The position numbers and the translations under genes are program-made. A stretch of DNA of 64,000 nucleotides. It comes from Porticoccus hydrocarbonoclasticus MCTG13d. Lineage in GTDB: Bacteria; Pseudomonadota; Gammaproteobacteria; Pseudomonadales; Porticoccaceae. Below, one piece after another: positions 1 through 64,000 of this stretch; the first letter of the stretch is position 1, and the number at the start of each line of letters is the position of its first letter. The stretch lies in assembly GCF_000744735.1 (NCBI RefSeq), contig NZ_JQMM01000001.1:1054001-1118000 (forward strand), written 5' to 3'. The notes under the pieces were generated by a model. The model worked only from the letters and a program-made list of their open reading frames with translations, was not told the DNA's origin and ran no database searches.

Positions 1-2
1 AG

Positions 3-359
3 TATGCTCTCGAAAAGTTTGTCGGTGAGCTGTTGCCAGTGGTCGATAATCTTGAGCGTTCCATTCAGGCAATGACCGATGTCGGCGATGAGTTCAAAGC
101 GGTCAGTGACGGCATTGAGCTCACCCTAAAGAGCTTCCAGGATGTGCTGGCTCGCTTCAAGGTGGAAGCCATTGATCCCGGTGGTGAGGCGTTTAATCCC
201 GACCTTCATCAGGCGATGAGTATGCTTGAAGTGCCTGATGTAACCCCCAACACCGTCATTGATGTGTTCCAGAAGGGTTACACACTCAATGGTCGGCTGA
301 TTCGTCCTGCGATGGTGGTAGTCGCCAAGTTGGCAGCGAATAACACCGGCGAGCCTTGA
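3..359 (+). CDS. grpE: GrpE nucleotide exchange factor (5' truncated)
   Basis: C-terminal part of GrpE, the homodimeric exchange factor that releases ADP from DnaK in the cytoplasm. The frame is open to the window edge, so the true start lies upstream; about 118 codons are visible. The visible part begins inside the long dimerisation helix (LLPVVDNLERSI, the usual GrpE signature) and ends with the C-terminal beta domain (NPDLHQAM, GYTLNGRLIRPAMVVVAK), which contacts the DnaK nucleotide-binding domain. dnaK follows 76 bases downstream on the same strand, the standard grpE-dnaK-dnaJ order. Any heat-shock promoter would be upstream of the window. Identity is certain; only the N-terminus is missing. 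Confidence 0.95.
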   Translation, partial: YALEKFVGELLPVVDNLERSIQAMTDVGDEFKAVSDGIELTLKSFQDVLARFKVEAIDPGGEAFNPDLHQAMSMLEVPDVTPNTVIDVFQKGYTLNGRLIRPAMVVVAKLAANNTGEP

Positions 360-435
360 AATTCCGCAATGCGGGCCAATATACAGACTCAGAAACCAAT
401 TTTTACCAGTTTAAGCAAACCCGGAGAAACAGATA

Positions 436-2355
436 ATGGGCAAAATAATCGGAATTGACCTCGGCACCACTAATTCCTGTGTGGCTGTACTTGAGGGCGA
501 CAAGCCGAAAGTGATCGAAAATGCCGAGGGCACGCGCACCACGCCGTCTATCGTCGCATTTGCCGAAGACAATGAAATTCTGGTGGGCCAGTCAGCCAAA
601 CGCCAGGCTGTGACCAATCCCAGCAATACCCTGTTTGCCGTCAAGCGGCTGATTGGTCGTCGTTTTGATGACGATGTAGTGCAGAAAGACATCAAGATGG
701 TGCCCTACAAAATCGTCAAGGCGGACAATGGCGATGCCTGGGTGGAAGTCAAAGGTGACAAAAAAGCGCCGCCGCAGATTTCGGCCGAAGTGCTGAAGAA
801 AATGAAGAAGACGGCAGAAGACTATCTGGGTGAGAAAGTCACCGAGGCCGTCATTACGGTGCCAGCCTATTTTAATGACTCCCAGCGGCAGGCTACCAAG
901 GATGCCGGTCGGATTGCGGGCCTCGATGTCAAGCGCATTATCAATGAGCCAACGGCTGCTGCGCTGGCCTATGGTATGGATCGTGATCCCGGCGACCGCG
1001 TTGTGGCTGTCTTCGATCTGGGTGGCGGTACTTTTGATATCTCAATCATTGAGATTGCCGATGTGGATGGTGAACACCAGTTTGAAGTGCTGTCCACAAA
1101 TGGTGACACATTCCTCGGGGGTGAAGATTTCGACCTGCGATTGATCGAGTACCTGGCCGCCGAGTTCAAAAAGGACAGCGGCATAGACCTGCACAGCGAT
1201 CCGCTTGCGCTACAACGTCTCAAAGAGGCTGCGGAGAAAGCCAAGATTGAGCTGTCATCCAGTCAGCAAACTGAAGTGAATTTACCCTACATTACTGCCG
1301 ATGCCACCGGTCCGAAACACCTGGTGGTCAAGCTGACTCGCTCCAAACTCGAGTCTCTGGTGGAAGAGCTGGTTGCCCGTTCCATGGAGCCGGTGAAAAT
1401 GGCTCTGAAAGACGCCGGAAAATCTGCTTCAGAAATTGATGATGTCATTCTGGTAGGTGGTCAGACCCGGATGCCCATGGTGCAAAAATACGTCACCGAT
1501 TTCTTCGGCAAAGAACCGCGCAAGGATGTCAACCCCGATGAGGCTGTTGCCGTTGGTGCCGCGATTCAGGCAGCGGTGATGTCCGGTGAAGTAAAAGACG
1601 TGCTTCTGCTGGATGTGACACCCCTGACCCTGGGTATTGAAACCATGGGTGGTGTGGCGACACCTCTGATTGAGAAAAACACCACGATCCCGACGAAAAA
1701 ATCGCAAATTTTCTCAACGGCAGATGATAATCAGCAAGCAGTAACGGTTCACGTAGTTCAGGGTGAGCGCAAGCAGGCAGCCGGCAATAAGTCATTGGGC
1801 CGTTTTGATCTGGCTGATATTCCCCCGGCACCTCGCGGCATGCCTCAGATTGAGGTGACTTTTGACATTGATGCAAATGGCATTCTCAATGTTAGTGCCA
1901 AAGACAAGGCTACTGGAAAAGAGCAGTCCATTATCATCAAGGCTTGCTCTGGCCTCTCAGATGACGAAATCGACAAAATGGTCAAGGATGCCGAGGCAAA
2001 TGCCGCCGAGGACAAGAGATTTGAAGAGCTGGTGAGTTCCCGCAATGCTGCGGACGGCCTCGCCCATGCCGCCAGGAAAACGCTGGAAGAAGCGGGCGAC
2101 AAGGCCAGTGCTGAAGAGAAAGAGGCGATTGAGTCTGCTATCAAGGGCGTGGAAGATGCCGTCAAAAGTGATGACAAGGAGGGAATCGATGCCGCCGCGA
2201 ACACGCTTTCCGAGGCCTCTGCTGCGCTGGCACAGAAACTTTACGCCGAACAGGCTGAGGCTCAACCTGAGGGGGCAGAGTCGTCCGAGGGCAGCACGTC
2301 TGATGACGCAGTGGATGCTGAATTCGAAGAAGTGAAAGACGACAAAAACAAGTAG
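436..2355 (+). CDS. dnaK: Chaperone DnaK (Hsp70)
   Basis: Cytoplasmic Hsp70 that binds exposed hydrophobic peptide segments in an ATP-driven cycle with DnaJ and GrpE. It has 639 residues against 638 in E. coli. Visible hallmarks: the N-terminal phosphate loop [16 protein letters not shown] (residues 5-20), the second phosphate loop [12 protein letters not shown], the adenosine motif [13 protein letters not shown], the conserved interdomain linker [14 protein letters not shown] (about 388-401), then the substrate-binding and lid domains, ending in an acidic tail ([10 protein letters not shown]). The ATG at 436 is preceded by a GGAGA ribosome site. It sits between grpE and dnaJ, so it probably shares their heat-shock transcript. 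Nothing unusual seen. Confidence 0.98.
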
Positions 2356-2370
2356 GGCTTGTCCTACTTG
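2349..2370 (+). terminator. Hairpin just after dnaK stop
   Basis: Perfect 8-bp inverted repeat CAAGTAGG / CCTACTTG with a 6-base loop, overlapping the dnaK stop region. No T-run follows, so it is more likely a processing or stability hairpin, or a weak rho-independent element, that sets dnaK versus dnaJ mRNA levels than a full terminator. Function is inferred only from its position. Confidence 0.45.
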
Positions 2371-2514
2371 GAATGCCCGGCATGCCAGTGCCGAAAGCAG
2401 GCGCGGTTTCCAGTCCGCGCCTTGCCGTGTCCGGTGTGCTGCCAAGGCGGTGCGCAGGACAACATGATAATTACTGCCTCTGGCAGTGAACCCAACCAGA
2501 GAAGTTGAAACGCA

Positions 2515-3645
2515 ATGGCCAAACGCGATTATTACGAAATTCTCGGTGTTGCCAAAAACGCCTCCGCTGACGAAGTTAAAAAAGCCTACCGCCGGATTGC
2601 GATGAAAAATCACCCGGACCGGAATCCGGACAACAAGGCGGCGGAAGATGTATTCAAGGAGGCCACCGAGGCCTATGAGGTGCTTTCCGATAAAGAGAAG
2701 AAAGCGGCCTATGATCAATACGGTCATGCCGGGGTGGATCCCAATGCCGGATTTGGCGGTGGTCAGGGCGGCCCCGGGTTCGGAGGTTTCAGTGATATTT
2801 TCGGGGATGTTTTCGGCGATATTTTTGGCGGCGCTGGTCGCGGCAGGGGTGGCCCTATGCGGGGTTCAGACCTGCGCTATGATATGCAGCTCGACCTTGA
2901 GGATGCAGTAAAAGGTAAAACGGTTCAGATCAGGGTGCCGACCCTGGTCAATTGCAAAACCTGCGACGGCTCCGGTGCCAAAAAAGGTAGTACGCCAACT
3001 ACTTGTGGTACTTGTGGCGGTCATGGTCAGGTGCGTATGTCGCAGGGTTTCATTGCTGTTCAGCAGACCTGCCCGACCTGTCGCGGTCGGGGCCAGGTTA
3101 TTTCGGATCCCTGTGGGGTTTGCCATGGCCAGGGTCGCGTACAGGAAAGCAAGACATTGTCTGTCAAGGTTCCTGCCGGTGTTGATACCGGTGACCGCAT
3201 TCGTCTGGCGGGGGAAGGCGAGGCCGGGCCGGAAGGTGGTCCTCCGGGCGACCTCTATGTTCAGATCCACGTTCGCGAGCACTCGCTATTCAAGCGCGAG
3301 GGTAGAAACCTGTATTGCGAAGTGCCGATCAGTATTGTGGATGCCATTCTGGGTGGAGAAATTGAGGTGCCGACGCTGGATGGTCGGGTGAAATTGAAGA
3401 TTCCCCCCGAAACCCAGACCGATCGGGTCTTTCGCCTGCGGGGCAAGGGTGTGGCCAGTGTGCGCGGCGGTGGGCCCGGCGACCTCCTGTGCCGGGTTGT
3501 TCTTGAGACGCCTGTGAACCTGAATTCCGAACAGAAGGATTTGTTGCGTCAGCTCCAGGAAAGCCTCGAAAAAGGCAAACACTCCCCCAAAAGAGCGTCC
3601 TGGTTTGAGGGTGTGAAAAAATTCTTTGATGGCTTTACGATATAG
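2515..3645 (+). CDS. dnaJ: Chaperone DnaJ (Hsp40)
   Basis: Co-chaperone that delivers clients to DnaK and stimulates its ATPase. 376 residues, the normal class A length. Domains in order: J domain (about 4-70) with the essential HPD at 33-35; a glycine/phenylalanine-rich stretch (about 75-115, many GGFGG-type runs); a zinc-binding domain with four CxxCxGxG repeats ([32 protein letters not shown]); and C-terminal substrate-binding beta domains. The ATG at 2515 follows AGAAG. It lies 159 bases after dnaK, with a hairpin between them. dapB follows 60 bases later. Confidence 0.97.
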
Positions 3646-3648
3646 TGA

Positions 3649-4509
<861 letters not shown>

Positions 4510-4986
4510 TAGTACGACAACTCAATCGGGGGGCTTTACAGCACAGTCTGTGCCCCGCTTATAGCAACTGTGCAGTTGCGGCGCTGGAAAAAATCTCCTG
4601 TCGCGTAAACACTGTCTAATAACCGTCAGCTGTCGAGGTGCAGACAGCACCATTGAGCAGAGGGTGGCGACCACAACGCCGTTGAGGCGGTTTTGATACA
4701 CAAGGCAACAGAAATCGCCGTTTTTTTGCCCCCGGCCACAAGCCTGGAAACGGATTAGCACTGGACATAAGCATGCCTCTTGCCTAGAATATCCAGTTAG
4801 TTTCTGCTGACGTGAAACGCCCTGCAAAGACACAGGTGAAAAGCGCGATTGAATGATTTGAAAGCGAGGTGAGACGCACGGTTTCATCTCGCTTTTTTGC
4901 AGCCTGATATCATGAAATCAATGAGTTAGTTTTTGATACGGGCGATTCTCGCAGTTCTGGATTCCCGGTTATTTGAGGAGGTTGCT
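4510..4986 (+). promoter_or_regulatory. dapB-carA intergenic region, likely carAB leader
   Basis: A 477-base gap with no convincing gene; the only long open frame here (minus strand, 4522-4887) has no family resemblance. It holds a terminator-like hairpin at 4862-4898, and just before it a 14-codon open frame starting with GTG at 4812 (stop at 4854-4856). A short peptide followed by a terminator and then carA is the layout of an attenuator. The carA ribosome site GAGGAG is at 4975-4980. The pyrimidine or arginine control suggested by this layout is inference. Confidence 0.4.
4862..4898 (+). terminator. Intrinsic terminator or attenuator upstream of carA
   Basis: An 11-bp stem with one G-T wobble (AAGCGAGGTGA paired with TCATCTCGCTT) and an 11-base loop, followed directly by a run of T (4893-4898). 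The structure is that of a rho-independent terminator. Because it lies about 90 bases before carA and about 350 bases after dapB, it is at least as likely to attenuate carAB as to end the dapB transcript. Confidence 0.7.
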
Positions 4987-6132
4987 TTGAATACCGATAG
5001 CCATCGGTCCGCCATTCTTGCACTTGAAGATGGTACTGTTTTCGAAGGCATCGCCATTGGTGCGGAGGGTGTTTCCAGTGGTGAGGTGGTATTCAATACA
5101 GCATTGACGGGATACCAGGAAATTCTCACTGATCCCTCCTATGCCCGCCAGATCGTGACATTGACCTACCCCCACATTGGTAATACCGGTGTCAATGATG
5201 AAGACAACGAGTCTGACCGGATCTGGGCCGCGGGTCTGGTGATCCGGGATTTGCCGTTGATGGCAAGCAATTTCCGGTCTTGCCAATCGCTCGACGCCTA
5301 TCTGAAGGCAAATAACATTCTTGGTATTGCCAACATAGATACCCGTAAGCTCACGCGTATTCTGCGGGAGAAGGGTGCCCAGAATGGCTGTCTGATGGCG
5401 GGTTCTGTCGATCAGGCAAAGGCCTTGTCTTCAGCAAGAAGCTTTGCCGGCCTAAAGGGCATGGATCTGGCCCGGGAAGTGACGACCGCAAAATCCTACC
5501 CCTGGCGGGAGGGGACCTGGCGACTCGGGCAGGGTTATTCAGTCCCTTCGGAAAATCCTTACAATATTGTTGCCTATGATTTTGGTACGAAGCGGAATAT
5601 TCTGCGTATGCTGGTGGATCGGGGAGCCAATTTGACGGTGGTCCCTGCAGAAACCCCCGCCAGCGAGGTGCTGGCCCTGAACCCGGACGGCGTGTTTCTC
5701 TCCAACGGCCCCGGCGACCCGGAACCCTGCGATTATGCCATCCGGGCCATTCGCGACATTCTCGACCACGACATCCCGGTGTTTGGTATTTGTCTGGGCC
5801 ATCAGCTGTTGGCTCTGGCCAGCGGAGCCAGAACAGAAAAAATGAAATTTGGGCACCACGGTGCCAATCATCCGGTAAGAAGCCTTGATGACGGGTTGGT
5901 GTTGATTACCAGTCAGAACCACGGCTTCGCTGTGGATGAACAGACATTACCCGACAATCTGCGCGCAACCCACCGATCATTGTTCGACGGATCATTGCAG
6001 GGCTTGCACCGCACTGACAGGTCGGCCTTCAGTTTTCAGGGGCACCCGGAAGCCAGTCCCGGCCCCCACGATGCCGCGCCACTGTTCGATCATTTTTTTG
6101 AGCTGATTCGGGCCAGTCAGGCCGGGGACTAG
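4987..6132 (+). CDS. carA: Carbamoyl-phosphate synthase small subunit
   Basis: Glutaminase subunit that hydrolyses glutamine and channels ammonia to CarB, making carbamoyl phosphate for arginine and pyrimidines. I chose the TTG at 4987: GAGGAG ends 6 bases before it, and the product is then 381 residues, close to the 382 of E. coli; the frame runs further upstream without family similarity. Visible: N-terminal CPSase domain (about 1-150), then a class I glutamine amidotransferase domain with nucleophile Cys269 in GICLGHQ and the His353/Glu355 pair in FQGHPEA, matching the E. coli numbering. carB follows after 119 bases. Confidence 0.96.
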
Positions 6133-6251
6133 TGGGTGAATCCAGGTAAGTGGAGAGCGACAGTCGCCCCGGTTGCTGCTAAGTGGTTGTGACCTGCATT
6201 GCGTCCACAGGTAGTCCAAGCTAACGACAATTGCCATACTGACGATAATTT

Positions 6252-9200
6252 ATGCCAAAAAGAACCGATCTTAAAAGTATCCTGATCCTCGGCGCCGGCC
6301 CCATTGTTATCGGGCAGGCCTGCGAGTTTGATTACTCGGGGGCACAGGCCTGTAAAGCCCTGCGGGAAGAGGGTTACCGGGTGATTCTGGTGAACTCGAA
6401 TCCGGCGACGATCATGACGGATCCGTCCATGGCGGATGCGACCTATATCGAGCCTGTAGAATGGCGGACTGTGGCCAAAATTATTGAGCGGGAGCGTCCC
6501 GATGCCCTGCTGCCAACAATGGGCGGACAGACTGCACTCAATTGTGCCCTGGATCTGGCTCGTGAAGGTGTGCTCGAGGAATTCGGTGTCGATATGATCG
6601 GGGCTGATCGGGATGCCATCGATAAAGCCGAGGATCGCAACCGTTTTGACAAAGCCATGAAGGCAATCGGACTGGAAACACCCAAGGCCGTTATCGTGCA
6701 CAGCCTTGAGGAGGCGTTGCAGGTGCCGGACCAGTTCGGTTATCCCTGTATTATTCGCCCGTCCTTCACTATGGGTGGTTCGGGTGGTGGTATTGCCTAT
6801 AACCGCGAAGAATTTGAAGAGATCTGTCGCCGGGGGCTGGACCTCTCACCCACCAAAGAGCTCCTGATTGATGAGTCCCTGATTGGCTGGAAAGAATACG
6901 AAATGGAAGTGGTGCGGGACAGGAATGACAACTGCATTATCATCTGTTCCATCGAAAACCTGGACCCCATGGGTGTACATACCGGTGATTCGATTACCGT
7001 GGCCCCGGCCCAGACCCTCACCGATAAGGAATACCAGATCATGCGCAACGCCTCCATAGCGGTGTTGCGGGAAATTGGCGTGGAGACCGGTGGCTCCAAC
7101 GTACAGTTTGCCGTGAACCCGGTGGACGGTCGGTTGGTGGTGATTGAAATGAACCCCAGGGTGTCGCGTTCCTCTGCCCTGGCCTCCAAGGCGACGGGCT
7201 TCCCGATTGCCAAGGTGGCGGCGAAACTGGCGGTGGGATATACCCTGGATGAGTTGCAGAACGATATTACGGGGGGTGCCACCCCGGCTTCCTTTGAGCC
7301 CAGTATCGACTATGTGGTCACCAAGATTCCCCGTTTTGCCTTTGAGAAATTCAGTGCAGCCAATGCCAAACTGACCACGCAGATGAAGTCGGTGGGCGAG
7401 GTCATGGCGATTGGTCGTACTTTTCAGGAATCTCTCCAAAAAGCACTCCGTGGTCTGGAGGTGGGGTCTGCCGGATTTGAACCCCAGGTGGATGTAAATA
7501 CTGACGAAGGTCTGAATGAGTTGCGGGAGCAGCTCAGTGATCCGGGCGCAGAGCGTATCTGGTTTGTGGGCGACGCATTTCGCGCCGGCATGTCCGTGGA
7601 TGAGGTGTTTGATCTCTGCGCTATTGACCCCTGGTTTCTGGCGCAGATTGAAGATCTGATCCGGGAAGAGCAAAAGTTGCGGGGCCGGACACTGGAAAGT
7701 CTGGATGCCGGTCAGTTGTACGCCCTTAAACGCAAAGGCTTTTCCGATATTCGGTTGGCGAGCCTGCTCAACAGTTCAGAGACCGCCGTGCGCGAGAGTC
7801 GTAGGGCCCTGAATATTCACCCGGTTTATAAGCGGGTAGATACCTGTGCTGCAGAGTTTGCTACGGCTACGGCATATATGTACTCCAGCTATGAAGAGGA
7901 GTGTGAATCACAGCCTTCAGACCGCAATAAAATTCTGGTTCTGGGTGGCGGTCCCAACCGCATCGGCCAAGGTATTGAGTTTGATTACTGTTGTGTGCAC
8001 GCGGCGTTGGCCATGCGTGAGGACGGTTACGAAACTATCATGGTCAACTGTAATCCCGAGACGGTATCAACGGACTACGACACCTCGGACCGTCTCTATT
8101 TCGAGCCGGTCACCCTCGAGGATGTGCTCGAAATAGTGCGGATTGAAAAGCCGGTCGGCGTGATCGTGCAGTTTGGAGGGCAGACGCCGCTGAAACTGGC
8201 CCGTGCACTGGAGGCGCAGGGCGTGCCCATTATTGGCACCACCCCGGATGCCATTGACCGGGCCGAAGATCGTGAGCGATTCCAGCAGATGATCCACAAG
8301 TTGGGATTATTGCAGCCAGCCAACGCCATTGTCCGCTCTGCTGAAGAAGCGATTGCCGCAGCAGCCGGGATCGGTTATCCGCTGGTCGTCAGGCCGTCCT
8401 ATGTGCTCGGCGGGCGCGCTATGGAAATTGTCTATCGGGAGGAAGAGCTGCAACGCTATATGAGTCAGGCGGTGCGGGTCTCTGAAGACGCCCCGGTACT
8501 GCTTGATTACTTCCTTTCTTCGGCGGTAGAAGTGGACATCGATGCTGTCTCGGATGGTGAGCACGTGGTGATTGGTGCCATCATGCAGCATATTGAGCAG
8601 GCGGGTATTCACTCGGGTGACTCCGCCTGTGCGCTGCCGCCCTACAGTTTGCCCGAAGATGTGCAAGATGAAATGCGCGAAACGGTCAAGGCGATGGCCG
8701 TTGAGCTCAATGTCAAAGGGCTTATGAACGTCCAGCTGGCGTGGCAGGATGGCAAGGTCTACGTGATTGAAGTCAATCCGCGGGCCTCCCGCACCGTACC
8801 GTTTGTCTCAAAATGTATCGGCACATCGCTGGCAAAAGTGGCAGCACGTTGTATGGTGGGTGTATCACTGGCGGAGCAAAATTTTACTACTGAGATTATT
8901 CCCGATTATTTCAGTGTCAAAGAGGCGGTGTTACCGTTCAATAAATTTCCCGGTATTGATCCCATTCTTGGGCCGGAGATGAAGTCCACCGGAGAGGTGA
9001 TGGGCGTAGGCGATACGTTTGCCGAAGCCTATGCCAAGGCGGAGCTGGGTGCCAGCGATCCGATTCCCACTTCGGGAACTGCCTTCCTCAGTGTTCGGGA
9101 GCCAGACAAGGCCGGGATTGCGGCGGTGGCTCGCAGTCTGATCAATAGTGGGTTCAATCTGGTGGCCACCAGTGGAACTGCCCAGGTGATTGAAGATGCA

Positions 9201-9470
9201 GGGTTGTCGGTTGAACGGGTCAATAAAGTGAAACAGGGGCGTCCTCATATCGTGGACATGATCAAAAATGATCAAATCAGTCTGATCGTCAATACCACAG
9301 AGGGTCGCCAGGCGATTGCCGACTCTTCTACCATACGGTCCAGCGCGGAACAGCGGGGGGTGTATTACACAACAACACTCGCTGGTGGTCAGGCGGTCTG
9401 TATGGCCCTTGAGCAGAGTGGAGAAATTAAAGTCCGTCGGTTGCAGGAATTGCACGAGAGGAATCAGTAA
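6252..9470 (+). CDS. carB: Carbamoyl-phosphate synthase large subunit
   Basis: Synthetase subunit that makes carbamoyl phosphate from bicarbonate, two ATP and ammonia tunnelled from CarA. 1072 residues, the normal length. Two homologous ATP-grasp halves are visible ([20 protein letters not shown] near the start and [20 protein letters not shown] near residue 560), the oligomerisation domain between them, and a C-terminal MGS-like allosteric domain (about 935-1072) where effectors such as UMP and ornithine bind in homologues. The ATG at 6252 follows a weak ribosome site. Its stop codon overlaps the greA start (TAATG), so greA is translationally coupled. Confidence 0.98.
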
Positions 9471-9946
9471 TGCAAAAGATACCCATGACAGTTGAAGGCG
9501 CGGCAAAACTTCGCCAGGAACTGGATAACCTGAAAAAAGTAGAGCGTCCCCGGATTGTTGCGGCCATCGCGGAGGCCCGTGCACACGGTGATTTGAAGGA
9601 AAATGCAGAATATCATGCCGCCCGTGAACAGCAGAGTTTTGCCGAGGGGCGTATACAGGAAATAGAGAGCAAGCTGAGCAACGCCCAGATTATTGATATC
9701 AAGAAGATTCCGCAGGGCGATAAAGTGATTTTTGGCTGCACTGTGGATCTGATCAACCTGGATACCGAGGAGCGCGTGACCTACAAGATTGTTGGTGATG
9801 ACGAATCGGACGTAAAATTGAACATGATTTCCTACCAGTCACCGATCGTCCGCGCCATGATAGGCAAGGAAGTTGGTGACATTGTCGTCGTTAAAACACC
9901 GGCCGGTGATGTGGAATATGAGCTTGACGATGTTCGGCATACCTGA
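9470..9946 (+). CDS. greA: Transcription elongation factor GreA
   Basis: Binds the RNA polymerase secondary channel and stimulates cleavage of backtracked RNA, rescuing stalled complexes. 158 residues, the normal size: N-terminal coiled coil (about 1-75) with the acidic tip region [20 protein letters not shown], then the C-terminal FKBP-like domain ending YELDDVRH. The ATG overlaps the carB stop by one base. The carA-carB-greA grouping is the one known in Pseudomonas. A hairpin spans the stop codon. Confidence 0.97.
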
Positions 9947-9954
9947 TGCCGAAC
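9932..9954. terminator. Hairpin between convergent greA and yhbY
   Basis: Perfect 9-bp inverted repeat GTTCGGCAT / ATGCCGAAC with a 5-base loop, spanning the greA stop codon and lying 14 bases from the 3' end of the convergent yhbY. It has no clear T-run on either strand, so it may work as a bidirectional 3'-end stabiliser rather than a strong terminator. Confidence 0.5.
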
Positions 9955-9967
9955 GCCGCAATGCTCA

Positions 9968-10285
9968 CTACCGGGCCGAAGGCGATCGCAACAGATTGGA
10001 TAAATGCCGATTGGGTTGTTCTGCTCTTCTCAGCAGGAGCACAATATGTCCAATGGTTTGAACCACCTCTGCCCCCAGCGTATCCGTTAGGGTTTCAATG
10101 ATCGTCTGCTTTACCTCGCGGTCGTCTACAGAAAGTTTCACTTTGATGAGCTCATGGTCATTGAGTGCGCGGTCAATTTCTGCGATAACTGATTCGGTGA
10201 GGCCTTTTGCGGCAACGGTGACCACCGGGTTGAGTTTGTGGCCCAGGCGTCGCAGATGCTTTTTATCCTCATTGGAAATTGTCAT
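9968..10285 (-). CDS. yhbY: YhbY family ribosome-assembly RNA-binding protein
   Basis: Small CRM-domain protein associated with 50S precursor assembly. I use the ATG whose first base is 10285 (MTISNEDKKHLRRLGHKLNP), giving 105 residues. The frame is open 23 codons further back, but that extension would overlap rlmE and lacks similarity. The CRM fold is recognisable from LRRLGHKLNPVVTVAAKGLT (GxxG-like loop), HELIKVKLSV and IGHIVLLLRRA. It is divergent from rlmE, with 56 bases between start codons, so both promoters must sit in that short gap or overlap the genes. Confidence 0.93.
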   Translation of the reverse strand: MTISNEDKKHLRRLGHKLNPVVTVAAKGLTESVIAEIDRALNDHELIKVKLSVDDREVKQTIIETLTDTLGAEVVQTIGHIVLLLRRAEQPNRHLSNLLRSPSAR

Positions 10286-10341
10286 AGAATGGTTGTCCTC
10301 TAAAACGGCGCGTATTCTAGCCGAACTGATAACAGGTTGAT

Positions 10342-10968
10342 ATGGGCCGGTCAAAAAGCAGCCAGCGCTGGTTACAGGAACACAATAGCGATCACTATGT
10401 AAAACGTGCTCAGCAAGATGGCTATCGTTCCCGTGCCAGCTATAAGCTGTTGGAGTTACACAAAAAAGATCGTTTGTTTAAACCCGGGATGACCGTGGTT
10501 GATCTGGGTGCTGCTCCCGGTGGTTGGTCTCAGGTGGCTGTGACGCTGGTCGGCGACAAGGGTCGTGTTGTTGCCTCGGATATTCTGCCTATGGACAGTA
10601 TAGCTGGCGTCGACTTCGTCGAGGGGGATTTTACCGAAGAGTCCGTACTCGATGAAATTCTGGAGTTGCTTGAGGGTCAACAGGCCGACCTTGTAATTTC
10701 AGATATGGCCCCCAATATGAGTGGTATGAAGGCTGTTGATCAACCCAAGGCCATGTATCTGATAGAGTTGGCGCTTGAATTGGCCTGCCAAATATTGAAA
10801 CCTGAAGGGGTTTTTGTTGCCAAAGTATTTCATGGCGAAGGTTTCGATGACTTTTTGCGCGATACAAAACGGCGTTTCCAGCAGGTCGTTACACGAAAAC
10901 CCGATGCGTCCCGCTCCCGATCCCGTGAAGTTTATCTGGTTGCCCGCGGGCTTAAGGTCTCGGACTAA
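10342..10968 (+). CDS. rlmE: 23S rRNA (U2552-2'-O)-methyltransferase RlmE
   Basis: SAM-dependent enzyme (FtsJ/RrmJ) that methylates U2552 in the A-loop of 23S rRNA late in 50S assembly. 208 residues, as in E. coli. Seen: SAM-binding motif [15 protein letters not shown], the catalytic-site Asp in [10 protein letters not shown], and the later Lys in [13 protein letters not shown], part of the K-D-K-E tetrad. It starts at the ATG at 10342. ftsH follows 98 bases downstream, the order found across gammaproteobacteria. Confidence 0.96.
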
Positions 10969-11066
10969 ATAATATCAGCCGGTATGGGCTCCTCCCATCC
11001 CGGTTACCACTGCGCTCAAATGGCCGTTAGAATAGAACGCGGTGGCGCTAAAATGAGGAAGTTCAG

Positions 11067-12983
11067 TTGAACGACATGGCAAAGAATCTTGTATTGTGGT
11101 TAATCATTGCGGCAGTGTTATTGTCGGTGTTCCAGAATTTCAACCCACCCCCTAAAGAGGACAGCATTAGTTACTCTGCATTTATCGAGGAGGTGCAATC
11201 CGGTCGTGTCAGCAGTGTCGTCATTGAGGGTCTGACGGTCGAGGGCAAACGTGCTGATGGCAGCGCCTTCAAAACGATACGTCCCAACGTTCCCGACTCG
11301 GGTTTGATGAGTGACCTGCTCAATAACAATGTCAGTGTCGAGGGTCGCGAGCCCGAAAAACAGAGCCTCTGGGTGCAGTTGCTGGTAGCGTCCTTTCCGA
11401 TTCTTTTGATTCTCGCTATTTTCATGTTTTTCATGCGCCAGATGCAGGGCGGTGCTGCTGGTCGCGGTGGCCCGATGGCTTTCGGCAAGAGTAAAGCACG
11501 TCTGCTGGGTGAGGATCAGATTAAAACCACATTTGCCGATGTGGCCGGTGTGGATGAAGCCAAAGAAGATGTGCACGAACTGGTGGACTTTCTCCGTGAT
11601 CCGTCCCGTTTCCAGCGTCTTGGTGGCCGTATTCCTCAGGGTGTTTTGATGGTGGGCCCGCCGGGGACGGGTAAGACATTGCTGGCCAAGGCGATTGCCG
11701 GTGAAGCGAAGGTGCCGTTCTTTTCCATCTCGGGCTCTGATTTTGTCGAAATGTTTGTCGGGGTGGGTGCTTCGCGGGTGCGTGATATGTTCGAGCAGGC
11801 CAAGAAGCAGTCGCCCTGTATTATTTTTATTGATGAGATTGATGCCGTTGGTCGTCACCGCGGTGGTGGTTATGGCGGTGGTAACGATGAGCGTGAACAG
11901 ACTCTCAACCAACTGCTGGTTGAAATGGATGGCTTTGAAGGCAATGAGGGCGTTATCGTCATAGCCGCCACTAACCGGCCCGATGTGCTGGATAAGGCGC
12001 TGTTGCGTCCCGGTCGTTTTGACCGCCAAGTCTACGTAAGCCTACCCGATATCCGTGGCCGCGAGCAGATTCTCAAGGTGCATGGCCGCAAAGTTCCCCT
12101 GGACGAGCGCGCTGATCTGGGCATTGTGGCCAGAGGCACTCCCGGTTTCTCGGGGGCCGATCTCGCTAATCTTGTCAACGAGGCATCATTGTTTGCAGCA
12201 CGCGCCAACAAGCGCACAGTGACCATGGAAGAGTTCGAGAAAGCCCGTGACAAGATCATGATGGGTGCCGAGCGGCGTTCCATGGTGATGTCTGAGAAAG
12301 AGAAAGAAAATACGGCTTATCATGAGGCGGGTCATGCCATTGTCGGGCGTATGATGCCCGAACACGATCCGATCCATAAGGTCAGTATTATCCCCCGCGG
12401 TCGCGCGCTCGGTGTCACCCAGTTTCTTCCGGAAGAAGATAAATACAGCATGAGTCGCCGTCAGTTGGAAAGTCAGCTTTGCAGTCTCTTTGGTGGCCGT
12501 ATCGCTGAACAGCTTGTCCACGGGGCTGACGGTGTGACTACCGGTGCATCGAACGATATCGAACGGGCTACCCAGATGGCCCGTAATATGGTGGTACGCT
12601 GGGGTTTGTCCGACAAGATGGGGCCGGTTTTGTATGGCACGGAGGAGTCACAGATTCCGGGTGCCGGCAATACAACCTACTCGGAAGAGACTGCCCGTGA
12701 GATCGATGTTGAAGTGCGTCACGTACTCGATAATTGCTATGAACGTGCGAAAAAAATTCTCGAAGACAACATCGATGTGCTGCATGCCATGAAAGATGCC
12801 TTGATGGAATATGAAACGATTGACGTGGAGCAGGTCGATGACCTCATGGCTCGCAAACCGGTTCGCCCACCTCATGACTGGCGTGACGACGACTTTGGTG
12901 GCAAACCTGCTCCCGGTGATACGCCGCCCGCGGATGATTCCGGTAAACCCGGAGTCGTCGGAGGTCCCGCCGAAGAACATTGA
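11067..12983 (+). CDS. ftsH: ATP-dependent zinc metalloprotease FtsH
   Basis: Inner-membrane hexameric AAA+ protease that degrades damaged membrane proteins and short-lived regulators. 638 residues from the TTG at 11067, chosen because GAGGA lies 7 bases upstream; the internal ATG at 11076 (MAKNL) is the alternative. Order: TM1 (about 8-25), periplasmic domain, TM2 (about 105-125), AAA domain with Walker A GPPGTGKT (197-204) and Walker [13 protein letters not shown], second region of homology, then the peptidase domain with zinc motif HEAGH (419-423). The C-terminus is a disordered Gly/Pro/Asp tail. A GC-rich hairpin follows. Confidence 0.97.
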
Positions 12984-12990
12984 TGGTCCG

Positions 12991-13021
12991 ACAGCCCCGT
13001 CCTTAATGGGCCGGGGGCTGT
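12991..13021 (+). terminator. GC-rich hairpin after ftsH
   Basis: An 8-bp stem ACAGCCCC / GGGGCTGT with a 15-base loop, 8 bases past the ftsH stop. A T-run occurs only about 10 bases later, so it is a weak terminator candidate or a 3'-stabilising element before folP. Confidence 0.45.
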
Positions 13022-13093
13022 ACAGTCACATTTTTTGAGTCGGTGGCAAGGTATCCTGATTCTTTCCTTTCCTCTGTTGATGAGTAAGGTTGA

Positions 13094-13933
13094 ATGACAG
13101 ATCTCACTCATTCGTTCATGGATTTTTCTCTACCGAAAATCATGGCGGTATTGAATATCACACCGGATTCGTTTTCCGATGGCGGTGCGTTTTATGCTGG
13201 CAATAGCCAGCCCGATCTCTCCCGGGTTCTCAACCGTGTTGATTTAATGCTTTCAGAAGGGGCTCACCTGATTGACGTAGGGGGGGAATCCACTCGACCC
13301 GGCGCCGAACCGGTTTCACCTGAAGAAGAGTTGGCGCGTGTTCTGCCAGTGGTTGAAGCGATAGTCAGTCGGTTCGATGTGCCTGTTTCAGTCGACACCA
13401 GTACGCCCACTGTCATTAGTGAAGCGGCTCGTGCTGGCGCCTCAATGATCAATGATGTTCGCGCACTTCGGCGCCCCGGAGCGTTGACTGCTGCCGCCGC
13501 CAGTGGGCTGCCAGTCTGTCTGATGCATATGCTGGGGGAGCCACAACATATGCAGCTGAATCCCGGATATGTGGACATAGCCGCCGACGTAAAGACGTTT
13601 TTGCTGGAGAGGATTGCTGCCTGTGAGGCGGCAGGTATTCCTCGAAGCAGGATTCTGATTGACCCGGGTTTTGGTTTCGGTAAAACCCTGCAACACAATT
13701 TAATATTGTTCAGATCTTTGCCGGAGTTGGTGGATCTGGGATTTCCGGTGATCGTGGGGGTGTCGCGAAAATCTTTGGTCGGGGCTATTCTGGACAAGCC
13801 GGTAGAAGAGCGCATGGTGGGTAGTATTGCGCTCGGCATGTTGGCAATCCAGCGAGGTGTAAAAGTACTGCGGGTACATGATATATCGGCGACCGCCGAC
13901 GCACTTAAAATATTGCAAGCTGTTGAGGGATAA
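13094..13933 (+). CDS. folP: Dihydropteroate synthase
   Basis: Condenses p-aminobenzoate with hydroxymethyldihydropterin pyrophosphate in folate synthesis; the sulfonamide target. 279 residues from the ATG at 13094. Both family signatures are visible: ILDIT-type loop 1 as VLNITPDSFSDGG (residues 19-31) and loop 2 DVGGESTRPGA. Later FGFGKTLQHN and VGVSRKS are the usual pterin- and phosphate-binding segments. glmM begins 3 bases after its stop, so the two are co-transcribed, as folP-glmM is in most relatives. Confidence 0.97.
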   Translation: MTDLTHSFMDFSLPKIMAVLNITPDSFSDGGAFYAGNSQPDLSRVLNRVDLMLSEGAHLIDVGGESTRPGAEPVSPEEELARVLPVVEAIVSRFDVPVSVDTSTPTVISEAARAGASMINDVRALRRPGALTAAAASGLPVCLMHMLGEPQHMQLNPGYVDIAADVKTFLLERIAACEAAGIPRSRILIDPGFGFGKTLQHNLILFRSLPELVDLGFPVIVGVSRKSLVGAILDKPVEERMVGSIALGMLAIQRGVKVLRVHDISATADALKILQAVEG

Positions 13934-13936
13934 AAC

Positions 13937-15277
13937 ATGGCAAGAATGTATTTTGGTACAGATGGTATTCGCGGGCGCGTTGGTGTGCATCCGATCACTG
14001 CAGATTTTGTGCTCAAACTGGGTTGGGCTGCAGGCAAAGTTTTCAGTTCACAGGCTGGTGGACGAAAACTGATTGTTATGGGCAAGGATACTAGGGTGTC
14101 GGGCTATATGTTTGAGTCCGCACTGCAGGCAGGGCTGATTGCTGCCGGCGTCGATGTGGCCCTGTTAGGTCCGATGCCGACCCCCGCTATTGCCTATTTG
14201 ACCCGGACTTTTCGGGCCCAGGCGGGCATTGTCATCAGCGCCTCCCACAATCCTTACTACGATAACGGAATAAAATTTTTTGGCGGTGATGGTTTCAAGT
14301 TGCCCGATGAGGTGGAGCTGGCTATTGAAAGCTATATGGACAAGCCACTGGTGACCGAGGACTCTCTTAAATTAGGCAAGGCGCACCGGGTTCCCGATGC
14401 GGTGGGTCGCTATATTGAGTTCTGCAAAGGTACCCTGCCATCAGGCAGCGACTTCCAGGGTTTGAAAATTGTTGTGGACTGCGCGAATGGAGCCACCTAC
14501 CACACCGGGCCCAGTGTGTTCAGGGAGCTGGGCGCAGAAGTTGTAGAAATGGCGGTGGATCCGGATGGTTTTAATATCAATGAGGATTGTGGCTCCACTC
14601 GTCCCGCCTTGCTACAGGATGCTGTTATCAGCGAGAAGGCCGATATGGGCATCGCGTTTGATGGCGATGGCGATCGGGTGATGTTTGTAGATCACAAGGG
14701 GCATATGGTGGATGGTGATGAATTGCTTTTTGTGATTGCAAAACACCGTCACCAGCGCGGTGAATGCAGTGGTGTTGCCGGAACCTTGATGAGTAACCTG
14801 GGCATGGAGCTTTCTCTCAAGGAACTCGGTATTCCATTTTATCGCGCCAACGTGGGTGATCGTTATGTCATCGAAGCAATGCGTGAGCGCAAATGGCAGT
14901 TGGGGGGTGAGAGTTCGGGTCACATTATCTGCAGTGATCTCACCACTACCGGCGATGGGGTAGTGGCGGCCCTGCAGGTATTGCATGCAATGCGCGATAC
15001 AGATACGCCCCTCAATGCACTCAAAAAAGGCATGCAAAAGTACCCCCAGAAAATGATCAATGTGCGAATCAAGAAGAAATTTAATCTGGAGGATTTTCCA
15101 GCAATTCAGCAAGCTGTTGTGGCTGCGGAGTCAGAGTTGGCAGAACGAGGCCGTGTATTGCTTCGGCCCTCGGGCACCGAGCCTTTGGTGAGGGTGATGG
15201 TCGAGGGAGAGGACGATCAGCAGGTAAATACACTGGTAAAACAAATTGCCGCCGTGGTTGAAAAAGAGATTGGCTAG
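13937..15277 (+). CDS. glmM: Phosphoglucosamine mutase
   Basis: Converts glucosamine-6-phosphate to glucosamine-1-phosphate for UDP-GlcNAc, hence peptidoglycan and LPS. 446 residues, the normal length. The catalytic phosphoserine lies in [19 protein letters not shown] (Ser103 by count), the Mg-binding loop is FDGDGDRV, the sugar-specificity loop is GGESSGHI, and the phosphate-binding loop is [12 protein letters not shown]. It follows folP with a 3-base gap. tpiA begins 161 bases later. Confidence 0.98.
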
Positions 15278-15438
15278 TTTGCTGCGCAAAAGAGTGATCG
15301 ATCCACTGCGACCCCTGATGAGATACCCGGTGCGGCCCATGCGTATCCAGGGCCAGTATTTAGCCGTGCTGACTGGTTGTATGTTTTCTGCAACTCCGCT
15401 AAGATTGCGCCCCTTTTCAGGGTCGGGAAAACCCTAAC

Positions 15439-16179
15439 ATGCGACGTCCATTGGTGGCAGGCAACTGGAAAATGAATGGCAGTCGTGAAGCGATTGACCT
15501 TCTTTTGGACGGGTTGTCGGGGATTAGCACAACAGCTGAAGTAGCCGTTTTCCCACCTTATGTTTATCTCCCGCAAGTGGTATCTACACTCTGTGGTTCC
15601 GGTATTGACGTGGGCGCCCAGAATGTTTCCGAGTATCAGGCTGGCGCCTATACCGGTGAAGTCGCGGCAGACATGTTGTTGGATATCGGGTGTCGCTATG
15701 TGCTCGTGGGTCACTCTGAACGTCGCAGTCTGTTCGGAGAGAAGGACAGGCAGGTAGCGGAAAAATTTGTTGCCAGCCAGCGCAGCGGTCTGATTCCCGT
15801 GCTCTGTGTCGGCGAAACCCTTGAGCAGAGGGCGTCCGGAAAAACCCTGGCCGTGATTGGAGCACAATTAGACGCAGTATTGGAGCGAGCGGGTCTGGAA
15901 TCCGTGTGCAATGGAGTGATAGCCTACGAGCCAGTCTGGGCGATAGGTACAGGCAAAACTGCTACCGCGGAACAGGCACAAGAAATACATCGGGAAATCC
16001 GTCAGCAATTGGGCGAACCCGGGATGAAAACAAGAATACTTTACGGTGGCAGTGTCAAAGCTGCCAATGCTGCAGAGCTGTTTGCACAACAAGATGTTGA
16101 TGGCGCTCTGGTCGGCGGGGCCTCTCTGGATTCAGGCGAATTCAGGGAGATTTGTAAAAAAGCATACGTTGCGAATTGA
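15439..16179 (+). CDS. tpiA: Triosephosphate isomerase
   Basis: Interconverts dihydroxyacetone phosphate and glyceraldehyde-3-phosphate; cytoplasmic dimer. 246 residues. Active-site residues are visible: Lys11 in GNWKMN, His92 in VGHSERR, and Glu164 in YEPVWAIGTG, with the mobile loop after it and the phosphate-binding GGSV and GGAS turns near the end. ATG at 15439. The order glmM-tpiA-secG is conserved in this lineage. Nothing unusual. Confidence 0.98.
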   Translation: MRRPLVAGNWKMNGSREAIDLLLDGLSGISTTAEVAVFPPYVYLPQVVSTLCGSGIDVGAQNVSEYQAGAYTGEVAADMLLDIGCRYVLVGHSERRSLFGEKDRQVAEKFVASQRSGLIPVLCVGETLEQRASGKTLAVIGAQLDAVLERAGLESVCNGVIAYEPVWAIGTGKTATAEQAQEIHREIRQQLGEPGMKTRILYGGSVKAANAAELFAQQDVDGALVGGASLDSGEFREICKKAYVAN

Positions 16180-16192
16180 CTGAATTGAGTAA

Positions 16193-16582
16193 ATGGAAAA
16201 AATTATACTGATCGTTCATTTGTTAACGGCGCTTGCCATTATTGGCATGATTCTGCTGCAACAGGGAAAAGGCGCAGAGGCAGGTGCATCATTTGGTGCC
16301 GGTGCCTCACAAACCATCCTGGGCAGTGCCGGGGGCTGGAATTTCTTCAGCAAAGTAACCGCAATACTGGCAACCCTGTTTTTTGTTACCAGTGTATCTC
16401 TGGCGGTGATCGCCAAAGATAAGGTGGCGGTGGGTGATAAGATTCTGCCAGAGCTGGAAGCTATTCAGCAGATGATGGAGTCAGATGTTCCCAGCGTGGA
16501 AGATGGTGAAGAGATTCCTGTTGCTCCGGGCGGTGATACCGGTTCCGCATCGGATATTCCCGTGCCTGATACGGCGCAATAG
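16193..16582 (+). CDS. secG: Preprotein translocase subunit SecG
   Basis: Small inner-membrane subunit of the SecYEG channel that assists SecA-driven export. 129 residues. Two membrane segments (about 4-22 and 52-72) flank a cytoplasmic loop with the family motif LLQQGKGAEAGASFGAGAS. The acidic, proline/glycine-containing C-terminal tail is typical of the Pseudomonas-type protein. ATG at 16193, 13 bases after tpiA. tRNA-Leu follows 20 bases after the stop, as in E. coli (secG-leuU). Confidence 0.95.
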   Translation: MEKIILIVHLLTALAIIGMILLQQGKGAEAGASFGAGASQTILGSAGGWNFFSKVTAILATLFFVTSVSLAVIAKDKVAVGDKILPELEAIQQMMESDVPSVEDGEEIPVAPGGDTGSASDIPVPDTAQ

Positions 16583-16602
16583 GAAGCATGAAGCAATGTT
16601 TT

Positions 16603-16687
16603 GCCCAAGTGGTGGAATTGGTAGACACGCTATCTTGAGGGGGTAGTGGCGAAAGCCGTGCCGGTTCAAGTCCGGCCTTGGGCACCA
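16603..16687 (+). tRNA. leuU: tRNA-Leu (anticodon GAG)
   Basis: 85-base class II tRNA with encoded CCA. Acceptor GCCCAAG pairs with CTTGGGC, the discriminator is A, the anticodon loop is CTTGAGG (anticodon GAG), the long variable arm is TGGCGAAAGCCG, and the T arm is GCCGG-TTCAAGT-CCGGC. It matches E. coli leuU in type and position after secG. Its 3' end is the left attachment site of the island: bases from 16665 on are repeated at 51474. The gene itself is intact. Confidence 0.97.
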
Positions 16688-16753
16688 TTTCAACATCCAT
16701 AGAAGTCCAAGGATGTACATAAAACCCCGGTTTTCCGGGGTTTTTTGTGTCTG
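16665..16753. repeat. attL: tRNA-Leu 3' end plus terminator
   Basis: Left copy of the island-bounding repeat. It starts with TTCAAGTCCGGCC in the T arm and includes the CCA end, a 33-base spacer and the terminator hairpin, ending GTGTCTG. Cutting inside the tRNA 3' end, which the element restores, is standard for tyrosine integrases of this family. Confidence 0.92.
16721..16746 (+). terminator. Intrinsic terminator after tRNA-Leu
   Basis: A 10-bp stem AAAACCCCGG / CCGGGGTTTT with a TTTT loop and a continuing T-run. It ends the secG-tRNA-Leu transcript and is part of the duplicated att sequence. Confidence 0.9.
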
Positions 16754-16795
16754 GCGTGTCCGTTGAGGTTCATTGCGATGCATTGCCATCCAGTG

Positions 16796-16850
16796 TTTTT
16801 GACGGTATCTTTGACGGTATCGTGGTTCAATTTTGGTTTGATACCGTCAA
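16796..16850. repeat. Three TTGACGGTAT repeats before the integrase
   Basis: The 10-mer TTGACGGTAT occurs twice in direct orientation (16799-16808 and 16811-16820) and once inverted as GATACCGTCAA (16840-16850), touching the integrase start codon. The same 10-mer occurs twice at 51399-51420 near the right end. Paired short repeats inside both ends are what integrase arm-type binding sites look like; they may also let the integrase repress itself. Confidence 0.65.
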
Positions 16851-18074
16851 ATGGCTACTCAACAGCTTACCGATGCCGCAGTAAAGCAAGCCGCTATCAA
16901 GGAGAAGCAATACAAGCTCTCTGACGGGGGTGGCCTGTATCTCCTGATAAAGCCTAACGGCTCCAAGTGCTGGCGATTTGACTACCGATTTGCCGGAAAA
17001 AGAAAAACCCTATCATTGGGGACATACCCCCTGATAAGCCTCAAATCAGTCAGGCTAAAACTGCTTGAGGCGAAGACCCTGTTATCTGATAACAAAGATC
17101 CTGCCAGTGAGAAACAGCGTGAGAAGCGTCAGGCGGATCTTGATCAAGGAAGTTTGTTCTCACCATTGGCTGAGGAATGGTGGAGTCATCAGAAGGGTAC
17201 ATGGAAGGATTTCCATGCTGACCGTGTTTGGGGGCGCATTAGGGATGATGTCTTGCCTTATATTGGTCATATGAGCATCACTGACATACAACCTCCGGAC
17301 ATCATTTCAGTCATTCGAAAGATTGAAAGCAGAGATGCGCTGGATGTGGCTTCCAGGGTGCTACAGGATATTGGGCGAATCTGTCGCTATGCCGTTCAGA
17401 CTGGGCGTCTAATGCACAACCCGGCAGCAGACTTGAAAGGAATCCTGAAAGGGCGAAAAACCAAGCATAGAGATTCTCTTCCAAGAGAAGAGTTACCGGG
17501 ATTTCTTGACGCGCTGAGTGGGTATGAGAACCAAGGGAGGCTTCTCACCAAATTAGCAATACAGTTGTTGTTGCTTACATTTGTTCGCTCAGGAGAGTTA
17601 AGGGGGGCAAAATGGGAAGAGTTCGACCTTGATCAACAGCTTTGGCGCATACCTGGTGATCGGATGAAAATGAAGACAGATCACTTGGTTCCGCTATCTG
17701 ACCAAGCATTGGCTGTTATAAAACAGATCAAGGAAATTAGTGGCCAGTACGAGCTCGTTTTCCCATCTGAGCGCAACCGCTTTGAGGTAATGAGCGATAA
17801 CACGATGCGTCGAGCTATCTTCAAACTAGGGTATGACGGGACTACACCAGGTAAGAGTAAAGCGGTTCCGCATGGCTTTCGAGCAACCGCGTCATCTATC
17901 CTGAATGAAGAGGGGTTCAACCCTGATGCCATAGAGAGGCAGTTGGCTCACCAAGAAAGAAATGGCGTAAGGGCGGCCTACACCCACCATGCGCGGTATT
18001 TAGATGATCGAAAAGAGATGATGCAGTGGTGGGCGGATTATTTGGAATCATTGAAGGTGCGCGACGGGATTTAA
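16851..18074 (+). CDS. P4-type tyrosine integrase
   Basis: Site-specific recombinase that would insert and excise the island at tRNA-Leu. 407 residues: N-terminal DUF4102 arm-binding domain (about 1-90, KLSDGGGLYLLIKPNGSKCW), SAM-like core-binding domain (about 105-190) and a catalytic domain. The catalytic set is visible and complete: Arg246 in VRSGELRGAKW, His341/Arg344 in HGFRATAS, His367 in QLAHQ, and Tyr383 in ARYLDDRKEMMQWWADYL. The ATG at 16851 abuts an inverted TTGACGGTAT site, and no strong ribosome site is seen. It is likely active, and its place next to attL agrees with its role. Confidence 0.95.
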   Translation: MATQQLTDAAVKQAAIKEKQYKLSDGGGLYLLIKPNGSKCWRFDYRFAGKRKTLSLGTYPLISLKSVRLKLLEAKTLLSDNKDPASEKQREKRQADLDQGSLFSPLAEEWWSHQKGTWKDFHADRVWGRIRDDVLPYIGHMSITDIQPPDIISVIRKIESRDALDVASRVLQDIGRICRYAVQTGRLMHNPAADLKGILKGRKTKHRDSLPREELPGFLDALSGYENQGRLLTKLAIQLLLLTFVRSGELRGAKWEEFDLDQQLWRIPGDRMKMKTDHLVPLSDQALAVIKQIKEISGQYELVFPSERNRFEVMSDNTMRRAIFKLGYDGTTPGKSKAVPHGFRATASSILNEEGFNPDAIERQLAHQERNGVRAAYTHHARYLDDRKEMMQWWADYLESLKVRDGI

Positions 18075-18400
18075 TCGTGGTCAGTCTCCGAAATCCAAGG
18101 CACGCTTTGGTCGCTCGACTACCCTGCGGATTCTGATTTTCACCTAGTGTATCCCTTGGGCCGTCGCCGGATCCTATGGATACCTATCATTGGGTGGTTT
18201 TTGAGGGGTTATCTAGCGCACTACATCGATGACAGTTCTGGCCTGCCTTTAGGCTTGAAGGTAGTTTCTCTATTAAGACGTTCATAGGCGGCGAGGATTA
18301 CCGAGGCATCAATCGAACGAAGCGAGTTCGCTGGGGAGCTTGCAGGCATCATGCTCTCCAACAAAATCCATTAAAACCAGCTCAAATCGACTGAAAGCGG
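18075..18400. other. Integrase-BREX intergenic region
   Basis: About 326 bases with no supported gene. One plus frame stays open from the integrase stop to about 18288 and reads protein-like (SLDYPADSDFHLVYPLGRRR), but it has no ATG or ribosome site; it could be a gene remnant. A small inverted repeat CGAAC/GTTCG (18314-18330) could be an operator. The BREX promoter starts at the right edge. Confidence 0.4.
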
Positions 18401-18427
18401 TTGACGATAGTGCCTCTACTTTATACT
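18401..18427 (+). promoter_or_regulatory. Predicted sigma-70 promoter of the BREX operon
   Basis: TTGACG at 18401-18406 and TATACT at 18422-18427, separated by 15 bases, which is shorter than the optimum of 17. It lies about 70 bases upstream of the HTH gene that opens the operon. No other promoter-like gap exists until after brxL, so this probably drives the whole run. Confidence 0.55.
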
Positions 18428-18496
18428 GTCGTGTCACTTCGTCCCGAGGTTTGGCTAGCAATCTCAGGATCTAATAACCTATTTGAGTTGCCAGGA

Positions 18497-18706
18497 ATGA
18501 CCGAAACCGATGATCGCTGGTTATCCATCAGTGAAATCTGCCTTCACCTGGGAGTCAGCAAGGACACCGTCTACAAGTGGATAGACAGGCAAGATATGCC
18601 CGCTCACCGCATGGGCAGACTGTGGAAGTTCAAGAAAGACGAAGTCGATCAGTGGATTAAGGATGGTGGCGCTGCCGATACTTCCGCCTCCGGGGCAGAT
18701 GATTGA
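18497..18706 (+). CDS. Small helix-turn-helix (excisionase/MerR-like) protein, BREX-linked
   Basis: A 69-residue DNA-binding protein. I start it at the ATG at 18497, although the AGGA before it leaves almost no spacing; an upstream TTG at 18488 is possible. The body is a single winged helix of the excisionase type: WLSISEICLHLGVSKDTVYKWI, then HRMGRLWKFKKDEVDQWI, as used by Xis and phage regulators. Its TGA overlaps the brxA ATG (TGATG), so it is the first gene of the BREX operon. It may regulate BREX, taking the place held elsewhere by the WYL-type regulator BrxR, or act as an excisionase for the island. Which of the two cannot be told from sequence. Confidence 0.8.
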   Translation: MTETDDRWLSISEICLHLGVSKDTVYKWIDRQDMPAHRMGRLWKFKKDEVDQWIKDGGAADTSASGADD

Positions 18707-19320
18707 TGGTTGCTGTCCGCTATCAAATGTCCTTCACCTCGGGGGGACTGCTTCACCGCGAGTCGATCCGACTTGCTGAGCTGTATTTGGAGCTTGGCGA
18801 CTGGGAAGCGGTAAAGGAAACTGCGCTAGCTGGCAACCTCCTTCAAGTGCGGGCGCAGAGCACGGCCCGACGCCAAATCCGGGAAATTCTGTCGCGGCTC
18901 AAGCTCTTGAGTAGCGAGGAGCTGAGGTGTTTGGTACAGGGCACTTATCAGGAGCAGGCCAGCCTTCTCTGGGTGGTTATCTGCCGACGTTACCAGTTTA
19001 TCCAGGATTTTACTCTAGAGGTATTGCGCGAGCACTTTGCGAACTTGAAGACCCACTTGAATCCAGATGATTACGAAGCTTTCTATAACAAGAAGGCTGA
19101 GTGGCATCCGGAGCTGGACGCCATCAGCAATTCGACTCGCCTGAAGCTCAAGCAGGTTATCTTTCGCATGCTGCGCGAAGCCAACCTATTGACTGCTGAT
19201 TACAGCATTCACCCGGTGCTTCTCTCTCCGAGCCTGGTGGCAATCATTCAACGCAGCAATGCAGAATCTCTTCGTTATCTTCCCGGCGTCGCTGCAACCA
19301 AGACAGGAGTCAGAGCGTGA
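18706..19320 (+). CDS. brxA: BREX protein BrxA (DUF1819)
   Basis: Core component of type 1 BREX, a small DNA-binding inner-membrane-independent protein in characterised systems; its exact role in phage exclusion is unsettled. 204 residues from the ATG at 18706, the usual family size. Recognised by the DUF1819 pattern: MSFTSGGLLHRESIRLAELY near the start, an all-helical body, FYNKKAEWHPELDAIS, and the C-terminal region with FRMLREANLL and IHPVLLSPSL. It is coupled at both ends: its start overlaps the HTH stop and its TGA overlaps the brxB GTG (GTGA). Confidence 0.93.
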   Translation: MVAVRYQMSFTSGGLLHRESIRLAELYLELGDWEAVKETALAGNLLQVRAQSTARRQIREILSRLKLLSSEELRCLVQGTYQEQASLLWVVICRRYQFIQDFTLEVLREHFANLKTHLNPDDYEAFYNKKAEWHPELDAISNSTRLKLKQVIFRMLREANLLTADYSIHPVLLSPSLVAIIQRSNAESLRYLPGVAATKTGVRA

Positions 19321-19928
19321 ACAGGGATATTGAAAAGCAGCCATTACCGGTTCGTTACCAGCACCTATACGACGTCATCTCTGGCGAGCGCTTCCTCAAG
19401 AAACAGGGACTGAACAGTGAAGTGCCTTTCTTTATCTGTCCGTTCAAGCCAGAAGAAGCGGTGGAAATGTCCCGCCTGAGCCGACAGCTGGTCAACCGGC
19501 TCGAACAGACTGGCGTCCGAGTGTTGGAAATCAATCTCTACGATTTGTCTGTTGAGATCCTCAAGGGGGAAAATATCTGGGACCGCGCCCTCGAAATTGA
19601 GCCGACGGTTTCCAAGCACGAGTTCCTGGAGTTTATGCAGAGCGTGCTGGATCCGGAGAACAACTTGATTCCGGCCATTGCAGCCCGACTGTCCCTTCAA
19701 GAGTTTGATGTGCTGTTCCTTGCCGGCGTGGGGGAGGTTTTCCCCTACATCCGCTCACACAACGTGTTGAACAACCTGCAGAGCACCGCCAAGGATCGGC
19801 CGACTGTCATGTTCTTCCCCGGCGAGTACACACACTCGGTAGAAAAGGGGGCATCCCTGGACCTCTTTGGCCGCCTCCACGACGACAAGTACTACCGAGC
19901 CTTCAATATATTTCACTGCGAGCCTTGA
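19317..19928 (+). CDS. brxB: BREX protein BrxB (DUF1788)
   Basis: Core BREX component of the DUF1788 family, 203 residues, within the family range. GTG start at 19317, overlapping the brxA stop. Characteristic segments: HLYDVISGERFLKKQGLNSE at the N-terminus, VPFFICPFKP, the central FDVLFLAGVGEVFPYIRSH, and TVMFFPGEYTH, followed by the basic/aromatic end HDDKYYRAFNIF. The fold suggests an alpha/beta protein. No catalytic role is established for the family; it is required for BREX in studied hosts. brxC starts 28 bases downstream. Confidence 0.92.
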   Translation: MNRDIEKQPLPVRYQHLYDVISGERFLKKQGLNSEVPFFICPFKPEEAVEMSRLSRQLVNRLEQTGVRVLEINLYDLSVEILKGENIWDRALEIEPTVSKHEFLEFMQSVLDPENNLIPAIAARLSLQEFDVLFLAGVGEVFPYIRSHNVLNNLQSTAKDRPTVMFFPGEYTHSVEKGASLDLFGRLHDDKYYRAFNIFHCEP

Positions 19929-19956
19929 TGGCCGATGATCCTGCGAGGAAAAAGTG

Positions 19957-22900
19957 ATGCAGCTCAAGCGCATATTTGAGAAACCGGTAGATCGCACTAT
20001 AGAGGGCGTGATCAAGGCTGACGATGACGCCAGTCTGCGCCTCGAAATTGAGGAGTACGTGCTGACCAAGGAGGTCGAGGCTCGACTGGAGAGCTTCCTG
20101 GATGCCTACAATAACTTCGAGGGCGCCAACGGCGTATGGGTATCAGGCTTCTTTGGCTCAGGTAAATCCCACCTGCTCAAGATGTTGGCCCTTTTGCTGG
20201 AAAATCGGCTCATCGACGGTGCGGCAACCCTCGACCTGTTCCTGCCCAAGTGCAACGACAACGAGATCCTGCGCGGCGATCTCAAGCGCTCGGCTGCCAT
20301 TCCCTCCCGGAGCATTCTGTTCAATATCGATCAGAAAGCCGATGTCATCAGCAAAACCCAGATCGATGCATTGCTGGCAGTGTTCGTGAAAGTCTTCGAC
20401 GAAATGTGTGGCTACTATGGCAAGCATGGTCACATCGCTCAGTTTGAGCGAGACCTGGACAGCCGAAATCTGTATCAGCAGTTCCAGGACACCTATGAAA
20501 GCATCGCCGGCCGATCCTGGCAAAAAGGCCGGGAACAGGCGCTGCTTGAGGGCGCCAACATCGCTCGCGCCTATGCCCAGGTGACTGGAACCGATGAGGA
20601 GAACACCAAAGGCATTCTCGACAAGTATCGCGCCCAGTATCGGGTGTCCATTGAAGACTTTGCCGATCAGGTCAAAGCCTACATAGACCAGCAGGAGAGC
20701 GGATTCCGGCTCAACTTCTTCATCGATGAGGTGGGTCAGTACGTTGCCGACAACGTCAAACTGATGACCAACCTGCAAACCATTGCCGAGAGCCTGGCCA
20801 CAAAGTGCCGAGGACAGGCGTGGATCATCGTCACCGCTCAGGAGGATATGAGCAACGTCGTCGGGGAGATGAATCGTCAGCAGAGTAATGATTTCACCAA
20901 GATCCAGGCTCGTTTTGCCAATCGGATGAAGCTGACCAGCACCAACGTGGCGGAGGTAATCCAGAAGCGCCTGCTGCTCAAGAACGAAGAAGGCGTGGCC
21001 GTGCTGTCGGACATCTACCACCGCGAGATGAACAACTTCAAAACCCTGTTCGATTTCGCCGACGGGTCGGTGACCTTCAAAAACTACCGTGACCGGGAGC
21101 ACTTCATCCACAGCTACCCGTTTATCCCCTATCAGTTCGATCTGTTTCAGTCAGCGATCCAGAATCTGTCCCAGCACAATGCATTTGAGGGCCAACACAG
21201 CTCCGTAGGCGAGCGATCCATGCTGGGCGTCTTCCAACAGGTGGCCGTACATATTGGGGGCCACTCTATCGGCCAACTGGCTACCTTTGACCTCATGTTC
21301 GAGGGAATTCGCACCGCACTCAAATCCCATATTCAGAGTGCGATCCAGCAGGCTGAGCGTAACCTCGAAGATCCACTGGCTCTGCGCCTGCTCAAGGCTT
21401 TGTTCCTCGTCAAATATATCCGGGAGTTCAAGGCCAGCCACCACAACTTGTCCATCCTGGTGATGAACTGTTTCCAGTGCGATTTACCCAAATTGCGCAA
21501 GGAAGTAGAACAGGCTCTGAGCCTGCTCGAGCAGCAAACCTACATTCAGCGCAACGGCGGGCTTTACGAATACCTCACCGATCAGGAAAAGGACGTCGAG
21601 CAGGAGATCAAGAACACCTCGGTCGAGAACAGTGATGTCACCGCTGAACTTGAGAAAATCGTGTTCGACCAGATTATTCGGACACGCAAGATTCGCTACG
21701 AAGACAACGGCCAAGACTACATCTTCACCCGCAAACTCGACGACAAACATTTGGGGCGGGAATATGAGCTGGCCATCAACGTCATCACCCCTTTTCATGA
21801 GCACGCCGACAACGACGATATGCTCAGAACCCGCTCAACCTACGAGCGCAACGAACTGATGGTGGTCATGCCCAGTGATGACCGCATCATGCGCGACCTG
21901 CTGATGTACAAGCGCACAGAGAAGTACGTCGCCCAAAACACCTCCATGAATCAGCAGGAATCGATGCAGCGCATCCTGTCCGACAAGAGTGCCCAAAACC
22001 GTCAGCGTTATGCAGAACTGCAACAGCGTCTTCAAGTCCTTCTAGGCAAGGCCCGCCTGCTGGTCGGTGGCACCGAGCTGGATACCGGACGAGAAGACGC
22101 TCAGAATCGTATCACCAAGGGATTTTATGAACTGATAGCCCTCGCTTATCCCAATCTGCGCATGCTGCGCAATGTGGTGTACATCGAAGCGGACGTGGTG
22201 AAGTGCCTGAAGGAGTCTGCCAAGGGACTGATAGGCGCCGATACCACAACCCTGTCCGAAGCTGAGCAGGAAATGTTGGCCTTCATCCAGAGCAATCAGC
22301 GGGGCGGCGTCAGAACCACCATCAAGAGCCTGCTGGAGAAGTTCGAACGCGGCCCCTACGGCTGGTACTACGCCGCCATTCTCTACACCCTGGCGAGTCT
22401 GTGTGCCCGGGGCAAACTCGAAGCCCGCGCCGATGGCAACCTGTTGGAGGAGGATACCCTCGAAAGAGCCCTCCTCAACACCCATGGTCAGGGCAACGTG
22501 GTGCTGGAGCCCCAGGTGGAATTCAGTGCTTCACAGATTCGTGCCCTTAAGGAGTTTTACGAGGACTTCTTTGCCAGCCCAGTCAAGGCCAACGAGGCCA
22601 AGGCACTGGGGAGGGAAGTAAGCGAGGCTTTCAAGGCACTGATCAGCGACCAGCTCACACCACTGCAGGCCCAGGTTGACCAATATCCGTTACTTCAGGC
22701 GCTGCAACCGGTGGTTGAGCGACTGCGAGAGTTGGCTAGCAAACCCTACACCTGGTATCTCACTGAGCTGGTTCGGCAAGAGGGTGAGTTACTGGATTTG
22801 AAGGAAAGTGTCCTCGACCCGATCCAAAAATTTATGAGCGGCCCGCAAAAGCAAATCTACGAAAACACTCAGCGGCTGCTGCAGGAGCACGAGAGCAATC

Positions 22901-23520
22901 TGATGTATCTCGGCGGTGACACCGGCGCCACTTTACGCGCAGCTCTGGCCGATCCTGAGTGCTTCAAGGGCAACCGCATGCAGCAGGTAAAGGCGGATCT
23001 TGACAGCCTACAGGTTGAACTGGATCGCACCATTGATGCCGAGCTGATTCAGGCGAAAGATGCCTTTGCCTCCTTGCGCGGGCGCCTGAGTGGTATGTCC
23101 GAATTCTCTGCCCTGTCCCCAGATCAACAGTCCCTGCTCACCCGCACATTTGACGAGGCGGAGCAACGTATCGCCAGCCGCCGGCTAATTGCAGAGATTC
23201 GCGACGGCCTGCGCAATTTTGAAGACAACGACTATCCCCGGCTGTTGTCGCAGCTCGCTAATTGGGGCCAGCCACCCATGTCGGATCAATCGGAGCCGCC
23301 ATTTGATGAACCCCGGCAGCAGAATATCGGTGAGCCAACCGCTACGCCGCCCATCCCGACCAAAGCGCCGCAAACTGTGGAGTACGTCAATCGCAAGCGC
23401 ATCGATGTCCCCTTCGATAAGGCCTGGCTAGCCGATGAGGGCGATGTAGAGCGCTATTTAGAGGCGGTCAGAGAAGCACTGCTGACAGAAATCCGTTTGG
23501 GTAAAAGGATCCAGATATGA
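19957..23520 (+). CDS. brxC: BREX P-loop ATPase BrxC
   Basis: Large AAA+-like ATPase of type 1 BREX. 1187 residues from the ATG at 19957, which has GAGGA 7 bases upstream; the GTG at 19954 is the alternative. Visible: Walker A GFFGSGKSHLLKM (about 64-76), Walker B NFFIDEVGQYVAD, and a sensor-like strand AWIIVTAQEDM, then a long mostly helical C-terminal half. The family is thought to couple ATP hydrolysis to assembly with PglX and PglZ. Its stop overlaps the next gene by 4 bases (ATGA). The next gene is not pglX as in canonical loci but a helicase. Confidence 0.95.
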   Translation: MQLKRIFEKPVDRTIEGVIKADDDASLRLEIEEYVLTKEVEARLESFLDAYNNFEGANGVWVSGFFGSGKSHLLKMLALLLENRLIDGAATLDLFLPKCNDNEILRGDLKRSAAIPSRSILFNIDQKADVISKTQIDALLAVFVKVFDEMCGYYGKHGHIAQFERDLDSRNLYQQFQDTYESIAGRSWQKGREQALLEGANIARAYAQVTGTDEENTKGILDKYRAQYRVSIEDFADQVKAYIDQQESGFRLNFFIDEVGQYVADNVKLMTNLQTIAESLATKCRGQAWIIVTAQEDMSNVVGEMNRQQSNDFTKIQARFANRMKLTSTNVAEVIQKRLLLKNEEGVAVLSDIYHREMNNFKTLFDFADGSVTFKNYRDREHFIHSYPFIPYQFDLFQSAIQNLSQHNAFEGQHSSVGERSMLGVFQQVAVHIGGHSIGQLATFDLMFEGIRTALKSHIQSAIQQAERNLEDPLALRLLKALFLVKYIREFKASHHNLSILVMNCFQCDLPKLRKEVEQALSLLEQQTYIQRNGGLYEYLTDQEKDVEQEIKNTSVENSDVTAELEKIVFDQIIRTRKIRYEDNGQDYIFTRKLDDKHLGREYELAINVITPFHEHADNDDMLRTRSTYERNELMVVMPSDDRIMRDLLMYKRTEKYVAQNTSMNQQESMQRILSDKSAQNRQRYAELQQRLQVLLGKARLLVGGTELDTGREDAQNRITKGFYELIALAYPNLRMLRNVVYIEADVVKCLKESAKGLIGADTTTLSEAEQEMLAFIQSNQRGGVRTTIKSLLEKFERGPYGWYYAAILYTLASLCARGKLEARADGNLLEEDTLERALLNTHGQGNVVLEPQVEFSASQIRALKEFYEDFFASPVKANEAKALGREVSEAFKALISDQLTPLQAQVDQYPLLQALQPVVERLRELASKPYTWYLTELVRQEGELLDLKESVLDPIQKFMSGPQKQIYENTQRLLQEHESNLMYLGGDTGATLRAALADPECFKGNRMQQVKADLDSLQVELDRTIDAELIQAKDAFASLRGRLSGMSEFSALSPDQQSLLTRTFDEAEQRIASRRLIAEIRDGLRNFEDNDYPRLLSQLANWGQPPMSDQSEPPFDEPRQQNIGEPTATPPIPTKAPQTVEYVNRKRIDVPFDKAWLADEGDVERYLEAVREALLTEIRLGKRIQI

Positions 23521-25616
23521 GCCGAATGGAGGCTGAGGCGCTTTTGCGCACCGCGCTCGGCAACCCCCATGCGGAATTCCGCGATGGCCAGTGGGAGGCC
23601 ATCGATGCTCTAGTTACCCAACGCAAGAAGCTGCTGGTGGTCCAGCGCACCGGCTGGGGTAAAAGCTCGGTGTACTTTGTCGCCACTCGGCTGCAGCGAG
23701 ACCGGGGATTCGGCCCCACCATTATCGTGTCGCCGCTGCTGGCCCTGATGCGCAACCAGATCGAAGCAGCGGATCGGCTAGGGATTCGCGCCATCACCAT
23801 GAACTCGACCAACCGGGAGCAGAATGGGGAGCTTACCCGACGGGTGCTCAACAACGAGGTGGATTGCCTGCTGATCTCACCCGAGCGGCTTGCTAACGAT
23901 GAGTTCGCCGAAACGGTACTGCAGCCTATTGCCGACAATATAGGCCTGTTGGTGGTGGACGAAGCCCACTGTATCTCCGACTGGGGCCACGATTTCAGGC
24001 CCGATTACCGACGTCTGCTCAATGTTCTGCGCCAGTTACCGCTCAATATGCCGGTTCTGGCCACCACTGCCACTGCTAATGATCGCGTCATCAACGACGT
24101 GGTGCAGCAGCTGGGCAATATCGAGGTCATGCGCGGATCGCTGGTGCGCGAAAGTCTTGCACTGCAAAACATCACCTTGCCGGATCAGGCCAGTCGTCTT
24201 GCTTGGCTGACAGACGCAATTCCCACTATTGAAGGCGCCGGCATCGTTTATGTGCTCACCAAGCGGGATGCGGAACAGGTCAGGAATTGGCTGGTCAGCC
24301 AAGGCATTGACGCCCAAGCCTACTACAGTGGCATAGAGCACCCTGACTTCCCCACATCCAATACCTATCGCGAGCATCTTGAAGACCTGCTGCTCAGCAA
24401 CCGCCTAAAGGTACTGGTGGCCACCACCGCGCTGGGCATGGGTTACGACAAGCCGGACCTCAGCTTTGTTATCCACTATCAAGCGCCAGGCTCTATAGTA
24501 GGCTACTACCAGCAAGTGGGCCGTGCCGGACGCGGCATCGATGACTCTTTTGGTATCTTGCTGTCCGGAGAAGAGGACGAGCGCATCCACGACTACTTCC
24601 GCCGCTCCGCCTTTCCCGACGAGACGGAGGTGAATCAAATTTTGGCTCTACTGGAAGACCACGATGGTCTCTCGGTCCCAAATATTCAGCAATATCTCAA
24701 TCTCCGCCAAGGCCAAATCGAGAAGGTACTGAAGTACCTCAGTGTAGAAAGTCCCTCCCCTGTCATTAAGGATCGTTCTCGGTGGCTGCGGACACCTGTG
24801 TCCTTCCAGCTGGATCGCGAGCGCATCGCCCGCCTAACCGCCCAGCGAGAAGTGGAATGGCAGGAGGTGCAGGGCTACATCAATGCCGATGGCTGCCTGA
24901 TGGAATACCTCCGCCAGTCGCTCGACGACCCTGAAGCCGAACCCTGCGGTCAGTGCGCCAATTGTCTGGAAAAACCCATTTTTTCCACCGCGGTCGATCG
25001 CCAGAAGGTCGTCGAGGCAGCTCGTTTTCTCAGGCACTCTGAACTGGTCATCAGCCCCAAAAAACAGGTGGCGGCCAATGCCTTCCCGGTGTATGGCTTT
25101 CGCGGCAATCTTCTTCCCGAGTTGCTCGCTGCCGAAGGGCGTATCCTCAGTCGCTGGGGCGATGGCGGCTGGGGAGGTCTGGTAGAAGACGACAAGCACG
25201 GGGGCCATTTCCGCGATGAGCTGGTGGATGCTGTCATCGAGATGATCCGACAGCGGTGGCAGCCTGCACCAGCCCCGGAGTGGGTCACCTGCGTACCTTC
25301 CTTGAACCACACGAACCTGGTTCCTGACTTTGCCCAGCGCCTTGCCGCCAGGTTGGGTCTGCCCTTTGTACCAGCAGCCATTGCCAAAGTCCGCGCCAAT
25401 CAGCCACAGAAATTGCAAAATAATCGGTATCACCAATGCAGCAATCTGGACGGTGTGTTTGCAGTGGACCACTCGATTCCCTCCGGCCCCGTTTTACTGG
25501 TGGACGACGTGGTGGACTCCGGCTGGACCATGACCGTCCTCGCGGCGTTACTGCGTCGCAACGGATGTGGCAATGTCTATCCCGTGGCTCTAGCTTCATC
25601 CAGTACGAGCGATTGA
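23517..25616 (+). CDS. RecQ-type helicase fused to phosphoribosyltransferase-like domain
   Basis: 699-residue superfamily 2 DNA helicase inside the BREX operon. Seen in order: RecQ motif 0 FRDGQ (21-25), Walker A RTGWGKS (44-50), DEAH box (148-151) with the RecQ aromatic loop HCISDWGHDFRPDY, motif V/VI region TALGMGYDKPDL and YYQQVGRAGRG, and a RecQ-like zinc cluster of four cysteines ending PCGQCANCLE. The last ~110 residues carry a PRPP-loop signature, VLLVDDVVDSGWT, typical of type I phosphoribosyltransferases and of ComF. It overlaps brxC by 4 bases, and a DprA-like gene starts 3 bases after its stop. It probably unwinds or remodels DNA during BREX action; what the PRTase-like domain binds is unknown. 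Confidence 0.9.
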   Translation: MSRMEAEALLRTALGNPHAEFRDGQWEAIDALVTQRKKLLVVQRTGWGKSSVYFVATRLQRDRGFGPTIIVSPLLALMRNQIEAADRLGIRAITMNSTNREQNGELTRRVLNNEVDCLLISPERLANDEFAETVLQPIADNIGLLVVDEAHCISDWGHDFRPDYRRLLNVLRQLPLNMPVLATTATANDRVINDVVQQLGNIEVMRGSLVRESLALQNITLPDQASRLAWLTDAIPTIEGAGIVYVLTKRDAEQVRNWLVSQGIDAQAYYSGIEHPDFPTSNTYREHLEDLLLSNRLKVLVATTALGMGYDKPDLSFVIHYQAPGSIVGYYQQVGRAGRGIDDSFGILLSGEEDERIHDYFRRSAFPDETEVNQILALLEDHDGLSVPNIQQYLNLRQGQIEKVLKYLSVESPSPVIKDRSRWLRTPVSFQLDRERIARLTAQREVEWQEVQGYINADGCLMEYLRQSLDDPEAEPCGQCANCLEKPIFSTAVDRQKVVEAARFLRHSELVISPKKQVAANAFPVYGFRGNLLPELLAAEGRILSRWGDGGWGGLVEDDKHGGHFRDELVDAVIEMIRQRWQPAPAPEWVTCVPSLNHTNLVPDFAQRLAARLGLPFVPAAIAKVRANQPQKLQNNRYHQCSNLDGVFAVDHSIPSGPVLLVDDVVDSGWTMTVLAALLRRNGCGNVYPVALASSSTSD

Positions 25617-25619
25617 CCA

Positions 25620-27047
25620 ATGCTTTCACCCAATACTCAGGCGATACTCCTGCTCACTGGCCACTTTTCCAAAGCTGGCAACGAGGATGTACGACCACTG
25701 ACAAATAGGGAGTGGGGCCAATTCGCCCTCTGGCTCAAGGAGCAAGGGCTAACCCCGGAAAAGTTACTGGACAGCAATCCGGAAGCACTGCTGGCGCACT
25801 GGCCGGATAGTAAAATCACCACCGGCCGGTTGCTGCAGCTGCTCAATCGCGGTTCCGCCCTCGCCCTCGCAGTAGAGAAATGGCTGCGTTCAGGCCTCTG
25901 GATTATCACCCGCTCCGATGGGGACTACCCTCAGCGGCTCAAGATGCACCTGAAAACCGATTCGCCGCCCGTCCTCTTTGGCTGCGGCAACCGTAGCCTG
26001 CTCAACCGGGGAGGTATCGCCGTGGTGGGCTCCCGCAAGGCCAATGATGACGACCTCGCCTACAGCCGTCAGCTGGGCCAGTTAGTGGCGGCCCAAGGCT
26101 ATTCCATCGTGTCGGGGGGCGCCCGCGGTATCGATGAATTCGCTATGCTTGGATCGCTAGAGGCCGAGGGCACAGTGATCGGCGTCATGGCCGACAGCCT
26201 CTTGCGGGCAGCGTCTTCCTCCAAATATCGCCGCCACCTCGTCAACAACAATCTGGTATTGATTTCGCCCTTTTACCCGGAAGCAGGGTTCAACCCCGGC
26301 AACGCCATGCAGCGCAACAAGTACATTTATTGCCTGGCCGATGTTGCCGTAGCCGTCCATTCAGGCACCTCCGGTGGTACCTGGAACGGCGTAGTGGAAA
26401 ACCTCAAAAAGGGCTGGGTGCCCATGTGGGTAAAGCCCAGCGATGACGCCACTGCCGGTAACAGCCTGCTGGTCAAACAGGGGGCTCGCTACCTTTCGGA
26501 ACCACTTGACCAGCTCGATTTAAATGTCTTTATCACTTCCACATCAACCCCAGTAGCTGAGCCTAAGGGCGACCTGTTTGGCCAGTCGGCTACCAACATC
26601 AGCGAGCCTCAGGTATCACCATTCACCCCCGAGCCTGGACGCGAGCAAAAAGATACCGAGCAAGAACAGCCGCCTGCCTGGACTGAGACATCAGAACTTG
26701 AACCAAAGCCAACATCTGACGAACCGCAATCGGTACCTGAGCCTGAACTGGGCTCAACAGCTGAGTCAGAGCCTCAATTGACGCCGGTTGTAAGGCCCGA
26801 GGAGAAAACCAACCCCAATCTATCCGACTTGGGATTCTACGACCTATTTCTGGCAAAACTGGCAAGCTGGTGTACCAGTAAAGCGTTGAGTGTGGAACAA
26901 CTCCAGGAATTGTCTGGCCTGCACAAAAGCCAGCTCACTGGCTGGTTGAAACAGGCAGTGGACGAAGGCCATATCACCAAACTCAGCCGTCCGGTGCGCT
27001 ATCGTTGCCAGACCGCACAACAAAATGACATGTTCAAGGACAAGTAA
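25620..27047 (+). CDS. DprA-like DNA-processing protein
   Basis: 475 residues. DprA loads RecA on incoming single-stranded DNA in transformation; this homologue lies in a phage-defence operon. N-terminal helical part (about 1-125), then the DprA/Smf Rossmann domain (about 135-285) with AVVGSRKANDDDLAYSRQLG, SIVSGGARGIDEFAM and DVAVAVHSGTSGGTWNG. Next comes a low-complexity Glu/Pro/Thr linker (about 310-395), then a winged helix (LSVEQLQELSGLHKSQLTGWLKQ begins about 420). The linker is much longer than in competence DprA. It starts 3 bases after the helicase and ends 6 bases before pglX, so it is co-translated with BREX. It is likely a single-strand DNA sensor or loader paired with the helicase; this is inferred. 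Confidence 0.88.
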   Translation: MLSPNTQAILLLTGHFSKAGNEDVRPLTNREWGQFALWLKEQGLTPEKLLDSNPEALLAHWPDSKITTGRLLQLLNRGSALALAVEKWLRSGLWIITRSDGDYPQRLKMHLKTDSPPVLFGCGNRSLLNRGGIAVVGSRKANDDDLAYSRQLGQLVAAQGYSIVSGGARGIDEFAMLGSLEAEGTVIGVMADSLLRAASSSKYRRHLVNNNLVLISPFYPEAGFNPGNAMQRNKYIYCLADVAVAVHSGTSGGTWNGVVENLKKGWVPMWVKPSDDATAGNSLLVKQGARYLSEPLDQLDLNVFITSTSTPVAEPKGDLFGQSATNISEPQVSPFTPEPGREQKDTEQEQPPAWTETSELEPKPTSDEPQSVPEPELGSTAESEPQLTPVVRPEEKTNPNLSDLGFYDLFLAKLASWCTSKALSVEQLQELSGLHKSQLTGWLKQAVDEGHITKLSRPVRYRCQTAQQNDMFKDK

Positions 27048-27053
27048 CACCCC

Positions 27054-30000
27054 ATGGAAACCGCCAAGCTCAAGAAATTTGCCCAGTACGCCCGCCGCAA
27101 CCTGATCGAGCAGGTATCGATCCGACTCAAACAGGTGACTGCACACGAAAGCAGCGCCAGCCGGGAGCACCCCGCTGCTCTCAAGAAACTGCACGAGGCT
27201 ATCAAAGAGATTGGTGAGGACGAGGTCATCGAACAGGTGGCCTACATCTGGTTCAACCGCTTCTGCGCCCTGCGCTTCATGGATGTGAACCGCTACACCC
27301 GCATCGGCGTGGTGTCGCCCGCCGAAGGACAGTTCCAGCCCGAGATTTTGGCCGAGGCCAAGATGGGGCACATTGACGACAAGATGGTGCCCGACAGCTC
27401 TTCATCTCAAAGTAAGCGGCAGCAGATCTTCGCTCTGCTCGACGGCAAAGCACCCAGCCGCGACCCGCAGGGCGAGGCGTACCGCCTGCTGGTGGTGGCC
27501 GCCTGCAACTTCTGGAACAAGGCGATGCCGTTCCTGTTTCAGCGCATCGATGACTACACCGAGCTGCTGATGCCCGATGACCTGCTCTCGGGCAACTCCA
27601 TCCTCGCCTATACCCGCGAAGCAATGACGCCGGATGCCTGCGAGGATGTCGAGGTAATTGGCTGGCTCTACCAGTTCTACATCTCCGAGAAGAAGGACGA
27701 GGTGTTCGACGGCCTGAAGAAGAACAAGAAAATCACGCCCGAGAACATCCCAGCCGCCACCCAGCTTTTTACCCCGCATTGGATCGTGCGCTACCTGGTG
27801 GAAAACTCCCTCGGCCGCCTGTGGCTGCTCAACCGTCCCGGCTCGAAGCTGGCCCTACAGATGGATTACTATATCAAGCCAGCGCCTGCGGCGGATGGTA
27901 AAGAGCAGGCCGAAACGGACTTCCTGCGCATCGCCAAGCCGGAAGAGATCAAGATCTGCGACCCGGCATGTGGCTCCGGCCACATGCTCACCTATGCCTT
28001 TGACCTGCTCTACGCCATCTACGAGGAGGAAGGCTACGAGCCCGCCGAGATTCCGGAGAAAATCCTCACGAATAACCTCTACGGCATCGAGATCGACGAA
28101 CGTGCCGGGGAGCTGGCCGCCTTTGCCCTGACCATGAAGGCCCGCGCCAAACAGCGCCGGTTCTTCAACAAGGGCGTCAAGCCGAACATCTGCGTGCTGG
28201 AGAATGTCCACTTCGACGAGGGCGAGATGAAGAACTACATGGACTTTGTCGGGCGCGACCTGTTCACCGTGCCGCTGCAAACCACCCTGCGACAGTTCGA
28301 AGAGGCCGACAACTTCGGTTCACTGATCCGCCCGGATGTCACCGACGTGGACGGCATGCTCAGGATTCTGGAGTCAAAGAACGTCTCCGGGCAGTTGTTT
28401 ATCAGCATGACTCACCAGAAGGTGCTGCAAGCCCTGCGGCAGGCCGATTACCTGAGTCCCCAATACCATGTGGTGATTGCCAATCCGCCGTATATGGGTG
28501 GCAAAGGGATGAATGGGCGGTTGGCGGCGTGGCTTAAGGACAACTACGAGGATGTAAAGTCAGATTTATTCTCTGCCTTTATCGTTCGCAACACTGAGAT
28601 GACGCTGCCAAGTGGCCAGCTCGGGTTCATGTCACCCTTTGTGTGGATGTTTATCTCCTCCTACGAAAAGCTTCGCAGCTTTTTGATTAACCAGAAGACC
28701 ATTACGTCACTGGTTCAGTTAGAGTATTCAGGTTTCGATGGTGCTACCGTGCCGATTTGCACATTCACTGTTGAGAATGCTCATCGCCCGGATTTCAAAG
28801 GTGGCTATGTCAGACTTTCCGATTTTCGTGGCTCAGAAAACCAAGGCCCGAAAACGCTGGAGGCTATTAAGAATTCTGATTGCGGCTGGTTCTATCGTGC
28901 ATCGGCGTCGGATTTTAGAAAAATCCCCGGAAGTCCTATTGCGTACAATTTGGGGCGAGCAACTTACGAGGCATATTCGTTACATCCCAAAATAGATGAG
29001 TTTGGAGAAACAGGATCAGGACTTCAAACAAGCGATAACAATCGATTTCTGCGGCAATGGTTTGAAGTGGATTACCCAAACATTGAATTTAGAGCGCATG
29101 ATCCTTCCACTGCAAAAAACAGCTTATGCAAATGGTTTCCACACAAAAAAGGCGGCCCCTATCGTAAATGGTACGGAAATAATGATTTTGTGTTGAATTG
29201 GGGTAATGGCGGCTCAGAATTGTATGAATTCGCTAGCAACTTGTATGGCTCACCTACGAGGATCATAAAAAATACTCACAGGTACTATCAAAGAGCAATT
29301 ACGTGGTCACATACGACCAGCTCTCATTTCAGTGCTAGGGTACTTGAAGAAGGATTTATTTTTAACGTCGAAGCGCCATCCTTGTTTGGTGTCGAAGAAG
29401 AGCTATTTTTACCATACCTATGTTCTGTTGTCGGAATTCGCTTTATAGAACTCGCGAATCCTACATTGCACTTTGTATCGAATAGTGTTGGCGAACTTCC
29501 TTTCGCTTACGACACCGTAAAGACTCAGCGGGAAGCGTTAAAAACAATCTGCGATGATTCTGTAAAGCATTCTAAGTCCGATTGGAGTGCCTACGAAACA
29601 TCCTGGGACTTCACCGGCACGCCATTGCTTAACCCTGACCATCGCCAGCCAACCCTAAAAGCCACCTATCAGAAGCTCCGCGCCAACTGGCGTGAGATGA
29701 CGATAGAGATGCAGCGGCTGGAGCAAGAAAACAACCGCATCTTTATTGACGCCTACGGTCTGGAGGATGAGCTGGATGAAAAGGTTGACCTCAACGAAAT
29801 CACCCTGACCTGCAACCCGCACTACCGCTACGGCAACGACAAGAGCGAGGACGAGCTGGAGGCGCTGCTGCTGGCCGACACCATGCGCGAGCTGATTTCC
29901 TATGCGGTGGGCTGCATGTTCGGCCGCTATGCGTTGGACAAGCCAGGGCTGATTCTGGCCAACCAGGGCGAGACCATAGAGGACTACCTGAAGCGGGTTC

Positions 30001-30623
30001 CGGAGCCGAGCTTCTCGGCCGATGACGACAACGTTATCCCCATGCTCGATGGGGACTGGTTCACGGACGACATCGCCGAGCGCTTCCGCAAGTTCCTGCG
30101 CGTGGCTTTTGGCGATGAGCACTACGAGGCCAACCTCAAGTTCGTCGAAAAGGCGCTGGGCAAGAATGGCAAGGCCCGCGACATCCGCGATTACTTCCTC
30201 AAGGATTTCTATAGCGACCATGTGAAGCGCTACAAGAAGCGCCCCATCTATTGGTTGTTCAGCAGCCCCAAGGGCAGCTTCAACGCTTTGATCTACATGC
30301 ACCGCTACCGGCCCGATACGGTCAGCGTGGTGCTCAATGACTACCTGCGCGAGTTCCGCACCAAGCTCACCTCCCACAAGAACCATCTTGAGGCGGTCAG
30401 CATCAGCGCCAGCAGCAACCAGGGCGAGAAGACCAAGGCACTAAAGGAGATTGAGCAGATCAGAAAAATGCTTGTTGAAATGGAGGAGTATGAGCGCGAA
30501 GTACTCTACCCATTGGCAACTAAACAGGTGGAGATCGACCTCGATGACGGCGTGAAGGTCAACTACCCCAAACTCGGCGCGGCCTTGAAGAAGATCCCCG
30601 GCCTGGATGCGAAAGGGGATTAG
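27054..30623 (+). CDS. pglX: BREX adenine-specific DNA methyltransferase PglX (BrxX)
   Basis: Methylates an adenine in a non-palindromic host site so that BREX spares self DNA. 1189 residues. Seen: N-terminal helical domain (KLKKFAQYARRNLIEQV), SAM motif I DPACGSGHMLTYAF (from residue 303), catalytic NPPY at 477-480 (IANPPYMGG), a target-recognition region (about 490-870), and a C-terminal helical domain with RYKKRPIYWLFSSPKGSF, diagnostic of PglX. The stretch from about 28.5 to 29.6 kb is visibly more AT-rich than both flanks, as if the recognition region had been exchanged. It follows the DprA-like gene by 6 bases and precedes the BrxU-like gene by 2. Confidence 0.95.
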   Translation: METAKLKKFAQYARRNLIEQVSIRLKQVTAHESSASREHPAALKKLHEAIKEIGEDEVIEQVAYIWFNRFCALRFMDVNRYTRIGVVSPAEGQFQPEILAEAKMGHIDDKMVPDSSSSQSKRQQIFALLDGKAPSRDPQGEAYRLLVVAACNFWNKAMPFLFQRIDDYTELLMPDDLLSGNSILAYTREAMTPDACEDVEVIGWLYQFYISEKKDEVFDGLKKNKKITPENIPAATQLFTPHWIVRYLVENSLGRLWLLNRPGSKLALQMDYYIKPAPAADGKEQAETDFLRIAKPEEIKICDPACGSGHMLTYAFDLLYAIYEEEGYEPAEIPEKILTNNLYGIEIDERAGELAAFALTMKARAKQRRFFNKGVKPNICVLENVHFDEGEMKNYMDFVGRDLFTVPLQTTLRQFEEADNFGSLIRPDVTDVDGMLRILESKNVSGQLFISMTHQKVLQALRQADYLSPQYHVVIANPPYMGGKGMNGRLAAWLKDNYEDVKSDLFSAFIVRNTEMTLPSGQLGFMSPFVWMFISSYEKLRSFLINQKTITSLVQLEYSGFDGATVPICTFTVENAHRPDFKGGYVRLSDFRGSENQGPKTLEAIKNSDCGWFYRASASDFRKIPGSPIAYNLGRATYEAYSLHPKIDEFGETGSGLQTSDNNRFLRQWFEVDYPNIEFRAHDPSTAKNSLCKWFPHKKGGPYRKWYGNNDFVLNWGNGGSELYEFASNLYGSPTRIIKNTHRYYQRAITWSHTTSSHFSARVLEEGFIFNVEAPSLFGVEEELFLPYLCSVVGIRFIELANPTLHFVSNSVGELPFAYDTVKTQREALKTICDDSVKHSKSDWSAYETSWDFTGTPLLNPDHRQPTLKATYQKLRANWREMTIEMQRLEQENNRIFIDAYGLEDELDEKVDLNEITLTCNPHYRYGNDKSEDELEALLLADTMRELISYAVGCMFGRYALDKPGLILANQGETIEDYLKRVPEPSFSADDDNVIPMLDGDWFTDDIAERFRKFLRVAFGDEHYEANLKFVEKALGKNGKARDIRDYFLKDFYSDHVKRYKKRPIYWLFSSPKGSFNALIYMHRYRPDTVSVVLNDYLREFRTKLTSHKNHLEAVSISASSNQGEKTKALKEIEQIRKMLVEMEEYEREVLYPLATKQVEIDLDDGVKVNYPKLGAALKKIPGLDAKGD

Positions 30624-30625
30624 GC

Positions 30626-32509
30626 ATGGCAGGAGAATACGAGAAGGCGATTACTATTCAGGAGGCTATCGCCGCGATTAATGCTGGCGATTATCTACTG
30701 CCCGCGATCCAGCGCAAATTCGTCTGGAGCAGTCACCAGATCTGCGTTTTGTTCGATTCCATCATGAGGGATTACCCAATTAACTCTTTCATGATGTGGG
30801 AAGTTAAGAGTGACAAAATCAAAAACGACTACAAATTTTATGAGTTCCTGAAATCCTATTGCCAGCGTTTCAGCGAGGAAAACCCGCACAAGCCGACCCA
30901 TGCCAGCTATAAAAACTTCAAGGCAATCATCGACGGGCAGCAGCGCCTGACCTCCTTGTATATTGGCTTGTGTGGGACTTATGCGTATAAGCAGCCTCGC
31001 GTGTGGTGGCCGGAAACCCGGGATGACAAGGTGCTGCCGCCACGCAAATTGTACCTTGATCTTGCGCAGCCTGTGGACTCGCAAGACAACGAGTCCCTGA
31101 TGCTTTACAACTTCAGATTCCTGACTGACGCCCAGTACCAGAGCGCCTCGGCTGCTGATGATGCAAAGCATCATTGGTTTTGTCCGCATGATGTCCTTAA
31201 GATGCCACAGGTTGAGGGTTGTAATCATGTTTGGAGCAAGGTCGTAAAACCTTATCTAGAAACCAATGATCTGCTGGATAACGAGTATGCCGGAGATACA
31301 CTCGGGCAGTTGTATGACGTAATCCGCTCCCAGCGCATCATTCATTATTTCAATGAAACCAGCCAGGAGATTGATCATGTGCTGGATGTATTTATTCGTA
31401 CGAACAGTGGCGGCACCAAGCTCGACTTTTCAGACTTGTTGATGTCGATTGCCGTAGCAAACTGGGATGGAGACTTCCGCCAGGATTTGGATGGGCTGAT
31501 TCGCCAGATTCACCAGAGTGCTGATATGGGCTTTTACATGGAGCGTGATTGGGTGCTGAAAACCTGTCTGGTGCTCACTGGTGCAGACGTTCGCTTTAAG
31601 GTAAAAAACTTCAGTGCCGAGCAGGTGCGTCAGATACAGTCCTCCTGGGCTTTAATCAAAGACTGCATTTTGGAGACCCTGCGGCTGATCCGTCGGTTCG
31701 GTATTAACGCTCAGTCGCTGACATCCAAAAATGCTGCGATCCCGATTTGTTATTACCTGTACAACAAGCAAGTAGGTGATGAGCCGCTATTTAAGAGCAT
31801 AAACAACCTTGCTCGGCATAATGAGCAGCGGGATTTGCTCAGCCGCTGGTTTTATATGGCGTTGCTAAAAGGGGTATTTGGCGGACAGGCGGATACCATA
31901 CTGAAATCCATGCGAGATGTTCTTGATCAGCATCTTGAACAAACGTATTTCCCGTTGCAGGAGGTGGTAGATCGATACACCGCAACCAACAAGGATCTTC
32001 GATTTGATGACGAGTACATGGAGAACTTGTTGAATATTGAGCATGGGGAAGGACGCTGCCGTGCCCTGTTGCATTTGCTGTTCCCGGAAATGAATGTAAC
32101 GGAAGTTTTCCATATCGATCATCTGCACCCACGCAACCACTTTGACAAGAAATGCCTGAGTAAGGTGGATTATCTTGTCAACGACCCGGACAAGATGGCG
32201 TTTTATGCCGAATCCCGTCATTGGAACAGCATTGCCAACCTTCATCTGCTCAATGATTCCCAGAATATAAGCAAATCGGATCGGCCTCTGAAGGACTGGC
32301 TGATGGATTCATCTGTCCACATAACTGCGGGAAGCTTGTTGGTCGAGGGCGTCGATCTTGGCTTTGAGGCTTTTCCGGAATTTTTTGCCGCCCGCAGAGC
32401 AGCACTCAAAGAGCGCTTGAAAAGCCGCGTGTTTATTTCCCATTCCATTCCGGCAGATCCCGAGCCTGACGATATGGATGAAGAGGTGGTCGAGGATGTT
32501 TTGGAATGA
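30626..32509 (+). CDS. BrxU-like GmrSD-family type IV restriction enzyme (DUF262 + DUF1524)
   Basis: 627 residues joining the two halves of GmrS and GmrD. The N-terminal DUF262 domain has YLLPAIQRKFVW, the nucleotide-binding IDGQQRLTSLYIG (Asp103) and NSGGTKLDFSDLL. The C-terminal DUF1524 HNH-type nuclease has HIDHLHPRNHF (His496, His499) and SIANLHLLNDSQN followed by Lys and Asp residues. Such proteins cut DNA with modified cytosines (hydroxymethylated or glucosylated), which BREX methylation-based exclusion may miss. In the pEFER plasmid BREX locus, brxU occupies the same slot between pglX and pglZ. It overlaps pglZ by 4 bases (ATGA). Substrate specificity is inferred from the family. Confidence 0.9.
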   Translation: MAGEYEKAITIQEAIAAINAGDYLLPAIQRKFVWSSHQICVLFDSIMRDYPINSFMMWEVKSDKIKNDYKFYEFLKSYCQRFSEENPHKPTHASYKNFKAIIDGQQRLTSLYIGLCGTYAYKQPRVWWPETRDDKVLPPRKLYLDLAQPVDSQDNESLMLYNFRFLTDAQYQSASAADDAKHHWFCPHDVLKMPQVEGCNHVWSKVVKPYLETNDLLDNEYAGDTLGQLYDVIRSQRIIHYFNETSQEIDHVLDVFIRTNSGGTKLDFSDLLMSIAVANWDGDFRQDLDGLIRQIHQSADMGFYMERDWVLKTCLVLTGADVRFKVKNFSAEQVRQIQSSWALIKDCILETLRLIRRFGINAQSLTSKNAAIPICYYLYNKQVGDEPLFKSINNLARHNEQRDLLSRWFYMALLKGVFGGQADTILKSMRDVLDQHLEQTYFPLQEVVDRYTATNKDLRFDDEYMENLLNIEHGEGRCRALLHLLFPEMNVTEVFHIDHLHPRNHFDKKCLSKVDYLVNDPDKMAFYAESRHWNSIANLHLLNDSQNISKSDRPLKDWLMDSSVHITAGSLLVEGVDLGFEAFPEFFAARRAALKERLKSRVFISHSIPADPEPDDMDEEVVEDVLE

Positions 32510-35004
32510 GTAATCAGATTGAGCGTGCACTGCTAAAACTCTTCGACCGGCACCGTATCGTCTTCTGGTACGACACAAAGGAGGAGTTGCGCTGCGATTT
32601 CGATTCTCTTTCGCTGGATGGAGTGGTAAAGCTGGAAATTGCCAATAACGAGTATGGAGTCAAGCACCGCATAGTGCGGGAGCAGCCTGAGCAGCTCTTT
32701 TTGCTTTACCACGAGGGGCCCCAGCCGGCGGATCTCGATAACTGGCTGCTGGATGTTCAGCTGGCTCATGGCGAGTTTCGCACCGACCAGTCCGCGTTGT
32801 GGCTGGCGGAGCTGGATCTCGGCTTTGAGTTTTCTGTCCTGGCAGAGGGCCACGCCGAGTTCTTCCAAGCCGTTAAAAGGCGTGAGGCCCTCAAGAAATT
32901 GTTAACCGCTGACGACAGCGCCCAGACAATCCGCCTCAAGATGCTCGCTGTGTGCGCCAGCGCTGAGGCACGGCTGGATGTGATCGCCGAGAATCTGTTG
33001 CAGGAACTGGCAGAAGGCCGGGATGAGCGCATACTCCTGATTGGCCGCTGCCAGCTTGAGGGTTTTCTCTGGGAGCAAATTACACGCATCTATGGCTACC
33101 GCTCAAGCGAGCCGGGTATTCGCGACTTTGTGATTGAGCTGTTCAAAAGCTGCTATGCGATGGGTACGGATGGCGAAGTTCAGCTCCATGGTGATGCGCT
33201 GGTGTTTCTCAAGCGCTGGAAGGACAGTCGCACTCTGGAGGTCAGTTTTGAGACCCTGTCCGCCGACTGTGCTGATGTACTCAGTATTGAGCAGGATCTG
33301 GCTCAGCGCGATTTTCGGAACTTGATGGAGATGGATTACTTCCGCCTCATAGACCAACAGATTATCGCCGGGTTGGTACATGCGGTAGCTACCCGTACCG
33401 CGACCAGTGCTGATGTTGCCCTGTGGGTGCGCCAGCGCCGCCAAAGCCATTGGTATCGTGAATTTAGCCATCTCTATGAGGCGATTGATCAGGCTGCACA
33501 GTTCATTCAGGTGCTGGGCGAAGTGCAGCTGACCATGGACAGTCTTGCCGAAGGGGTGGAACGCTACAGCCGCACCTGGTTCCGACTCGATCAGCTTTAT
33601 CGGCGCTTTATCTATAATGTCCGCCGCTCCGGCGAGGCCACCCTGATGGGCGAGTTGGCCGATCAGGTGGAGAATCTTTACACCAACAACTTCCTGCTCA
33701 AGGTCAACGACCGCTGGCAAGCCTGTGTGGATCGCGCCGACCGCTGGGATGCCGCACCGGTGCCTTCCCAGCACCAGTTCTACAACCGCTGGGTGAAGCC
33801 ATTCCTGGACCGCGATACACGAGTGTGCGTGATCATCTCCGACGCCATGCGCTACGAGATCGGTGAGGAACTGCTAAGCCGTATCCGCCAGGAAGATCGC
33901 TATGGCGCCGAGCTGGAGCCAGCCCTGTCGGTACTGCCCAGCTACACCCAATTAGGCATGGCGGCACTGTTGCCCCACCGGGAGATGAGCATTGCCGAGG
34001 GTGACAGTGGCAGCGTACTGGTGGATGGCCTGAGCTCTCAGGGTACAGCCAACCGCGACAGGATTCTCAAGGCAGCCAATGAGGGTCGTGCCGAGGCCAT
34101 CACCTTTGAGACGCTGATAGGTTTGAATCGGGACATCAGTCGCGACCTTCTCAAGGGCAATGATGTCCTGTACATCTACCACAACCGTATTGATCATACC
34201 GGTGACAAGATGCACTCCGAGGGCCAGGCCTTCGAAGCCACGGAAGTGGCACTCGACGAGTTGGTGCGGGCGGTAAAGAAGCTCACCGCGGCCAATGCCA
34301 ACAACATCCTGATCACCGCCGATCACGGTTTTATCTATCAACACCGCGCCATTGATGAGAGCGATTTCGCGGTAGTAGAGCCGTCGGGAGAGTCGGTGCT
34401 GTATCGCGACCGCCGCTTTGTGTTGGGCAAGGGGCTGAAAGCGCAGGACAGCCTGCGTACCTTCTCGGCCGCCCAGTTGGGACTGGTGGGCGACATGGAG
34501 GTACAGATTCCCAAGTCCATTAACCGCCTGCGCCTGAAAGGCTCGGGTAGTCGTTTTGTACACGGCGGCGCCTCCTTGCAGGAAGTGGTGGTCCCGGTGC
34601 TGCGCATCAACAAGCGGCGGCAGAGTGATACTGCGCTGGTGGATGTTGAGATCCTGCGTGGCGCCAGCTCAGTCATCACGTCCGGCCAGCTGGCCGTGGT
34701 CTTCTATCAGGCTCAGGCGGTGACCGACAAGATTCAGCTACGAAACCTCCGCGCTGGCATCTACACTCAGGCCGGCGAGCTGATCTCGGATCGCCACGAA
34801 ATGGTCTTTGATTTGACCGCTGAAAACCCTCGCGACCGAGAGCAGTCGTTACGTTTTGTGTTAACCCGTGAGGCGGATCAGGCCAATGGGCAGGAAGTGG
34901 TACTGCGGTTGGAAGAGAAGCTCGCCGGCACTTCACATTACAAGGAGTACAAGTCGCTGCGCTATACCATGCGCCGGTCCTTTACCAGCGACTTTGATTT
35001 TTAG
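32506..35004 (+). CDS. pglZ: BREX protein PglZ (BrxZ), alkaline-phosphatase-like
   Basis: 832 residues. The hallmark component of all BREX types: a metal-dependent phosphatase/nuclease-like domain. Visible: N-terminal domain starting LLKLFDRHRIVFWYD, a middle helical region, then the PglZ domain (about 435-665) with the first metal site RVCVIISDAMRYEIGEE (Asp446), HNRIDHTGDKMHSEG, and the late site ILITADHGFIYQ (Asp606/His607). A C-terminal beta-rich region follows. The start overlaps the BrxU-like stop by 4 bases; brxL follows 12 bases later. Metal residues look intact. Confidence 0.95.
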   Translation: MSNQIERALLKLFDRHRIVFWYDTKEELRCDFDSLSLDGVVKLEIANNEYGVKHRIVREQPEQLFLLYHEGPQPADLDNWLLDVQLAHGEFRTDQSALWLAELDLGFEFSVLAEGHAEFFQAVKRREALKKLLTADDSAQTIRLKMLAVCASAEARLDVIAENLLQELAEGRDERILLIGRCQLEGFLWEQITRIYGYRSSEPGIRDFVIELFKSCYAMGTDGEVQLHGDALVFLKRWKDSRTLEVSFETLSADCADVLSIEQDLAQRDFRNLMEMDYFRLIDQQIIAGLVHAVATRTATSADVALWVRQRRQSHWYREFSHLYEAIDQAAQFIQVLGEVQLTMDSLAEGVERYSRTWFRLDQLYRRFIYNVRRSGEATLMGELADQVENLYTNNFLLKVNDRWQACVDRADRWDAAPVPSQHQFYNRWVKPFLDRDTRVCVIISDAMRYEIGEELLSRIRQEDRYGAELEPALSVLPSYTQLGMAALLPHREMSIAEGDSGSVLVDGLSSQGTANRDRILKAANEGRAEAITFETLIGLNRDISRDLLKGNDVLYIYHNRIDHTGDKMHSEGQAFEATEVALDELVRAVKKLTAANANNILITADHGFIYQHRAIDESDFAVVEPSGESVLYRDRRFVLGKGLKAQDSLRTFSAAQLGLVGDMEVQIPKSINRLRLKGSGSRFVHGGASLQEVVVPVLRINKRRQSDTALVDVEILRGASSVITSGQLAVVFYQAQAVTDKIQLRNLRAGIYTQAGELISDRHEMVFDLTAENPRDREQSLRFVLTREADQANGQEVVLRLEEKLAGTSHYKEYKSLRYTMRRSFTSDFDF

Positions 35005-35016
35005 GAGAACTGAGCC

Positions 35017-37065
35017 ATGAGCGCGCTTGATAACAAGATCAACCATCTATTCCCGGGACTGGTGGTACGCAAGGACCTGGTCAAGATGGTGAAGGGCAAT
35101 GCCATCGTCCCCTCCTACGTACTTGAGTACCTGTTGGGTCAATACTGCGCTACCAGCGATGAGGCGACTATCCAGACCGGTATCGAGACAGTCAAGGAAA
35201 TCCTGCGCAAGCACTATGTCCACCGCAACGAAGCTGGGCTGGTGCGCTCCAACATCAAGGAACGAGGTCGCTACAAAGTCATCGACAAAATTAGCGTGGC
35301 GCTGAACGATAAGAGCGATGCCTACGAGGCTGAGTTCTCCAGCTTGGGGATCAAGAAGGTACTGGTGGATTCCGGCACGGTGAAGTCGCACCCCAAGCTG
35401 CTGGTGAGCGGGGTATGGTGTATTGCCGACCTGGAGTACGAGTTCACTGAAGACAAGAATGCTTCCCCCTGGATTCTGTCGACCTTGAAACCCATCCAGC
35501 TGTCTCACTTCGATTACGAGAGCTATTTGGACGCGCGCAAGCAATTCACCACGGATGAGTGGATTGACATGCTGATCCAGAGCATCGGTTTCAATCCCGA
35601 AATGTTTGGCAAGCGCAGCAAGCTGCTTCAGCTGGTACGGCTGATTCCCTTCTGTGAGCGCAACTACAACCTGATTGAACTTGGCCCCAAGGGGACTGGC
35701 AAATCCCACGTGTACTCAGAGTTTTCACCCCACGGTATTTTGATCTCCGGCGGCGAAGTGACAGTACCGAAGCTCTTCGTGAACAACTCCAACGGCAAGA
35801 TTGGCCTGGTGGGATATTGGGACTGCGTGGCCTTCGATGAATTCGCCGGCAAGCAGAAGCGGGTCGACAAGGCATTGGTCGACATCATGAAAAACTTCAT
35901 GGCCAACAAGTCCTTCTCCAGGGGGGTAGAAACTCTGGGCGCCGAGGCCTCGATGGTCTTTGTGGGCAACACGAGACATACCGTGCCCTATATGCTCAAG
36001 CACTCCGATCTGTTCGATGAGTTACCGGGCAAGTTCTACGATTCAGCGTTTTTGGATCGGCTGCACTTCTATATCCCTGGCTGGGAGGTCGACATCATTC
36101 GCGGCGAAATGTTCTCCAGCGGCTACGGCTTTGTGGTGGACTACCTGGCTGAGATCCTGCGCTCACTACGCAACCACGATTACTCGGACCGCTACCAGGA
36201 TCGATTCACATTGTCATCAGAGATTTCCACCCGCGACCGCGACGGAATCAACAAGACTTTCTCGGGCCTGATGAAGATCCTGTTCCCCCACGATGGTGCT
36301 ACCGACGAGGAGATTGAGGAGATACTGACCTTCGCTATCGAGGGCCGCAAGCGAGTTAAGGATCAGCTGCAACGTATTGATGACACCTATGGCACGGTGA
36401 ACTTTACCTTCCAGACCCCAGCGGGCGACTGGAAACCGGTCACGACTCTGGAGGAGCGAGAGTACCCCACCTATTACCACCGCACCGTGGGCGATGGAGA
36501 GGAAGACGACGAAATGACTGCGGAGCAGACCTTGTCGCCGGCCGATGGTGTCGCAATAACGACTGGCGCCTTACCTGTCATGAAAGAGCAGCATCTGACA
36601 TTCAACGAAAACCAGAAGGGTGTTTCCTACGACAAGTTGTTTGGCCCCTGGCTGGAGGGTGCTCGTAGCATTACTGTCACTGACCCCTATATTCGGTTGT
36701 TCTACCAGACGCGCAACCTGATGGAATTCGTAGAGACCGTTGCCCGCTTCAAACCAGAAGGTGAAGAGGTGAAGGTTCACTTGGTAACCGTCGAGGACGA
36801 GTTCAAGAGCGATCAGCAGCGGGAAAACTTCCAGAAGATTGAAGAAGCCTGCGCTGCCGTGGGAATCGAGTTTACCTGGGCGCTTGATCAGGGAGGGTCA
36901 ATTCATGCACGGCATATTGTCACTGATCATGGCTGGAAGATCTCGCTGGATCGCGGCCTCGATGTGTTCCAGCACTATGAGATGAACGAGGCTTTCAGCT
37001 TTGCCAATCGGATGCAGCCCTTTCGGGCCTGCAAGGCGTTTGAGATTACTTATATCAAAATTTGA
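35017..37065 (+). CDS. brxL: BREX protein BrxL (AAA+, Lon/MCM-like)
   Basis: 682 residues. First described as a Lon-like protease; later structural work places it among MCM-like AAA+ rings that bind DNA. Seen: N-terminal domain, Walker A GPKGTGKSH (about 222-230), Walker B YWDCVAFDEFAGKQK, and a C-terminal Lon-substrate-domain-like end (EEVKVHLVTVEDEF, HGWKISLDRGLDVFQHYEM, FRACKAFEITYIK), the diagnostic BrxL terminus. GAGAAC lies upstream of the ATG at 35017. It is the last core BREX gene, and an unknown gene follows 28 bases on. With it, all six core type 1 genes are present and intact. Confidence 0.95.
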   Translation: MSALDNKINHLFPGLVVRKDLVKMVKGNAIVPSYVLEYLLGQYCATSDEATIQTGIETVKEILRKHYVHRNEAGLVRSNIKERGRYKVIDKISVALNDKSDAYEAEFSSLGIKKVLVDSGTVKSHPKLLVSGVWCIADLEYEFTEDKNASPWILSTLKPIQLSHFDYESYLDARKQFTTDEWIDMLIQSIGFNPEMFGKRSKLLQLVRLIPFCERNYNLIELGPKGTGKSHVYSEFSPHGILISGGEVTVPKLFVNNSNGKIGLVGYWDCVAFDEFAGKQKRVDKALVDIMKNFMANKSFSRGVETLGAEASMVFVGNTRHTVPYMLKHSDLFDELPGKFYDSAFLDRLHFYIPGWEVDIIRGEMFSSGYGFVVDYLAEILRSLRNHDYSDRYQDRFTLSSEISTRDRDGINKTFSGLMKILFPHDGATDEEIEEILTFAIEGRKRVKDQLQRIDDTYGTVNFTFQTPAGDWKPVTTLEEREYPTYYHRTVGDGEEDDEMTAEQTLSPADGVAITTGALPVMKEQHLTFNENQKGVSYDKLFGPWLEGARSITVTDPYIRLFYQTRNLMEFVETVARFKPEGEEVKVHLVTVEDEFKSDQQRENFQKIEEACAAVGIEFTWALDQGGSIHARHIVTDHGWKISLDRGLDVFQHYEMNEAFSFANRMQPFRACKAFEITYIKI

Positions 37066-37093
37066 AAACAACCACAGGACGAGGAGGTTGGTG

Positions 37094-38008
37094 ATGCCGG
37101 GTGTAAATCTGCTCAAAGACTGGATGCGTCTGACCGAGGCTGCCGAGTACCTCTCTGGCGTACTGAAAGACAAGCTTGAACCCAAGGATCTACTCCAATT
37201 TGCCATTGACGGACAGCTACGGTTATCGGTCAACTTCCTTCTGACACAGGCATATGGCAATCAAGCAGTCATATGTCGACGACCGCCAAAGAAAAACCAG
37301 GGACAGGTGTACGAGCTAAGGAGTCGGCGCTATGTGCATGTTACCCCTCACACTGTGTCGCTGGATGGTATTTTTGAGCTCCCAATGATTGGAGGAGAGG
37401 CCACCAACATTAAACAGGGCTATCTGAAGCAAACTGGCGTTAGCAGCCCACTTATCTCACAGCCTGAAGGGGTGTATGTTCAAAGCCTTGATGGCATCTT
37501 TTACCAGCTGCAAGACTGTCTTGAGGATGCTAAAGAAGATAAGAGCTCTGAGCAGACAGGCGAAACTGATCTGCCATCCCCGAGTGATCAAGGCGAAAAC
37601 GTCATTTTAACCGCTGAAGCTGAAAGCGACGAAGATAAAGTTTGGAATAACGTTGCCATGTTTAGACGTGGAGACGTGGAAAAATATCGTCCTTCTGCAA
37701 CACTTCCGCGAGGCTCAATGGTGGTGGTCAGAAAAGACAACCTTGTGGAGTTCGCCCGCAACTGCAAAGCCCAGTCGTCTAACCCAACGGCGATACCAGA
37801 CCTGGAGCGCACGAGTCTGTTGAAGATGGTGTACGGGATGGCGGTAACAGCCTACAACTATCGCGCAAAGGCCACCAGAAACCGCGCAACGGGAGAGAAT
37901 TTAGGCTCCATTCACGCGGACCTCGATCGGCTGGGGCTAAATCTTGATGTTGATACGATCCGGAAGTACGTCAAGGAAGCTGAAGTGCGGTTCACCGAGC
38001 AGGAGTAG
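37094..38008 (+). CDS. Unknown protein encoded just after brxL
   Basis: 304 residues from the ATG at 37094, chosen for a strong GAGGAGG site 6 bases upstream; the frame stays open back into brxL, but that part is out of context. I do not recognise the N-terminal part. It opens with a helical segment (LLKDWMRLTEAAEYLSGVL) that resembles the first helices of a small DNA-binding domain, has an acidic, Ser/Glu-rich middle (about 150-190), and ends in a region seen in many mobile-element proteins (LLKMVYGMAVTAYNYRAKATR, then GLNLDVDTIRKYVKEAE, a helix-turn-helix-like end). It is 28 bases after brxL, so it probably shares its transcript. It could be a BREX accessory or the first gene of the next module. 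Confidence 0.75.
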   Translation: MPGVNLLKDWMRLTEAAEYLSGVLKDKLEPKDLLQFAIDGQLRLSVNFLLTQAYGNQAVICRRPPKKNQGQVYELRSRRYVHVTPHTVSLDGIFELPMIGGEATNIKQGYLKQTGVSSPLISQPEGVYVQSLDGIFYQLQDCLEDAKEDKSSEQTGETDLPSPSDQGENVILTAEAESDEDKVWNNVAMFRRGDVEKYRPSATLPRGSMVVVRKDNLVEFARNCKAQSSNPTAIPDLERTSLLKMVYGMAVTAYNYRAKATRNRATGENLGSIHADLDRLGLNLDVDTIRKYVKEAEVRFTEQE

Positions 38009-38118
38009 CTTCGGTTAGTGCCCAATCACATCGACAAACCAGTTAACCGAATTCGGCCTAAGCCATTCTAGGTCTTGTCAGAATTGCTCTGTCTTTTACC
38101 GAACGGAGTAAACCCCTG

Positions 38119-38340
38119 ATGAACAACCTTCCTGCTACCGGCTTTCTTCGCCTCCACCAAATCATCGGTGACAAGCGAGTCGAGCCGCCAACTACTGCCA
38201 TTATTCCCGTCTCGAAATCCACCTGGTGGGCCGGTGTTGCCAGTGGAAGATACCCTCAGCCAGTTAAGATTGGTTCTCGCTGCACGGCTTGGCGGGTTGA
38301 GGATATACGCTCTTTCATTGAGAAGGGAGGGGTGGCATGA
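38119..38340 (+). CDS. AlpA-family phage-type transcriptional regulator
   Basis: 73 residues from the ATG at 38119 with GGAG 10 bases upstream. The sequence is that of AlpA/MerR-like mini-regulators carried by P4-type elements: FLRLHQII at the N-terminus, IPVSKSTWWAGVASGRYPQPVKIG as the DNA-recognition part, and SRCTAWRVEDIRSFIEKG as the wing. Such proteins control excision or replication genes of satellites. It opens a string of overlapping genes: its stop overlaps the next ATG by 4 bases. It is the likely switch for the 38.1-39.7 kb module. Confidence 0.85.
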   Translation: MNNLPATGFLRLHQIIGDKRVEPPTTAIIPVSKSTWWAGVASGRYPQPVKIGSRCTAWRVEDIRSFIEKGGVA

Positions 38341-38645
38341 AAGCAGAACACAATCCCATTAAGCGTTTACAACAAAGGCCTACCCGATCAAATGCCATCA
38401 AGGCTATGTGCGCCTACTGTATGGGCTGTAACGCAGATTATATTGAACCTGGTTTTCGTGCATCTATTCAAGGGTGCACAGCTCCACAATGCCCTCTTTA
38501 CACCTTCAGGCCGTATCAGGACAAAAAACAGGGGGCGAGCATTCTAAAAACCAATTTAGACCCTCAACCATCCCAAGGCATAGGTGCCCCAGCTAAACCC
38601 TCTGAAAAAATACTCGCGGTGGGGAAAAGGGGGGCGCAAATATGA
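38337..38645 (+). CDS. Cysteine-rich hypothetical protein of mobile elements
   Basis: 102 residues, overlapping the AlpA-like gene by 4 bases and the next small gene by 4. The only clear feature is a cysteine cluster, MCAYCMGC then GCTAPQCPLY, which looks like a zinc-binding knuckle; the C-terminal third is Pro/Lys-rich and probably disordered. I recall similar short proteins from integrated P4-like elements but cannot give a function. A role in replication or regulation of the element is inference from its position. Confidence 0.7.
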   Translation: MKAEHNPIKRLQQRPTRSNAIKAMCAYCMGCNADYIEPGFRASIQGCTAPQCPLYTFRPYQDKKQGASILKTNLDPQPSQGIGAPAKPSEKILAVGKRGAQI

Positions 38646-38815
38646 AAGCGCGCTATCTGGTCGAAGTAGAAACGGTAATTGTCACACCATCGATTATTGA
38701 AGCCACCTGTGATGACGAAGCTATCAAACATGTAATGCAAGACGATGGTCAACCTTGGTATGGGCAGGCTGGAAACCCCAGAGTAAAAGCATTGGGGGAG
38801 ATCAGCCATGAGTGA
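38642..38815 (+). CDS. Small acidic hypothetical protein (57 aa)
   Basis: Short open frame MKARYLVEVETVIVTP... ending ISHE, 57 residues. It is supported by tight coupling: its ATG lies within the end of the preceding gene (4-base overlap), and the next ATG (38808) lies within its own end (8-base overlap). The sequence alternates strands with an acidic helix (CDDEAIKHVMQDDG). No family recognised. Confidence 0.6.
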   Translation: MKARYLVEVETVIVTPSIIEATCDDEAIKHVMQDDGQPWYGQAGNPRVKALGEISHE

Positions 38816-38990
38816 TTTGAAACTCAGAATGCCGAAATCCCACCCCTGTTTCTGCAAGCTCCATTTCTCTGCACCCCGCAAGGGGTGCTGGTATCTGGAT
38901 GTTTATGCCGAGCGGATCAAGTCGGTATTTCATAATATCTATATGTGCCTTGTAAGCACCCTTCCCTATGAAACGGGAAACATTCGCTGA
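38808..38990 (+). CDS. Small hypothetical protein (60 aa)
   Basis: 60 residues, MSDLKLRMPKSHPCFCKLHF..., overlapping its neighbours at both ends (8 bases with the preceding gene, 23 with the replication gene). GGGGGAG is near 38793, a plausible ribosome site. Basic, with three cysteines. Not recognised. Its reality rests on the chained start/stop overlaps typical of compact phage or satellite operons. Confidence 0.5.
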   Translation: MSDLKLRMPKSHPCFCKLHFSAPRKGCWYLDVYAERIKSVFHNIYMCLVSTLPYETGNIR

Positions 38991-39675
38991 TGTGGTCGAG
39001 TTGGACGGGATGCCCTTCAGGGTCAACAACGGCGGCGGCAAACATTCGTGCTACGTTGAGATACTGAGTGTTATCCACGACCAGCTTGAGGCCATGCTCA
39101 GTTATCACAGCAAGGTATTAATGTTGCGACTTGATCTGCACCTTGATGGTTTCAGCCCTGATAACCATGAACTATCTAGGTTCATCGAAAAGATTAAGCG
39201 ACGCTACCAGGAGCACTATCGTGGTAAGCGAATGGGGTATGTCTGGGTGCGTGAACTGGAACGAGCCAAACAGCAACACTATCACTTAGCCTTATACCTG
39301 GATGCCAATAAGATACAGCACCCAGCTAGGTTGATTAACTGGATTGAACAACGCTGGCAGAGTCGTGGACACCCGAAGCCCTTTACCCCTAAAAACTGCT
39401 TTTCTGTGATTAACCGAAAGAATGATTCCTGCAAGCAAGCGGTATTTGAACGACTTTCATACCTGGCAAAAACACGGGGCAAGGGTTATAGGTGCAAGGA
39501 CACGAATGATTATTCCGGCAGCCGTATCAAACTCAAAAAAGACTCTGCAGGCGACGTGACGTCTCAGGCTTCATCACACCCAAGAGCAGAGAGTAACGAT
39601 GGAAAATCTGATCAACCAATACACAAACATCTCACGGTCAGCAGGCGGCTTCTACGAGAAAGTCCACAGCCTTAA
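38968..39675 (+). CDS. YfjJ/inovirus-Gp2-type replication protein
   Basis: 235 residues of the family annotated as YagK/YfjJ or inovirus Gp2, found in cryptic prophages and satellites and thought to start rolling-circle replication. Seen: LMLRLDLHLDGF, then an H-hydrophobic-H pair in KQQHYHLALYLD (His104, His106), which fits the metal site of HUH endonucleases, and a later Tyr in RLSYLAKTRGKGYR that could be nucleophilic. The C-terminal 60 residues are Ser/Lys-rich and poorly conserved. It starts inside the preceding small gene without a clear ribosome site, so it is probably translationally coupled. The HUH assignment is inference. Confidence 0.78.
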   Translation: MKRETFADVVELDGMPFRVNNGGGKHSCYVEILSVIHDQLEAMLSYHSKVLMLRLDLHLDGFSPDNHELSRFIEKIKRRYQEHYRGKRMGYVWVRELERAKQQHYHLALYLDANKIQHPARLINWIEQRWQSRGHPKPFTPKNCFSVINRKNDSCKQAVFERLSYLAKTRGKGYRCKDTNDYSGSRIKLKKDSAGDVTSQASSHPRAESNDGKSDQPIHKHLTVSRRLLRESPQP

Positions 39676-39791
39676 CACTACTAACACGTTAGCAACCCGG
39701 ACTTCAGCGACCACGCAATTGACACAGTCATTTCTGGTGACTAGTCTTCGACCTGTAGCCTCGCAATTCTCGAACACCCCTGGGCAATTGG

Positions 39792-39826
39792 AGCCCAGAC
39801 CGTTCGCTGAATGCGGGGCTTTTTTT
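39792..39826 (+). terminator. Terminator after the replication gene
   Basis: A 5-bp stem AGCCC / GGGCT with a long loop, followed by seven T (39820-39826), about 120 bases past the replication gene. The stem is short and the loop is large, so support is modest. Confidence 0.45.
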
Positions 39827-39891
39827 GTTAATGTGTTGGTATAAGCTAACAGCAAAAAAAAGGCGCAGCGGTTTGCTTATGAAGCCAAAAA

Positions 39892-40237
39892 ATGAAGTCT
39901 GAAACGATATTCTCTAATGCATCAAGACGACTGAAAAATGACAAGGCAGAGGCAAGGGTCGAAGAGCTTGAAAAGCAGGCCAAGAAAATGAAGTCTGAGA
40001 CGGTATTCTCTACCGCATCAAGATTGCTAAAGGACCGCAAGGTTGCCGCAAGGGTCAAGAGGCCCAAGATAAAGCTTCGGAATTACTAAAAAACACAAGG
40101 TCGCACTAAGGGTTGAAAAGATTCAGATTCAGGTCACACAGGCTTCGGAATTAATAAAAAACGGTAAGGTTATGGTAAGGGTTCAAGAGGCCCAGGGTAA
40201 GGCTTCGGAATTGCTAGAAATAGTAACACTACTCTAA
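39892..40237 (+). pseudogene. Frameshifted repeat (coiled-coil) gene
   Basis: Starts with ATG at 39892 and reads two 32-residue repeats, KMKSETIFSNASRRLKND... and KMKSETVFSTASRLLKDR.... It then slips frame twice. Restoring one base after AGGGT near 40057 gives VQEAQDKASELLKN, matching the later copy VQEAQGKASELL; restoring one more near 40097 leads to a frame that is open for 45 codons to the TAA at 40235. The repaired product would be about 115 residues of ASELLK..KVxxRVQ repeats, charged and heptad-like. It therefore looks like a small coiled-coil protein inactivated by two 1-base deletions. As written, only a 65-residue product ending at 40089 could be made. Confidence 0.65.
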
Positions 40238-40307
40238 GAAATCCCCTCAGATCTTGATTGGGGGTGAGGGTAAAATCTGGTGACTTCAGATCAGAAGATG
40301 AGAGAAG

Positions 40308-40487
40308 ATGATTATGGTGGCTTCCGTGGGTCTCGCTCTGATTTTGATTGCTGTCGTCGCTCTTGCGGGCTTCCGGCTCAAAGTCCGTCTACGGCGCAGG
40401 TGCGTCAAGGCTTGTGCAACACACCTCAACCCAGGGGAGCCGGAAGACTTGGCCAGCCTTCCTCGAAGTCTGATTCACCCGCATTAA
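40308..40487 (+). CDS. Small single-pass membrane protein (59 aa)
   Basis: Frame opening MIMVASVGLALILIAVVALA, 59 residues, stop at 40485-40487. One hydrophobic helix (about 3-21) is followed directly by a basic cluster FRLKVRLRRRC, so the tail should stay in the cytoplasm, and then by a polar C-terminus. No family recognised. A similar small membrane protein follows 13 bases downstream. A competing longer frame from 40280 in another phase lacks any such pattern and is discarded. Confidence 0.55.
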   Translation: MIMVASVGLALILIAVVALAGFRLKVRLRRRCVKACATHLNPGEPEDLASLPRSLIHPH

Positions 40488-40500
40488 ATGGAGTTTGTTA

Positions 40501-40710
40501 ATGGAATATGCCATTTACTTTCTCGTCGCCACCGCCGTCGCGGGCTGTCTTTTGTACGTCCGTAGGAAGCTTCGCAAACGTCGCAACAACATGCGTACTG
40601 CGGTCAGCGAATACCGTCCATTCAGAGGTTATGCTTCTGACCTTCCGAATTGCGTCCTGCAACCTAACTCCACCACGGGTGTCCGGCCCGACTCGAAGGG
40701 ACGTGCCTGA
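40501..40710 (+). CDS. Small single-pass membrane protein (69 aa)
   Basis: 69 residues from the ATG at 40501, with GGAG 7 bases upstream. Hydrophobic helix MEYAIYFLVATAVAGCLLYV, then a strongly basic stretch RRKLRKRR and a polar tail. Same plan as the preceding 59-residue protein, so the two are probably paired. Toxin-like, holin-like or filamentous-phage-like roles all fit; none is supported by a named family. Confidence 0.55.
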   Translation: MEYAIYFLVATAVAGCLLYVRRKLRKRRNNMRTAVSEYRPFRGYASDLPNCVLQPNSTTGVRPDSKGRA

Positions 40711-41228
40711 CTTTGCCATCCCGGTCAGTCGCTAGGGCGCACAAAAAAGTAGACATATAGTAGACGGCTAGAGGTCTTTCTTCCTCCTGACACTAACGGA
40801 TGTCTTAAAGCATCAAATTTGGCTTAACGTCCTTAGAACAACAACCTCCGTGCCGGTTCGACCCCGGCTTCGGCACCATCTAAATTAAATAGGTATACAC
40901 GCTCGATATGCTGTTTTTATATTCAGCCTATCGAGGTGTTGTTAAATCCTTTGCTCGCTTTATACTCAGTCAATGCGCGTTATCATGAAAACCGTAAAAA
41001 ATAATCTAAATAAAACCAGGTGTTGCAGGTTATCGGGAAAAGATAAAGAGATCCTATTATTTTAGATAATAGGAAAAACTCGCTTTATTCAGAAGGGAAT
41101 CGGATATGTCTCAATTTTCTATTCTGTATCAATCCCTTATCAAAAGGTGCCAAATATCAGCTTTGTCAAAGTGCTAGTGCGCCATATACAAATCTTATAA
41201 ATACTGGGCATTGTACCGAGCATGTGAA
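40711..41228. other. Gene-free stretch holding the tRNA remnant and start of the cassette region
   Basis: About 518 bases with no supported gene. Contains the tRNA-Leu 3' fragment at 40850-40878. To its right the DNA turns AT-rich, and GTTATCA at 40979-40985 resembles a cassette boundary, complementary at 6 of 7 bases to the R'' box TTATAAC of attC1. The rest shows nothing I can name. Confidence 0.4.
40850..40878 (+). repeat. Stranded tRNA-Leu 3' fragment (att remnant)
   Basis: GTGCCGGTTCGACCCCGGC then TTCGGCACCA. It forms a perfect 5-bp T stem (GCCGG/CCGGC) with a 7-base TTCGACC loop, an acceptor strand one base short, and an encoded CCA. No 5' half exists upstream, so it is not a functional tRNA. 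It closely resembles the end of tRNA-Leu genes, including the one at 16603 but not identical to it. The natural reading is the att remnant of another element that used a tRNA-Leu. Confidence 0.75.
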
Positions 41229-41750
41229 ATGAAAAAGTACTGTTTATATATTCTATTGGTGGCGTTCGTATCTGCGTGCGCATCACCTGGACGGGAAGCT
41301 TACATAAAAGATGACCAGTCAAAGCATAAAAGCCAAGGCGAAATTATTCAATCCGATAAAATTTGGCAGTGCAAAGATTATGTATATGACGACCACATTG
41401 CGCTTGAGCTTACCAAAACCAGCGTCACAGTAGATGATGTGATGGAAAAAGCGCTGGATGAAACCTTAAGAGAAAATGATGCCTCAATTGAGGATCTGAA
41501 CAAAGATGAAGGTGCTATAGATGCTTTAAATAAACTTAAAGAGTTTTATGCAGGGTCAATTCGGCTAAGTGGCGAAGAGCCTGAAGGCGCCATCTACAAC
41601 CGGCAAGGTCTGAATCATCGCTGGGAGTGGGGAGATGGGTATGTATTTATTCTGGAGCCTAGTGGTAGAGGCTATTACTATGATTTCACGCAAGCTGAAA
41701 AAGGTGAATCTGTTAGGCCAAGCGACAGTTTTAAGTGCAAGAGAAAATAA
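41229..41750 (+). CDS. Putative lipoprotein, first cassette gene
   Basis: 173 residues from the ATG at 41229 (MKKYCLYILLVAFVSACASP). A signal peptide and lipobox VSAC predict a lipid-anchored protein after cleavage before Cys17. The mature part is charged and predicted alpha plus beta; a Trp/Tyr-rich C-terminal part (NHRWEWGDGYVFILEPSGRGYYY) looks like a small beta domain. No family recognised. A candidate attC site begins 3 bases after the stop, which makes this the first gene of an integron-like array. AT-rich compared with the host genes. Confidence 0.75.
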   Translation: MKKYCLYILLVAFVSACASPGREAYIKDDQSKHKSQGEIIQSDKIWQCKDYVYDDHIALELTKTSVTVDDVMEKALDETLRENDASIEDLNKDEGAIDALNKLKEFYAGSIRLSGEEPEGAIYNRQGLNHRWEWGDGYVFILEPSGRGYYYDFTQAEKGESVRPSDSFKCKRK

Positions 41751-41752
41751 AT

Positions 41753-41845
41753 TTATAACAAGCTGCTCAAAGGCCGCTTGCGCGGCAAGGACCTCCGTTC
41801 CGGCGCTTCTCGCCTCCACTGCGGCCCTTTAGCACAGCGTTAAGT
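41753..41845 (+). repeat. Candidate attC site 1 (93 bp)
   Basis: R'' TTATAAC (41753-41759) and R' GTTAAGT (41839-41845, fits GTTRRRY). The arms GCTGCTCAAAGGCCGC and GCGGCCCTTTAGCACAGC pair with extrahelical bases, as attC sites do. It lies directly after a stop codon and before the next gene. Confidence 0.7.
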
Positions 41846-41861
41846 TTCAAAGGATAGATCA

Positions 41862-42698
41862 TTGAAAGCAGCAACGATAAAATTATTTCTTGTTCACGGA
41901 AGTCCAAATGGCTTGCGAACTGCTGAGCTCTCCAATTGGTCTGGAAAGGCTATCGCAGCTCCACGAACAGAAGTGTCTGAGTTGTTGAAACGAGAAGAGC
42001 TTACAAGCCCAGGTTTTTATTTGCTAACTGGCGTTGACCCAGAATCAGGCGATAGAACTATCTATATAGGCGAAGCTGAAAATGTAGCTAATCGACTAAA
42101 AGGACATGCAGCAAAAGATTTTTGGAATGCTGTCACAGTCTTTGTTTCAAAAGACGAAAATATGACCAAAGCACATATACGTTACTTGGAGGGGATATTA
42201 ATTGAAAATGCCAATAACAATGGCAACTCCATAGTAATGAACTCAGCCAGTAGTGGCGCGAGGCTACCTGAATCTGACGCAGCGGAGATGGATGTATTTT
42301 TAGAAAAGTGCCTCCAGTTACTCCCTGTCCTTGGTATATCTGACTTTAATAAAAAAGTAGACCAAGCAAGTGAATCTAAGGATCTTCTCTATTGCAAAAT
42401 CAAAGGATTAATTGCATCGGGCAAAAGAACTGCGAATGGGTTTGTTGTTTTTGCAGGTTCTCAAGCGGTTATTGATCATAGACCTTCCGCCAAACGTATG
42501 AAGGCGAAGCGAGAGCAACTTATTGAGAAAGGTATGCTAAAGGAAAATGGGGACCATCTTGTATTCACAAAAGATATTGAGTTTGGCTCACCTAGTACAG
42601 CTGGTAGCGTTATAAGGGGCGGTGCGACTAATGGTCTCACTGCTTGGAAAAGCTCAAGTGGAAAACAATTAAAAGAAATCGAAGAAAATGAAACTTAA
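41862..42698 (+). CDS. GIY-YIG nuclease-domain protein with DUF4357
   Basis: 278 residues from a TTG at 41862 with AAGGA 8 bases upstream; no ATG fits. N-terminal half: GIY-YIG fold with GFYLLTG, then RTIYIGEAENVANRLKGH (Tyr-Ile-Gly and catalytic-type Arg) and the later Glu in YLEGILIENA. C-terminal half: DUF4357 (KRTANGFVVFAGSQAV ... KGMLKENGDHLVFTKDIEF ... AGSVIRGGATNGLTAWK). The combination is common in accessory DNA and is suspected of acting in defence or DNA metabolism; no substrate is known. It forms a complete cassette: its own start TTAAGT is complementary to the R'' box ACTTAAT that overlaps its stop codon. Confidence 0.85.
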   Translation: MKAATIKLFLVHGSPNGLRTAELSNWSGKAIAAPRTEVSELLKREELTSPGFYLLTGVDPESGDRTIYIGEAENVANRLKGHAAKDFWNAVTVFVSKDENMTKAHIRYLEGILIENANNNGNSIVMNSASSGARLPESDAAEMDVFLEKCLQLLPVLGISDFNKKVDQASESKDLLYCKIKGLIASGKRTANGFVVFAGSQAVIDHRPSAKRMKAKREQLIEKGMLKENGDHLVFTKDIEFGSPSTAGSVIRGGATNGLTAWKSSSGKQLKEIEENET

Positions 42699-42781
42699 TG
42701 AAGCCAAGCACAATCGTGCAATGCAAAAAACCGCATTGCACTGGCCATCGCTACGCTCGGCCAGTGTTGGAGGCGTTATGT
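42693..42781 (+). repeat. Candidate attC site 2 (89 bp)
   Basis: R'' ACTTAAT (42693-42699) overlaps the stop of the GIY-YIG gene; R' GTTATGT is at 42775-42781. Inner parts AAGCCAAGCACAATCG and CCAGTGTTGGAGGCG recur in attC site 3, and a GTGCAATGC / GCATTGCAC stem lies between. R'' matches the complement of the R' of site 1 at 6 of 7 bases. Confidence 0.75.
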
Positions 42782-42810
42782 GCACGCGAATTTAACCTGA
42801 GTCACTAAAG

Positions 42811-43038
42811 ATGAAGAATAGAAAAGTGAGGCGAGACGATCTCAAAACAGATCCAAATAATAAGAATAAGACTATTCCTCCCTCTTGGGGGGTCTGGGAA
42901 ACTCCAGGGCAGTATCATGAAGGCAACTACCCGGTAAGAGAGAGGGAGCTTGTTCGAGATTACGGATCGGCTACGCTAATTGAGTTGCACTTGGATAAAG
43001 CTAGTGCGCAAGAACAGAAGAAGTTACTTAATGGGTGA
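42811..43038 (+). CDS. Small cassette protein of unknown function (75 aa)
   Basis: 75 residues from the ATG at 42811. Hydrophilic: basic N-terminus (KNRKVRRDD), a Trp/Pro segment IPPSWGVWETPGQYHEGNYP, then a helical end LDKASAQEQKKLLNG. No family recognised and no strong ribosome site. Its reality is supported by its place between two attC-like sites in cassette orientation, each gene-attC unit being on the plus strand. Confidence 0.6.
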   Translation: MKNRKVRRDDLKTDPNNKNKTIPPSWGVWETPGQYHEGNYPVRERELVRDYGSATLIELHLDKASAQEQKKLLNG

Positions 43039-43044
43039 TAAGAC

Positions 43045-43131
43045 GCATAACGAAGCCGGGCACAATCGCGCAATAAGTTACGCTGGACTCGCTACACAAT
43101 GTTCCGCTCGCCCGTGTTGGCGGCGTTATGC
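43045..43131 (+). repeat. Candidate attC site 3 (87 bp)
   Basis: The clearest of the set: R'' GCATAAC (43045-43051) and R' GTTATGC (43125-43131) are exact reverse complements. It shares GAAGCC..GCACAATCG.GCAAT and GTGTTGG.GGCGTTATG with site 2. It lies 7 bases after one gene's stop and 17 bases before the next start. Confidence 0.8.
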
Positions 43132-43147
43132 ACCTAAAAAGTAAGAC

Positions 43148-43936
43148 ATGAACACACTACTTCTTGCTGTTATCGTTATCGTTGGGATCGCGCTCTTTGT
43201 GGCGCTAGCAAAGAGTAAGGGTGGTCCCAGCGAATTTCCGTATCAGTTGTCAAAAGACTTATTGTCAAAGGCAGAACGTTCATTCTATGGAGTGCTTGTT
43301 CAAGCCATTGGTAACACTGGCCTAGTCTTTTCCAAGGTTCGGGTAGCTGACGTAATCACTCCCCAAAAGGGGTTGAATCGGTCTGATTGGCAACGTGCAT
43401 TTAATGCCGTTTCATCAAAGCATTTCGATTTTCTTGTATGCGATCCCACTGATTGCTCAATCAAGCTTGCAATAGAACTTGATGATGCGAGCCACAGTAC
43501 AGCTAAGTCTCAGAAAAGGGACAGCCTTCTGAATGGAGCGTGTGAATCAGCTGGCTTGCCTTTGCTTCGTATCAAGGCGGCAAAGGGGTATGTGGTCGCT
43601 GAGATTCAGCGTCAAGTTGAGGAAGCAATTTCACCTTGGCAAGATGTTCCGGCACCAAGTACGGTTGTCCAGGCTTTGGAGTCTGAGACCATGATGTCAG
43701 AGGCAATATCGGCAGACGAACCAACCCCAAAGTTAAGTTTGAAACAAGGTTCTGGCCCGGTTGAAAAGCCAATACCTGCAGTCGCTCGGGAAGATGAACC
43801 AATATCGCCCACTTGCCCAAAGTGCGGAGAACCAATGCTTCGTAGGAAGGCAAAGTCCGGCAGCAATGCTGGTCAAGAGTTCTGGGGTTGTAGTGCTTTT
43901 CCAAAGTGTCGTGCCGTGGTGAAAGTCGATGCATGA
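43148..43936 (+). CDS. DUF2726 nuclease-like protein with topoisomerase zinc finger
   Basis: 262 residues from the ATG at 43148. An N-terminal membrane helix (about 2-20, LLLAVIVIVGIALFVALA) is followed by DUF2726 (about 35-160), a restriction-endonuclease-like fold: AERSFYGVLVQA, HFDFLVCDPTDCSIKLAIELDD, and LPLLRIKAAKGY, matching the E...D-E-x-D pattern of that fold. A Pro/Ser linker leads to a C-terminal four-cysteine topoisomerase-type zinc finger (CPKCGEPML ... WGCSAFPKC). It probably binds and may cut DNA at the membrane. It follows attC site 3 and its stop lies within the R'' of candidate attC site 4. Confidence 0.85.
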   Translation: MNTLLLAVIVIVGIALFVALAKSKGGPSEFPYQLSKDLLSKAERSFYGVLVQAIGNTGLVFSKVRVADVITPQKGLNRSDWQRAFNAVSSKHFDFLVCDPTDCSIKLAIELDDASHSTAKSQKRDSLLNGACESAGLPLLRIKAAKGYVVAEIQRQVEEAISPWQDVPAPSTVVQALESETMMSEAISADEPTPKLSLKQGSGPVEKPIPAVAREDEPISPTCPKCGEPMLRRKAKSGSNAGQEFWGCSAFPKCRAVVKVDA

Positions 43937-43984
43937 CAAATCGTTGCAAGGAGGGCAGCCCTCATGTGTTTCTTAGCGTTGAAC
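43931..43984 (+). repeat. Candidate attC site 4 (54 bp)
   Basis: R'' GCATGAC (43931-43937) matches the complement of the R' of site 3 at 6 of 7 bases; R' is GTTGAAC (43978-43984, fits GTTRRRY). A GAGGGC-A-GCCCTC hairpin lies in the middle and GCAAG / CTTAGC pair around it. Short for an attC. Confidence 0.5.
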
Positions 43985-44013
43985 TCCGCCCCATCTGAAT
44001 TTCCACATCCACG

Positions 44014-44119
44014 TTTCAACATTTATGGGTTGGCAATACAATCGAACAATGGCGTGGCTTATAGGTGAAATTGAGCAAAGTTGATATGGTGCCAATGTCT
44101 TCATAATTAGCCGTTAGGT
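44014..44119 (+). repeat. Candidate attC site 5 (106 bp), after a gene-less cassette
   Basis: R'' TTTCAAC (44014-44020) matches the complement of the R' of site 4 (GTTGAAC) at 6 of 7 bases; R' is GTTAGGT (44113-44119, fits GTTRRRY). The inner stem is weak. The implied cassette between sites 4 and 5 has no gene. Confidence 0.45.
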
Positions 44120-44140
44120 TGAAATAGAAAAGTAGTTTGT

Positions 44141-44773
44141 ATGCGCTTAAAGGGAAAAATTACTCGCTGGGATGATGAGAAAGGCTTTGGCTTCATCTCA
44201 GGGTATGGAGATGGGAATTCAGTTTTTGTTCACATTAAGGCCTTCTCTCGAAGGTCACCTCGGCCGGAAGTAGGAGATATTGTTTCTTACGAAATGGCCA
44301 AAGGGAAAAACGGCAAATCAAGAGCCGAAAAAGTCCGCTTTTCAGCCAAAACTACACTAAAAAAGCAGTCTATTGGTAACCGCCGAAGCAGCTCATTCCC
44401 TGTTCTCTTTACAGCAGTTTTTGTTTGTTTCCTGTTTGTCGTGGTGTACTTCAACCGAGTATCCTGGATGGTCCTAGCCGCTTACTTTGCGGCGAGCCTC
44501 GTTACATTTTTCGCCTACGGTTGGGATAAATCAGCGGCACGGTTGGGACGCTGGCGTACAGCAGAGTCCAGCTTGCATTTTATGGCGCTGGCTGGAGGTT
44601 GGCCTGGTGCGCTGGCGGCGCAACGTCTTTTGCGCCATAAATCTAGCAAGCAGGAATTCCTAGTTGTGTTTTGGATTACGGTATTTCTGAACGTGGCGGC
44701 AGTTGGTTACCTGGTCTGGAATGGTGATGCAACTTTCATCCAGAGACTGATAGATGGGGTTTGGCAGATGTAG
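44141..44773 (+). CDS. Cold-shock-domain protein with DUF1294 membrane domain
   Basis: 210 residues from the ATG at 44141. N-terminal cold-shock domain (1-68) with RNA-binding motifs KGFGFISGYG and SVFVHIKAF; then two hydrophobic helices and the DUF1294 domain (about 110-205), carrying its signature YGWDKSAARLGRWRTAE and WPGALAAQRLLRHKSSKQEF. The architecture is common in gammaproteobacteria and would tether a nucleic-acid-binding domain to the inner membrane; the role is unknown. It follows candidate attC site 5. No matching R'' (ACCTAAC) is seen after it, so the array appears to end here. Confidence 0.9.
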   Translation: MRLKGKITRWDDEKGFGFISGYGDGNSVFVHIKAFSRRSPRPEVGDIVSYEMAKGKNGKSRAEKVRFSAKTTLKKQSIGNRRSSSFPVLFTAVFVCFLFVVVYFNRVSWMVLAAYFAASLVTFFAYGWDKSAARLGRWRTAESSLHFMALAGGWPGALAAQRLLRHKSSKQEFLVVFWITVFLNVAAVGYLVWNGDATFIQRLIDGVWQM

Positions 44774-44950
44774 TGGGTAGGGAAGGGTAATCCTCCAGAC
44801 GAAAAGCAACGATGACCGCCGCCTCCTGCTTCCTTTGCCAAACTATAACAATTTTTATTAAGGCCAGATTGCTTATAGTTTCAGATAATACAAGGAAGTG
44901 TTTCTATGTAATCCATATTAATGCAGAGTATAGAAAGTACCCCTCCGTCA

Positions 44951-46006
44951 TCAATCCCTTAAAAGGTCGGCCAATGGTTCGCCAAAGTTACGTGCACTTT
45001 TGCGATCTGGCTCAGGGTTTAATTCAACAATGACAGGACCATTAGGTCCAATAGCCATATCAAGACCAACAAATTTAATGCCTGGAAAAGCCATTAAAAC
45101 TCGCTTAGACAAATCGAGACACGCCTCCCAATGAGGCAAACGAACCCCCTTTATAAGGCAATTCGTATTCGGGTGAACTTGATAACAAGTACGATTAACA
45201 CCTGTATCCATCAAATCCTCAAGCTCTGCTGTGCTAAGGCAAACATTAGCTGTAAGCCCGCCCTGTATTGAGTTATCGATCACCTGATTATCACGTCCTA
45301 TCTTAAGAACAGCTCCAAGCACCTCGGCACCAGCTCCTCTTTGTATAACCCAAATCCGAAGGGTATTTAAGCTACTCGGATGAAAGTTGGCCAACACTTC
45401 ATGCTGGTAAATATATTCCTCAATCAGTAATCCATCGCATGTATTTTCCTGAAGATACTTATAGAAAAAATCGACAAAAGGTAACGAAGGTCCGTTACCT
45501 GCCAAATTTTTTAACTCTAGCTGAGATGGTTTTTGTATAAGCTTTGCCGCAACAAATCCCATACCTCCCCACCCCTCAGCCATTTTGAAACAAACCACCG
45601 ATGACCGACAACTTATAAGGAGGTTTTCTAAACAGGTCAAATTATTTAGTGCCTCTCCATTAGAGTCACTACCACCCCCTTCGTGATAAAAACCAATAAA
45701 TGTCGCCGTAGGAAACCCCATAAGAGTGAGAAGTGATTTTTCTGCCAACTTATGCTGTGCAAACTTTCGATATTCTTTTGGATTCAACTGATCAATGCGT
45801 GCATTGTATTGTGAAGCATTCATAAAACGTTTTTTAGCTGACAAAGGAATATCCCTACGCCAAAGAGATGCTTCAAAATACAACAACGGGCCCAGGCCTC
45901 TACAAACATAAAGATAAATAATTTCAGAAAATTGAGTGAAGAATCCTATTCCTTGTTCAGACTTTATTTTCCTAGCCAAGCATATAGTCTCAATCAACTT
46001 ACTCAT
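44951..46006 (-). CDS. Sugar-transfer-associated ATP-grasp protein
   Basis: 351 residues. Resembles the ATP-grasp family linked to sugar transfer and surface-polysaccharide loci (ATPgrasp_ST). Seen: KMAEGWGGMGFVAAKLI as the nucleotide-binding loop, GLLIEEYIYQHEVLANFHPSSLNTLRIWVI in the central lobe, and FVGLDMAIGPNGPVIVELNPEPD at the metal site. Such enzymes join a carboxylate to an amine or other nucleophile using ATP; the substrate is unknown. The start overlaps the end of the methyltransferase gene by 8 bases, so the two are translated together. AT-rich with a codon use unlike the flanking host genes, a sign of transfer. Confidence 0.8.
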   Translation of the reverse strand: MSKLIETICLARKIKSEQGIGFFTQFSEIIYLYVCRGLGPLLYFEASLWRRDIPLSAKKRFMNASQYNARIDQLNPKEYRKFAQHKLAEKSLLTLMGFPTATFIGFYHEGGGSDSNGEALNNLTCLENLLISCRSSVVCFKMAEGWGGMGFVAAKLIQKPSQLELKNLAGNGPSLPFVDFFYKYLQENTCDGLLIEEYIYQHEVLANFHPSSLNTLRIWVIQRGAGAEVLGAVLKIGRDNQVIDNSIQGGLTANVCLSTAELEDLMDTGVNRTCYQVHPNTNCLIKGVRLPHWEACLDLSKRVLMAFPGIKFVGLDMAIGPNGPVIVELNPEPDRKSARNFGEPLADLLRD

Positions 46007-46769
46007 TGAATTGAACCTGCTTTTCAGGTTGCAAACAAAGATACCTCAACCCCCAGTTAATACTCACTAGACTTGCCCCATCACCAAACCCTAAATATTC
46101 CTCTATCCCTGAAAAAATTTCCTTATCAGTGGCGAGGTCTAAGCCAAATAAATCACGAAAAAAATGTATGGCCTTTTGTATAGAATCAAACTCCCAAAAA
46201 AAAGGCTTATACTCATTTGACACCACTTCAAGACTTATATCTTTTAGGCTAGCTTCTATATTTTTGGTGAAAAAAAGACCCTCATGCCCCATGGAATTAT
46301 ATTTATTTACAAAAATATTAAGAAACTCTGCCATTTTAGATTCTTCATCTACATCGCCAACGACTAAAAAACCATCAGTCTTTAACAAGTCCAAACATTG
46401 CCGAAAAAACTTCTGTTTATTTTCTACATGATGAAGTGCCGCCAAGGAAAGAATCCTATCAGCAGAGTGAGATGCAAAAGGCAGCTCAGTTAGGCCAGAT
46501 AATAATGTACAGCTATGGTCATTAACCGGGCAATGACTAGCAAAATCATCAGAGGACTCAACAAAGATATAATTTACTTTTTCAACAGGTACAAACTTCT
46601 TTAGATACCCTCCCCCAGAAGGAATATCAAATAGAGTCATATTAGATTTAATATTTAAATACTGTACAGCCAAGGAAAATTCAGTAGCCCGAGCCAGAGG
46701 GCATAATTCCATTGCCTGATGGTAGCGTCTGGCCCTCTTTTTAAATATATCCTCGTAGGAATCAAACAT
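45999..46769 (-). CDS. Class I SAM-dependent methyltransferase
   Basis: 256 residues. Rossmann-type methyltransferase: motif I TLFDIPSGGGYLKKFVP (an IPSGGGY loop), SCTLLSGLTELPFASHSADRILSLAALHHV as motifs II-IV, and DGFLVVGDVDEESK as the post-motif strand. The C-terminal 90 residues are a helical cap. It does not match a named subfamily well; small-molecule or surface-glycan methylation is plausible given the coupled ATP-grasp partner. It is the first gene of a two-gene minus-strand unit, with 165 AT-rich bases before the RND genes. Clearly AT-rich. Confidence 0.8.
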   Translation of the reverse strand: MFDSYEDIFKKRARRYHQAMELCPLARATEFSLAVQYLNIKSNMTLFDIPSGGGYLKKFVPVEKVNYIFVESSDDFASHCPVNDHSCTLLSGLTELPFASHSADRILSLAALHHVENKQKFFRQCLDLLKTDGFLVVGDVDEESKMAEFLNIFVNKYNSMGHEGLFFTKNIEASLKDISLEVVSNEYKPFFWEFDSIQKAIHFFRDLFGLDLATDKEIFSGIEEYLGFGDGASLVSINWGLRYLCLQPEKQVQFNE

Positions 46770-46934
46770 TTATGTTTTTTAATCCCCTTACCTAGATAAT
46801 TCAGTGAATGTTGACTCTCATAATACATAGTCTTAGCTCAACATTTAATAGTAGAGGTAATGGGACATAACAGTAGGCGTTGATAGCCTTCTAGGGCTGC
46901 TGATTTGCGATAACCGTTAGCCGCGGTGGGTGTG

Positions 46935-49900
46935 TTAGTTTACGCTTTTTACTTTCTTTCTGACTTTGTCACCCAGCACCAGCATGGCGGGGGTCAGTAG
47001 AAGTGTCAGTACGGTGGCAAAGGCCAGGCCTCCGGCAATGGCACTGGAAAGCTGTGTCCACCACTGTGTTGATGGCGCGCCTAGCCCGAGTGATGGTGTT
47101 AGCAGGTCGACGTTGATACCCAGCACCATGGGCATCAGTCCCAGCACAGTGGTAATAGCTGTCAGCAGAACAGGGCGTAAGCGCAAACAACTGGTCTCCA
47201 GTGCTGCTTCGTAGGCCGCCATGCCATCTCTTTTCATCTGGTTGTAGGTATCAATCAGAATAATGTTGTTGTTCACCACAATCCCCGCCAGTGCAATAAT
47301 GCCCATACCCACCATGACAATGCCAAACGGTTGGCTGTTCAGCAGTAATCCCAGTAGAACACCCGCCGTGGAGAGAACAATCGCTGAAAGAACTAGAAAG
47401 CTCTGGTACAACGAGTTGAACTGGGTTAACAGAATAAGCAACATCATGGCAATTGCCACCAGAAACGCAATTGACAGAAAATTGGAAGCCTGCTGTTGAT
47501 CTTCGTTTTCACCGGCAAACTTCACTGACACACCATCGGGCGTTTCAGGCAGCTCTACCTGCAGAGCTTTTAGTAAGCTGTCCGCCTGTTCGCCAGGCAG
47601 AGTATCGGATTTGATGGTTACCGTTCTTTGTCCATCTACCCGGGCAATGCTGCCGGTCTTGTTTCCCGGTTGCAGGTCAAGAAACTGAGAAAGCGGGACC
47701 TGCCCCCGCATTGTATTAATAGTCTGGCGTTGTAGATGATCCAGTTCGCGCCAGTTGTTCGGAACCCGCACCGCAATATCCACCTCGTCACGCACGTCTT
47801 CAGGCCGGTAGGTTGCCAGGACAAGGCCATTGGTCACTAGGCGAACTGCACTGCCAATGCTGAGCACATCAGTTCCGAAACGTGCAGCTGCTTCACGATC
47901 AACTTCCAGACGCCATTCAATGCCTGGTAGGCTGCGATCATCTTCAATATCCAGAAAGCCGCCTTGTGCGCGCATCTGGTTCTCGATCTGATCCACATAA
48001 CCGTTAAGTTTGTTGCTGTCGCGGCTGCTGATCTGCAGCTCGATCGGCTTGCCGCCTGCAGGACCGTTTTCTTGCTTGCGGAACTCCAGCTCTATGCCCG
48101 GAATGTCCTCAGTACGGGTCTGAAAGTCACCAAGAATGGAGCTGGCCGAGCGTCGGGTAAACCAGTCGGTAAATTGGAACTGAAGTACTCCGATCACATC
48201 CGGTGCCAGCTGTGAGTTGACGTTCAACATTGACCGTGCATAAAGGGCTTTAACTTCCGGCATTCCCTGCAAGCGATCCTCTACCTGCCGCACAATGGCA
48301 TCCCGTTCCAGCACCGAAAGATCCCCGCGTGCACGAATCTGCACCTGAGCAGAGTCCGGCTCCACACTGGGGAAGAACTCAATCCCATAGTTGAACTTGC
48401 CATAGGCGGTATAGACCAAGACAATCACCACCAGCACGCCCAACAGGGTGAAGCCAGGATAGGATAGAAGTGTGGAGAGCAGCCTGCGATAGCCTCGCAT
48501 CATTCGCCCACTTTGGTTGACCCTACGGGCACGATGACCGCCGCTGTTTCCACCCAAAACCGGCAAAAATATCAAGGCCATCGCAAGAGCTGCAATCAGG
48601 CAGATAATGACAGTGATGGGCAGGAATTTCATGAATTGGCCTGCCACGCCTGGCCAAAACAGAAGGGGCACGAACACCGATAGGGTGGTAGCTGTAGAGG
48701 CAATGATCGGCCAGGCCATGCGGCAGGCCGCCTCCGCCCAAGCCTCTTGCACCTTATACCCATCAGACAGGTTACGGTCTGCCAATTCTGATACCACAAT
48801 GGCCCCGTCTACCAGCATCCCCGCAACTAAAATGAGACTGAACAACACAACGATATTCAGGGTGAGGCCCATCATCCAGATCACCAGAATGGCGGTGAGG
48901 AAAGCTCCGGGAATAGTAAGTCCCACCAGCACCGCCGATCGCGGCCCCATGGTGGCAATAATGACTATGATGACCAGAACAATGGCGGTCAGTACATTGT
49001 TAAGCAGATCGCTCAGCAGGTTTTGGACTTCGTCGGACTGATCCATGATGTAGCGTATATCCAGAGAGTCCGGTAGTTGCGGCTGTGCCCGGGCAATCAA
49101 TTCTCGCACCTGCCCTACGGTTTCGATAATGTTGGCGCCGCTGCGCTTGGACACTTCTAGGACAATAGCCGGCTCGCCGTTGATACGGGCGAACCCCGTC
49201 GGGTCTTTGAAGGCGCGCTGTAGCATGGCGACGTCTCCGAAGGTGACCACGGTGTCGCCATCAACCTTGATCGGCATGGACATGACATCTTCTATATTCT
49301 CGATAACGCCGGGTACTTTGAGCGTCATACGGCCATTGCCAGTATCCAGCGACCCGGCTGCTACCAGCTGGTTATTGCGAGTTACCAGAGAGCTGAGCTG
49401 GTTGAAGTCTATACCGTAGCTTTCCAACACCTGTGGATCGACAATAATCTCCAGCATATCTTCCCGGTCGCCGCCGATCTCGACTTCCAGGACCTCGGGA
49501 ATCGCTTCAATGGCATCCTGAAACCCACGAGCAATGGTTATAAGCTCGCGTTCAGACAGAGGCCCGGAAAGACCAATGGAAAGCACCGGGAACAGTGAAA
49601 CGTTGATCTCATTAACTCGCGGCTCGTCGGCTTGCTGGGGGAGTTCGCTGCGGGCAGTATCTACTTTTTCCCGAACGTCCTGCAGGGCTGTATCCGGATC
49701 AAAACCCGCATCAAACTCCAGCATAACTGAGGCATGTCCCTCTGAGGCTGTGCTGCGCATTTCCTTGATCCCCTCGAGTGATCGCAGTTCCTGCTCCATA
49801 GGTCGCACCAGCAGCCGTTCCCCATCTTCCGGGCTTATACCTTCCAATGTCATGGAGATATAAATCATGGGAATGGTAACGTCGGGGTTTGCCTCCCGGG

Positions 49901-50000
49901 GGATGGCTTGAAATGCGGCAATACCGCCCACAATCAAAAACAACAGGGTTAGTAGTGTGGTGCGGCTACGATCTATTGCGGCGAAAATGAGTGCGCGCAT
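46935..50000 (-). CDS. RND efflux pump, inner-membrane transporter
   Basis: 1021 residues of the AcrB/MMPL HAE-type family: a proton-driven antiporter that, with an adaptor and an outer-membrane channel, exports toxic compounds. Seen: N-terminal TM1, two large periplasmic loops, the TM4 proton-relay segment LVAGMLVDGAIVVSELADR, TM5-TM6, and a second half with the repeat architecture and TM10-TM12. The segment has Asp followed by Gly where AcrB has Asp-Asp, so one of the two relay carboxylates is missing; this variant occurs in other RND branches. It lies 5 bases after the adaptor on the same strand. No outer-membrane partner is encoded nearby. Confidence 0.93.
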   Translation of the reverse strand: MRALIFAAIDRSRTTLLTLLFLIVGGIAAFQAIPREANPDVTIPMIYISMTLEGISPEDGERLLVRPMEQELRSLEGIKEMRSTASEGHASVMLEFDAGFDPDTALQDVREKVDTARSELPQQADEPRVNEINVSLFPVLSIGLSGPLSERELITIARGFQDAIEAIPEVLEVEIGGDREDMLEIIVDPQVLESYGIDFNQLSSLVTRNNQLVAAGSLDTGNGRMTLKVPGVIENIEDVMSMPIKVDGDTVVTFGDVAMLQRAFKDPTGFARINGEPAIVLEVSKRSGANIIETVGQVRELIARAQPQLPDSLDIRYIMDQSDEVQNLLSDLLNNVLTAIVLVIIVIIATMGPRSAVLVGLTIPGAFLTAILVIWMMGLTLNIVVLFSLILVAGMLVDGAIVVSELADRNLSDGYKVQEAWAEAACRMAWPIIASTATTLSVFVPLLFWPGVAGQFMKFLPITVIICLIAALAMALIFLPVLGGNSGGHRARRVNQSGRMMRGYRRLLSTLLSYPGFTLLGVLVVIVLVYTAYGKFNYGIEFFPSVEPDSAQVQIRARGDLSVLERDAIVRQVEDRLQGMPEVKALYARSMLNVNSQLAPDVIGVLQFQFTDWFTRRSASSILGDFQTRTEDIPGIELEFRKQENGPAGGKPIELQISSRDSNKLNGYVDQIENQMRAQGGFLDIEDDRSLPGIEWRLEVDREAAARFGTDVLSIGSAVRLVTNGLVLATYRPEDVRDEVDIAVRVPNNWRELDHLQRQTINTMRGQVPLSQFLDLQPGNKTGSIARVDGQRTVTIKSDTLPGEQADSLLKALQVELPETPDGVSVKFAGENEDQQQASNFLSIAFLVAIAMMLLILLTQFNSLYQSFLVLSAIVLSTAGVLLGLLLNSQPFGIVMVGMGIIALAGIVVNNNIILIDTYNQMKRDGMAAYEAALETSCLRLRPVLLTAITTVLGLMPMVLGINVDLLTPSLGLGAPSTQWWTQLSSAIAGGLAFATVLTLLLTPAMLVLGDKVRKKVKSVN

Positions 50001-50005
50001 ATTAC

Positions 50006-51088
50006 TCAGCCGCGATCTTCGGAGACATCAACAGGCTCGACGTCCTCGCCCTCACTGACAAATCCAGCACCGCGGGTAATCAGGCGAACCTCATCGGGCA
50101 AGCCAGTGACCCAAGCGCCTTCGGTGGAAACACTGAGTAACTTCACCGTGCGAAAAATAACCTGATTCTGTTCATCTACATACTTCACACCGGGGCGACC
50201 ATCGTCTCCCAGAGATAGATAAGCCGGGGAAATGAATATCGCCTGGACATCAGCCAGAGCAACACGAAGGTTGGCACTGCCTCCAGCTATGCGTTTCTCC
50301 TGTGGGTTTTCAACGGCAATTTCCACCGCAAAACTCCGTGTCTCCGGGTTTGCGGCACTCGCTACAAAGGTAACCACTCCATCAAGCGCATCTCCGTCCA
50401 GAGGGCGTATCCGCACTTTCTGGCCCGGCGCAACCAGCGCAACGGATTGTTGAGGTATCTGCCCTTTAGCTTTCAGGCGATCTATTCGAACAAGTTCATA
50501 TAAAGGCGAGCCAACCTGAACCAGGCTGCCGGCCTCGACATTTTTGCTGTTAATCACACCATCAAACGGAGCCGTTGGCCTGAGATGAGAAACTTCAAGC
50601 TGAGCATTCTTCAACTCCGCGCGTGCTGTGGCCAGTTCGCTTTCGATGCCGAGTATCTCTGACTGCGATGCAAGATTCCTGGAGCGCAATTTGCGCGCGG
50701 CAGCCAGATCTGCGTCAAGTTTTCTGGTCCGTGCCTGCCAACGCTCAATTTCTGCTTTGCGGCCGTCTTCTGAAAGCGTTAAAAGCACCTCCCCTGCTTT
50801 TACCGAATCGCCGAGATCTACCTCAATGGTCTCTACCGTGCCTGCAACCCGGGCACTCACGTTTACAGCGCTCCAGGGTTCAATCTGGCCCTGGAGCAGA
50901 AGGTCCGGCTCATACCGCTGCGCATTGAGAGTTGTAACCTGAACCAGAGTCCGTTCCTGCGCCGCAACCTCCTGCTTTGCGGGCGGCTTGGTACTTGCAA
51001 CCTTAATGTCGCCCGTTGCCATCCAGATCACTAGAGCAATCACAACCACCACGGACAGCCCTAGCGAACTCCATTTTACTTTGCTCAT
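50006..51088 (-). CDS. RND efflux periplasmic adaptor
   Basis: 360 residues of the membrane-fusion family that bridges the RND pump and the outer-membrane channel. N-terminal single membrane anchor (about 10-25, LSVVVVIALVIWMA), then a barrel-sandwich (lipoyl-like) half VSARVAGTVETIEVDLGDSV, a coiled-coil hairpin (about 105-165, ERWQARTRKLDADLAAARKL), the second lipoyl half PFDGVINSKNVEAGSLV, and beta-barrel and membrane-proximal domains. No lipobox Cys is seen. First gene of the adaptor-pump pair. The 385-base region upstream holds no regulator gene. Host-like composition. Confidence 0.92.
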   Translation of the reverse strand: MSKVKWSSLGLSVVVVIALVIWMATGDIKVASTKPPAKQEVAAQERTLVQVTTLNAQRYEPDLLLQGQIEPWSAVNVSARVAGTVETIEVDLGDSVKAGEVLLTLSEDGRKAEIERWQARTRKLDADLAAARKLRSRNLASQSEILGIESELATARAELKNAQLEVSHLRPTAPFDGVINSKNVEAGSLVQVGSPLYELVRIDRLKAKGQIPQQSVALVAPGQKVRIRPLDGDALDGVVTFVASAANPETRSFAVEIAVENPQEKRIAGGSANLRVALADVQAIFISPAYLSLGDDGRPGVKYVDEQNQVIFRTVKLLSVSTEGAWVTGLPDEVRLITRGAGFVSEGEDVEPVDVSEDRG

Positions 51089-51473
51089 GAAATACCTACA
51101 CAGTGTGAAATCAGTGAGTGACGATCAATATAAGGATGTTATCTGAAAAAACAGGATTAAACGGTTGCAACTGTAATCCCCCCTCATTTATAACCGCTGT
51201 TTTGGGTAGAGGGTAAAGCCGCCTTCATTAGTTGCCTTGGTGGTGCGCCGCCAATGGTGGTGTTCGGCCTTTCGTTATTGAGTACTGACAAGTTAACTTA
51301 TTTTTCTTGGAGAAGTAGTGTATGAGTAAGCTTTATACTAATAGTTCGCCACAGAAGCGATGCATGAACCGTTAGAGTAAATCGTTGCAGAATAACATTT
51401 GACGGTATAATTGACGGTATAAAAATATTTGAACTAGTAAAATGCTTTAAAAAACATCTTATTAGATGACATA
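51089..51473. other. Right inner end of the island, gene-free
   Basis: 385 AT-rich bases between the RND adaptor and attR, presumably with the RND promoter at its left edge. Two direct copies of TTGACGGTAT lie at 51399-51408 and 51411-51420, matching the repeats beside the integrase. I see no gene, no IS and no tRNA 5' half here. Confidence 0.5.
51399..51420. repeat. TTGACGGTAT pair near the right end (arm-type site)
   Basis: Two direct copies of TTGACGGTAT with 2 bases between them, the same 10-mer and the same spacing as the pair at 16799-16820. It lies about 54 bases inside attR. Matching short repeats near both att sites fit integrase arm-binding sites and independently support this as the true partner end of the island. 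Confidence 0.7.
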
Positions 51474-51561
51474 TTCAAGTCCGGCCTTGGCACCATTTCA
51501 ACATCCATAGAAGTCCAAGGATGTACATAACACCCCGGTTTTCCGGGGTTTTTTGTGTCTG
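51474..51561. repeat. attR: copy of tRNA-Leu 3' end plus terminator
   Basis: Right copy of the bounding repeat, 88 bases. It differs from attL by one missing G (CTTGGCACC for CTTGGGCACC) and one A/C change (CATAACACC for CATAAAACC). No tRNA 5' half precedes it. It marks the old chromosomal junction; aguB lies just beyond. Confidence 0.92.
51532..51556 (+). terminator. Terminator copy within attR
   Basis: ACCCCGG / CCGGGGT stem with a TTTT loop and a T-run, the duplicate of the terminator after tRNA-Leu. In its present place it would stop plus-strand transcription leaving the island and face the convergent aguB. Confidence 0.8.
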
Positions 51562-51619
51562 ATGCCAAGTGCAGGTCCGGTAGCGATTTGCTATGACCCC
51601 GGATTGTCATGGGGACTCA

Positions 51620-52501
51620 TCAATCCCGGTATAGCCTGGTCAGTTGGTCGTAGTGATCAATGCGGCGATCCCTCAGGTAGGGCCATATTCTGCGTACAGT
51701 CTCACTGCGGCTCAGGTCGATCTGTGCCACAGAGAACGCTTCTCTGTCACTCTCTGCCTGCCAGATAATCTCTCCCTGTGGCCCCGCGACGAAGCTGGAT
51801 CCCCAAAACAGTGCCCCGGGCCCGCCTTTTGGATCAGCTTCATGGCCAATGCGATTGACGCTAATCACTGGCAGGCCATTGGCGACGGCGTGAGAGCGCT
51901 GAATGGTTATCCAGGCATCGCGCTGACGTTGCTGTTCCGCATGATCATCCTCCGGACTCCAGCCGATTGCCGTGGGGTAGATCAGCAGATCTGCGCCAGC
52001 CATTGCCATCAGCCGGGCGGCTTCCGGAAACCATTGGTCCCAGCAAACCAGTACGCCCAGTTTGCCAAGTGACGTCTGAATCGGATTGAAGCCCAGATCG
52101 CCGGGGGTGAAATAGAATTTTTCATAGTAACCGGGGTCATCGGGAATGTGCATTTTGCGATACATTCCGGCGATGCTGCCGTCATTGTCCAGCACGACTG
52201 CTGTGTTGTGGTAGAGGCCCGGCGCGCGTCGCTCAAACAACGATGCGACAATGACAACACCCAGCTCCCTGGCCAGCGCGCCCAGCCGGTCGGTAGTGGG
52301 GCCGGGGATGGTTTCCGCCAGGTCGAATATGGTCGTATCTTCCTGCTGACAAAAATACAGGCTGCGATGCAACTCCTGCAATACCACCAGTTGGGCCCCA
52401 TTGGCAGCTGTCTCGCGAATGCCGGTCATGGTCTTTTCCAGATTTTCGGTCACGTCTTCACTGCAAGCGTGCTGGACAATGCCAATCGTTAGTTCAGCCA
52501 T
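51620..52501 (-). CDS. aguB: N-carbamoylputrescine amidase
   Basis: Nitrilase-superfamily enzyme that hydrolyses N-carbamoylputrescine to putrescine, CO2 and ammonia, the last step of the agmatine route. 293 residues. The catalytic triad is complete: Glu43 in VVLQELH, Lys116 in YRKMHIPDD, and Cys153 in LVCWDQWFPE. The tail WPYLRDRRIDHYDQLTRLY is diagnostic of AguB. It is 24 bases downstream of aguA on the same strand, so the pair acts as an operon. Its 3' end is 58 bases from attR. Confidence 0.95.
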   Translation of the reverse strand: MAELTIGIVQHACSEDVTENLEKTMTGIRETAANGAQLVVLQELHRSLYFCQQEDTTIFDLAETIPGPTTDRLGALARELGVVIVASLFERRAPGLYHNTAVVLDNDGSIAGMYRKMHIPDDPGYYEKFYFTPGDLGFNPIQTSLGKLGVLVCWDQWFPEAARLMAMAGADLLIYPTAIGWSPEDDHAEQQRQRDAWITIQRSHAVANGLPVISVNRIGHEADPKGGPGALFWGSSFVAGPQGEIIWQAESDREAFSVAQIDLSRSETVRRIWPYLRDRRIDHYDQLTRLYRD

Positions 52502-52525
52502 TCAAGCGTTACCTCGGGTCATGGA

Positions 52526-53572
52526 TTAATGAGCATTCAGTATGCCCTTGGGCAATTGCATGGTAATACAGTGAAGGCTGCCATGCTGTTGGATAACCGG
52601 CAGGCAATCAACCCCCTCGACCTGATATCCCGGGAACGCCTTTGCCAGTTGCGCCAATGCTTCGCCGTCTTGTGTGTCCCGGTAAGTGGGTACAACGACC
52701 AGGTGATTGAAAACCAGAAAGTTGGCATAGGTAGCAGGTAGTCGCTGGCCCGTTTGATCGTATTTTGCAGAGGGCCAGGGCAGTGGAATCAGGCGGTAGC
52801 TGCTGCCGTCGGCACTGGTCATGCCCTGTAATTCGTTCGCCATAAGCTGTAATTCCGAAAAATGACTGTCGGTTTTGTCATCGCAGGCCTGATAGGCAAT
52901 CACGTCATTGGGGCAGAGTCTTGCCAGGGTGTCGACATGACTGTCAGTGTCGTCCCCTTGCAGAGCGCCGTGCTGTAGCCAGTTGATTTTTTTCACACCC
53001 AAATCTTTGCATAGCTGTTGTTCTATTTCTGTCTGATCAAGTGAGGGATTGCGGTTTGGGTTCAGCAGACACTGGGCTGTTGTCAGCAGGGTGCCATTGC
53101 CATCGGTTTCAATTGATCCGCCTTCCAGAACTAACGTGCGCTTCTGAATACTCGCTCCCGGATAGGCCCCCAGCTCGACAAGCGTTGAAGTGAGAGCGTT
53201 ATCCAGCTGACAGGGGTGTTTGTTCCCCCAGGCATTGAACTGATAATCCAGCAGGCAGAGTCCGTGGTCTGTCTCGACCGTGACAGGACCGTAGTCGCGC
53301 ACCCAGGTGTCATTGGTCTCAACCGGGAATATCTGCAATTTGTCCGCGGAGATACCGAGTTGCGACATCCGTTTTGAAAGCGAGTTAAGTTCTGTTGGCG
53401 AAACTGTGATGATTACTTCGCCAGCACCTGTGAGGAGCCTGACCAGTGTCTCATACACCGGAATAATTTCATTCAGGATCGGCTTCCAGTCTGTTCCGGC
53501 ATGGGGCCAGGTTAGCTGAATGGCATCCTGAGGTTCCCATTCAGCGGGAAGCCGCACTCGGTAGTTGGTCAT
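52526..53572 (-). CDS. aguA: Agmatine deiminase
   Basis: Converts agmatine to N-carbamoylputrescine and ammonia, feeding aguB and giving putrescine from arginine without ornithine. 348 residues, slightly shorter than P. aeruginosa AguA. Guanidino-group-modifying fold: ETNDTWVRDYGP and LLDYQFNAWG near the start, EGGSIETDGNGTLL, the catalytic His region DDTDSHVDTLARL, and the nucleophile Cys335 in GSLHCITMQLP near the C-terminus. Start MTNYRVRLPAEWEPQ. First gene of the agu pair. Confidence 0.95.
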   Translation of the reverse strand: MTNYRVRLPAEWEPQDAIQLTWPHAGTDWKPILNEIIPVYETLVRLLTGAGEVIITVSPTELNSLSKRMSQLGISADKLQIFPVETNDTWVRDYGPVTVETDHGLCLLDYQFNAWGNKHPCQLDNALTSTLVELGAYPGASIQKRTLVLEGGSIETDGNGTLLTTAQCLLNPNRNPSLDQTEIEQQLCKDLGVKKINWLQHGALQGDDTDSHVDTLARLCPNDVIAYQACDDKTDSHFSELQLMANELQGMTSADGSSYRLIPLPWPSAKYDQTGQRLPATYANFLVFNHLVVVPTYRDTQDGEALAQLAKAFPGYQVEGVDCLPVIQQHGSLHCITMQLPKGILNAH

Positions 53573-53649
53573 TGTGGATGGCCCTGTACTTTAAATCTTG
53601 GGTGTTGTTTAACATCATTTTCCGGGCTTTTAGAAACCTATCAAAGCTT

Positions 53650-53982
53650 TCAGGGGCAACCATAGGCGATGTAGGTGCCTTTGCCATTGACAATTGATTG
53701 GCGAACAATGGTGTTGGCTCCCATCTGGAGGGCCTGCTGGCGGGCGAGGTTGTCCAGTTCGTTGCGCACCTTGTCGGTGTTGCGGGCAATGGAGCCTATT
53801 AAATTTGCTCTCACGCTGCTGTTGATCTGGCCAACACGGTGGCACTGGTTGACCCGATCCGCTGGCAATAGCACCACCTGAGCTGCCTCAGGGGGTATTT
53901 TTACCCAGGTACAGGCGTTCGTTAGTGTGAAGGAAGCCGAAATGATCAGGGCAATGGCCAGGGGTTTTGTGGCGGGTATCAA
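53650..53982 (-). CDS. DUF4156-type small lipoprotein
   Basis: 110 residues. A signal peptide (about 1-23, LAIALIISASFTLTNAC) with a lipobox-like TNAC predicts a lipoprotein, or at least an exported protein. The mature part has the DUF4156 pattern: VVLLPADRVNQCHRVGQI, then RNTDKVRNELDNLARQQALQMGANTIV and a short end with a Gly-Cys. Two internal cysteines may form a disulfide. Function unknown. It is upstream of aguA on the same strand with a 77-base gap, probably transcribed on its own. Confidence 0.8.
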   Translation of the reverse strand: MIPATKPLAIALIISASFTLTNACTWVKIPPEAAQVVLLPADRVNQCHRVGQINSSVRANLIGSIARNTDKVRNELDNLARQQALQMGANTIVRQSIVNGKGTYIAYGCP

Positions 53983-54153
53983 GCGGTTCTCCGTCTGTAA
54001 TTAGGCTGGGGTATAAATATTAAGCCTTTCATCACTTTTTTGGCAGCGGTATGTTGATGCAACAGCGGAATGAAAAACGAGTATTGTTCTGACTGGGTTA
54101 GTCTCGATGATGGAGGTCAGAAAATGAACTGGGCAGTCAGACTCTCAGCGCTG

Positions 54154-55902
54154 CTATAACGCTCTTTTTATATCTTTTGAAACCCTGCCGGCCGTTTGTG
54201 TGGGTGATTTTTCATCCATTATGACATCGTTGTAATGCTTGAGTGACTGGGCATTTAGTGGGTCACCTATCCAGCGGGGCAGCTGCTGAAAGTTCTGGGA
54301 AATCAAACTTTCCCTGTCATCCATTTCCGCAAAGTTCAGCCCGACCATGTCGGCAAAGGTGTGGATGAAATGGGCAGTAGAGTAGGGCCGATCTGTGGCG
54401 CTGCGCCATTGGCCGATGTCTCGAGTTTGCCTGAATTTCGGGGATGTCCAGACCACGAATGGTACCGTGTACATGGCTGATGTGGGGTCGGCTTCACTGC
54501 GTCCCGCAAACAGATTATCCGGGTAGTCGTATACTTCCTCGCCGTGATCAGCGAAGTACACCAATAGACTATTGTCGTGCTTGCCGTCTATCGACTTAAT
54601 CAGGGATGACACGATTTCGTCATTGTAGAGTATGGCGTTGTCGTAGTTGTTGTAATCTTCAATAAGATTTGGTGTTACCCACTCCGGGACACCGCTGCTG
54701 TCAGTAAAGTGATTGTAAGTCTCGGGAAAGCGGTGTTCGTAGGCACGGTGTGTGCCCAGCAAATGAACAATAATCAATTTCTTTACCGCATTTGACTCCA
54801 GGGCCTCTGCAAAGGGTGAGAGTACAACTTCGTCGTACTGATTGGCGTTCTGTTCCCGATTATTGTTCAGGTAGACCTGATGGTCAGCCAGCTGTGAGAA
54901 CGTGGTTAGCATGGTATTGCGGCGAGTCTGGGTTTGCTGGTTGGTGATCCAGGTAATCTCATAACCTGCCTGCTGCATCATGTTTAGCAGGTTTGGCCTG
55001 GTAAAAAACAGACCCGGATTTTTAGCGTCGGCAAATGACAGTATCTGTTGGAGTGCTTCTATGGTATAGGGCCGGGGTGTTATTACATCAGTGAAAACCA
55101 TAAGCTCATTGTTTGCCTGCAAAGTATCCAACTGGGGCGTGGTTGGCCTGTGATAACCATACAGGCTCATGCGCTGACGATTGGTCGATTCACCGAGCAC
55201 CAGGATTACTGTATCGGGCAAGGTGGCAACTTTCGGCTTCAGGTTTTTGAGGGGTTGTACCTGACGATTTTTTTCCAGCAGGGCCGTCATGCTTGCCATC
55301 TGCTGCTGATATTTTGCGTACCCGACAATCAGGTTCCAGGGTGCTGCGGGTTCCATCCGCTTCATTTGGTGGTGAACCGCGTCGCTGAGGGTGGTATTTT
55401 CCTCTGTCAGCGCTGTGCTGATAAATGGAAAGAAGGGAATGAGTATAAAAAGAGCGGCATAAGCTAAACGTTTGCGATGTCCCAAGGCCACGGGTCGAGC
55501 TTGTCGCCATATCCATATTGGTACAGCCGCGAACAGTATCAGCACGGGTATAAACCACCATTGCCAATAAGAGGCAACAAACTCACTACCCTCGGCAGCA
55601 TTCGATTCAAAAACGATAAAAATCGCGCTTTGGGAAAATTCCTGCCCATAGATAATGAAATAGAATACCGAGATGACAGCTGCCGGCAACATGATCAGAC
55701 CGCTGAGCGCCAATAATAGCCGAGTATATCTGGGTGCCAATAGTATTGGGATCAGCCACATCAGACTCATCAAAATGGTTTCGCGCAATCCAATGAAACC
55801 AGCCATACCCGTCACATAAATGGGAATGTGGTAACTGAGGGAAAAGTAAGCCGCAAAAAGATAGGCCCAGAGAAGCGGATGTTTTTTCGGAAAGTCAGTC
55901 AT
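54154..55902 (-). CDS. eptC: Phosphoethanolamine transferase, EptC/CptA type
   Basis: Inner-membrane enzyme that transfers phosphoethanolamine from phosphatidylethanolamine to LPS sugars, most likely inner-core heptose by analogy with EptC. 582 residues (E. coli EptC: 577). About five N-terminal membrane helices (residues 10-170), then a periplasmic sulfatase-like domain: catalytic Thr in ILVLGESTNRQRMSLYGY, the metal-site region RPYTIEALQQ, MMQQAGYEITWITNQQTQTRRN, and YFADHGEEVYD. The YGQEFSQSAIFIVFESN loop between helices is the EptC hallmark. A monocistronic minus-strand gene. Confidence 0.92.
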   Translation of the reverse strand: MTDFPKKHPLLWAYLFAAYFSLSYHIPIYVTGMAGFIGLRETILMSLMWLIPILLAPRYTRLLLALSGLIMLPAAVISVFYFIIYGQEFSQSAIFIVFESNAAEGSEFVASYWQWWFIPVLILFAAVPIWIWRQARPVALGHRKRLAYAALFILIPFFPFISTALTEENTTLSDAVHHQMKRMEPAAPWNLIVGYAKYQQQMASMTALLEKNRQVQPLKNLKPKVATLPDTVILVLGESTNRQRMSLYGYHRPTTPQLDTLQANNELMVFTDVITPRPYTIEALQQILSFADAKNPGLFFTRPNLLNMMQQAGYEITWITNQQTQTRRNTMLTTFSQLADHQVYLNNNREQNANQYDEVVLSPFAEALESNAVKKLIIVHLLGTHRAYEHRFPETYNHFTDSSGVPEWVTPNLIEDYNNYDNAILYNDEIVSSLIKSIDGKHDNSLLVYFADHGEEVYDYPDNLFAGRSEADPTSAMYTVPFVVWTSPKFRQTRDIGQWRSATDRPYSTAHFIHTFADMVGLNFAEMDDRESLISQNFQQLPRWIGDPLNAQSLKHYNDVIMDEKSPTQTAGRVSKDIKRAL

Positions 55903-56146
55903 TTGGCGGCAATTTTTTGGACGTGGAAGTGTAACTGTACGACCCTATTATTAAGTGGGGCTTAATTGATGTGGTCTGCTACGGAGCCCCTCCAGCTGTT
56001 GAGCGTTTTTTCCTGGGCAAGAGCTTCTGTGGTTGCTGACCGATGTCGCTGCCAAGGAATTCAGCCATACCTGGAGTGTGTTGCCTTGACGTGAAAGCTC
56101 CTTGCGGGGAAATCAGTAGGGAGCACAACAAAGCCGTGTTTCCCCC
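55903..56146. other. Gene-free region before the tRNA-fMet promoter
   Basis: About 244 bases between eptC and the promoter of the tRNA-fMet operon. The eptC promoter must lie here. I see no gene, repeat or clear hairpin. Confidence 0.4.
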
Positions 56147-56175
56147 TTGACCCTATGGTGTGCCACCCCTATAAT
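56147..56175 (+). promoter_or_regulatory. Strong sigma-70 promoter for tRNA-fMet-rimP-nusA-infB
   Basis: TTGACC at 56147-56152 and a perfect TATAAT at 56170-56175, separated by exactly 17 bases. About 110 bases upstream of tRNA-fMet and correctly oriented for the long operon that follows, as with the metY promoter in E. coli. Confidence 0.85.
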
Positions 56176-56288
56176 CCACGGCCCTTGAAGCAGTCACTTG
56201 ACAGCTTGGGGGCTTGCCAGAGGTTATGAGCTGGCAAGGTGAAAGAGACATGCTCAGTCTCTTGGCCGTTAAGGCCAGCGTTTTTTGA

Positions 56289-56365
<77 letters not shown>

Positions 56366-56418
56366 AATTCTGGTATCGGTACTGCTGGTACCATGCGTCA
56401 GGACAAGGCGCAGCCGAA

Positions 56419-56441
56419 GGGCCCCTTTTTAGGGGCTTTTT
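56419..56441 (+). terminator. Terminator/attenuator between tRNA-fMet and rimP
   Basis: A GCCCC / GGGGC stem, extended by two G-T and two A-T pairs, with a TTTTTA loop and a following T-run. It would trim or partly terminate transcripts between the tRNA and rimP. Partial read-through is expected because no separate promoter is seen before rimP. Confidence 0.75.
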
Positions 56442-56505
56442 GCTAAGTGGTTTTGATGAAGTGGGCTTTGTGCCCATTTTTTGATTGGGAAACCGAGAGA
56501 TTACA

Positions 56506-56964
56506 GTGGCGACAAAAGAGGAAACCCTCCGCGCGATGATTACGCCCATAGTGGATGCAATGGGTTGTGAGCTTTGGGGGTTGGAGTATTTGTCATCAGG
56601 TCGCAATGCGATGCTTCGTATTTACATTGAGCGTGAGAGTGACGGTGTGACAGTGGAGGACTGTGAAAAAGTCAGCCGCCAGGTCAGCAGTCAGTTGGAT
56701 GTAGAGGATCCGATTACCGGGGAGTACACTTTGGAGGTTTCCTCCCCGGGCATGGATCGGCCTTTATATACGCTGGATCAGTTTGAAAAGTATATTGGGG
56801 AAGATGTGGCTTTGCGGCTGAGATTTCCCCATGAAGGGAGGCGGAATTTCAAGGGCCGTCTGAATGGCGTGGAGGGTGAGGATGTTCTGTTGATTGTTGA
56901 TGATCATGAATATCTCTTTCCCCTGGATAGCATTGAAAAGGCGAATGTCGTTCCCCGGTTTTGA
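56506..56964 (+). CDS. rimP: Ribosome maturation factor RimP
   Basis: Cytoplasmic factor for 30S assembly that acts early on the S12/S5 region. I use the GTG at 56506, which gives 152 residues, the usual length; the frame runs 7 codons further back without similarity. Recognised by ITPIVDAMGCELWGLEYL at the N-terminus, the central DCEKVSRQVSSQLDVEDPI, and YTLEVSSPGMDRPLY, then the SH3-like C-terminal domain (residues about 80-152). First protein gene of the operon; nusA follows after 22 bases. Confidence 0.95.
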   Translation: MATKEETLRAMITPIVDAMGCELWGLEYLSSGRNAMLRIYIERESDGVTVEDCEKVSRQVSSQLDVEDPITGEYTLEVSSPGMDRPLYTLDQFEKYIGEDVALRLRFPHEGRRNFKGRLNGVEGEDVLLIVDDHEYLFPLDSIEKANVVPRF

Positions 56965-56986
56965 GGGCGATTGCGAGGCTGAATGA

Positions 56987-58477
56987 ATGAATAAAGAAAT
57001 CTTGATGGTGGTGGAAGCCGTTTCTAATGAAAAAGGTGTGTCCAAAGAGGTTATTTTTGAGGCCATTGAGCAGGCCCTGGCCACGGCGACCAAGAAACGC
57101 TATGACGAGGATTCCAACATTCGGGTAACCATTGATCGCGCCACCGGTGACTATGAAACGTTCCGCTGGTGGGAGGTGGTCGCTGATGATGTGCTGGCGG
57201 AGCTCGGCACTCAGTTCACGCTCGAAGAAGCCCATGAGAAAGACACGGGTCTTAAAGCTGGCGATACCTTTGAAGAGCAGGTGGAAAATATCGGTTTTGG
57301 CCGTATTGCTGCCCAAACGGCCAAGCAGGTTATTGTCCAGAAAGTACGCGATGCTGAACGCGCGTTGGTGGTGGAGCAATACCGTGATCAGCTCGGTGAG
57401 CTGGTAAGTGGCAGCGTAAAAAAAGTGACCCGTGAAAGTATTATCGTTGATTTGGGTAATAATGCTGAAGCCGTTATGCCGAGAGAAGAACTGGTAGGGC
57501 GGGAAGTTTTTCGAATCAATGATCGGGTGCGTGCCATTCTTCAGGAAATTAATTCTGAGAGCCGTGGTCCCCAGCTTTTTCTAAGCCGTAAATGCAATGA
57601 GATGCTGGTTGAGCTGTTCCGTATTGAAGTACCGGAGATTGCCGAGGAAGTCATTGAAATCCGCGGCGCAGCCAGAGACCCCGGGTCGCGTGCGAAAATT
57701 GCTGTAAAGACCAACGACGGTCGAATCGATCCGATTGGTGCTTGTGTCGGTATGCGTGGTGCGCGCGTTCAGGCAGTATCCAATGAGCTGGATGGCGAGC
57801 GTATCGATATCGTATTGTGGGACGACAATCCCGCCCAGCTGGCGATAAATGCCATGGCGCCTGCAGAAGTGGAGTCGATCATCGTTGATGAGGAGACGCA
57901 CTCAATGGATGTGGCGGTGGCCGGAGAGACTCTGGCGATGGCCATTGGTCGTAACGGGCAGAATGTCCGTCTTGCCTCTGAACTGACTGGCTGGAAAATC
58001 AATGTAATGTCTGTCGAAGAGGCGGAGGTTAAGCAGCAGGAAGAGTCCAGCTCACTGGTGGAAACCTTTATGAACCGCCTGGATATTGATGAAGATGTCG
58101 CCATGGTGTTGGTCGCTGAAGGGTTCACCTCCATCGAAGAAGTTGCCTATGTTCCTCTGGATGAGATGGCTGGCATCGATGGGTTTGATGAAGAGGTGGC
58201 TGAAGAACTGCGTGCCCGTGCCAAGGACGCGTTGCTGACGATGGCACTGGCCTCGGAGGAAGGGATGTCAGGTCCCGCAGCTGATTTGCTGGAAATGGAA
58301 GGTATGGACGATCAGTTGGCGCATACATTGGCCAAGCATGGCATTGCCAGCATGGAGGATCTCGCTGAGCAGGCCGTGGAAGACTTGCTGGATATTGAGA
58401 ACATGGACGCAGAACGGGCAGCCAAGCTGATTATGACTGCACGTGCCCCCTGGTTCGCCGATGAGAGCGACAGTTAA
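56987..58477 (+). CDS. nusA: Transcription termination/antitermination factor NusA
   Basis: RNA polymerase-associated factor that modulates pausing, termination and antitermination. 496 residues. Domains: N-terminal polymerase-binding domain (1-130), S1 (about 135-200, [19 protein letters not shown]), KH1 ([25 protein letters not shown]), KH2 ([20 protein letters not shown]), and two C-terminal acidic helix-hairpin-helix repeats (about 350-490) of the AR1/AR2 type. ATG at 56987. Coupled to rimP and infB in the classic operon. Confidence 0.97.
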
Positions 58478-58506
58478 ACGAACAGGCGATGAATTGAGGA
58501 ATACTG

Positions 58507-61056
58507 ATGGCTGAAGTCACTGTTAGCGAACTTGCCAAGGTTGTCGGAGCATCCGTCGACCGCCTGCTGAGCCAAATGCAGGAGGCCGGTTTGCCTCACA
58601 ACTCTGCTGACGCAAGTGTCAGTGATGAGGAAAAGCAGACGCTGCTGGCCTATTTAAAAGGCTTGCACGGTGAGCAGTCCCGCGACCCCAAAAAAATCAC
58701 ATTGAAACGCAAGACGGTCAGTACACTCAAAACGGGTGCCGGCCGTAAAACAGTTAATGTGGAGGTTCGCAAAACCCGAACCTATGTCAAGCGGGCAAAT
58801 GAAGAAGAGGCTGCCGCTTCATCTGAGCAGGAAGAGTCGGTTGTTGCAGAGTCCGTCGTTGAGCCGGTTTCTCCCGTTGTTGATGATCCGGAAGTGAAGC
58901 GGCAGGCTGCCATTGAGACACGCCGCAAGGCGGAAGAGGAAGCTCGCCTTGAGCAGGAAAATCAGCGCAAGGCTGAAGAAGAACGCAAGTCTGCGCCCTC
59001 AACAGTCGAGCCGTTACCTCCTGAGCTGGTCGATCAGCCTGTAGACGCCCCCAAGCATGTGAAAAAACATGTCAGGGATGATGACGAAGCCGATGATTCT
59101 GAAGAGGCACCGAAAAAAGCGAAAAAACGGGGTGCCATCAAAGATCCGAAGCGCAAGAAAGAAGATTTGCTGAAAGCTGTCGTTGAGGAAGTTGAGGAAG
59201 TCGCCGGAGAGAAAAAACCCCGGTTGCGTTCGGGTATATCGGTTCCCATCAAGGTTGAGAACAAGCACAAATTTAAAAAGCCTACCAATAAGATTATCCA
59301 TGATGTGGAGATTCCTGAACAAATCACAGTCAGTGATCTGGCCCAGGCAATGTCAGTAAAGGCTGCAGTCGTGATCAAGGAGTTGATGAAAATGGGGACC
59401 ATGGCCTCCATCAATCAACCCATCGATCAGGATACTGCCACATTGGTGGTGGAGGAACTTGGGCACAACCCGGTGCCGGTTTCAGACGATGAGATAGAAC
59501 AAAAGTTGATCCAGGCGCTGCAGGCCGATGTGTCAGAGGAGCTGGAACCCCGTGCGCCGGTTGTCACGGTGATGGGCCATGTCGACCACGGCAAAACCTC
59601 GCTGCTGGACCATATCCGAAAAACCCGTGTCGCTTCCGGCGAAGCTGGGGGAATTACCCAGCATATCGGCGCCTATCATGTCGATACACCCAAGGGCATG
59701 ATCACCTTTCTGGATACACCTGGTCACGCAGCCTTCACGGCAATGCGCGCCCGTGGTGCACACAGTACCGATGTGGTGATTCTGGTGGTAGCTGCGGACG
59801 ATGGCGTGATGCCGCAGACCGTGGAAGCCATTCAGCATGCCCGTGCTGCGGGCGTACCTATAGTGGTTGCCATTAACAAGATGGACAAGGAAGGCGCGGA
59901 CCCTGACAGAGTCACGAATGAACTGTCTGCCAAGGATGTCATTCCGGAAGAGTGGGGTGGTGATACGCAATTTGTGAAAGTCTCGGCTCACACCGGCGAT
60001 GGCATCGATGATTTGCTGGACGCCGTGTTACTGCAGGCTGAACTGTTGGAGTTACAGGCATCCCGGAATGCCCCGGCCAAAGGTGTCATCGTTGAATCGC
60101 GACTGGAAAAAGGTCGAGGTGTGGTGGCGACGGCATTGGTGCAGTCGGGTACCTTGCGCAAGGGCGATTTGCTGCTGGCCGGTGAAAGTGTCGGCAAAAT
60201 CCGTGCGATGGTCGATGAGGCAGGTAAGCCGATTGTCGAAGCAGGGCCATCGATACCGGTAGAAATTCTCGGTCTTGATATGCCACCGGCGGCCGGTGAA
60301 GAGTTTCTGGTGGTAGAAGATGAACGCAAGGCCCGCGAATTGGCGGAAATGCGTCAAGATAAAACCCGTCAGGATCGTGTGAACCGCCAACAGGCCGCCA
60401 AACTGGAAAATATGTTTGCGACATTTGAGTCACAGGACAAAAAGGGTGTTCTCCCTGTGATGGTGAAGGCCGACGTCCGTGGTTCGCTGGAAGCAATTCT
60501 TTCCGCCATGGCGGATATTGGCACTGACGAGGTCGAAGTGAATGTTGTGGCTTCCGGTGTCGGTGGCATCAACGAATCCGATATTAACCTGGCCATTACC
60601 ACCGGTGCCGTGGTGTTTGGTTTTAACGTTCGTGCCGATACGGCCGCCCGTCAACTGGTGGAGCAGGAACAGGTCGATCTGCGTTACTACAGCATCATTT
60701 ACAACCTGCTGGATGATGTGAAACAGGCCTTGAGTGGTTTGTTGACACCGGAGCGCAGTGAAGTCATCACCGGTATTGCTGAAGTGCGCGATGTTTTCCG
60801 TTCTCCCAAGTTTGGCGCGGTAGCGGGTTGTATGGTGATTGAAGGTACAGTCCATCGCAACAAGCGTATTCGGGTGTTGCGTGACAATATCGTCATTTAT
60901 GAGGGTGAGCTGGAATCGCTGAGACGTTTCAAGGATGACGTCAACGAAGTACGCAACGGTGTTGAGTGTGGTATCGGGGTGAAAGACTATAACGATATCA
61001 AACCCGGCGATCAGATTGAGGTGTACGAGATCAGGGAAGTCGCGCGCCAGCTCTGA
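58507..61056 (+). CDS. infB: Translation initiation factor IF-2
   Basis: GTPase that recruits fMet-tRNA to the 30S subunit and promotes subunit joining. 849 residues. N-terminal IF2N domain (1-50, [19 protein letters not shown]), a long charged linker (about 60-270) rich in Lys/Glu/Arg, the second IF2N region, then the G domain with G1 GHVDHGKT (357-364), DTPGHAAF and NKMD, and C-terminal domains II-IV binding fMet-tRNA. ATG at 58507. rbfA starts 22 bases after its stop. Start at a nearby internal codon, as in E. coli IF2-beta, cannot be judged here. Confidence 0.97.
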
Positions 61057-61077
61057 TTGTGCTGATGCCAAACCGAT

Positions 61078-61476
61078 ATGCCTAGAGAATTTACCCGCAA
61101 TGACCGAGTCGCAGATGCGTTGCAACGCGAGCTGGCACAACTGATTCGCGACGAGGTCAGGGACCCGCGTTTGGGGCTGGTCAATATTACTGCCGTAGAG
61201 GTTTCCCGCGATCTCTCCAGTGCCAAGGTGTTCGTTAACCTGGTTGGGGCCGAGTCTGCTGAGGAGAGTCGTGAAGCTGCCGAGGTTCTGAATGGTGCGG
61301 CCGGATTTTTGCGGACGCTACTGGCCAAACGCATGTTGCTGCGTATTGTGCCAAAATTGCGTTTTATTTTTGATCTCACTGGCAGGCGTGCCCAGGAGCT
61401 GTCTTCGCTCATTGATTACGCGGTCAACCGGGACAAGGCGCGGCATACGGATACAGACTCCTCCGGGGAGGACTGA
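61078..61476 (+). CDS. rbfA: 30S ribosome-binding factor A
   Basis: Small KH-like protein that binds late 30S precursors near the 5' end of 16S rRNA and is needed in the cold. 132 residues. Seen: NDRVADALQRELAQLIRDEV, VRDPRLGLVNITAVEVSRDL, SAKVFVN, and LRIVPKLRFIFDLTGRR, the family pattern. ATG at 61078. It sits between infB and truB; the truB TTG begins 3 bases after its stop. Confidence 0.96.
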   Translation: MPREFTRNDRVADALQRELAQLIRDEVRDPRLGLVNITAVEVSRDLSSAKVFVNLVGAESAEESREAAEVLNGAAGFLRTLLAKRMLLRIVPKLRFIFDLTGRRAQELSSLIDYAVNRDKARHTDTDSSGED

Positions 61477-61478
61477 GC

Positions 61479-62423
61479 TTGGCGCGTCGTCGCAAGGGCA
61501 GGTCGGTCAACGGCATACTGCTGCTCGATAAACCGCTGGGGATATCCTCAAACGGCGCTTTACAGAAGGTGAAACACCTTTTTGAGGCCGCCAAGGCCGG
61601 GCACACGGGCAGTCTGGACCCCCTTGCGGCGGGCGTATTGCCGGTATGCCTTGGCGAGGCAACCAAGTTTACCCAGTTTTTGTTGGATGCGGATAAATGC
61701 TACTGCGCCACTTTCCGCTTTGGTATGGCGACTGTCAGTGGTGATGCCGATGGAGAGGTTACCCATGACGGCGGTGCCCCTGAGCTAACTGAAGCTCAGG
61801 TGCTTGAAGTTCTGGACGGGTTCAGGGGTGATATCGATCAGGTGCCCCCGATGTTTTCGGCATTGAAGCACCAGGGTCAACCGCTCTACAAGCTGGCTCG
61901 TGAAGGGTTGGAAATTGAACGAAAAGCCCGGCCGGTCACAATTCACTCGCTGGCATTGGTTGAGTTTCGCTGTGGTGAGTTCCCGGAGGTTGATCTGATC
62001 GTCCACTGTAGTAAGGGAACCTACATTCGCACGCTGGCGGAAGACATTGGTGAGCGGCTTGGTTGTGGCGCTTATCTATCAGCTTTGCGCCGCACCGCTG
62101 CTGGGCCTTTTAAAGAAGATCAGTCGGTGACGTTGGGTGAGTTGCAATCACTCAGGGAAAAAGGTGGTCTGGATCAGCTCGACCAACTTTTGTTACCGAT
62201 GGATGCCGGGATGACACATCTGGCGGCACTGCAGTTAGAGGAAGACTTGGCCTTCTATTTTTGCCGGGGACAGGCGGTGATGGTGCCGCAGGTCTATCGT
62301 CAAAGTGAAGAAGGCGATATAGTGCGTGTCTTTGAAATGAGCCAGCCCCTGCCGCAGTTGCTTGGGGTTGGCGAAGTCACAGAAGATGGACGGGTAGCCC
62401 CGAAACGTCTTGTTGTGAGATAG
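61479..62423 (+). CDS. truB: tRNA pseudouridine-55 synthase TruB
   Basis: Makes pseudouridine 55 in the T-loop of nearly all tRNAs. 314 residues. TTG start at 61479, supported by GGGGAGG 9 bases upstream and by the fit of the product ([20 protein letters not shown]) to TruB N-termini. Catalytic Asp47 in [19 protein letters not shown]; later [17 protein letters not shown] and [17 protein letters not shown], and a C-terminal PUA-like domain (about 255-314). It follows rbfA by 2 bases. Confidence 0.96.
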
Positions 62424-62551
62424 GGAGTCCTGTCCTGTGTGACAGAATCCCGGATTGGACCCGCCAAGTGGTGCCGGTCGAATTCACTGTTAGGGTTCCT
62501 GTAAATATGCGCGGGCGCCCCGAATCTAACCCGCATATTGGAGAAATAACC

Positions 62552-62818
62552 ATGTTAAATGTAACTGAAAAAGAAGCTATTGTTAAAGAGTACGCGCAGT
62601 CCGTGGGTGATACCGGTTCGCCGGAAGTGCAGGTAGCCCTGCTCACCGCCAACATCAATAAACTGCAGGGTCATTTCAGTGACCACAACAAGGATCACCA
62701 TTCAAGACGTGGTTTGATCCGCATGGTAAACCAGCGACGCAAATTGCTGGACTACCTAAAAGCTAAAGACGCGAAGCGCTATATGACGCTGATTGGACAG
62801 CTTGGCCTGCGTCGCTAA
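62552..62818 (+). CDS. rpsO: 30S ribosomal protein S15
   Basis: Primary 16S-binding protein of the 30S platform. 88 residues, as in most bacteria, from the ATG at 62552 ([17 protein letters not shown]), which has TTGGAGA 8 bases upstream; the frame stays open further upstream but without similarity. Signature [24 protein letters not shown] at the C-terminus and [13 protein letters not shown] in the middle. The 128-base leader after truB could host S15 autoregulation as in E. coli; not shown here. Hairpin and pnp follow. Confidence 0.97.
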
Positions 62819-62829
62819 TAGAATTGCTG

Positions 62830-62849
62830 ACGGCTCCCCTGGGAGCCGT
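62830..62849 (+). terminator. rpsO-pnp intergenic hairpin
   Basis: A perfect 9-bp inverted repeat ACGGCTCCC / GGGAGCCGT separated by 2 bases, 12 bases after rpsO. No T-run follows, so it may act as a partial terminator or an RNase-processing element before pnp, as the E. coli rpsO-pnp spacer does. Confidence 0.65.
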
Positions 62850-62876
62850 TCACGCTTATGGAGAGGTAATATAATT

Positions 62877-64000
62877 GTGAATCCTGTAATAAAATCATTT
62901 AAATATGGCAATCATACCGTCACGTTGGAGACCGGTCGCATTGCTCGTCAGGCGACCGGTGCCGTGATGTGTACCATGGATAAAACGGCAGTACTGTGTA
63001 CGGTCGTCGCGGCAAAAAACGTGAAAGAAGGTATGGATTTTTTCCCCCTCGGTGTCCACTACCAGGAAAAGGCATACGCTGCTGGCAAGATCCCCGGTGG
63101 ATTTTTCAAGCGTGAAGGCCGTCCCAGTGAAAAAGAAACACTGACATCCCGCCTGATTGACCGGCCCATCCGTCCGCTGTTTCCCAATGGCTTCAAAAAT
63201 GAAGTGCAAGTGGTCTGTACGGTAATGTCCTCTGAAAAAAATGTGGATCCCGATATCGCTGCACTGATTGGGACTTCTGCCGCACTGGCGATTTCCGGTG
63301 TCCCTTTTAATGGCCCAATTGGTGGCGCCCGAGTGGGTTATCACCGCGAAAAAGGCTATCTATTAAACCCAACCTATTCGGAACTGGCGGAGTCGGAACT
63401 GGATATGGTTGTTGCTGGGACGCGTGATGCTGTCCTGATGGTTGAGTCAGAGGCGAAAGAATTACCGGAAGACATCATGCTCGGCGCGGTACTGTTTGGT
63501 CACCAGGAAATGCAGGGGGCTATTCAGGTGATCGAGGAGCTGGCCAAGGAAACCGGTAAGCCGCGCTGGGACTGGCAAGCGCCTCCCGTCAACGAAACCC
63601 TGACTGACAGCCTCAAAGCCTTGGTGGGTGAGGGTCTGGATGCGGCATACCGTACCACTGACAAGCAGCAGCGTGTTGTCGAAATTGACGGCCTGCGCAA
63701 TCAGGCGGTCGCAGCTCTGTCGAATGCTGAGGCGGGTATTGCGGAAGAGGATATTCGTGATGCCTTTAAAAAGCTGGAGAAGAAAATTGTCCGTGGTCGT
63801 ATCATTCGCGGCGAGCCCCGCATTGATGGCCGCGACAGCAAGACAGTTCGCGCTATCGATGTGGAAGTGGGTGTGCTGGCCAAGGCCCATGGTACGGCGC
63901 TGTTTACCCGTGGCGAAACTCAGGCATTGGTGGTAGCCACGCTGGGTTCCATGCGCGATGTTCAGTATATCGATGCGCTGGAAGGCCGCCGCGAAGATCC
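62877..64000 (+). CDS. pnp: Polyribonucleotide nucleotidyltransferase (3' truncated)
   Basis: Phosphorolytic 3'-to-5' exoribonuclease of the degradosome. Starts at the GTG at 62877 ([20 protein letters not shown]) with GAGAGG about 12 bases upstream; the frame is open to the window end, so about 374 of ~700 residues are visible. First RNase PH core with [46 protein letters not shown] and [13 protein letters not shown]; then the helical linker and the start of the second core with [18 protein letters not shown]. Usual rpsO-pnp neighbourhood. The C-terminal KH and S1 domains lie outside the window. Confidence 0.96.

Follow-up and report, generated by a model that had tools for sequence, protein, structure and literature searches.

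Two described systems are closest to the genes reported here, ShosTA, whose ShosT is a phosphoribosyltransferase (PRTase) toxin without a RecQ helicase, and PsyrTA, also known as RqlHI. In RqlHI toxicity needs the PRTase domain, and RqlI interacts with RqlH and restrains it; mutating K49, D148 or D663 of RqlH changes its toxicity, and in D663A the effects on growth and SOS are lost and a modest drop in viable counts stays (PMC4670107). The authors of that work already saw the resemblance to the ComF operon and to DprA, and offered an argument that the pair does not serve transformation in E. coli (PMC4670107).

It is established that defence genes can be embedded in other systems, that PsyrTA is a toxin-antitoxin pair and that cargo-type slots exist. 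PARIS lies within a Salmonella type 1 BREX, where, according to the available part of that report, it was inactive against all phages tested there (PMC11341690); DarTG2 is located between hsdS and hsdR (PMC12255303) and PrrC is embedded in EcoprrI (PMC3874165), both within type I restriction-modification (RM), and a 2024 preprint on embedded defences is cited in the literature. These cases share with the locus described here a second abortive or toxin module inside a methylation-based operon, but their proteins are unrelated to PsyrTA and lack a PRTase toxin. As for BREX, a figure legend in a 2022 paper on A. baumannii lists recQ, dprA and duf262, and the accompanying section places additional genes between pglZ and pglX; PsyrTA is not named there and no function is given (PMC10117892). 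The main text of a 2026 BREX survey contains no mention of RecQ, DprA, PRTase or PsyrT, and its supplementary tables may list the pair (PMC12839542). Within the literature covered, mostly without subscription papers, preprints and supplements, no accessible text describes PsyrTA as repeatedly inserted into BREX, type I RM and Hma operons. What is new here is the PsyrTA identity of the inserts and their recurrence across three kinds of methylation-based operon.

Results

The window, that is, the whole stretch of 64,000 nucleotides of Porticoccus hydrocarbonoclasticus MCTG13d that was analysed, contains a complete type 1 BREX operon at 18703-37065, with the order brxA-brxB-brxC-psyrT-psyrA-pglX-DUF262-pglZ(type A)-brxL, as recognized with Pfam, PADLOC and NCBIfam; the same kind of operon had been proposed by a sequence-only reading of this DNA. 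Its genes and their upstream neighbours are the following:

16603-16687, tRNA-Leu(gag), adjoining the integrase-like gene upstream of the BREX operon
16851..18074, + strand, putative tyrosine-type integrase, identified by visual inspection of the sequence
18703..19320, + strand, brxA (Pfam BrxA, E=3e-52)
19317..19928, + strand, brxB (Pfam BrxB, E=1.5e-40)
19954..23520, + strand, brxC (NCBIfam BREX_BrxC, 1215 bits), its 3' end sharing 4 bases with the start of psyrT
23517..25616, + strand, psyrT (rqlH-like), predicted toxin (PADLOC PsyrT; Pfam DEAD, Helicase_C, Pribosyltran)
25620..27047, + strand, psyrA (rqlI-like), predicted antitoxin/sensor (PADLOC PsyrA; Pfam DNA_processg_A)
27054..30623, + strand, pglX, BREX-1 adenine methyltransferase (NCBIfam NF033452, 1459 bits)
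30626..32509, + strand, DUF262/GmrSD_N gene, a second cargo in the pglX-pglZ interval (PADLOC HEC-05)
32506..35004, + strand, pglZ type A (TIGR02687, 985 bits)
35017..37065, + strand, brxL with a C-terminal PLD-like domain (TIGR02688, 664 bits; Pfam MIT_C)

The position of the pair between brxC and pglX (23517..27047) was correctly described before, as were its junctions of -4 bases (an ATGA overlap) between brxC and psyrT, +3 between psyrT and psyrA and +6 between psyrA and pglX. The tight operon is supported, as is the idea of a DNA-handling pair beside BREX. Besides the two genes that had been pointed out there is a third extra one, the DUF262/GmrSD_N gene (HEC-05) between pglX and pglZ, which shares 4 bases with pglZ and whose family also occupies the brxC-pglX slot in loci L117, L122 and L124. 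Within 17900-37400 we found 7 promoter-like sites, versus 10.9 expected in shuffles, and hence no internal promoter is claimed.

The integrase-like gene beside tRNA-Leu(gag) likely marks the attachment end of an island, as judged from the sequence; a second copy of the tRNA-Leu 3' end was not found within the 64-kb window at three or fewer mismatches. The host genome is a single contig of 2.47 Mb, with one full-length PsyrT match, that of the window. The window's BrxC was absent from the 16 other genomes of the same genus that were searched (E <= 1e-30). A megablast of 6 kb of the window against E. coli genomes returned no match.

The two inserted genes are assigned by sequence to PsyrT and PsyrA, alias the toxin-antitoxin pair RqlH and RqlI. 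The first protein matched PADLOC PDLC03928 with 1015 bits over residues 3-699, and comprises a RecQ helicase (about 1-487) followed by a C-terminal PRTase domain (about 510-699). Its previous description as a RecQ-type helicase with a DEAH box and RecQ cysteines is borne out by NCBIfam TIGR00614 (232.8 bits versus a cutoff of 219.8), by the DEAH at 148-151 and by cysteines 477/480/483. The ComF-like domain with a PRPP loop likewise stands as a PRTase: it scored 29.1 against the Pfam cutoff of 26.3, bears VLLVDDVVDSGWT at 659-671, and D663 and D664 are present in 93/93 ungapped rows of the alignment, on which grounds a mis-called PRTase was rejected. Searched by itself, the domain hit solved PRTases and PRPP synthetases only weakly by sequence (E 0.04 to 1), and the fold comparison of the whole PsyrT model (pLDDT 89.3) covers residues 1-491. 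K49, D148 and D663 of the window protein have the same letters and numbers as the RqlH residues with published mutants. They are conserved in 94/95, 95/95 and 93/95 PsyrT rows, respectively, the other two rows being gaps at D663 (counts made without the short rows L023, L027, L046 and L136, and also without L101 and L102). Among phage records, 29 showed partial PsyrT matches and none reached 80% PsyrT coverage. In the cyanobacterial loci L023 and L027, PsyrT appears as two adjacent reading frames and not as one fused protein. In one E. coli record (H70, NZ_CP124405.1 3043220-3047991) the toxin gene seems to be disrupted, as an IS3-family element and, separately, a 'ComF family protein' are annotated within the PsyrTA match.

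The second protein, encoded 3 bases downstream of psyrT, matched PADLOC PDLC03927 (E=1.7e-159, 529 bits). It had been described as a DprA with a long linker and a winged helix: the DprA Rossmann domain (137 bits, Pfam DNA_processg_A) and the linker (about 322-400, with pLDDT <50 over 322-333 and 336-400 in the structure model) were recovered, whereas the winged helix is the look of the model, the C-terminal stretch resembling one by its predicted helices and strands, without a Pfam match. In the linker and winged-helix-like stretch, 25/97 PsyrA rows show gaps. The best solved-structure match of PsyrA was ShosA (8zva) and the best by sequence 9vzo. This match is what the pair has in common with ShosTA; in contrast to ShosT, the window toxin carries a RecQ helicase, and PADLOC scored PsyrA far above ShosA (529 versus 98 bits), so that an identity as ShosTA was discarded. 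With PsyrTA/RqlHI the pair shares the two-gene order, the domains, the positions of the catalytic residues and a PADLOC match that spans almost all of PsyrT; it differs in being overlap-joined to BREX and in its PsyrA with a long linker and C-terminal winged-helix-like stretch.

The sequence-only reading had taken these genes for a competence-derived module recruited to BREX. The NCBI cutoffs for competence orthologues were missed (DprA, 89.4 versus 191.15 bits; ComF, 21.8 versus 233.55 bits), and ComFA is a different helicase from RecQ. A novel competence module was rejected because of these scores, the RecQ helicase and the PADLOC assignment; the genes instead belong, by sequence, to the already described toxin-antitoxin and defence pair.

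In the bacterium's own order, 390 genomes were searched (PsyrT at E <= 1e-100, BrxC at E <= 1e-60), 19 of which carried PsyrT and 27 BrxC. Apart from the window, three had both, and in 3/3 PsyrTA lay between brxC and pglX, preceded in one of them by an extra Schlafen-type gene. In genome G024 (L100), PsyrTA lies upstream of a BrxC-like gene that is divergent (23% identity) and misses the BrxC threshold. A class sample added six genomes with PsyrT and four with BrxC, with an overlap of 0. When the BrxC genomes from order, class and phylum were pooled (27 + 4 + 9 new = 40, the phylum sample being for BrxC only), the brxC-pglX slot was readable in 38/40, 24 of them occupied and 14 empty. Its content was PsyrTA in 4/38 (the window, L105, L106 and L127), HEC-02-like genes in 8/38, a Schlafen-type gene plus HEC-02 in 3/38, a Schlafen-type gene alone in 2/38, DUF262 in 3/38 and PDC-M21 in 4/38. 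Three of the eight HEC-02-like slots (L123, L129 and L130) carry just a gene like the ATPase HEC-02A, that of L123 being nearest to PtuA in one comparison. HEC-02A together with HEC-02B is the commonest slot cassette in the sample (8/38: L103 8941-10535; L108, L109, L111-L113, L145 and L147).

Since the slot is empty or filled with varied genes in most BREX loci, it is a cargo site and not BREX core, and PsyrTA is one of its cassettes. The pair was missing from 34/37 other readable slots, which led us to reject it as a core part of BREX. This figure, and the 8/101 sampled PsyrT loci near BREX genes (window included), also show that the pair is only sporadically near BREX, an outcome that the earlier reading had itself named as speaking against it.

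PsyrTA lies between core genes of BREX, and its exchange was observed for L105 and L103. Their BrxC proteins are 99% identical and their DNA is 94% identical from brxA through the Schlafen-type gene, after which L105 carries PsyrTA and L103 HEC-02AB, homology resuming at pglX. A second divergent stretch inside pglX is probably the target-recognition region. Cassettes exchanged this easily speak against BrxC or PglX being obligate partners of the pair. The available text of the 2026 survey treats Schlafen-type and OLD-ABC genes as auxiliary BREX effectors (PMC12839542), which fits two of the slot's cargo types. The BREX of L106, which bears PsyrTA, also has a reverse transcriptase-nitrilase gene (14473-17496, PADLOC RT_UG5-nitrilase) between pglX and pglZ; in L107, L115 and L119 a related gene has pglX-like reading frames on both sides, as if pglX were interrupted.

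Outside this slot, 101 distinct PsyrT loci were compared, a non-random set in which 80 came from a best-80 list and the plasmid records H1 and H3 were hand-picked among 11 that had 80% coverage. The naming of neighbours relied on profiles grown from few seeds, a procedure that may miss distant relatives and over-call helicases. The gene next to psyrT was psyrA in 91/101. Within four same-strand genes of PsyrT, we found BREX genes in 8 loci, type I RM in 16 and Hma in 4 (leaving out L057, whose protein is nearer to ZorD/DpdE, and the ambiguous L004). The remaining 72/101, plus one ambiguous locus, had none of the three within four genes, which indicates that PsyrTA can do without these systems.

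Genes of the same system stood on both sides of PsyrTA in 16/101 loci (13/98 without the window and the hand-picked plasmid loci L140 and L141). Five were inside BREX (the window, L085, L086, L097 and L141), eight inside type I RM, all with the order hsdM-hsdS-psyrT-psyrA-hsdR (L006, L011, L061, L087, L090, L092, L133 and L140), and three inside Hma, as hmaB-psyrT-psyrA-hmaC (L001, L005 and L031). Family models confirmed HsdR/S/M of L087, HmaA/B/C of L001 and HmaB/C of L031, the others being named by similarity to those. All 16 use four junctions, brxC/pglX, pglX/pglZ, hsdS/hsdR and hmaB/hmaC. An annotated E. coli IncF plasmid record agrees with the location inside type I RM; its PsyrTA was found at 99% or more in 53/5,426 E. 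coli genomes, and two of 54 E. coli records were inspected besides the plasmid, PsyrTA lying between hsdS and hsdR in 2/2. The annotated Acinetobacter plasmid L141 reads brxABC-pglX-PsyrTA-DUF262-pglZ-brxL, a layout shared with the recQ/dprA genes listed for Acinetobacter BREX, which lie between pglX and pglZ, whereas the window pair lies between brxC and pglX.

Two further arrangements are worth describing. In L025 (3-22090), the row reads BrxC-like, PglX, Ppl, PsyrT, PsyrA, MkoA, MkoB, so that PsyrTA has a BREX-like methyltransferase with Ppl on one side and a Mokosh system on the other. In L140, a small helix-turn-helix gene (8457-8681) directly precedes hsdM-hsdS-psyrTA-hsdR; the RptR repressor has a comparable position in the DarTG2 island (PMC12255303).

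A quick tree of 97 PsyrT proteins (SH-aLRT support; short rows L023, L027, L046 and L136 left out) required 6 changes of the BREX label, at least 5 of them forced by well-supported branches. Label shuffles gave a mean of 7.8 changes, and 12/500 were as low as the BREX label, a modest clustering. One group (SH-aLRT 100) unites the window with L085 and L086. RM-linked PsyrT proteins cluster more than BREX-linked ones, yet need 9 changes. These changes may be gains or losses, repeated recruitment being the simplest reading.

Discussion

We consider it probable that PsyrTA is a cassette inserted at the brxC-pglX cargo site, where it is read with BREX and adds a further, abortive layer of defence. 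In such a scheme, psyrTA would be co-transcribed with the BREX operon and PsyrA would hold PsyrT inactive; should a phage evade or block BREX, or should BREX introduce nicks into the phage genome, DNA in single-stranded or branched form would engage the RecQ and DprA parts, PsyrA would let go, and the freed PRTase would halt growth before phage release. The 2026 survey, in its available text, puts forward the idea that nicks made by PglZ could alert auxiliary effectors (PMC12839542), and a RecQ-DprA pair would suit such a signal. Several reports bear on PsyrTA and phages: according to the text available for E. coli NILS69, protection by the pair could not be detected, and cells grew more slowly when expressing it (PMC12409345); phage resistance was seen in 81.8% of the PsyrTA-carrying strains of one P. 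aeruginosa panel, a correlation only (PMC10855318); and in metagenomes PsyrTA was underrepresented in defence islands, yet colocalised there with other families (PMC10924106). The null result for NILS69, the 72/101 loci apart from the three systems, the modest clustering of the BREX label, the easy exchange of cassettes, the underrepresentation in defence islands and the inactive Salmonella PARIS all count against the backup-effector reading.

It is also possible, though we find it somewhat doubtful, that the pair is passive cargo, the slot offering a promoter and a safe insertion point, and that PsyrTA, functionally unconnected to BREX, acts by itself or prevents loss of the island as an addiction module. 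The cassette swap, the scatter of the BREX label on the PsyrT tree and the many relatives standing away from BREX, type I RM and Hma are all in line with this, and the integrase-like gene beside tRNA-Leu would place the pair on an island, where an addiction role would pay. The confinement of the embedded loci to four junctions points the other way, but would still be compatible with a plain insertion hotspot.

PsyrTA might instead be a sentinel that detects when the methylation system hosting it is lost or inhibited, for instance by anti-restriction proteins or through failure of PglX or HsdMS, and then stops the cell. PrrC for EcoprrI and PARIS for Ocr would be precedents by analogy, both being embedded modules (PMC3874165, PMC11341690), DarTG2 occupies the same hsdS/hsdR junction (PMC12255303), and PsyrTA recurs in BREX, RM and Hma. 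Nevertheless, the subunits of these host systems are unrelated, and any specific contact between proteins would need to be established anew for every system; we regard this explanation as unlikely. That the pair is a single-strand DNA module of competence origin, processing phage DNA for BREX as it enters, is very improbable: a DprA fold, a PRTase domain and a helicase do occur together in one operon, but the helicase is a RecQ, the scores stay below the NCBI DprA and ComF cutoffs, most BREX slots surveyed lack the pair and the homologue RqlHI behaves as a toxin-antitoxin (PMC4670107).

A broader idea, which we put forward as a speculation with rather low odds of being right, is that PsyrTA is a general fail-safe repeatedly recruited by BREX, type I RM and Hma, whose RecQ-DprA part would read nicked or single-stranded DNA left by an attack, or an unfinished attack, on the phage genome and would trigger growth arrest through the PRTase. 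If so, one sensor-toxin would serve three unrelated restriction engines.

In summary, if PsyrTA indeed acts as an abortive backup read with BREX, a non-nuclease toxin would join the BREX backup effectors. One toxin pair recurs in three methylation-based systems at few junctions, and this raises the testable question of whether methylation-based systems come with a fail-safe of their own, and whether it responds to DNA damage caused by the host system or to inhibition of that system.
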